This document shows, in pieces, positions 1-22,337 of a DNA stretch of 22,337 nt; the first letter of the stretch is position 1; each line of letters opens with the position of its first letter. A program made the translations under genes and the position numbers. The notes under the pieces were generated by a model. The model ran no database searches. It had not been told where the DNA came from and was given only the letters and a program-made list of their open reading frames with translations. This DNA comes from a virus. The stretch is taken from positions 1 through 22,337 of IMG/VR virus record IMGVR_UViG_3300021085_002101. One strand, given 5' to 3'.

Positions 1-1
1 A

Positions 2-817
2 GAATGGAAAGAAGCTGAGATTGGACGTATTGGTGAAGAACGCTTTAGACGTGAATATGGTTGTGAATTCTTAGTATTTGATGAAACACTTATAAACAGT
101 TTATACCTTGCAACAATGGAAGGTGGCAATCCTTTATTAAATATGGGGCAAACACGTTGGTATAAAAAACCTACTGGTGATTTTACATATGCTGTTGCTC
201 TTGATCCTAGTATGGGTACAGGTGGCGACTATGCTGCTATACAAGTTTTTGAATTACCTAGTTATACACAAGTTGCGGAATGGCAACACAATCAAACAGC
301 AATCCCAGGGCAAATAAGAGTACTTGCAGATATATGTAAATATATAGAGCAAGAAACCAAGAATGCTAATGGCATATATTGGAGTGTAGAAAATAACGGC
401 ATCGGCGAGGCTGCACTAATCGTTATAAACGATTTTGGGGAAGAGAATATACCAGGACTATTTGTGTCTGAACCTATTCGAAAAGGACATGTGCGAAAGT
501 TCCGAAAAGGCTTTAATACTACACACGGTACAAAGATTACAGCATGTAGTCGATTAAAAACTATGATTGAAAATGATAAGATGATAATTCAGTCTAAACC
601 ATTGATATCTGAACTAAAGAATTATATTGCAACTGGTAGTAGTTACCAAGCAAAAGTAGGACACCATGATGATTTAACAAGTGCAACGTTACTTGCTATA
701 AGAATGATGGCTGTGCTTAAAGACTGGGATCCACGAATATATAATTCTTTTAATCAAGCAGAAGATATTGAGGATTACGAAGCGCCAATGCCAATCTTCG
801 TAAGTAGCAACTATTGA
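2..817 (+). CDS. 17: Terminase large subunit, C-terminal part (5' truncated)
   Basis: Packaging motor and nuclease that cuts concatemeric DNA and translocates it into the prohead. The frame is open from base 2, so the gene begins upstream; 271 residues remain. The visible part is the end of the ATPase/linker (RFRREYGCEFLVFDETLINS, just before the first internal Met at 116) and the RNase H-fold nuclease. Three nuclease acid motifs are visible: ALDPSMGTGGDYAA near residue 68, WSVENNGIG near 130 and HHDDLTSATLLA near 223. These match the spacing of the gp17 nuclease catalytic aspartates and glutamate in T4. The Walker A/B ATPase motifs must lie upstream of the window. It is followed after 10 bp by the 632-aa gene. 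The assignment is firm; only the N-terminus is missing. Confidence 0.95.
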   Translation, partial: EWKEAEIGRIGEERFRREYGCEFLVFDETLINSLYLATMEGGNPLLNMGQTRWYKKPTGDFTYAVALDPSMGTGGDYAAIQVFELPSYTQVAEWQHNQTAIPGQIRVLADICKYIEQETKNANGIYWSVENNGIGEAALIVINDFGEENIPGLFVSEPIRKGHVRKFRKGFNTTHGTKITACSRLKTMIENDKMIIQSKPLISELKNYIATGSSYQAKVGHHDDLTSATLLAIRMMAVLKDWDPRIYNSFNQAEDIEDYEAPMPIFVSSNY

Positions 818-824
818 TAAATAC
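815..824 (+). promoter_or_regulatory. Possible T4-type late promoter box (GATAAATAC) at a start codon
   Basis: The sequence TGATAAATAC ends three bases before the ATG at 828. It is one base off the T4 late consensus TATAAATA. With T4 spacing, transcription would start at about 829, essentially on the start codon, and no Shine-Dalgarno sequence is visible. It could be a late promoter giving a leaderless message, or chance in AT-rich DNA. Confidence 0.35.
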
Positions 825-827
825 ATT

Positions 828-2726
828 ATGCAGAATATAGAAATTATAGCAGACGAATTATTTTCAAAAATCAGAGGAAGATTCCCTGGTGTTACAATTG
901 GTGACGACCAAGGCAATGTTACAAGTGAACCTAAACAAGCAAGGTTCTTTGAATTTCCTTTTAGAGATGATGATGCAGACGTGGGCAAAGTTAGTATATC
1001 GTTAAGTGAAGAAGACGGTGTAGTAGTAATGCATAATAAAGACGTTGCAGAAAATAGTGTAAGTAAAAGTACATGGTATGATTTCTTAAAAGAATTAAGA
1101 CAGTTTAGTAAAAAACGTTTGTTAAATTTTACAACTAGAGACATAACAAAGTCTAACTTAGAGAAAAGAGACTATAAATATCTTGCACAGCGATCCGGAG
1201 ATAGCAACATGACAGAATCAAAATTATATGGCACATCTAAGATAAGTTATCAAGATGTTGGAGAAGCCAGACTAATAATTAAACACAATGAAAGCATTGA
1301 CCAAACTTCACCTACAGGGCGTAACAGAAGCATTGGAAAAATTTACGTAGAATCACCACAAGGTGAACGTTTCTTATATCCATACAAACACCTAAGTGGT
1401 GCTAGAGCAATGGCTAGACATTGTGCTGAAGGCGGTAACGCATACGATGACTTTGGTAAACACATTACAAGTCTAAGTGAAGAATTAGCAAAACTTAGAA
1501 AGTTCAAAAATTACATGGGTCGCTCTAGTGTAATGGCAGAAAGTCTAAGTGAGTATATGGACGTTGTTAAAGACCGTGTTGCGTCAGTTAAGAAAACAAT
1601 TGAATCATTACAAAAGCCAAAGTTTTATGCAGAAGCATTTGAAGCATTTGCTCCGGTTGTAATGGAAGATGTACCAGCAGACGTTGCTGAAAATTGGATT
1701 GACCAATTAACTATTAGACAGTTTAATGAAGAACTGTCAGATGTATTTCCATACATTTACAAATTAGTAAGTGAAGCAAGTAAAGCAGAGGATATTAATC
1801 CAGACGACTTAGACGAGTCAGGCTTACAACGTTACACAGGTATTAAGAAGTACGGCAAAAAAGGGTTTGAAGAATTACAAAAAGCAGGACGTGAGGGTGC
1901 AAGCGAAGAAGAAAAAGGCAAAATCAAAGACAAACATTTAAGCAAAGAAGAAATGGAAATTGAATCAGCGTTTGAAGAAATGATGGGCCAGTTTGCTGAA
2001 GGCGAAATGAAATGGAAGCAAACTAGTATGTCACCAGAAGAAGCTGTAGCAAAGTACGGCAAAGAACACGTAAAAGTTAAAAAAGGCGGACTTAACAACG
2101 GTGACGATATGGTATCAGTACATGTTGCAGATGAAAGTTTTGACCCACAGTCAGAGCCAAGCAAGCAAGATATGATGGCAGACGAGTTTATGACAGCATA
2201 TGAAAAAGGTGGTGAACCAGCACTAGCAAAAGCAATGGGCATAAGCGATCAAGAACTTGATCAAGAAATTACTGAGTACGGTATGGAACACGGCTTACAT
2301 GCTGATGACGATAGAGATGATATTATCCAAGGTGTTATTGAACAAATGATCGATAACATGGACGAAGGTAATGCATATGCACACGCTGTAAAGAAAGCCA
2401 AAATGAATGGTAAGAAAAAAGGCGACAAAGTAGACGGTCCAGACGGTGATGAGATTACACTTGAAAAGGACGAAAAGACCCCATTAGGCGAGTTCATACT
2501 AAGTTACTTTGATAGAGAGAATGGGTCGTTTCCAAAAGGCGAAACAGCCGTACTAACTATGATTGAAAAAGATTATGGTGAAGAGTACATTAACCCAGCA
2601 AAACAGTTTATTGAAAAAATTAATCAAACATTCGAAGAATACCAAATGCAGGCACAGCCACAGCAAATGGAAGTAGAAGTTGATAATGATTTTAACAGAA
2701 TGAGAGAATTAGCAGGTTTAAGATAA
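828..2726 (+). CDS. Large charged phage protein of unknown function (632 aa)
   Basis: I do not recognise a named family. The protein has 632 residues and is rich in Lys/Glu/Asp. It shows no signal peptide or membrane segment. Residues from about 200 to 265 look helical and possibly coiled-coil (LSEELAKLRKFKNYMGRSS and onwards), and the second half is strongly acidic with many DD/EE pairs. It ends in RMRELAGLR, a short tail of a type I associate with conserved marine T4-like phage proteins. Its place between terminase and gene 32 suggests a conserved phage gene, possibly virion- or head-related, but nothing in the sequence proves this. The start at 828 is the only reasonable Met (the next is about 70 codons in), yet it lacks a Shine-Dalgarno sequence and sits just after an ATAAATAC box. 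Confidence 0.8.
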   Translation: MQNIEIIADELFSKIRGRFPGVTIGDDQGNVTSEPKQARFFEFPFRDDDADVGKVSISLSEEDGVVVMHNKDVAENSVSKSTWYDFLKELRQFSKKRLLNFTTRDITKSNLEKRDYKYLAQRSGDSNMTESKLYGTSKISYQDVGEARLIIKHNESIDQTSPTGRNRSIGKIYVESPQGERFLYPYKHLSGARAMARHCAEGGNAYDDFGKHITSLSEELAKLRKFKNYMGRSSVMAESLSEYMDVVKDRVASVKKTIESLQKPKFYAEAFEAFAPVVMEDVPADVAENWIDQLTIRQFNEELSDVFPYIYKLVSEASKAEDINPDDLDESGLQRYTGIKKYGKKGFEELQKAGREGASEEEKGKIKDKHLSKEEMEIESAFEEMMGQFAEGEMKWKQTSMSPEEAVAKYGKEHVKVKKGGLNNGDDMVSVHVADESFDPQSEPSKQDMMADEFMTAYEKGGEPALAKAMGISDQELDQEITEYGMEHGLHADDDRDDIIQGVIEQMIDNMDEGNAYAHAVKKAKMNGKKKGDKVDGPDGDEITLEKDEKTPLGEFILSYFDRENGSFPKGETAVLTMIEKDYGEEYINPAKQFIEKINQTFEEYQMQAQPQQMEVEVDNDFNRMRELAGLR

Positions 2727-2770
2727 TCTGCTAATACTCATAAGTTTTTTAGTTTTTCTTTAAAAAAGAC

Positions 2771-2799
2771 TTGACTTTGTTTGTAAACCAGTATATAAT
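2771..2799 (+). promoter_or_regulatory. Sigma70-type promoter for gene 32
   Basis: TTGACT (2771-2776) and TATAAT (2794-2799) are separated by exactly 17 bases, five of six plus six of six matches to the bacterial consensus. It lies in the only sizeable gap (2727-2885) between the 632-aa gene and gene 32, so it should let unmodified host RNA polymerase transcribe gene 32 and possibly uvsX-uvsY early. Confidence 0.8.
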
Positions 2800-2806
2800 A
2801 TAAACT

Positions 2807-2877
2807 GTGCTACAAACATAATAGGCACAAAACGTAGCAATGTAGCTACAAAGCAAAACATAGGCACTTATAGGAGG
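2807..2877 (+). promoter_or_regulatory. Structured leader of gene 32, possible autoregulatory operator
   Basis: The roughly 80-base leader holds several short complementary segments: GTAGC (2834-2838) with GCTAC (2845-2849) around a 6-base loop; GTGC (2807-2810) with GCAC (2825-2828); and an upstream GCTAC (2809-2813) that could pair instead with either GTAGC copy. The 8-mer ATAGGCAC occurs twice (2821-2828 and 2860-2867), the second just before the AGGAGG ribosome site (2872-2877). T4 gp32 represses its own translation through a leader pseudoknot and an unstructured stretch, so a similar operator is plausible. The folding has not been computed. Confidence 0.4.
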
Positions 2878-2885
2878 CATTAACT

Positions 2886-3869
2886 ATGGCATCATTAGCA
2901 GAAATCCGAGCAAAGCTCAAAGAACAAGAAACCCGCTCATCGGGCGGTGGACAAAATCAAGGTCCAAACCCAATTTACCCATTTTGGAATATGAAAGAAG
3001 GCGAGAGTTCAACTCTACGTTTCCTTCCTGATGGTAATCCAGATAACACTTTTTTCTGGGCAGAACGTTTGATGATCAAACTTCCGTTCGCAGGTGTTAA
3101 AGGCGAAACCGATAGTCGTCCAGTGCAAGTACAAATTCCATGTATGGAAATGTATGGCGATACATGTAACATCTTAAATGAAGTACGTGGTTGGTTTAAA
3201 GATTCAAGTCTAGAAGACATGGGTCGTAAGTATTGGAAAAAGCGTTCATACGTATTCCAAGGCTTTGTAACTGACAATCCACTTGCAGACGATCAATCAC
3301 CTGAGAATCCAGTTCGTAGGTTTATTATTGGTCCACAAATCTTCCAGATCATTAAGCAGGCGCTTATGGATCCAGACATGGAAGAATTGCCAACGGATTA
3401 CACAGCAGGTGTAGACTTCCGCTTAAACAAAACAAGTAAAGGCGGATATGCAGATTATTCAACATCAACATGGGCTCGTAGAGAGCGTCCATTAGATGAC
3501 ACTGAAATGAATGCTGTAAATACACATGGTCTGTTTAATTTATCAGACTTTCTTCCTAAGAAGCCGGACGAAACGGCACAGAAAGTAATGCAAGAAATGT
3601 TCGAAGCATCAGTAGATGGTGAAGCATATGACGCAGAACGTTGGAGTAACTACTTCCGTCCTGCAGGTATGCAAGCACGTACAGGTGATCCACAAGTTGC
3701 AGCAAGCCCAGCGGCTACAGCAACATCACGTTCACCAGAAGCACCTGCTCCAGAAGCAGCACCTACAGCGGCTCCAGAAGCAACTCCAGCACCAGCGGCT
3801 GAAGCGGCACCTGAAGCTGGCGGCAACGCCCAAGACATCCTTGCAATGATTCGTTCACGTCAAGGCTAA
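2886..3869 (+). CDS. 32: Single-stranded DNA-binding protein gp32
   Basis: Coats ssDNA during replication and recombination and works with UvsX/UvsY. The 327-aa protein begins with a basic N-terminal segment (AEIRAKLKEQETRSSGGGQ) that would serve cooperative binding. Next comes the OB-fold core, including PIYPFWNMKEGESSTLRFLP, a Cys pair at 86 and 94, and YVFQGFVTDNPL followed by FIIGPQIFQII. An Ala/Pro/Glu-rich linker runs from about 272 to 313, and the end is QDILAMIRSRQG. T4 gp32 binds zinc with one His and three Cys; only two Cys are visible here, so the zinc site looks reduced or different. A strong AGGAGG lies 8 bases before the ATG. The 3' end is followed by a hairpin terminator. Confidence 0.92.
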   Translation: MASLAEIRAKLKEQETRSSGGGQNQGPNPIYPFWNMKEGESSTLRFLPDGNPDNTFFWAERLMIKLPFAGVKGETDSRPVQVQIPCMEMYGDTCNILNEVRGWFKDSSLEDMGRKYWKKRSYVFQGFVTDNPLADDQSPENPVRRFIIGPQIFQIIKQALMDPDMEELPTDYTAGVDFRLNKTSKGGYADYSTSTWARRERPLDDTEMNAVNTHGLFNLSDFLPKKPDETAQKVMQEMFEASVDGEAYDAERWSNYFRPAGMQARTGDPQVAASPAATATSRSPEAPAPEAAPTAAPEATPAPAAEAAPEAGGNAQDILAMIRSRQG

Positions 3870-3879
3870 AAGTAGCATA

Positions 3880-3956
3880 GCTTCTACTAGTTAACCCAGA
3901 GCAGAGATTCACGGTTTACCTGTCAACACTCTAAACGCTAGTAGAAGCAACTTTTT
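3880..3956 (+). terminator. Long-loop hairpin terminator between gene 32 and uvsX
   Basis: GCTTCTACTAG (3880-3890) is perfectly complementary to CTAGTAGAAGC (3938-3948), an 11-bp stem followed by aaCTTTTTA. The loop is 47 bases, much longer than usual for an intrinsic terminator, and may hold further structure (AGAG at 3903-3906 against CTCT at 3929-3932). It likely attenuates transcription into uvsX; a role as a structured RNA is possible. Confidence 0.65.
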
Positions 3957-3970
3957 ATATAGGAGAAAAA

Positions 3971-5053
3971 ATGACTAAATCATTTGATGTAAGTAAATTT
4001 AGGAAAGACTTAACAAAGTCAATCCAAGGTATGAGTAGTGGGTTTAACGATCCAACAGATTGGGTAAGCACTGGCTCATACGCACTAAACTATCTTATTA
4101 GTGGCGACTTTCATAAAGGCGTTCCGCTAGGTAAGGTAACAGTGTTTGCAGGAGAGTCTGGCGCAGGAAAAAGTTATTTTGCGGCAGGCAATATTGTAAG
4201 ACACGCACAAGAACAAGGCATTTATGTAGTTTTAATTGACTCAGAAAATGCACTTGATCAAGCATGGTTAGAAGCACTAGGTGTTGACTGTGACGAATCA
4301 AAACTACTCAAGTTAAGCATGAGTATGATTGATGATGTTGCAAAAACTATAGCAACGTTTATGACAGACTACAAAGCAATGGATGAAGAAGATCGTCCTA
4401 AAGTGATGTTTGTAATTGACTCGCTAGGCATGCTATTAACACCAACCGATGTTGACCAGTTTAACAAGGGTGATATGAAAGGTGATATGGGTCGTAAGCC
4501 TAAAGCACTAACTTCATTAGTCCGTAATACTGTTAACATGATTGGTGCCCACAACGTAGGCTTAGTTTGTACTAACCACACTTATGCATCGCAGGATATG
4601 TTTGACCCAGATGATAAAATAAGTGGCGGACAGGGCTTTATATACGCTTCTAGTATTGTTGTAGCAATGAAGAAGATGAAGCTCAAAGAAGATGCAGACG
4701 GTAATAAGATCAGTCAAGTCATGGGTATCCGTGCTGGCTGTAAGGTAATGAAAACACGTTACGCAAAACCGTTTGAAGGTGTACAAGTTAAGATTCCATA
4801 CGAAACAGGAATGAATCCACACAGTGGTATTGTTGAACTTTTTGAGGCAAAAGGTGTTATCGAAAAGCAAGGCAATAGGCTAAAGTATGTTAGTACTACT
4901 GGTGAAGAAATTCTTGAATACCGTAAGAATTGGACAGGTGACTTGTTAGACACTGTTATGTCTGATTATGTGTTAAAAGAGCAATCCTTGGTAAATACCT
5001 CTGAAGCAGAACTAGAAGAAGAACAACTAGTAGAAGCTGTTACAGAGGAGTAA
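3971..5053 (+). CDS. uvsX: RecA-like recombinase UvsX
   Basis: Strand-exchange ATPase for recombination-dependent replication and repair. The 360-aa length is close to T4 UvsX. Walker A is GESGAGKS at 61-68, and the catalytic Glu of the RecA family appears in VVLIDSENALD (Glu92). Walker B is KVMFVIDSL at about 144-152. The DNA-binding loop region includes TNHTYASQDMFDPDDKISGG (about 201-220). The C-terminus is acidic. AGGAG ends 5 bases before the ATG. No separate promoter is seen, so expression probably comes by read-through past the hairpin after gene 32. It is followed after 2 bp by the 78-aa gene and then uvsY. Confidence 0.95.
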   Translation: MTKSFDVSKFRKDLTKSIQGMSSGFNDPTDWVSTGSYALNYLISGDFHKGVPLGKVTVFAGESGAGKSYFAAGNIVRHAQEQGIYVVLIDSENALDQAWLEALGVDCDESKLLKLSMSMIDDVAKTIATFMTDYKAMDEEDRPKVMFVIDSLGMLLTPTDVDQFNKGDMKGDMGRKPKALTSLVRNTVNMIGAHNVGLVCTNHTYASQDMFDPDDKISGGQGFIYASSIVVAMKKMKLKEDADGNKISQVMGIRAGCKVMKTRYAKPFEGVQVKIPYETGMNPHSGIVELFEAKGVIEKQGNRLKYVSTTGEEILEYRKNWTGDLLDTVMSDYVLKEQSLVNTSEAELEEEQLVEAVTEE

Positions 5054-5055
5054 TT

Positions 5056-5292
5056 ATGGAATTGGAACAAGCGGTGGACGTTTGGAATTTGTTTAAAGAA
5101 TATGTGGACAAAAAACAAGTCGAATTAGTTGCAGAAAAGTATGTTGATTTATTAGCCGATCACGGAGTTGACGATCAGCAAATGAAAGAACTTCTTGGTA
5201 ACGATAATCATCTAGATGAAGCAATAGGCTATTACTTAGATGAAGACGAGCAAGACACATATGATGACGAAGACAACGAGTGGGGTGAGTAA
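5056..5292 (+). CDS. Small acidic protein between uvsX and uvsY
   Basis: A 78-aa protein I do not recognise. The first about 50 residues look like amphipathic helices (AVDVWNLFKEYVDKKQVELV). The tail is very acidic (DEDEQDTYDDEDNEWGE), resembling a DNA mimic or protein-interaction tail. It starts 2 bp after the uvsX stop, and its stop overlaps the uvsY start by one base (TAATG), so the three genes are translationally coupled. Co-transcription with uvsX and uvsY suggests a recombination accessory role, but this is inference from position only. Confidence 0.75.
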   Translation: MELEQAVDVWNLFKEYVDKKQVELVAEKYVDLLADHGVDDQQMKELLGNDNHLDEAIGYYLDEDEQDTYDDEDNEWGE

Positions 5293-5747
5293 TGGGTTGG
5301 TATAGTGAAGTAAGTCGTGACGTGGGTAGAATACCCGATGCGGTTGCGCATTACGAAAATGAACTTCTTGATGCAAAGAAAGAAGTTAAATTAGTAGGTA
5401 ACGTTGAACGTGCTGCTGCATCTATGCCAGGCATTGTAGAGCATCGCTTCAATCAATTACAAGAGATTGAAGCGGTGCTACACTACTTAAATATTGAGCT
5501 ACGCAGGTTGCGTAGTTCATACTTTAAAAAATATCTAGAAAATTATCAAAGAGCTTTGTCTAGTCGTGACGTTGAAAAATATGTTGACGGCGAAGCAGAT
5601 GTTGTTGACTATGAAAAGATTATTAATGAGTTTGCATTATTGCGTAACAAATGGTTAGGTGTACTTAAAGCACTTGATCAAAAGCAATGGCAAATTACAA
5701 ACGTTGTTAAACTTAGAGTTGCTGGGATGGAAGATGCCAGCCTTTAA
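5292..5747 (+). CDS. uvsY: UvsY recombination mediator
   Basis: Loads UvsX onto gp32-covered ssDNA. The protein has 151 residues, against 137 for T4 UvsY, and is helical and charged. Its C-terminal stretch (LGVLKALDQKQWQITNVVKL) lines up by eye with the T4 UvsY segment around WGILLDFCSGALDAIKSRGF. The middle (RFNQLQEIEAVLHYLNIELR, then YLENYQRALSSRDVEKYVDG) is of the kind seen in marine T4-like phages. Position directly after uvsX supports the call. Its 3' end overlaps the start of the next gene by 14 bases, the junction between the core recombination block and the glycan cassette. Confidence 0.8.
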   Translation: MGWYSEVSRDVGRIPDAVAHYENELLDAKKEVKLVGNVERAAASMPGIVEHRFNQLQEIEAVLHYLNIELRRLRSSYFKKYLENYQRALSSRDVEKYVDGEADVVDYEKIINEFALLRNKWLGVLKALDQKQWQITNVVKLRVAGMEDASL

Positions 5748-6399
5748 GAAAGATGACGATAGATTAATTTACGAATATATTAAAGACACAGCACCGGACA
5801 ACATGTTTATGTTAGACGTAGGTGCAAGAACAGGCAAATGGTGTAAGACATTTGTTACTGAATTTCCAGAAGCAACATTTCATTGTTTTGAGGCTTTACC
5901 AGAACAATACGAAAAATGCAAAAATAGATTTAGAAAAAACAACAATGTTACAGTACATAATTTTGTTATCAGCAATAACTGTAATGAAACAACTTTCTAT
6001 AAAGACACAGACAGACTAGGCTGGAGCGGGTTACAAAAACACTCCTATATGGAGAACTTTGAAGAGTTAACATTACCTAGTAAAACATTAGATAGTTTTC
6101 AATTAACACCTTACTTTGTTAAATTAGATGTAGAAGGCGCAGAGCTACTAGCACTACAAGGCGCATCATTTACATTAAAAACAGCAAAAGTAATTTACTT
6201 TGAATGCAACGAAATACATACAAAAGAGTATAACTATACTAATGATCAACTGTATAATCAATTACGTAACTACGGTTTTACAGTACATGACAAACACTTA
6301 AATGAATTAACAAAAGACGAATTTGTACATCGTACAGCTGATGCAAGACGGTATGAAGATCCAAAAGGCTATGAATCTAATTTTGTAGCTCTGCGTTAA
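5734..6399 (+). CDS. FkbM-family SAM methyltransferase
   Basis: A 221-aa O-methyltransferase, probably acting on a sugar or similar small substrate. The SAM-binding motif is MFMLDVGARTGKW (24-36), followed by an acidic residue ending strand 2 (FHCFEALPEQYEKC). The FkbM hallmark VKLDVEGAELLALQGA lies at 129-144. The frame is open further upstream (a Met at 5659), but homology begins only near MPAFKKDDDRLIYEY, and the ATG at 5734 has a purine-rich GGGATGGA before it, so I chose 5734. It overlaps uvsY by 14 bases and is the first gene of the glycan cassette. FkbM enzymes are common in polysaccharide loci. Confidence 0.85.
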   Translation: MPAFKKDDDRLIYEYIKDTAPDNMFMLDVGARTGKWCKTFVTEFPEATFHCFEALPEQYEKCKNRFRKNNNVTVHNFVISNNCNETTFYKDTDRLGWSGLQKHSYMENFEELTLPSKTLDSFQLTPYFVKLDVEGAELLALQGASFTLKTAKVIYFECNEIHTKEYNYTNDQLYNQLRNYGFTVHDKHLNELTKDEFVHRTADARRYEDPKGYESNFVALR

Positions 6400-6407
6400 G
6401 TACGTAC

Positions 6408-6415
6408 ATAAATAC
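6408..6415 (+). promoter_or_regulatory. Possible late promoter box ATAAATAC
   Basis: ATAAATAC matches seven of eight bases of the T4 late consensus and ends four bases before the ATG at 6420. With T4 spacing, the first transcribed base would be the A of that ATG, giving a leaderless message; no Shine-Dalgarno is visible. The same box-to-ATG arrangement occurs at 815-828. Confidence 0.4.
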
Positions 6416-6419
6416 CTAT

Positions 6420-7202
6420 ATGGAACGTATTGTATTAGTCACAGGTGGATTTGACCCACTACACTCAGGGCACATAGCCTACTTTAAAGCAGCAAAAAAA
6501 CTCGGTACTAAATTAATTGTTGGTATTAATTCAGACGAATGGCTTGCTAGAAAAAAGGGTAAACACTTTATGCCCTTCCATGAAAGATGTTCTATTGTAG
6601 AAGAACTATCTGTTGTTGATCAAGTTATAGGATTTAACGATGACGATGATAGTGCATGTAATGCAATTTTTCAAGCACTTAGTACACATGGAAATATGAA
6701 ATTAATCTTTGCTAACGGCGGAGATAGAACCAACACAACAACACCCGAATATGCTACATATGGTGATATGCCTAATGTAGAATTTGTATTTGGCGTTGGT
6801 GGAGAAGATAAAAAGAACAGTTCATCTTGGATACTAGAAGAATGGAAGGCTCCTAAGACTGTAAGAGAATGGGGCTGGTATAGAGTACTTGATGATCAAC
6901 CTGAACAAGGATACAAAGTAAAAGAACTGGTAATACTACCAGGCAAGCGTCTAAGCGATCAAAGACACAAGTACAGATCAGAGATGTGGTATGTAACACA
7001 AGGTCAAGTAAGCATGGCTATTCAAATAGAAGAGAGTGGCGAACCGCAACAAGGATTTGAATTACCTGCACTAACTAATGGTTATAATATTGGATCAAAT
7101 ATATGGCACAAGGCTATGAATAATCAAGATGTTCCTGCACACGTAATAGAAGTACAATATGGCGAAAAGTGTATTGAAGAAGATATAGAAAGAAGAGATT
7201 AA
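6420..7202 (+). CDS. Cytidylyltransferase-like / cupin fusion protein
   Basis: A two-domain 260-aa protein. Residues 1-140 are a nucleotidyltransferase of the glycerol-3-phosphate cytidylyltransferase/RfaE class: LVTGGFDPLHSGHIAYFKAA contains the HxGH motif at 15-18, GINSDEWLARKKG follows, and NSSSWILEEW (133-142) stands where the second nucleotide-binding signature is expected. Residues 150-250 are a cupin like the C-terminal domain of bifunctional mannose-1-phosphate guanylyltransferase/isomerase: WGWYRVLDDQPEQGYKVKEL, then RLSDQRHKYRSEMWYVTQG with metal-type His183/Glu188, and NIWHKAMN. It could activate a sugar or polyol phosphate and isomerise or bind it. The substrate cannot be deduced. 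Its stop overlaps the next start by one base. Confidence 0.85.
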   Translation: MERIVLVTGGFDPLHSGHIAYFKAAKKLGTKLIVGINSDEWLARKKGKHFMPFHERCSIVEELSVVDQVIGFNDDDDSACNAIFQALSTHGNMKLIFANGGDRTNTTTPEYATYGDMPNVEFVFGVGGEDKKNSSSWILEEWKAPKTVREWGWYRVLDDQPEQGYKVKELVILPGKRLSDQRHKYRSEMWYVTQGQVSMAIQIEESGEPQQGFELPALTNGYNIGSNIWHKAMNNQDVPAHVIEVQYGEKCIEEDIERRD

Positions 7203-7873
7203 TGAAAGTATTCATAGGCTACGACCCAAGAGAAGATATGGCTTACCAAGTGTGTAAGCATAGCATATTGAAGCATCAACCTAACGCAGATGTACGTCCA
7301 CTAGTACAAAAAGAATTAAGACAAGCAGGATGGTACAAGCGTCCTGAAGATAAACTTGCAAGTACAGAGTTTACGTTTACACGTTTTTTAGTACCAGAGC
7401 TTACTAACTTCAGAGGCTGGGCTGTGTTTATGGACTGTGATATGATTCTTACAACAGACATTGCTGAACTGTTTGCACAAGCAGATGACAAGTATGCTGT
7501 TATGTGTGTACAACATGATTACACACCTAAAGAAGGTATTAAGATGGATGGACAAAAGCAAACTATCTATCCACGCAAGAATTGGTCAAGTGTTGTGTTA
7601 TGGAACTGTGGCCACCCTAGTAATAGAGTCGTTGACCAAGATATGGTAAACGAAAAAGAACTTAATGGCGCATACTTTCATAGATTTAGTTGGTTACTAG
7701 ATGACGAAATAGGCGAACTAGATCATACATGGAATTACTTAGTAGGTGTGTATGATGATATTGAAACCCCAAATTTAATTCATTATACTGAAGGCGGTCC
7801 TTGGTTTGAAAACTATAGGGACTGTGAATTTAATGAATTATGGAAACAAGAACTTTATGATATGTTTAAGTAA
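7202..7873 (+). CDS. Glycosyltransferase with DxD motif (GT-A/GT8-like)
   Basis: A 223-aa protein opening MKVFIGYDPREDMAYQVCKH, a GT-A style start seen in GT8-like transferases. FMDCDMILTTDIAEL (76-90) carries the DxD metal/nucleotide-sugar motif Asp78-Cys-Asp80. Later residues NWSSVVLWNCGHP and LDHTWNYLVGVYDDIETPNL, then IHYTEGGPWFENY, fit the acceptor/His-binding part of such enzymes. It probably transfers a hexose from a nucleotide sugar. It is coupled to the preceding fusion gene (TAATG) and overlapped by the next gene. The exact family and sugar are unknown. Confidence 0.82.
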   Translation: MKVFIGYDPREDMAYQVCKHSILKHQPNADVRPLVQKELRQAGWYKRPEDKLASTEFTFTRFLVPELTNFRGWAVFMDCDMILTTDIAELFAQADDKYAVMCVQHDYTPKEGIKMDGQKQTIYPRKNWSSVVLWNCGHPSNRVVDQDMVNEKELNGAYFHRFSWLLDDEIGELDHTWNYLVGVYDDIETPNLIHYTEGGPWFENYRDCEFNELWKQELYDMFK

Positions 7874-8648
7874 AAATCTTACTGACGAATATATAAACAT
7901 GTATGCTAAAGGTGCAAACTTGCCTATACATAATTATGACTTTGAACATGAAAATAAAAAAGCACCAATACTAATACGTAGCCTAGCAAAACGTAAACTC
8001 ATATGGAAATGTTTAGAAAATAAAAGAGACTTTTATTATATGGACAGCGGCTATGTAGGAAATTATAAAGGTCCAGTAAATCCAATGGGATGGAAACTAT
8101 ATCATCGCATAGTTAAAAACGATCTACAACATAACGAAATAATTGAACGTCCTAGTGATAGATGGGAACAACTAGGAATAAAAATTGAGAAACGAAAGAA
8201 GCACGGCGAAAATATTTTACTTGTTATGCCTAGTGAGAAGCCTTGCAAGTATTACGGTATAGACGCAGAAAAATGGAAACAAGAAACAATAGAACAAATT
8301 AAGATGCATACAGATCGTCCTATTGTTGTTAGAGAAAAACAACCAAGACATGTACGTTTGCAAAATACAATATATCAAGAATTAGATAATGCATATGCGT
8401 TAGTAACCTATCAGAGCATAGCGGCTGTAGAAAGTGTGTTGTATGGCGTACCAGCTTTTACACTTGCACCAACAGCTGCTGATCCTGTTGCTAATAAGTA
8501 CCTGTACAATCTAGAAAAACCCGAGCGGTACGACAAAGACTATATCTATAGTTGGGCATGCCACCTAGCATATGGACAGTTTCATATTAATGAAATGAAA
8601 AACGGAACAGCTCATAAATTTATAATGGAGGAACTTTATGGCAATTAA
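7857..8648 (+). CDS. Capsule/Kdo-transferase-like protein, TDRPI paralog 1
   Basis: A 263-aa member of a paralog family with four copies in this window. Shared features: a strand ending in HTDRPIVVREKQPR (151-164), then LDNAYALVTYQSIAAVESV (176-194) and YGVPAFTLAP. This order resembles the C-terminal sugar-nucleotide half of KpsS/KpsC-like capsule transferases (basic-Pro motif, then a VT-x-S segment and GxPxF). The N-terminal part has YYMDSGYVGNY and an LYHRIVKNDLQHNE segment. The frame extends upstream to 7806, but the ATG at 7857 overlaps the previous stop by 17 bases and gives a sensible N-terminus (MICLSKNLTDEYINMY). In this copy the usual HPR is QPR. The function is inferred. Confidence 0.72.
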   Translation: MICLSKNLTDEYINMYAKGANLPIHNYDFEHENKKAPILIRSLAKRKLIWKCLENKRDFYYMDSGYVGNYKGPVNPMGWKLYHRIVKNDLQHNEIIERPSDRWEQLGIKIEKRKKHGENILLVMPSEKPCKYYGIDAEKWKQETIEQIKMHTDRPIVVREKQPRHVRLQNTIYQELDNAYALVTYQSIAAVESVLYGVPAFTLAPTAADPVANKYLYNLEKPERYDKDYIYSWACHLAYGQFHINEMKNGTAHKFIMEELYGN

Positions 8649-9555
8649 GTATGTAGTAGTTCATAGAGCTGATAAAAATAATATCGGTGATATGTCAAGT
8701 AATCCCTTGCAATATTATTTGCCAGCAAGTGATTATCAAGTAATAGATGTATTAGATATTGGAGCATCAAATTATCCTAGTGATGTGCCGTTAATTGCAG
8801 GCGGTGGCGGCCTAATAGGAAATCAATTTTTAGGAAATGATTTACAATATGCTCTTAACAACAGTGACCAAAACGCATTGATGACATTGTGGAAAGAGTC
8901 GTGGTCAGTAGTAAACCATAATAACATAAATGCACGTGATGAATTTTTACGTAAATTACAACCGTTAATAAAAGAATATATAGATAAAATAGACAACAGT
9001 ACAGCACCACGTATTGTATGGGGCGCTGGTCATAACGAAGATACTAATAAAAGAGTAAAGCGACCTCAATGGCCAGATTGGTTAAGTAATTTTGATCTAA
9101 TAGGCGTAAGAGATTATGGACAACCTTTTGAATGGGTACCGTGTGCAAGTTGTTTAGACACAGCATTTGATAAAAATTATAGAATTAAAAATGATATAAT
9201 TTGGTACGAACATAAAAAACAATTAATAAAATCTACACATTTTGGAAGTAAACCTATTCCTAGATATATTAATAGTGGTGCTAACATGGAGCAAACTATT
9301 GAATTATTAGGTAGTGCAAATACTATTATTACTAACAGTTACCACGGTGCATACTGGGGTACGTTGCTAGGCAAGAAAGTTATTGTAGCAGGACCTTGGA
9401 GTAGTAAATTTCATACACTCAAACACAGAGTAACATTTATTAATCCTCAAGATAATTATGAATACTTGTTAGACAGTATAGAAACTCATCCTGAAGCATT
9501 ACAAGAATGTAGAGATGCAAATAATAACCATTGGCAAAAGATACAACAACTATGA
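8638..9555 (+). CDS. Polysaccharide pyruvyl transferase family protein
   Basis: A 305-aa protein of the family that adds ketal pyruvate to surface polysaccharides using PEP. Visible family marks: NNIGDMSSNPLQYY near the N-terminus (14-27), a glycine-rich LIAGGGGLIG (52-61), IVWGAGHN (126-133), LIGVRDYG (154-161), CASCLDTAFD (169-178) and the late TNSYHGAYWGTLLGKKVIV (232-250), whose His236 matches the conserved catalytic-site His. A strong GGAGGA (8627-8632) sits 5 bases before the ATG, and the start overlaps the previous gene by 11 bases. It implies that the glycan built here carries a negative pyruvyl group. The sugar acceptor is unknown. Confidence 0.85.
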   Translation: MAIKYVVVHRADKNNIGDMSSNPLQYYLPASDYQVIDVLDIGASNYPSDVPLIAGGGGLIGNQFLGNDLQYALNNSDQNALMTLWKESWSVVNHNNINARDEFLRKLQPLIKEYIDKIDNSTAPRIVWGAGHNEDTNKRVKRPQWPDWLSNFDLIGVRDYGQPFEWVPCASCLDTAFDKNYRIKNDIIWYEHKKQLIKSTHFGSKPIPRYINSGANMEQTIELLGSANTIITNSYHGAYWGTLLGKKVIVAGPWSSKFHTLKHRVTFINPQDNYEYLLDSIETHPEALQECRDANNNHWQKIQQL

Positions 9556-10466
9556 AAACTGTAGTCGGATATGCATTGGGTGTTCCTAACCCGCATAAAA
9601 ATAAACATAAAGTTGATATTTTAAAACGTTACATTGACGGCGTACAAAAGTGCGGCGACAAAGGTATATTACATTTTGGAAATAATATTATTGATAGTGA
9701 TGTAAATTTAATCCAAGGTTGGGTACATGCAGGATCTGCTGCTAGTCCACACTTAGTATTAAGAAGGCGAGCACACGAAATTAATATCAACAAAGGAAAA
9801 CATTCATTTATTGCTGATAGTAATTTGTTTAACTATGCTGTAGGTAAAATGCACAACATGCAATATTTAAGATATAGCATGGACGGAGTATTTCCTACAA
9901 CAGGAAATTATTTTAGCGATACAGTAAATCCAAAAAGATGGAAGCAAATACAAAAGCATCTTGGCATTACAATGAAAGACTGGCGCCCGCAAGGTGTACA
10001 TGTTTTAATTTGTACACAACGTAACGGTGGCTGGAGTATGGGCGGCATAGGTGTTGTAGACTGGCTAACTAGAACAATCAAACAAGTTAGAAAACATACT
10101 GACAGACCAATTATAGTGCGCGGTCATCCAGGTGACAAGCATGCACCTAAGTATCTTAAAAACAAAGATTGGCAAGTAAGTACAGCACCATCTCTTGTAG
10201 ATGATCTAAGAAATGCACATTGTTCTATTACATATAACAGTAGCCCAAGTGTTGCAAGTGCTATAGAAGGTATTCCAACATTTGTTACAGACCCTAACCC
10301 ACAAGTAAGTCAAGCACATGCTGTTGCTAACACTGACTTATCTTTACTTGAAAATCCATTAATGTTTGAAAGAACAGAATGGGTGCAAAAGTTAGCAATG
10401 TGCCATTGGAACTTTGATGAATTAAGTTCAGGCGAAGCGTGGTCACACATGAGGGATTATGTATGA
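9552..10466 (+). CDS. Capsule/Kdo-transferase-like protein, TDRPI paralog 2
   Basis: A 304-aa paralog. The chosen ATG at 9552 forms an ATGA overlap with the preceding stop; an upstream in-frame Met at 9531 looks less natural. The C-terminal half carries HTDRPIIVRGHPGD (182-195), RNAHCSITYNSSPSVASA (220-237) and EGIPTFVTDP (239-248), ending in WNFDELSSGEAWSHMRDYV. The middle segment (PKRWKQIQKHLGITMKDWRP, then VHVLICTQRNGGWSMGG) is closely mirrored in the next gene, so paralogs 2 and 3 look like a tandem duplication. It is probably a sugar transferase with a KpsS/KpsC-like fold; the donor is unproven. Confidence 0.72.
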   Translation: MKTVVGYALGVPNPHKNKHKVDILKRYIDGVQKCGDKGILHFGNNIIDSDVNLIQGWVHAGSAASPHLVLRRRAHEININKGKHSFIADSNLFNYAVGKMHNMQYLRYSMDGVFPTTGNYFSDTVNPKRWKQIQKHLGITMKDWRPQGVHVLICTQRNGGWSMGGIGVVDWLTRTIKQVRKHTDRPIIVRGHPGDKHAPKYLKNKDWQVSTAPSLVDDLRNAHCSITYNSSPSVASAIEGIPTFVTDPNPQVSQAHAVANTDLSLLENPLMFERTEWVQKLAMCHWNFDELSSGEAWSHMRDYV

Positions 10467-11413
10467 TAAAGATGATAGGCTTTCCGCCTCCAGCTTCTAA
10501 ACCTTATTTCCATTGGGCTAAAGGTATGGAAAAAGTAGGCGACCAGTACATAGTAAGTGACGACCTAGATAGTAGTGTTGTACGTGATGCCGATGCATTT
10601 TATCAAACAAACGAACTAAAGCCAAAATTCTTACACGGCGGAAGAGCAGATTGGCATGGCAAATATCTTCTACACATTCAAGCTGCAGGCAAACCCTATA
10701 TAGTTAGTGAAAGCGAGCCGTTTAGAGAGCACCCTGGTTGGCTACGTTTTGGGTGGAACAGTTATCGCTGGAATGATGCAAACTGGAATAATGATAATGT
10801 AGGACCTGAGCGTTGGAATCGATTTGAAAGCATGACTGGTATAAAATTTAAAGACTGGCACAGTCCCGGAGGAAACATTCTTATTATGGGGCAAAAAGAA
10901 GGCGACAGTAGTTTAGTAAATATATACAAAGCGGGATATGCAAGTGTGTACGACTGGATTGCAGAACAATGTAAAACTATTAGAATGTATACTGATCGTC
11001 CAATAGTTATACGTCCACATCCTCGTAACTTGGATAGGGGTGCAAAAATAGTAACACAATTGTTGAAGAAGACAAACCTTACTAATATAACAATGAGTCC
11101 TAATCTTACAAGAGGAGGCTCACAAGGCGGCGAAGGTTTAGATAAAGATCTAAAAAATGCATATTGTGTAGTTACATATAATAGTTTAAGTGGTGTTGAG
11201 GCTGTAGTAAAAGGCATACCAGTATTTGCATTAGACGGTGGAAGTATGGCATGGCCAGTAGCACACACTGACCTTTCAAAGATTGAAAGTTTAAATTATA
11301 ATATAGACTTGCAAGATTGGAAAAACAAAATAGCATATAGTATGTGGAACAAAAAAGATGTACAAACAGGAGAATGTTGGTCACATCTAAAACAAGTTTA
11401 TTTTAAGGATTAA
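10463..11413 (+). CDS. Capsule/Kdo-transferase-like protein, TDRPI paralog 3
   Basis: A 316-aa paralog starting by ATGA overlap at 10463; the in-frame Met at 10439 lies well inside the previous gene. Shared blocks: PERWNRFESMTGIKFKDWHS (115-134), NILIMGQKEGDSS (138-150), YTDRPIVIRPHPRN (176-189), KNAYCVVTYNSLSGVEAVVK (231-250) and GIPVFALDGG (251-260), ending WNKKDVQTGECWSHLKQ. A 37-base stretch coding for the TDRPI block (10990-11026) is identical to one in paralog 4. Relative to paralog 2 it carries an extra Gly/Ser-rich loop (LTRGGSQGGEG). The assignment to a capsule-type transferase fold is motif-based inference. Confidence 0.72.
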   Translation: MIKMIGFPPPASKPYFHWAKGMEKVGDQYIVSDDLDSSVVRDADAFYQTNELKPKFLHGGRADWHGKYLLHIQAAGKPYIVSESEPFREHPGWLRFGWNSYRWNDANWNNDNVGPERWNRFESMTGIKFKDWHSPGGNILIMGQKEGDSSLVNIYKAGYASVYDWIAEQCKTIRMYTDRPIVIRPHPRNLDRGAKIVTQLLKKTNLTNITMSPNLTRGGSQGGEGLDKDLKNAYCVVTYNSLSGVEAVVKGIPVFALDGGSMAWPVAHTDLSKIESLNYNIDLQDWKNKIAYSMWNKKDVQTGECWSHLKQVYFKD

Positions 11414-11415
11414 AA

Positions 11416-12099
11416 ATGTTAAGACAGCTCTTTACTACATTAACAAAACGATGTGATAAATTTCAACATTACTTTCCGTTATACGAAAGACACTTTGAAC
11501 AGTATGTAGGTAAAAGTCCTCGCATACTTGAAATAGGTGTACGTGGTGGCGGAAGTTTACAATTATGGCAAAAATACTTTGGCGAAGGTACATATGTACA
11601 CGGAGTAGACATAGATAAAAAATGTCAAGCACACGAAGATACAGACAACAATATACATGTAACTATTGGTGACGGAACTGATCCTGTATTTTGGGAACAG
11701 CAATTCAAACAAAAAGGTATTAGAGATTTTGACATTATAATTGATGACGGTAGTCACGAAAGTCCAGATCAGATTGCGACTTTAAAACTTACATATCAAC
11801 TGTTAAAAGATAAAGGAGTATATTGGTGTGAGGATACTCATACTAGTTATTATCCAAATAGAGAAGATGGTGGCTATGGCAATCCAAAAAGTTTTACAAG
11901 TTATGTTAAGAATGTAGTAGACGTACTAAGTCATCATCACACAAGTCATGCTATTGGACACGGACCTATTGACGGACCTCATGTACCTAAAAAGTTTGTA
12001 AAGCCGTTTAATGAAATACAAGGCGTTTCATTTTACGACAGTATAGTTGTAATTGAAAAAGGACCAAGATTACATTTTAAAAGAATTGTTAAGAAATGA
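11416..12099 (+). CDS. SAM methyltransferase, MycE/macrocin-O-methyltransferase-like
   Basis: A 227-aa methyltransferase. RILEIGVRGGGSLQLWQKYF (36-55) is the SAM motif I, and VHGVDIDKKCQ (61-71) is motif II. FDIIIDDGSHESPDQIATLK (105-124) has the DDGSH signature of sugar O-methyltransferases such as MycE, where these residues help bind metal and substrate. GVYWCEDTHTSYY (134-146) follows as in that group. It starts 2 bp after paralog 3 and ends in an ATGA overlap with the HAD gene. It likely methylates a sugar hydroxyl on the phage-modified glycan; the specific substrate is unknown. Confidence 0.85.
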   Translation: MLRQLFTTLTKRCDKFQHYFPLYERHFEQYVGKSPRILEIGVRGGGSLQLWQKYFGEGTYVHGVDIDKKCQAHEDTDNNIHVTIGDGTDPVFWEQQFKQKGIRDFDIIIDDGSHESPDQIATLKLTYQLLKDKGVYWCEDTHTSYYPNREDGGYGNPKSFTSYVKNVVDVLSHHHTSHAIGHGPIDGPHVPKKFVKPFNEIQGVSFYDSIVVIEKGPRLHFKRIVKK

Positions 12100-13322
12100 A
12101 TTCTTGGGACGTCTTTGATACATTAATTGCTAGATTGCATTTCCATCCTACATCTATCTTTGATGAAGTTGGCAAACGTATTGGCGACCCAAGTTTTAAA
12201 GACAGACGTGTAGCGGCATGGAAACAAGTTAAGAAAACTTGTGTAGATAAAACATATAATGACATATACAATATACTTGTAGACGACGATCCGCAAATAG
12301 AACTTGATGTAGAATTTGAACATAACTTTCCTATATACGAAAATTTAATGAAGGTTAAAGACGGAGATCTATTGATAAGCGACATGTACTTACCAGCAGA
12401 GTTTATCATGAAAATGCTACGTAATGCCGGATTAACAGCAGATGTTAATATAGTTGTTACAGCAGACGGAAAGAAAAAAGGTTGGGTGTGGGACGAAATA
12501 AAGTCAAAGTATAGTATAGAAAATCACTATGGTGACAATGAAAAAAGTGATGTTGCATCTGCTAACAAGCACGGAATCAATGGCATACTATACACTGGAT
12601 ATAAACTTAACGACATTGAAAACTTTGTTTACAAATATGATAGACAGTTAGCATTGTGGATGCGTAGTGTAAGATTGATGTGTCCATTCAATGATGAAAG
12701 ACATATTAAATTTTGGAACGATCAAGCAAATATTAACTTACCTGTACTAGCATTAGCAACATTAGAATTACCAGATACTCCTATAGCATTTACATACAGA
12801 GATTGTTATAACTGGCAAAAAATATATGAAACAATGACTGGTAAGCAAGGATATAGATTAGACGTATCACGTAAAATGTATCTAGGTCCTAATGATCATT
12901 TCAAAAAGTACATGTCCTTTGTAAAAGAAAACAATGCTACTATTGTAGACTTGCAAGGTAAAGGACGTAGTATACAAAGTTTCTATAATGGTAATCCGCC
13001 TAGTACAATATACATAGGAGGACGTCCACCACCGTATGTCAAACGTTTAGTTAACTATCAAACAAAAAGCATGGAGAAGCATAATTGTTTTGAAGAAGGA
13101 CCAATTATGGATTATGACGAACACGGTCCTGTTAGAGGTGCAAACGATCATCCTCAAGATGTAGCAGACATACACAAAAAAGCAGGGCAAGCTGCTGTTA
13201 GATATATTAATAAATTTAAATTTAAAAATAACTTATCTTTGTTAACTGAACTTGTAAGATTATATGACACACATAATTTTACAAATAAAAATGTTAAATG
13301 GGCAAAGTATAACAATGGATAA
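12096..13322 (+). CDS. HAD-superfamily hydrolase-like protein (408 aa)
   Basis: The N-terminal 170 residues contain HAD motifs. Motif I is WDVFDTLIAR (nucleophile Asp5; the usual second Asp is Phe, as in the FDxFDTL variant found in glycan loci). Motif II is LLISDMYLP (Ser95-Asp96), motif III probably lies in GKKKGW (125-130), and motif IV is YGDNEKSDVASANKHG (145-160). Residues after about 200 have no recognisable family; they include FTYRDCYNWQKIY and DLQGKGRSIQSFYNGNPP. Such HAD proteins are often found with glycosyltransferases and may dephosphorylate a sugar intermediate. A KdsC-like role (Kdo-8-P phosphatase) is possible, but the protein is far larger than KdsC. ATGA overlap with the gene before. 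Confidence 0.75.
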   Translation: MNSWDVFDTLIARLHFHPTSIFDEVGKRIGDPSFKDRRVAAWKQVKKTCVDKTYNDIYNILVDDDPQIELDVEFEHNFPIYENLMKVKDGDLLISDMYLPAEFIMKMLRNAGLTADVNIVVTADGKKKGWVWDEIKSKYSIENHYGDNEKSDVASANKHGINGILYTGYKLNDIENFVYKYDRQLALWMRSVRLMCPFNDERHIKFWNDQANINLPVLALATLELPDTPIAFTYRDCYNWQKIYETMTGKQGYRLDVSRKMYLGPNDHFKKYMSFVKENNATIVDLQGKGRSIQSFYNGNPPSTIYIGGRPPPYVKRLVNYQTKSMEKHNCFEEGPIMDYDEHGPVRGANDHPQDVADIHKKAGQAAVRYINKFKFKNNLSLLTELVRLYDTHNFTNKNVKWAKYNNG

Positions 13323-13827
13323 CATTACTCGTCATAGAAGCAATAGAGATTTTTGGAATGATGAAAGAGAGTGCTATCGACGACTAGCAGACTGTCCGCA
13401 TGTTCCTAATCTTATTTCTTCTAATACAACACACTTAACAATAACAACCGAATATGCTGGTGAAAGTTTATTCATACTTACAGCGGTTCAAAAAAAGACA
13501 AACATTAAAATTGATAAACCAATAAGTCAAATAGTAAAATTTATTGATGCTTGTAAACAACAAAACATTGTGCATTTAGATTGTCATCCTGGTAATGTAT
13601 TATTACTGGACGGTAAACTTTCAATAATAGATTTTGAAAAAGTTGCAATAGATGGCAAAACACGAAATACAAAAATGCAGAAAAAATATAAAAAATTTAT
13701 GGGTGCTGGTGGTTGGGATTGGATACTAAATAGATATATGAAATACTTTGAAACCTACAATAACCATATTTGGTTTAATGAGGACGTTTTAGAAAAGGGA
13801 ATAAGAAAATATGGCAAAGCATTATAG
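13315..13827 (+). CDS. Small kinase-like protein (WaaP/KdkA- or APH-like), N-lobe reduced
   Basis: A 170-aa protein with a kinase-fold C-lobe. VHLDCHPGNVLLLDGKLSII (86-105) is the catalytic loop HxDxxxxN, followed by IDFEKV (105-110), the DFG equivalent. This is the arrangement of lipopolysaccharide heptose/Kdo kinases and aminoglycoside-type kinases. The glycine-rich ATP loop and the conserved strand-3 Lys are not apparent; the protein starts close to where helix C (FWNDERECYRRLADC) would be. The ATG at 13315 is preferred; an upstream in-frame Met at 13264 adds 17 residues lying wholly inside the HAD gene and no Gly loop. It may be a minimal kinase or a degenerate one. Confidence 0.65.
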   Translation: MDNITRHRSNRDFWNDERECYRRLADCPHVPNLISSNTTHLTITTEYAGESLFILTAVQKKTNIKIDKPISQIVKFIDACKQQNIVHLDCHPGNVLLLDGKLSIIDFEKVAIDGKTRNTKMQKKYKKFMGAGGWDWILNRYMKYFETYNNHIWFNEDVLEKGIRKYGKAL

Positions 13828-14353
13828 TAAGTTTACAAACAACTACACAAAGATTTATTATAAAAATAAACTTATAGCTGACGGGTCACGAGATCCATTA
13901 GAAAGAATACATGCTATGCCAATTGACTTTCATAATAAAACATTATTAGACTTAGGGTGTAATTGCGGCGGTACATTGTTTGCTGTAGCAGACAAAATTA
14001 AACAAGGCTGGGGTTGTGATATTAATCCGGGTGCAATACAATTTGCAAACAATTTAGCACAAGAGAATAAAATTGATAATGTTTCTTTTGGAGTTACTGA
14101 TCTTAACAACTGGCAGGACGCTAACCTTCCTAAAACAGATATACTATTTGCACTAGCAATTGCAAAATGGGTTCCTACATGGAAAGAAATAATTACACAC
14201 CTTGATCCTAAAGTATGTGTGTTTGAAGCACACGGCAAAGGAAGTATGGTGCCTGATCAAGTTGCTTGGTTAACAAATCATTTTAAGAATGTAGAAGTAA
14301 TACTTGATGGCTACGAAGCAGGCAAACGCAGACTTTATCTTTGCGTCCAGTAA
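13811..14353 (+). CDS. SAM-dependent methyltransferase (class I)
   Basis: A 180-aa methyltransferase. KTLLDLGCNCGGTLFAVADK (43-62) is motif I, and GWGCDINPGAIQFANNLA gives the motif II acidic residue and following helix. DILFALAIAKWVPTWKEII holds the motif IV/V region, and the fold ends with YEAGKRRLYLCVQ. The unusual start NNYTKIYYKNKLIADGSRDP suggests a substrate-binding N-terminus. It overlaps the kinase-like gene by 17 bases. Its end overlaps the end of the minus-strand glycosyltransferase by 19 bases, so the two are convergent. It could methylate a sugar or a small molecule. Confidence 0.8.
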   Translation: MAKHYSKFTNNYTKIYYKNKLIADGSRDPLERIHAMPIDFHNKTLLDLGCNCGGTLFAVADKIKQGWGCDINPGAIQFANNLAQENKIDNVSFGVTDLNNWQDANLPKTDILFALAIAKWVPTWKEIITHLDPKVCVFEAHGKGSMVPDQVAWLTNHFKNVEVILDGYEAGKRRLYLCVQ

Positions 14354-15177
14354 CTTTCTTTTCTATTAACCATTATATCTGAACGTTTACTTTTACCAGC
14401 AGTCTTACGATCACCTTTCATATGATCCATCCACTTACCTAGTTCAGTATTAATTAACGGATGCCCACCACCACCTGACTTTGCTTCACGCAAATACATT
14501 TGGGCACTGTAGTCATGACTTGGAAACTCTTTATACTTGTTAAGTATTTCTCCAAAGATGTAACTATCATGCCATTCTGCTAATTTAAACATTCCATTTT
14601 CAGCATCTTCGTACATTGCTTCAAAGTCTTTAAGGAATTCGTGTGCAACTGGATGATTAAGATTAAGACCGTAAAAGCCGCACTCGGGCCATGTCTGTGA
14701 TCCTTTACCTCTGCCTACATATGTAATGTAGTCGTGCTGAGGTAGTAAGTTATTAAATTCTTTGTGCTTCCACGGACTATGAATAAATGTATCGGCGTCC
14801 ATCCACACTACCCAATCCTTACCGTATTGGCATGCATCAAATACAGCATACACTTTATTAGCAAAGCGTATAGCGTCCCATTTAAATTCTTTTTGCCAAT
14901 CTTTACGCCCGTGTCTTGCAGGATGATTTGCAATATTACCATTAGCATGCGGAACATCTTTCCAACGCTCTTTAAATGCATTTAGTTTAGGTAATGTTTC
15001 CTTTGCATCTAATATTGTAATTTGATCCGTGTTAGGATTCCTTGGACTACAGTCTTCTGCATACACAACTAATTTAACTTTGCTTTCAACGTTTTCTGCA
15101 AAGCTATCTATAAATCGTTGCCCGTATAAACTAAGTCCGGGTTGATGAAATGTTGTTACCACAGTTATTGATGACAT
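14335..15177 (-). CDS. Glycosyltransferase-like protein (GT-A, DxD), only minus-strand gene
   Basis: A 280-aa protein reading right to left. The start MSSITVVTTFHQPGLSLYGQ is set by a good Shine-Dalgarno (AAGAGGAAC on the minus strand, complement of 15181-15189); the longer frame to 15246 would run into the divergent gene. DWVVWMDADTFIHSPW (121-136) carries the DxD motif Asp127-Ala-Asp129. WPECGFYGLNLNHPVAHEFL and LAEWHDSYIFGEIL fit a GT-A acceptor side. It overlaps the end of the methyltransferase gene and is divergent from paralog 4 with a 42-bp gap containing a late-type box in each direction. The sugar is unknown. Confidence 0.82.
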   Translation of the reverse strand: MSSITVVTTFHQPGLSLYGQRFIDSFAENVESKVKLVVYAEDCSPRNPNTDQITILDAKETLPKLNAFKERWKDVPHANGNIANHPARHGRKDWQKEFKWDAIRFANKVYAVFDACQYGKDWVVWMDADTFIHSPWKHKEFNNLLPQHDYITYVGRGKGSQTWPECGFYGLNLNHPVAHEFLKDFEAMYEDAENGMFKLAEWHDSYIFGEILNKYKEFPSHDYSAQMYLREAKSGGGGHPLINTELGKWMDHMKGDRKTAGKSKRSDIMVNRKESYWTQR

Positions 15178-15190
15178 GGTGTTCCTCTTG

Positions 15191-15197
15191 TTAAATA
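15191..15197 (+). promoter_or_regulatory. Late-type box TTAAATA, plus direction
   Basis: TTAAATA lies 22 bases before the ATG at 15220. With T4 late spacing the start would be near 15203, leaving a short leader with GGAAG (15205-15209) as ribosome site. It pairs with an oppositely oriented box in the same 42-bp gap. Confidence 0.45.
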
Positions 15198-15208
15198 TGT
15201 ATATGGAA

Positions 15209-15216
15209 GTATTTAA
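15209..15216 (-). promoter_or_regulatory. Late-type box TTAAATAC, minus direction
   Basis: On the minus strand TTAAATAC (15216 down to 15209) would start transcription near 15204, giving a 27-base leader with the Shine-Dalgarno AAGAGGAAC before the ATG at 15177. It matches the T4 late consensus TATAAATA in core positions. Confidence 0.45.
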
Positions 15217-15219
15217 CCA

Positions 15220-16092
15220 ATGATTTTCTGCCTGTATACTGATCATGGCGCACTAAACAGTCAACCTGTTTTTCATGCATTTGCAAAGAGTGTCGTCGAT
15301 GCTGGGCATACTGTAATTTATAACGAACCTTATAGAGTCGGTGATCATTATAGTAATTATGATGTTGCTGTTATATGGAGTGTACTATGGCACGGTAGAA
15401 TGGCAAAGAACAAAACAATATGGGAACAAAATCGTTTACATAATAGACCAGTAATTGTTTTAGAAGTAGGCGCACTTAATAGAGGCACTATGTGGAAGGT
15501 CGGTGTTAATGGCATTAATAGAGATGCATATTTTGCTCCTAAAAATAATAACAACGAACGTGCAAACATGTTAGGTTTAAAAATGCAACCGTGGACACAT
15601 AATGAAGACGGTCATATTGTTATTTGTTTACAACACAATAAAAGTCAACAATGGGCAAACATGCCGCCGCAAGATAAATGGTTAGATAAAACATTGTCTA
15701 CTATACGCAAACGTACTGATCGTCCAATAGTTATACGTCCACATCCTCGTTGTCCAATTGTACCTTTTGCAGACAAGTATGAAAACATAAAGGTACAACA
15801 TCCAAAGAAAAATGATACTACATATGACGATTATGAGTTTAACGTGTCTGGCGCATATGCTGTTGTAAGTTGGAGTTCTAATCCTGCTATACATGCTATA
15901 CTACAAGGCGTACCAGCGTTTACAGGACCAAGTAGTCTAGCATACGATGTATCACAACATAATGTTAAAGACATTAATAATCCTATAAGACCTGACAGAA
16001 CGCAATGGCTTAATGACCTTGCACATACTGAATACAGTACACACGAAATAGCTGCAGGTTACCCATTAAAACACTTGACATCACAACTGTAA
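15220..16092 (+). CDS. Capsule/Kdo-transferase-like protein, TDRPI paralog 4
   Basis: A 290-aa paralog. Its N-terminus (MIFCLYTDHGALNSQPVFHA) looks like the first strand of a GT-B domain, and the region IVLEVGALNRGTMWKVGVNG (79-98) resembles an acceptor loop. The shared C-terminal blocks are RTDRPIVIRPHPR (165-177), SGAYAVVSWSSNPAIHAIL (210-228), QGVPAFTGPSS (229-239) and a final segment around TQWLNDLAHTEYSTHEIAAG. The DNA for the TDRPI block matches paralog 3 exactly over 37 bases. It is divergent from the minus-strand glycosyltransferase. It is the last gene of the main cassette; the -35 box of the next operon's promoter lies inside its 3' end. Confidence 0.74.
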   Translation: MIFCLYTDHGALNSQPVFHAFAKSVVDAGHTVIYNEPYRVGDHYSNYDVAVIWSVLWHGRMAKNKTIWEQNRLHNRPVIVLEVGALNRGTMWKVGVNGINRDAYFAPKNNNNERANMLGLKMQPWTHNEDGHIVICLQHNKSQQWANMPPQDKWLDKTLSTIRKRTDRPIVIRPHPRCPIVPFADKYENIKVQHPKKNDTTYDDYEFNVSGAYAVVSWSSNPAIHAILQGVPAFTGPSSLAYDVSQHNVKDINNPIRPDRTQWLNDLAHTEYSTHEIAAGYPLKHLTSQL

Positions 16093-16103
16093 TCAGTTAT
16101 AAT
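16075..16103 (+). promoter_or_regulatory. Perfect consensus sigma70 promoter for the uvsW operon
   Basis: TTGACA (16075-16080) and TATAAT (16098-16103) are separated by 17 bases, a full match to the bacterial consensus at both boxes. It overlaps the last codons of the preceding gene and precedes an AGGAG (16121-16125) for the TTG start at 16135. It should make the 414-aa gene and uvsW early genes transcribed by host RNA polymerase. Confidence 0.85.
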
Positions 16104-16134
16104 AGTTAGTATATTACAGCAGGAGACCCTAGGT

Positions 16135-17379
16135 TTGGAACCACTTACAATTGAAGATTGTTTGGAAATGATAGCCGGCATGAGAGCCGACTATGATTTT
16201 AAACTTGACAAAACTGATGGATCAATTACGCTTAGTATTGCTAAACAAGTATTCAGAGGAATAGCACTTAGCGATAAACAGTATGAATTGATGAAAACAA
16301 AGTTAGTAAAGTATAGTGATCAATTTAAAAATTATGATATAGATATTCATGATAGTGTAAAGCGTACTAAGATGCCACTACGTTCGATTGATCGAACTAA
16401 GTCGATCGAAATAGTTGACTGGGAAGTAGTTGCAGAAAACGTAGTGCGTGAAAGAGATAAAGTAATATCTAACTTGCCTTGGATTGCTATAAAATTTCCT
16501 TTTTCTAAAAAGTTAATAATTAAATTAGACAAATTGTCTAAGTCGGCTACTACGTATGTACACAAGAAAGGAACGCATGTACATTACTTTGCACTTACAG
16601 AACGCATTGCATATGAGTGTGTTGAAGAATTTAGTCCTAATAATTTTGAAATTGCTCCCGAAGTAATTGAATTGCATAAAGAAATATCTACATGGGTTAG
16701 AAAAGATTATGTTCCTGGTATTTACAATAACAAAATTAAACACTTGCCGCAAAATGTAATTGACAATATAATATCCGACATAGGCGAACCATGTGCAGAT
16801 AATATGCATCTATATCATGATAAAAAGTTTTTGTATGGTATTGTAAATATTGAAGCTGAAGCAACCAATTGTAGTGCGTTATCAAAACAAATTGCAGAAA
16901 GACAAAAAAACTATACGTGGATTAATTCTCGTGAAGTTCCGTTACAAGAAGTATTCAAATCATTGGCAGAACTAAATCGATATCCAATTAATATTTTGTT
17001 AGAGGATGACGGCGATGCATTTGATATACTAACACAAACACATCAAATAGTACGTAACTATATTCCTAATAATGAAATAAGCGTTTTGTATAGAATGGAT
17101 TCGCATACTGATCACGAGGGTTATAACAAATACATAAAAGTAAATGAATTAAATTCTCCGGTTGACAAAGACACAAAAATAGTGTATACTCTAAAGAGTA
17201 AATTAAATAAACCCTTACAAAAAAGCGACTGTAATCCTATTACTAGTTTTTCTTTTTCTAGTAATAGATACTCGATAAGTGCGTCATCTATTCTTGAGCA
17301 TATGGATTTATTAATTGAATATTGCGAAGAACAACCTATGTTCAGAGACTGGAGAACAAAATTTAATGGCCTCATGTAG
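16135..17379 (+). CDS. Protein of unknown function co-transcribed with uvsW (414 aa)
   Basis: I do not recognise the family. The start is TTG at 16135, set by AGGAG 9 bases upstream and by the promoter; no nearby in-frame ATG fits better. The protein is 414 residues, soluble-looking, without membrane segments or clear nucleotide-binding motifs. It has mixed Lys/Asp-rich segments, for example LSDKQYELMKTKLVKYSDQF, AKFPF-type hydrophobic strands around residue 120, and a C-terminal SFSFSSNRYSISASSILEHM. The 3' end overlaps the uvsW start by 14 bases, so the two are coupled. A replication or recombination partner for UvsW is the simplest contextual guess. Confidence 0.75.
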   Translation: MEPLTIEDCLEMIAGMRADYDFKLDKTDGSITLSIAKQVFRGIALSDKQYELMKTKLVKYSDQFKNYDIDIHDSVKRTKMPLRSIDRTKSIEIVDWEVVAENVVRERDKVISNLPWIAIKFPFSKKLIIKLDKLSKSATTYVHKKGTHVHYFALTERIAYECVEEFSPNNFEIAPEVIELHKEISTWVRKDYVPGIYNNKIKHLPQNVIDNIISDIGEPCADNMHLYHDKKFLYGIVNIEAEATNCSALSKQIAERQKNYTWINSREVPLQEVFKSLAELNRYPINILLEDDGDAFDILTQTHQIVRNYIPNNEISVLYRMDSHTDHEGYNKYIKVNELNSPVDKDTKIVYTLKSKLNKPLQKSDCNPITSFSFSSNRYSISASSILEHMDLLIEYCEEQPMFRDWRTKFNGLM

Positions 17380-18829
17380 ACTAATTATTGAAGATGAAGT
17401 AAACATCAAACTAGAAGGACTAGAGGTAGATGTACGAAGAAAACTTGCGAACGCTCTTAAGTTCGAAGTGCCTTATGCAAAGTACATGCCACAATATAAA
17501 CTAGGACGCTGGGATGGTAAGGTTGCTTTCTTTGGTATTGGTGGCACTGGCTATGTTAACCATCTTGATGTTGTTAGCAATGTGCTTGCAAAAAATAATG
17601 TTGAAATAGTAGACATTGAAGATAAGCGACATCCAATACAGTTGACTTTCCCAACTATTACAGAACGCTATTGGGCAGATCAAGATGTACGTTGGCCTAA
17701 AGGTCATCCAGCAGAAGGTGAAGAAATAATTCTGCGTGACTATCAAGTAGAAGCAATTAACAACTTTTTAAAACATCCACAAAGTTTACAAGAGATTGCG
17801 ACAGGTGCAGGTAAAACAATTACTACAGCAACACTGTCGCATATAAGTGAGCCATACGGACGTAGTCTTGTTATTGTGCCTAACAAATCGTTAGTGACAC
17901 AAACAGAGGAAGACTACATTAACTGTGGCTTAGATGCTGGGGTGTACTTCGGCGACAGAAAAGAGTTAGGTAAGACTCACACTATATGCACTTGGCAAAG
18001 TTTAAACATACTTGACAAGAAGCATAAGGACGGAACAGCCGTTTTATCACTGGCTGAGTTCTTAGAAGGTGTAAGCACTATTATTGTCGACGAAGTACAC
18101 CAGGCAAAGGCAGAAGTGCTAAAAAACTTACTAACACGTAACTTGCGTAATGCTCCAATACGTTGGGGACTAACTGGTACTATACCTAAAGAAAAGTTTG
18201 AGTTTGAAAGTATTCATGCTAGTTTAGGTCCTGTGATTGGTCAGATTAGTGCAAAGGAATTACAGGACAAAGGTGTATTATCACAGTGTCATGTTAATGT
18301 GTGTCAATTAATTGATACAGTAGCACACAGAGATTATCAATCAGAATTAAAATACTTAACAACAGATAAAAAACGTTTAGAGTATGTAGGCAAATTATTA
18401 AACACAGTAAAAGATTCAGGCAACACATTAATATTAGTAGATAGAATTAGTGCCGGCGAAGCACTAGCAGAATTGATCCCAGGATCAGTTTTTGTAAAAG
18501 GCGATGTAAAATTAAAAGATCGCAAGGAGGCATATGATGAAATCAATGAAGGAACTAACCACGTGGTTATCGCAACATACGGGGTCGCGGCTGTGGGTAT
18601 TAACATACCGCGTATTTTTAATCTTGTTCTTATTGAGCCTGGCAAAAGTTTTGTCCGGGTAATCCAATCTATAGGCAGAGGCGTAAGAAAGGCAAAAGAC
18701 AAAGACTTTGTGCAAATTTGGGATATCACTTCAACGTGCAAATTTGCAAAGAGACATCTAACACAACGAAAAAAATTCTATAAGGAAGCACAATATCCTT
18801 TCACTATAGAAAAAATTGATTGGAACTAA
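17366..18829 (+). CDS. uvsW: UvsW-type ATP-dependent helicase
   Basis: Superfamily 2 helicase that branch-migrates recombination intermediates, unwinds R-loops and helps switch from origin-dependent to recombination-dependent replication in T4. It has 487 residues from the ATG at 17366; the longer frame to 17315 lies inside the upstream gene. Motif I is EIATGAGKT (143-151), motif II VDEVH (241-245), motif III GLTGT (268-272), motif V region ATYGVAAVGINIP (403-415) and motif VI IQSIGRGVRK (433-442). The N-terminal domain (about 1-110, with YMPQYKLGRWDGKVAFF) matches the substrate-binding part of UvsW. Length is close to T4 UvsW. Confidence 0.93.
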   Translation: MASCRLIIEDEVNIKLEGLEVDVRRKLANALKFEVPYAKYMPQYKLGRWDGKVAFFGIGGTGYVNHLDVVSNVLAKNNVEIVDIEDKRHPIQLTFPTITERYWADQDVRWPKGHPAEGEEIILRDYQVEAINNFLKHPQSLQEIATGAGKTITTATLSHISEPYGRSLVIVPNKSLVTQTEEDYINCGLDAGVYFGDRKELGKTHTICTWQSLNILDKKHKDGTAVLSLAEFLEGVSTIIVDEVHQAKAEVLKNLLTRNLRNAPIRWGLTGTIPKEKFEFESIHASLGPVIGQISAKELQDKGVLSQCHVNVCQLIDTVAHRDYQSELKYLTTDKKRLEYVGKLLNTVKDSGNTLILVDRISAGEALAELIPGSVFVKGDVKLKDRKEAYDEINEGTNHVVIATYGVAAVGINIPRIFNLVLIEPGKSFVRVIQSIGRGVRKAKDKDFVQIWDITSTCKFAKRHLTQRKKFYKEAQYPFTIEKIDWN

Positions 18830-18832
18830 AAT

Positions 18833-19339
18833 ATGAGAATACTTACACTTGAAAACAAATGTTTTCATCTTGATAAATTACCAGAAGAAATAGATGAGGA
18901 TATACGTTTCAGTGTGCTTGATAATTCAGATCCTAAGGAACCAGATTTTTTCTTTATTCCTTTAATCTTTTTAGAATCATTTAGCGCACCTGCTATGGTC
19001 CTTAATATAAACGGACACGAAATTACAATGCCAGTTGATTGGCATATTGCTGTAGGCGACCACGAAGCTGGAATGGACTTAGAAGTCTTACCCTTAACTA
19101 GTTTAAATGACAGAGGCTTCGAAGCATGGTTGTTTAATCCATTAACAGGATTTAAATCAGATTACGGACGTATAGAAATTGTTAATTTTTATAATGATGT
19201 AAAATGGTATTTTCCTAAAATGAAAAACGGACAACTATTAAGTATGCCGCTAACAGATGGCGACCAACCAGAATGTGTATTTGTAGCAAAAGATATTACT
19301 CGACAAAGCGAAGTAATAGAATACGCATCATTAATATAA
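18833..19339 (+). CDS. Conserved-looking phage protein of unknown function (168 aa)
   Basis: A 168-aa protein I cannot name. It starts 3 bp after uvsW and is probably in its operon. It has a mostly beta-type pattern: FFFIPLIFLESFSAPAMVLN (39-58), NGHEITMPVDWHIAVGDHE (60-78), LEVLPLTSLNDRGFEAWLFN (83-102), and IEIVNFYNDVKWYFPKMKNG (114-133). The clean, slowly varying sequence style suggests a conserved marine T4-like phage protein rather than a recent import, but I cannot confirm this. No catalytic motif is evident. Confidence 0.78.
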   Translation: MRILTLENKCFHLDKLPEEIDEDIRFSVLDNSDPKEPDFFFIPLIFLESFSAPAMVLNINGHEITMPVDWHIAVGDHEAGMDLEVLPLTSLNDRGFEAWLFNPLTGFKSDYGRIEIVNFYNDVKWYFPKMKNGQLLSMPLTDGDQPECVFVAKDITRQSEVIEYASLI

Positions 19340-19349
19340 AGGAAAGACT

Positions 19350-19706
19350 ATGGGAATTAAAGCAGGAAAAATCTGGGGCAATACAGAATTAGTACATGCT
19401 AACGGTGTACTAGAATTTCACCGCATTGAATTTAACAAAGGGTTTAAATGTTCTGAACACGAACATGAATTTAAATGGAATGGCTTTTTTGTAGAGTCAG
19501 GCAAGATGATTGTACGTGTTTGGCAAGATGACCAAGATGGGTTAGTTGATGAAACTATTTTAGAAGCCGGCGACTTTACACAAGTAAAGCCTGGCAAGAT
19601 ACATCAGTTTGAAGGACTCGAAGATGGTGTAGCATTTGAACTTTATTGGGCTGAATTTAATCACAACGATATTGTTAGACGCACTGTAGGATCGTCAGTG
19701 AAATAG
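19350..19706 (+). CDS. Small cupin-domain protein
   Basis: A 118-aa single-domain cupin. Motif 1 is GFKCSEHEHEFKWNGFFVES (31-50) with the two His of HxH (37, 39), and motif 2 is AGDFTQVKPGKIHQF (73-87) with its His85. Together these fit a mononuclear metal site. Such small cupins accompany sugar-isomerase or nucleotide-sugar functions, and the C-terminal cupin of the fusion protein at 6420 is a second example in this window. AAGGAAAG lies just before the ATG. The reaction is unknown. Confidence 0.82.
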   Translation: MGIKAGKIWGNTELVHANGVLEFHRIEFNKGFKCSEHEHEFKWNGFFVESGKMIVRVWQDDQDGLVDETILEAGDFTQVKPGKIHQFEGLEDGVAFELYWAEFNHNDIVRRTVGSSVK

Positions 19707-19707
19707 A

Positions 19708-20235
19708 ATGTATTCATTGAAGTATATAGAAGAACTTCGTGTTATACATGCTGACAGAAGTCGAACAAAAGGTTTCGGCGGCAAAACTAAGAACCTTGGT
19801 AAGTTCCATAAGTATGTTGAACAATGGCAACCTTTAACGCTACTAGATTACGGTTGCGGTAAAGGTGGCATTCTATCTGACTTAGAGTCAAGGTACAGAC
19901 ATATCAAATGCACAGGATACGATCCTGCTGTAATGATGTTTGCTAATGAACCTCAGCAAGCTGAATGTGTCTTTAGTAATGATGTGCTAGAACACATTGA
20001 ACCAGAGTATCTAAACCAAGTACTTACACATATAGATACGTTAAGTACAAAGTACATATGGTTACGCATAGACACTAGACCTGCACGTAAAAGATTAAGT
20101 GATGGAAGAAATGCACACTTAATACTAGAAGACCAGGCATGGTGGACAAATCAAATCAGTACATATATAAAGGGTATTATAGTTTACAATAATTTAAATA
20201 ATAAAGGAAAACTAGATGTTGCAATCGAAAGATAA
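19708..20235 (+). CDS. SAM-dependent methyltransferase
   Basis: A 175-aa class I methyltransferase. LTLLDYGCGKGGILSDLE (43-60) is motif I, KCTGYDPAVMMFAN (67-80) motif II, and FSNDVLEHIEPEYLNQVL (89-106) is the usual NDVLEHI motif. The N-terminus HADRSRTKGFGGKTKNLGKF is Lys/Arg/Gly-rich and may hold a substrate-binding region. It starts 1 bp after the cupin and overlaps the next gene by 20 bases. It is probably for a small molecule or sugar; similar small methyltransferases recur in marine phage accessory regions. Confidence 0.82.
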   Translation: MYSLKYIEELRVIHADRSRTKGFGGKTKNLGKFHKYVEQWQPLTLLDYGCGKGGILSDLESRYRHIKCTGYDPAVMMFANEPQQAECVFSNDVLEHIEPEYLNQVLTHIDTLSTKYIWLRIDTRPARKRLSDGRNAHLILEDQAWWTNQISTYIKGIIVYNNLNNKGKLDVAIER

Positions 20236-20491
20236 AATGATTCCAGGCGAAGCACTAATATACGAAAGAGCAGACGGAGTTGTATATGCAAGATATAGAG
20301 ATGCTCCACATAATAAAACGCCTCGCTGGATTATAGGCGGCGACCCTGCCGGCGTTGCTAGAGCACAAGGCGATTTGCTAAGTTATGCTGAATGGCAAGA
20401 ACTATGTGAGCTGTCGTTGAACTATCCAACTTTAAAGAAGTTATTGGACCAAGTAGTAACAACTTACTATACTGTTAAGGACGCTCAATGA
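20216..20491 (+). CDS. Small protein of unknown function (91 aa)
   Basis: I do not recognise it. A 91-aa protein with a beta-rich first half (GEALIYERADGVVYARYRDA, then PRWIIGGDPAGVARAQGDLL) and a helical second half (SYAEWQELCELSLNYPTLKK). The ATG at 20216 has AAGGAAA upstream; an ATG at 20237 is an alternative that trims 7 residues. It overlaps the methyltransferase by 20 bases and the oxygenase by ATGA. The position suggests a conserved small phage protein; no function can be stated. Confidence 0.7.
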   Translation: MLQSKDKMIPGEALIYERADGVVYARYRDAPHNKTPRWIIGGDPAGVARAQGDLLSYAEWQELCELSLNYPTLKKLLDQVVTTYYTVKDAQ

Positions 20492-21081
20492 TACACCACG
20501 AAGCATGCGTAAGTAAGATGACACTAATACAATTAGAACGTAGTAGTAAACTGTTGTCAGACTTAGTGACAGATAGATTTGACGAGTTTTATAAAACCTT
20601 TCCTAAGGGTTATATGAATTTTGCAGAAGGTAGTCGTAGTACACAATTATATGAAGCATATAATGTGTTCCTAAGTCACTACCCAGGCTTTTCTGATTTG
20701 TATCGATCTATTGTACCTGTAATTAAATCAAAGATACCAAACTGGCAAGAATATGCTCTTGCAGGTTGGGTTAATATATACAACAAAGGCGGATATCTAA
20801 ATTGGCACAAGCATGGTCCTGAGAATCAAGTACATGACGGTAGGTGGCACGGATATGTTTGTATAAATGCAGAACCTAGTCAAACAATGTATAGAGACAA
20901 AGAAGAAGTTGTTAAAACAATTGATAACCAAGATGGTTACATAACACTTAGTCCAGCAGGACTATATCATCGTGTTAGCGAGTGGGAGAAGGATCAGCCT
21001 CGTGTAACAATAGCATTTGATATTATCAAACGCGAACAAATAGATCCTTTATTATTAAATAGATGGATACCAATAATATGA
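20488..21081 (+). CDS. 2-oxoglutarate/Fe(II) oxygenase-like protein
   Basis: A 197-aa protein of the marine-phage 2OG-Fe(II) oxygenase type. A double-stranded beta-helix core is suggested by WVNIYNKGGYLNWHKHGPEN (94-113), HGYVCINAEPSQTMY (121-135), GYITLSPAGLYHRVSEWEKD (150-169) and PRVTIAFDI (171-179). The likely metal ligands are in WHKHG (His107/His109) and His161, with Arg172 for the 2-oxoglutarate carboxylate. The first ligand pair is HxH rather than the common HxD. The substrate is unknown; related phage enzymes may hydroxylate nucleic acid, protein or sugar. It overlaps the next gene by ATGA. Confidence 0.72.
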   Translation: MIHHEACVSKMTLIQLERSSKLLSDLVTDRFDEFYKTFPKGYMNFAEGSRSTQLYEAYNVFLSHYPGFSDLYRSIVPVIKSKIPNWQEYALAGWVNIYNKGGYLNWHKHGPENQVHDGRWHGYVCINAEPSQTMYRDKEEVVKTIDNQDGYITLSPAGLYHRVSEWEKDQPRVTIAFDIIKREQIDPLLLNRWIPII

Positions 21082-21302
21082 GACATAAATTAGCAGGCGT
21101 ACTATTCTTACTATTAGGAATATACTTTTTAATACCAGACTTAATGCCACCTTCAATGGGTGCAGGCGCGGCAATGGAACACGAAATGCCGACACATAAT
21201 AATACATTATTAGGCATTGGCGAAATGACTTGGATGTGGTTTACAATGGCACTAGTACATTTCATTATACGTGATTGTAATTGTAAGGAGTGTTGTAAGT
21301 GA
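21078..21302 (+). CDS. Small two-TM membrane protein with His/Met- and Cys-rich ends
   Basis: A 74-aa protein starting by ATGA overlap at 21078 (an in-frame ATG at 21063 would add five residues but overlaps more). Residues 5-22 form a hydrophobic helix (LAGVLFLLLGIYFLIPDL), and residues 47-65 a second (GEMTWMWFTMALVHFII). The loop between has MGAGAAMEHEMPTHNN, rich in Met/His, and the C-terminus is RDCNCKECCK with four Cys. It could bind metal or anchor a complex in the inner membrane. I do not recognise the family. It overlaps the kdsA start (GTGA). Confidence 0.7.
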   Translation: MRHKLAGVLFLLLGIYFLIPDLMPPSMGAGAAMEHEMPTHNNTLLGIGEMTWMWFTMALVHFIIRDCNCKECCK

Positions 21303-22072
21303 GAATAATTGCAGGACCTTGTCAACATGAATCGTTGCCACAAAGTTTAGAGATTGCTCGAGAGTGTAAACGTGTATGCGACAAGCATGGTATTGAATAC
21401 ATATTCAAAGCAAGTTACGACAAAGCCAATCGCTCAAGCGAAAGTGGTATTCGTGGTCTAGGATTAGAAACAACGCTACTAGACTTCCTAGCACTTAAAG
21501 TAGAACTAGGTATAAAGACATTAACTGATGTACACGACTATGTACAAGTTGCACGTATTGAAAGAGAATTTAAAGATGCTGTAGATGTATATCAGATACC
21601 TGCATTCTTGTGTAGACAGACTGATTTGATTAAAGCAGCTTGTGCTACAGATAAAATTGTTAACATTAAAAAAGGACAATTCTTAGCACCTTGGGATATG
21701 AAAGGTGTGCTAAGTAAAACAGAAGGCGCTAAAGACGTCTGGATAACTGAAAGGGGAACTAGTTTTGGCTATAACACTCTTGTCGTTGACTATACTGGTA
21801 TTATGTATATGCTTGACAATTTTAAATCTGATGTTGTATTTGACTGTACGCACTCTGCACAAAAACCCGGAGGACAGGGGAATAGCTCAGGCGGCAATCG
21901 TGACTACGTGCCTGGGTTGGCTCGTGCTGGGAGTGCTCTTGGGGTTAAGAGTTTTTTCTTGGAAGTCCATCCTAATCCTGATGTAGCACCAAGCGACGGC
22001 CCTAACATGCTACGCTTAGAAGACTTTGAGGAGGTTGTAGATGACATCGTCCGTTATTCTTATACCCGCTAG
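21299..22072 (+). CDS. kdsA: 3-deoxy-D-manno-octulosonate-8-phosphate synthase
   Basis: Condenses arabinose-5-phosphate and PEP to Kdo-8-phosphate. The 257-aa protein follows the family end to end: IAGPCQHES (4-12), IFKASYDKANRSS (35-47), LTDVHDYVQ, IPAFLCRQTDLI, VNIKKGQFLAPWDM, ITERGTSFGYNTLVVD, VFDCTHSAQKPG, GLARAGSALGVKSFFLEVHP and SDGPNML. Cys8 in IAGPC replaces the Asn of E. coli KdsA, the mark of the metal-dependent class. The start is GTG at 21299 with AAGGAG at 21285-21290. It overlaps the previous gene by GTGA and kdsB by 32 bases, so the two Kdo genes are coupled. Confidence 0.93.
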   Translation: MRIIAGPCQHESLPQSLEIARECKRVCDKHGIEYIFKASYDKANRSSESGIRGLGLETTLLDFLALKVELGIKTLTDVHDYVQVARIEREFKDAVDVYQIPAFLCRQTDLIKAACATDKIVNIKKGQFLAPWDMKGVLSKTEGAKDVWITERGTSFGYNTLVVDYTGIMYMLDNFKSDVVFDCTHSAQKPGGQGNSSGGNRDYVPGLARAGSALGVKSFFLEVHPNPDVAPSDGPNMLRLEDFEEVVDDIVRYSYTR

Positions 22073-22337
22073 ATATAACAGCACACGCATGCCTGGAAAG
22101 CCATTGGCTATGTTAGATGGCGTTCCTATGATAAAACGTGTGTATGACGCTTGTATTGCGTCTAAGATACCAACATACGTGCTTACCGATGACATGCGTA
22201 TCTTTAATTTATTTGGCCCTAGACAGTGTTGGATTGATCAAGAAAAAGAATATGCTAACGGTACAGAAAGATGTGCAGCCGCAATTACTGATTCAAACTT
22301 TATTAAGTACCTTGGCCATTACGACAATATTATTAAT
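22041..22337 (+). CDS. kdsB: CMP-Kdo synthetase (3' truncated by window end)
   Basis: Activates Kdo with CTP to CMP-Kdo. The first 99 codons are present and open to the window edge. VILIPARYNSTRMPGKPLAM (5-24) is the nucleotide-binding start of KdsB, followed by MIKRVYDAC, YVLTDDMRI and EYANGTERCAAAI (the NGTERC segment matches the SGTxRCAEA motif). GAGGAGG lies 6 bases before the ATG at 22041, inside the end of kdsA. It was too near the edge to be seen as a complete frame. The length cannot be judged. Confidence 0.9.
   Translation, partial: MTSSVILIPARYNSTRMPGKPLAMLDGVPMIKRVYDACIASKIPTYVLTDDMRIFNLFGPRQCWIDQEKEYANGTERCAAAITDSNFIKYLGHYDNIIN

What the first reader, a model, noticed from the sequence alone, without database searches (positions are those of the whole stretch)
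21299..22337. Phage-encoded Kdo activation pair (kdsA-kdsB) alongside capsule-type transferases
KdsA and the start of KdsB overlap in a T4-like phage genome whose core genes are close by. Kdo is a hallmark sugar of Gram-negative LPS and some capsules, and host cells already make it, so a phage copy suggests extra flux or a new Kdo-glycan. With four capsule/Kdo-type transferase paralogs, a pyruvyl transferase and several methyltransferases in the same window, a dedicated glycan pathway is plausible. Seen: the genes and motifs. Known: KdsA/KdsB reactions. Inferred: that they form one pathway that alters the host envelope or virion.
Basis: partly seen in the sequence, partly recalled or inferred. 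Interest (0 to 1): 0.75.

Follow-up and report, generated by a model that had tools for sequence, protein, structure and literature searches.

The report
Phage-made Kdo sugar and its transferases
A large marine phage lineage carries its own long-diverged versions of the two enzymes that make and activate Kdo, a sugar of bacterial outer surfaces, near unusual sugar-attaching enzymes shaped like known Kdo transferases, which suggests (but does not prove) that these viruses build a Kdo-containing coat on the host or on themselves.

Summary
kdsA (21299-22072) is a clear Kdo-8-P synthase. The 3' gene is the start of a kdsB, cut by the record's end; a 99.98%-identical contig (L005) completes it (232 aa). 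It matches only KdsB models, below their curated cut-offs, and a conserved Mg-ligand Asp is Asn in 83 of 83 marine-phage copies. The pair is common in marine phages (312 stretches; 48 of 56 spanning loci of this lineage). In the tree, 34 of 35 sampled IMG/VR phage KdsA form one long-stemmed clade spread over different phage contexts.

The four "capsule/Kdo-type" transferases are real paralogs. Models of two match retaining beta-Kdo transferases (KpsC, WbbB, KrkA) above every other solved fold listed. Only 10463-11413 has the full QXXXD + RXHP signature.

One pathway is not shown: paralogs persist in 5 of 6 loci without kdsA, and 13 kdsA-bearing records of other contexts show none (fragments). 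The most constant companion of kdsAB is a small cupin. An unrelated 462-kb phage combines kdsA, kdsB, a KdsD-like isomerase, a KpsC-like transferase and a pyruvyl transferase. Best reading: phage-boosted CMP-Kdo feeds phage transferases; product unknown. New variant of a known kind.

The parts
21299..22072 (+). kdsA, Kdo-8-phosphate synthase, metal-type residues Cys8, His185, Glu222, Asp233
   Evidence: NF003543 and TIGR01362 over cut-off; residues invariant in 16 phage rows; aligns with solved KdsA
22041..22337 (+). kdsB-like CMP-Kdo synthetase, first 99 aa, cut by the record's end
   Evidence: completed by L005:4444-5142
21063..21302 (+). small gene (79 aa) whose stop overlaps the kdsA start
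   Evidence: no PHROG
19350..19706 (+). small cupin, the most constant companion of kdsAB
   Evidence: Cupin_2 31.8 bits; cupin in 78 of 80 kdsA loci
10463..11413 (+). transferase paralog class IV: QKEGD + RPHP, predicted retaining beta-Kdo-type transferase
   Evidence: motifs, model, fold matches; orthologs hit by PF05159
15220..16092 (+). transferase paralog class I: QHNKS + RPHP, no nucleophile Asp
9564..10466 (+). transferase paralog class II: QRNGG + RGHP, no nucleophile Asp
   Evidence: start uncertain (ORF listed from 9531)
7872..8648 (+). transferase paralog class III: neither motif
   Evidence: weak DUF6716, 16.9 bits, below cut-off; start uncertain (ORF listed from 7806)
8638..9555 (+). 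polysaccharide pyruvyl transferase
   Evidence: PF04230 30.8 bits, cut-off 25.3
6420..7202 (+). nucleotidylyltransferase (HldE/TagD-like) fused to a mannose-6-P-isomerase-type cupin
   Evidence: PF01467 52.6 and PF01050 59.1 bits
7202..7873 (+). GT8-type glycosyltransferase
   Evidence: PF01501 27.2 bits, cut-off 24.3
5737..6399 (+). FkbM methyltransferase
   Evidence: PF05050 64.2 bits
11416..12099 (+). methyltransferase
   Evidence: PF13578 28.7 bits, cut-off 26.3
13811..14353 (+). methyltransferase
   Evidence: PF13847 41 bits
19708..20235 (+). methyltransferase
   Evidence: PF13489 31.8 bits
14335..15246 (-). conserved island gene (cluster 7), perhaps a glycosyltransferase by its DADT motif (a guess)
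   Evidence: no Pfam or PHROG match; conserved in position
16075..16103 (+). perfect sigma-70 consensus TTGACA-N17-TATAAT before the run 16135..kdsB
   Evidence: consensus only; 40 promoter-like sites found there against 28.8 expected

Best explanation
A jumbo T4-related marine phage lineage makes CMP-Kdo during infection. Phage KdsA condenses host arabinose-5-phosphate with PEP to Kdo-8-phosphate, host KdsC removes the phosphate, phage KdsB activates Kdo to CMP-Kdo. Phage cytoplasmic transferases of the retaining beta-Kdo-transferase fold consume it: most clearly the class IV enzyme (10463-11413), whose QXXXD aspartate would attack CMP-Kdo and pass Kdo to an acceptor glycan. That glycan is shaped by the GT8, pyruvyl- and methyltransferases of the same island and ends on host glycolipid/LPS or on a virion protein. 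Shown: gene identity, conservation, fold and motif match. Inferred: activities, that these transferases use this CMP-Kdo, and the place of the product. The confidence is for the joint claim (supply plus use by phage transferases); for CMP-Kdo supply alone I would say about 0.85.
For: KdsA over two equivalog cut-offs with conserved metal-site residues. KdsB-like partner kept with it: 48 both, 7 neither, 1 kdsB only in 56 spanning loci (Fisher p 3e-8, related loci not independent); PF02348 in 11 of 15 records with kdsA and 0 of 12 without, including L173 and L181 where kdsA and a CTP_transf_3 gene are unlinked. Purifying selection. Transferase models: the first 23 (class I) and first 15 (class IV) PDB rows are all retaining beta-Kdo transferases; Z 14.6 and 14.7 against 10.1 and 10.7 for the best other fold. 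Class IV has QXXXD + RXHP in 16 of 16 scanned loci. PF05159 hits in 5 IMG/VR records; four lie in class IV genes, one over cut-off (20.8 against 20). LR756500 holds kdsA, kdsB, a KdsD-like SIS protein, a PF05159 protein with QIKTD + KPHP and a pyruvyl transferase within about 8 kb.
Against: Paralogs remain in 5 of 6 loci without kdsA; 13 kdsA-bearing records of other contexts have no paralog (fragments). Classes I-III lack the nucleophile. Class IV in only 12 of 35 loci with both Kdo genes. KdsB below all curated KdsB cut-offs and an unusual Asp-to-Asn at a metal ligand. L072's 65.5-kb record has kdsA but no PF02348. No KdsC, WaaA, or (outside LR756500) SIS gene found. TM-scores are modest (0.35-0.57) and sequence identity 9-16%. 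No exporter identified.
Confidence: 0.45

Rival explanations
1. Flux booster for the host's own LPS: phage KdsA and KdsB only top up CMP-Kdo for host WaaA, keeping the outer membrane growing during a long jumbo-phage infection. The transferase island makes an unrelated glycan.
For: kdsAB found in 13 records with no paralog; paralogs independent of kdsAB; only two pathway enzymes carried, so the rest is the host's; kdsA and kdsB listed as common surface-water viral LPS genes in PMC10653327 (passages).
Against: Transferases of precisely the CMP-Kdo-using fold in the same genomes; LR756500 combines supply and a KpsC-like transferase in one cluster.
Confidence: 0.32
2. A different sugar: the divergent KdsB (Asp-to-Asn, below cut-offs) activates a Kdo derivative or another ulosonate, and the nucleophile-less transferases use that CMP-sugar.
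For: Asn in 83 of 83 marine copies, Asp in S-SCSM2R and LR756500; long stem of phage KdsA; KdsB 101 bits against TIGR00466 cut-off 155.2; a second CTP_transf_3 gene, fused to RraA, in two related contigs; retaining pseudaminate transferase in the same superfamily (PMC12887879, passages).
Against: KdsA itself is over the Kdo-8-P synthase cut-offs; the only KdsB matches of full-length phage copies are KdsB models.
Confidence: 0.13
3. Mobile cargo without a glycan role: kdsAB-cupin is a travelling accessory set kept for another reason, for example draining PEP or arabinose-5-phosphate.
For: KdsA of the lineage is interleaved with KdsA from other phage contexts; kdsAB missing in 7 of 56 spanning loci.
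Against: Purifying selection on kdsA, kdsB, cupin and transferases (dN/dS 0.05-0.27); both Kdo steps kept together even when unlinked.
Confidence: 0.1

Closest known systems
KpsC / WbbB / KrkA retaining beta-Kdo transferases (GT107, GT99, GT140)
   Same: overall fold of two modelled phage paralogs; class IV has QXXXD and RXHP
   Different: 9-16% identity; classes I-III lack the nucleophile; no capsule kps operon, WaaA or identified exporter; phage genes
Bacterial KdsA / KdsB
   Same: family models and conserved residues
   Different: marine phage KdsA clade on a long stem; KdsB below cut-offs with Asn at a metal ligand
Viral kdsA/kdsB listed as auxiliary metabolic genes (PMC10653327; kdsA in PMC11018836; passages only)
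   Same: same gene names in marine viruses
   Different: those passages list genes; no clade, partner or transferase is described in them
Huge phage LR756500 and Synechococcus phage S-SCSM2R
   Same: annotated-collection phage records with kdsA and kdsB; LR756500 adds KdsD-like, KpsC-like and pyruvyl transferase genes; S-SCSM2R has a GT8-like gene nearby
   Different: their KdsA falls outside the marine clade, KdsB keeps Asp, and the paralog profile finds nothing in either

Membership tests
KdsA (Kdo-8-phosphate synthase) | score over curated equivalog cut-off | tested here: met
   327.8 (242) and 319 (314) bits
KdsA (Kdo-8-phosphate synthase) | metal-site residues of the metal-dependent type (their role is recalled) | tested here: met
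   Cys8, His185, Glu222, Asp233 invariant in 16 rows, aligned with solved enzymes
KdsA (Kdo-8-phosphate synthase) | catalysis of PEP + arabinose-5-P | not testable with these tools
   needs an assay
KdsB (CMP-Kdo synthetase) | score over curated cut-off | tested here: not met
   full-length L005: five KdsB models, best 161.3 against 193; TIGR00466 101.3 against 155.2; PF02348 82.3 against 22.6 is met. Hence 'KdsB-like'
KdsB (CMP-Kdo synthetase) | two strictly conserved Asp metal ligands (PMC3149649) | tested here: not met
   first Asp in 85 of 85, second Asn in 83 of 83 marine copies; mapping by alignment to E. coli KdsB
Retaining beta-Kdo transferase | fold | tested here: met
   models of class I and class IV only; classes II and III by homology
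Retaining beta-Kdo transferase | QXXXD nucleophile motif, class IV | tested here: met
   QKEGD; 16 of 16 loci
Retaining beta-Kdo transferase | QXXXD nucleophile motif, classes I, II, III | tested here: not met
   Ser 46, Gly 38, no Gln 24 of 113; so these are relatives by fold, not members
Retaining beta-Kdo transferase | (K/R)XHP CMP motif | tested here: met
   classes I, II, IV (89 of 113); absent in class III
Retaining beta-Kdo transferase | general-base Glu | tested here: inconclusive
   class IV has a Glu in VSES, but no residue-level superposition was available
Pfam Capsule_synth PF05159 | gathering score | tested here: not met
   window paralogs: no match; one class IV ortholog passes at 20.8 against 20
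Complete Kdo pathway | KdsD and KdsC in the same phage | tested here: inconclusive
   no SIS in 47 IMG/VR records, no KdsC in 40 records, most are fragments; SIS/KdsD-like in LR756500

The most novel reading that the evidence does not exclude
Marine jumbo phages carry a phage-enriched glycosyltransferase family descended from retaining beta-Kdo transferases, with a matching phage-only CMP-Kdo supply. One class keeps the covalent double-displacement chemistry; the nucleophile-less classes (Ser or Gly in QXXXD, CMP motif kept) have become single-displacement enzymes that would invert CMP-beta-Kdo to alpha-Kdo. Together they build a pyruvylated, methylated Kdo glycan on the host surface or virion that shuts out competing phages or shields the particle.
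Probability: 0.2. Interest if true: 0.85.

Novelty: new variant of a known kind. Interest (0 to 1): 0.6.

Why it matters
Kdo genes in viral metagenomes have been listed as auxiliary genes; in the passages I saw no consumer is named. Here the supply pair is a phage clade, and candidate consumers with the fold, and in one class the catalytic motifs, of a mechanistically unusual enzyme group sit in the same genomes. That makes a concrete, testable claim: phages may make a Kdo glycan of their own. The nucleophile-less paralogs also offer a natural experiment on how the double-displacement mechanism can be lost or changed.

Tried and rejected
Cupin as a Kdo-specific third enzyme (for example a non-SIS arabinose-5-phosphate isomerase): attractive because it accompanies kdsAB in 78 of 80 loci and in several contexts, but of 79 cupin-sampled loci 14 have kdsA and kdsB, 5 kdsA only, 5 kdsB only and 55 neither within the flank (many contigs end early). 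It is broader; kept only as a possible partner.

Transferases strictly tied to kdsAB: rejected as stated (5 of 6 loci without kdsA keep them). Class IV tied to kdsAB: 12 of 35 loci with both genes, 0 of 3 with neither, 0 of 1 with one; too few to judge.

The paralog profile matched 2 of 240 genomes of one bacterial class at E<=1e-6. TATAAATA late-promoter motif: 1 found, 3.8 expected. Acinetobacter MD-2021a 'phage' kdsA: the one record opened shows it among bacterial housekeeping genes; both records set aside. The ten hits at 26-28% were not followed (a guess: DAHP synthases). Two short gut records with kdsB-like hits were not followed. PDB search with the paralog profile gave three rows, E 0.03 or worse, taken as chance; class IV alone gave one row at E 1.2; the cupin profile gave none. 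PADLOC gave weak kinase and methyltransferase hits only. PHROGs: no family for KdsB or the paralogs, 20 bits to a DAHP-synthase family for KdsA.

Papers: PMC10653327, PMC12887879, PMC10148158, PMC9587256, PMC9123017, PMC3149649, PMC11018836 were seen as passages. Searches for phage Kdo genes or transferases in print: in an open-access library; listings beyond these papers were not opened.

Rows dropped: one search kept the best 80 of 312. Searches covered 49 records (47 behind the 80 loci, mainly the longest, plus two phages). One search left out L062 (already held); of 80 loci, 56 reach the genes beyond kdsB, 43 of these with 4 kb or more upstream. Tree: 97 of 174 rows with an aligned piece over 200 aa; 60 of 72 non-marine-phage rows at random (MD-2021a among the 72), 37 phage rows chosen by context from 102; quick method. 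L221's KdsA (44%) falls outside the clade with S-SCSM2R, a join the program flags as doubtful. L073 has a KdsA identical to L075's in another context at a contig end; it may be a chimera. L295: kdsB by tblastn but no PF02348 match in its record.

Full report
What is there. The window is a whole 22,337-base IMG/VR record. kdsA lies at 21299-22072 with a GTG start overlapping the stop of the preceding 79-aa gene. It scores 327.8 bits against NF003543 (cut-off 242) and 319 against TIGR01362 (cut-off 314). kdsB starts at 22041, overlaps kdsA by 32 bases, and is cut by the record's end. L005, another IMG/VR record, matches window 17598-22337 at 99.98% and contains the whole kdsB, 232 aa.

Quality of the pair. 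KdsA keeps Cys8, His185, Glu222 and Asp233 in all 16 aligned phage rows and aligns nearly full length with solved KdsA enzymes; the metal role of these residues is recalled. Full-length KdsB matches five NCBIfam models, all KdsB, none at its cut-off. The first metal Asp is present in 85 of 85 copies; the second is Asn in 83 of 83 marine copies and Asp in S-SCSM2R and LR756500, against Asp in E. coli KdsB. PMC3149649 calls the two ligands strictly conserved (passages). dN/dS is 0.09-0.25 for the two genes.

How common. A scan of IMG/VR found 312 stretches encoding relatives; the best 80 are 74-100% identical. In the annotated phage collection 14 records match KdsA; I take two as real phage genes, S-SCSM2R and LR756500. 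To avoid sampling on kdsA I sampled on the neighbouring helicase (best 80 of 400). Of those loci 56 reach the genes beyond kdsB: 48 have kdsA, kdsB and cupin, 4 cupin alone, 3 none, 1 kdsB and cupin. So the two Kdo genes are almost always kept or lost together. Where kdsA stands without kdsB beside it in L173 and L181, a CTP_transf_3 gene lies elsewhere in the record. Of 27 records searched for both, 11 of 15 with kdsA have PF02348 and 0 of 12 without. The four misses are a record in which kdsA is cut at the contig end, two of 9.7 and 14.3 kb, and L072's 65.5-kb record.

Origin. In a quick tree of 97 KdsA rows, 34 of the 35 IMG/VR phage rows form one clade (SH-aLRT 100) on a stem of 1.13 changes per column; L221 falls outside, in a doubtful long-branch pair with S-SCSM2R. 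Rows of the window's lineage (10) are interleaved with rows from other contexts (24): 7 label changes, 5 forced by starred branches. This looks like an old phage gene pool that moves between phages rather than a recent host gene.

Neighbours. The common order in the lineage is: nucleotidylyltransferase-cupin fusion, GT8, paralog, paralog, cluster-7 gene, paralog, unknown gene, helicase, unknown gene, cupin, (transporter), small gene, kdsA, kdsB. In other contexts (L027-L029, L038, L043-L045, L062, L064) the helicase block is absent from the flank, but kdsA, kdsB and cupin are still close together. Cupin is in 78 of 80 kdsA loci, but it is also frequent without kdsAB (55 of 79 cupin-sampled loci have neither gene).

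The transferases. The four paralogs belong to one family with 113 members in 46 loci. AlphaFold models with family alignments are good (class I: pLDDT 87.2, pTM 0.86; class IV: 84.6, 0.84). The first 23 PDB rows by Foldseek for class I and the first 15 for class IV are all retaining beta-Kdo transferases, with modest TM-scores (0.35-0.57). The second aligner agrees: class I Z 14.6 KpsC, 13.8 WbbB, 11.2 KrkA against 10.1 for the best other row; class IV 14.7, 13.8, 13.3 against 10.7. The group is defined by QXXXD (Asp nucleophile) and (K/R)XHP (PMC10148158, PMC12887879; passages). The 113 fall into class I, QXXXS + RXHP, 46; II, QXXXG + RXHP, 38; III, neither, 24; IV, both complete, 5; the window has one of each. 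A scan with the class IV protein gave 16 loci, all with both motifs. By sequence, PF05159 matched 5 of 47 IMG/VR records; by coordinates four of the five hits lie in class IV genes, one over cut-off. The window's own copies match no Pfam or NCBIfam family apart from weak DUF6716 for class III.

One pathway? For: same genomes and region, fold and motif fit, and a distant case. LR756500 has kdsA (344 bits, cut-off 242), kdsB (NF003952 276, cut-off 193), an SIS protein matching KpsF/KdsD/GutQ best though below cut-off, a PF05159 protein with QIKTD and KPHP, and a pyruvyl transferase, within about 8 kb. Against: paralogs are in 42 of 43 helicase-sampled loci with enough flank, including 5 of 6 without kdsA. 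Paralogs were found in 20 of 42 records; 13 kdsA-bearing records of other contexts had none, though all are fragments. Class IV was in 12 of 35 loci with both Kdo genes. Paralogs could use host CMP-Kdo, so this does not exclude the chemistry, but co-loss gives no support.

Missing steps. SIS was found in LR756500 only, 1 of 49 records; KdsC and WaaA in 0 of 40. Arabinose-5-phosphate and the phosphatase must then come from the host.

Best reading. Phage KdsA and KdsB raise CMP-Kdo during infection; class IV, and perhaps classes I and II, attach it to a glycan that the island's other enzymes also shape. The run from 16135 to kdsB follows a perfect sigma-70 consensus at 16075-16103, which would fit host-polymerase expression; a consensus match only. 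Whether the product sits on host surface or virion is open.

Novelty. kdsA and kdsB as viral genes are in print as list entries (PMC10653327; kdsA in PMC11018836), and LPS genes of marine jumbo phages have been proposed to change the host surface (PMC9123017). In the searches made I saw no account of the phage KdsA clade, the KdsB substitution or phage proteins of the retaining Kdo transferase fold. I rate it a new variant of a known kind.

Noticed in passing
L059:10764-11741 and 10 other loci, between kdsA and kdsB: A uroporphyrinogen decarboxylase gene (PF01208, 216 bits for L059) sits between kdsA and kdsB in 11 of the 80 loci; role unknown.
   Followed up: partly
L011:9066-9746 and 26 other loci, before kdsA: A YhhQ/Vut_1-type transporter (PF02592, 87.7 bits for L011; queuosine-precursor transport is recalled) lies near kdsA in 27 loci.
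   Followed up: no
L003 (LR756500), 10616-17951: A 462-kb phage has its own Kdo cluster: KpsC-like transferase, pyruvyl transferase, kdsA, kdsB and a KdsD-like SIS protein with an unassigned N-terminal part.
   Followed up: partly
L347:14301-15605 (strand -); second PF02348 hit also in G002: A CTP_transf_3 domain fused to an RraA-like domain, perhaps a second CMP-sugar enzyme, in the glycan island of two related contigs.
   Followed up: no
window 13264-13827: A protein-kinase-like gene (PF00069, 34.9 bits) inside the island, with weak matches to PD-T4-6 and other kinase models of PADLOC.
   Followed up: no
window 20488-21081: A putative 2OG-Fe(II) oxygenase (PF13759, 29.3 bits) just upstream of kdsA.
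   Followed up: no
L303, record of 275,366 bases: A jumbo contig of the lineage without kdsA, PF02348 or paralogs in the record and without the cupin in its 19-kb locus: a natural comparison.
   Followed up: partly
family of the Vulcanococcus genome (L098): TIGR01362 (KdsA) is over cut-off in 60 of 151 genomes of this cyanobacterial family sample, so a cyanophage kdsA such as S-SCSM2R's may meet hosts with or without their own.
   Followed up: no
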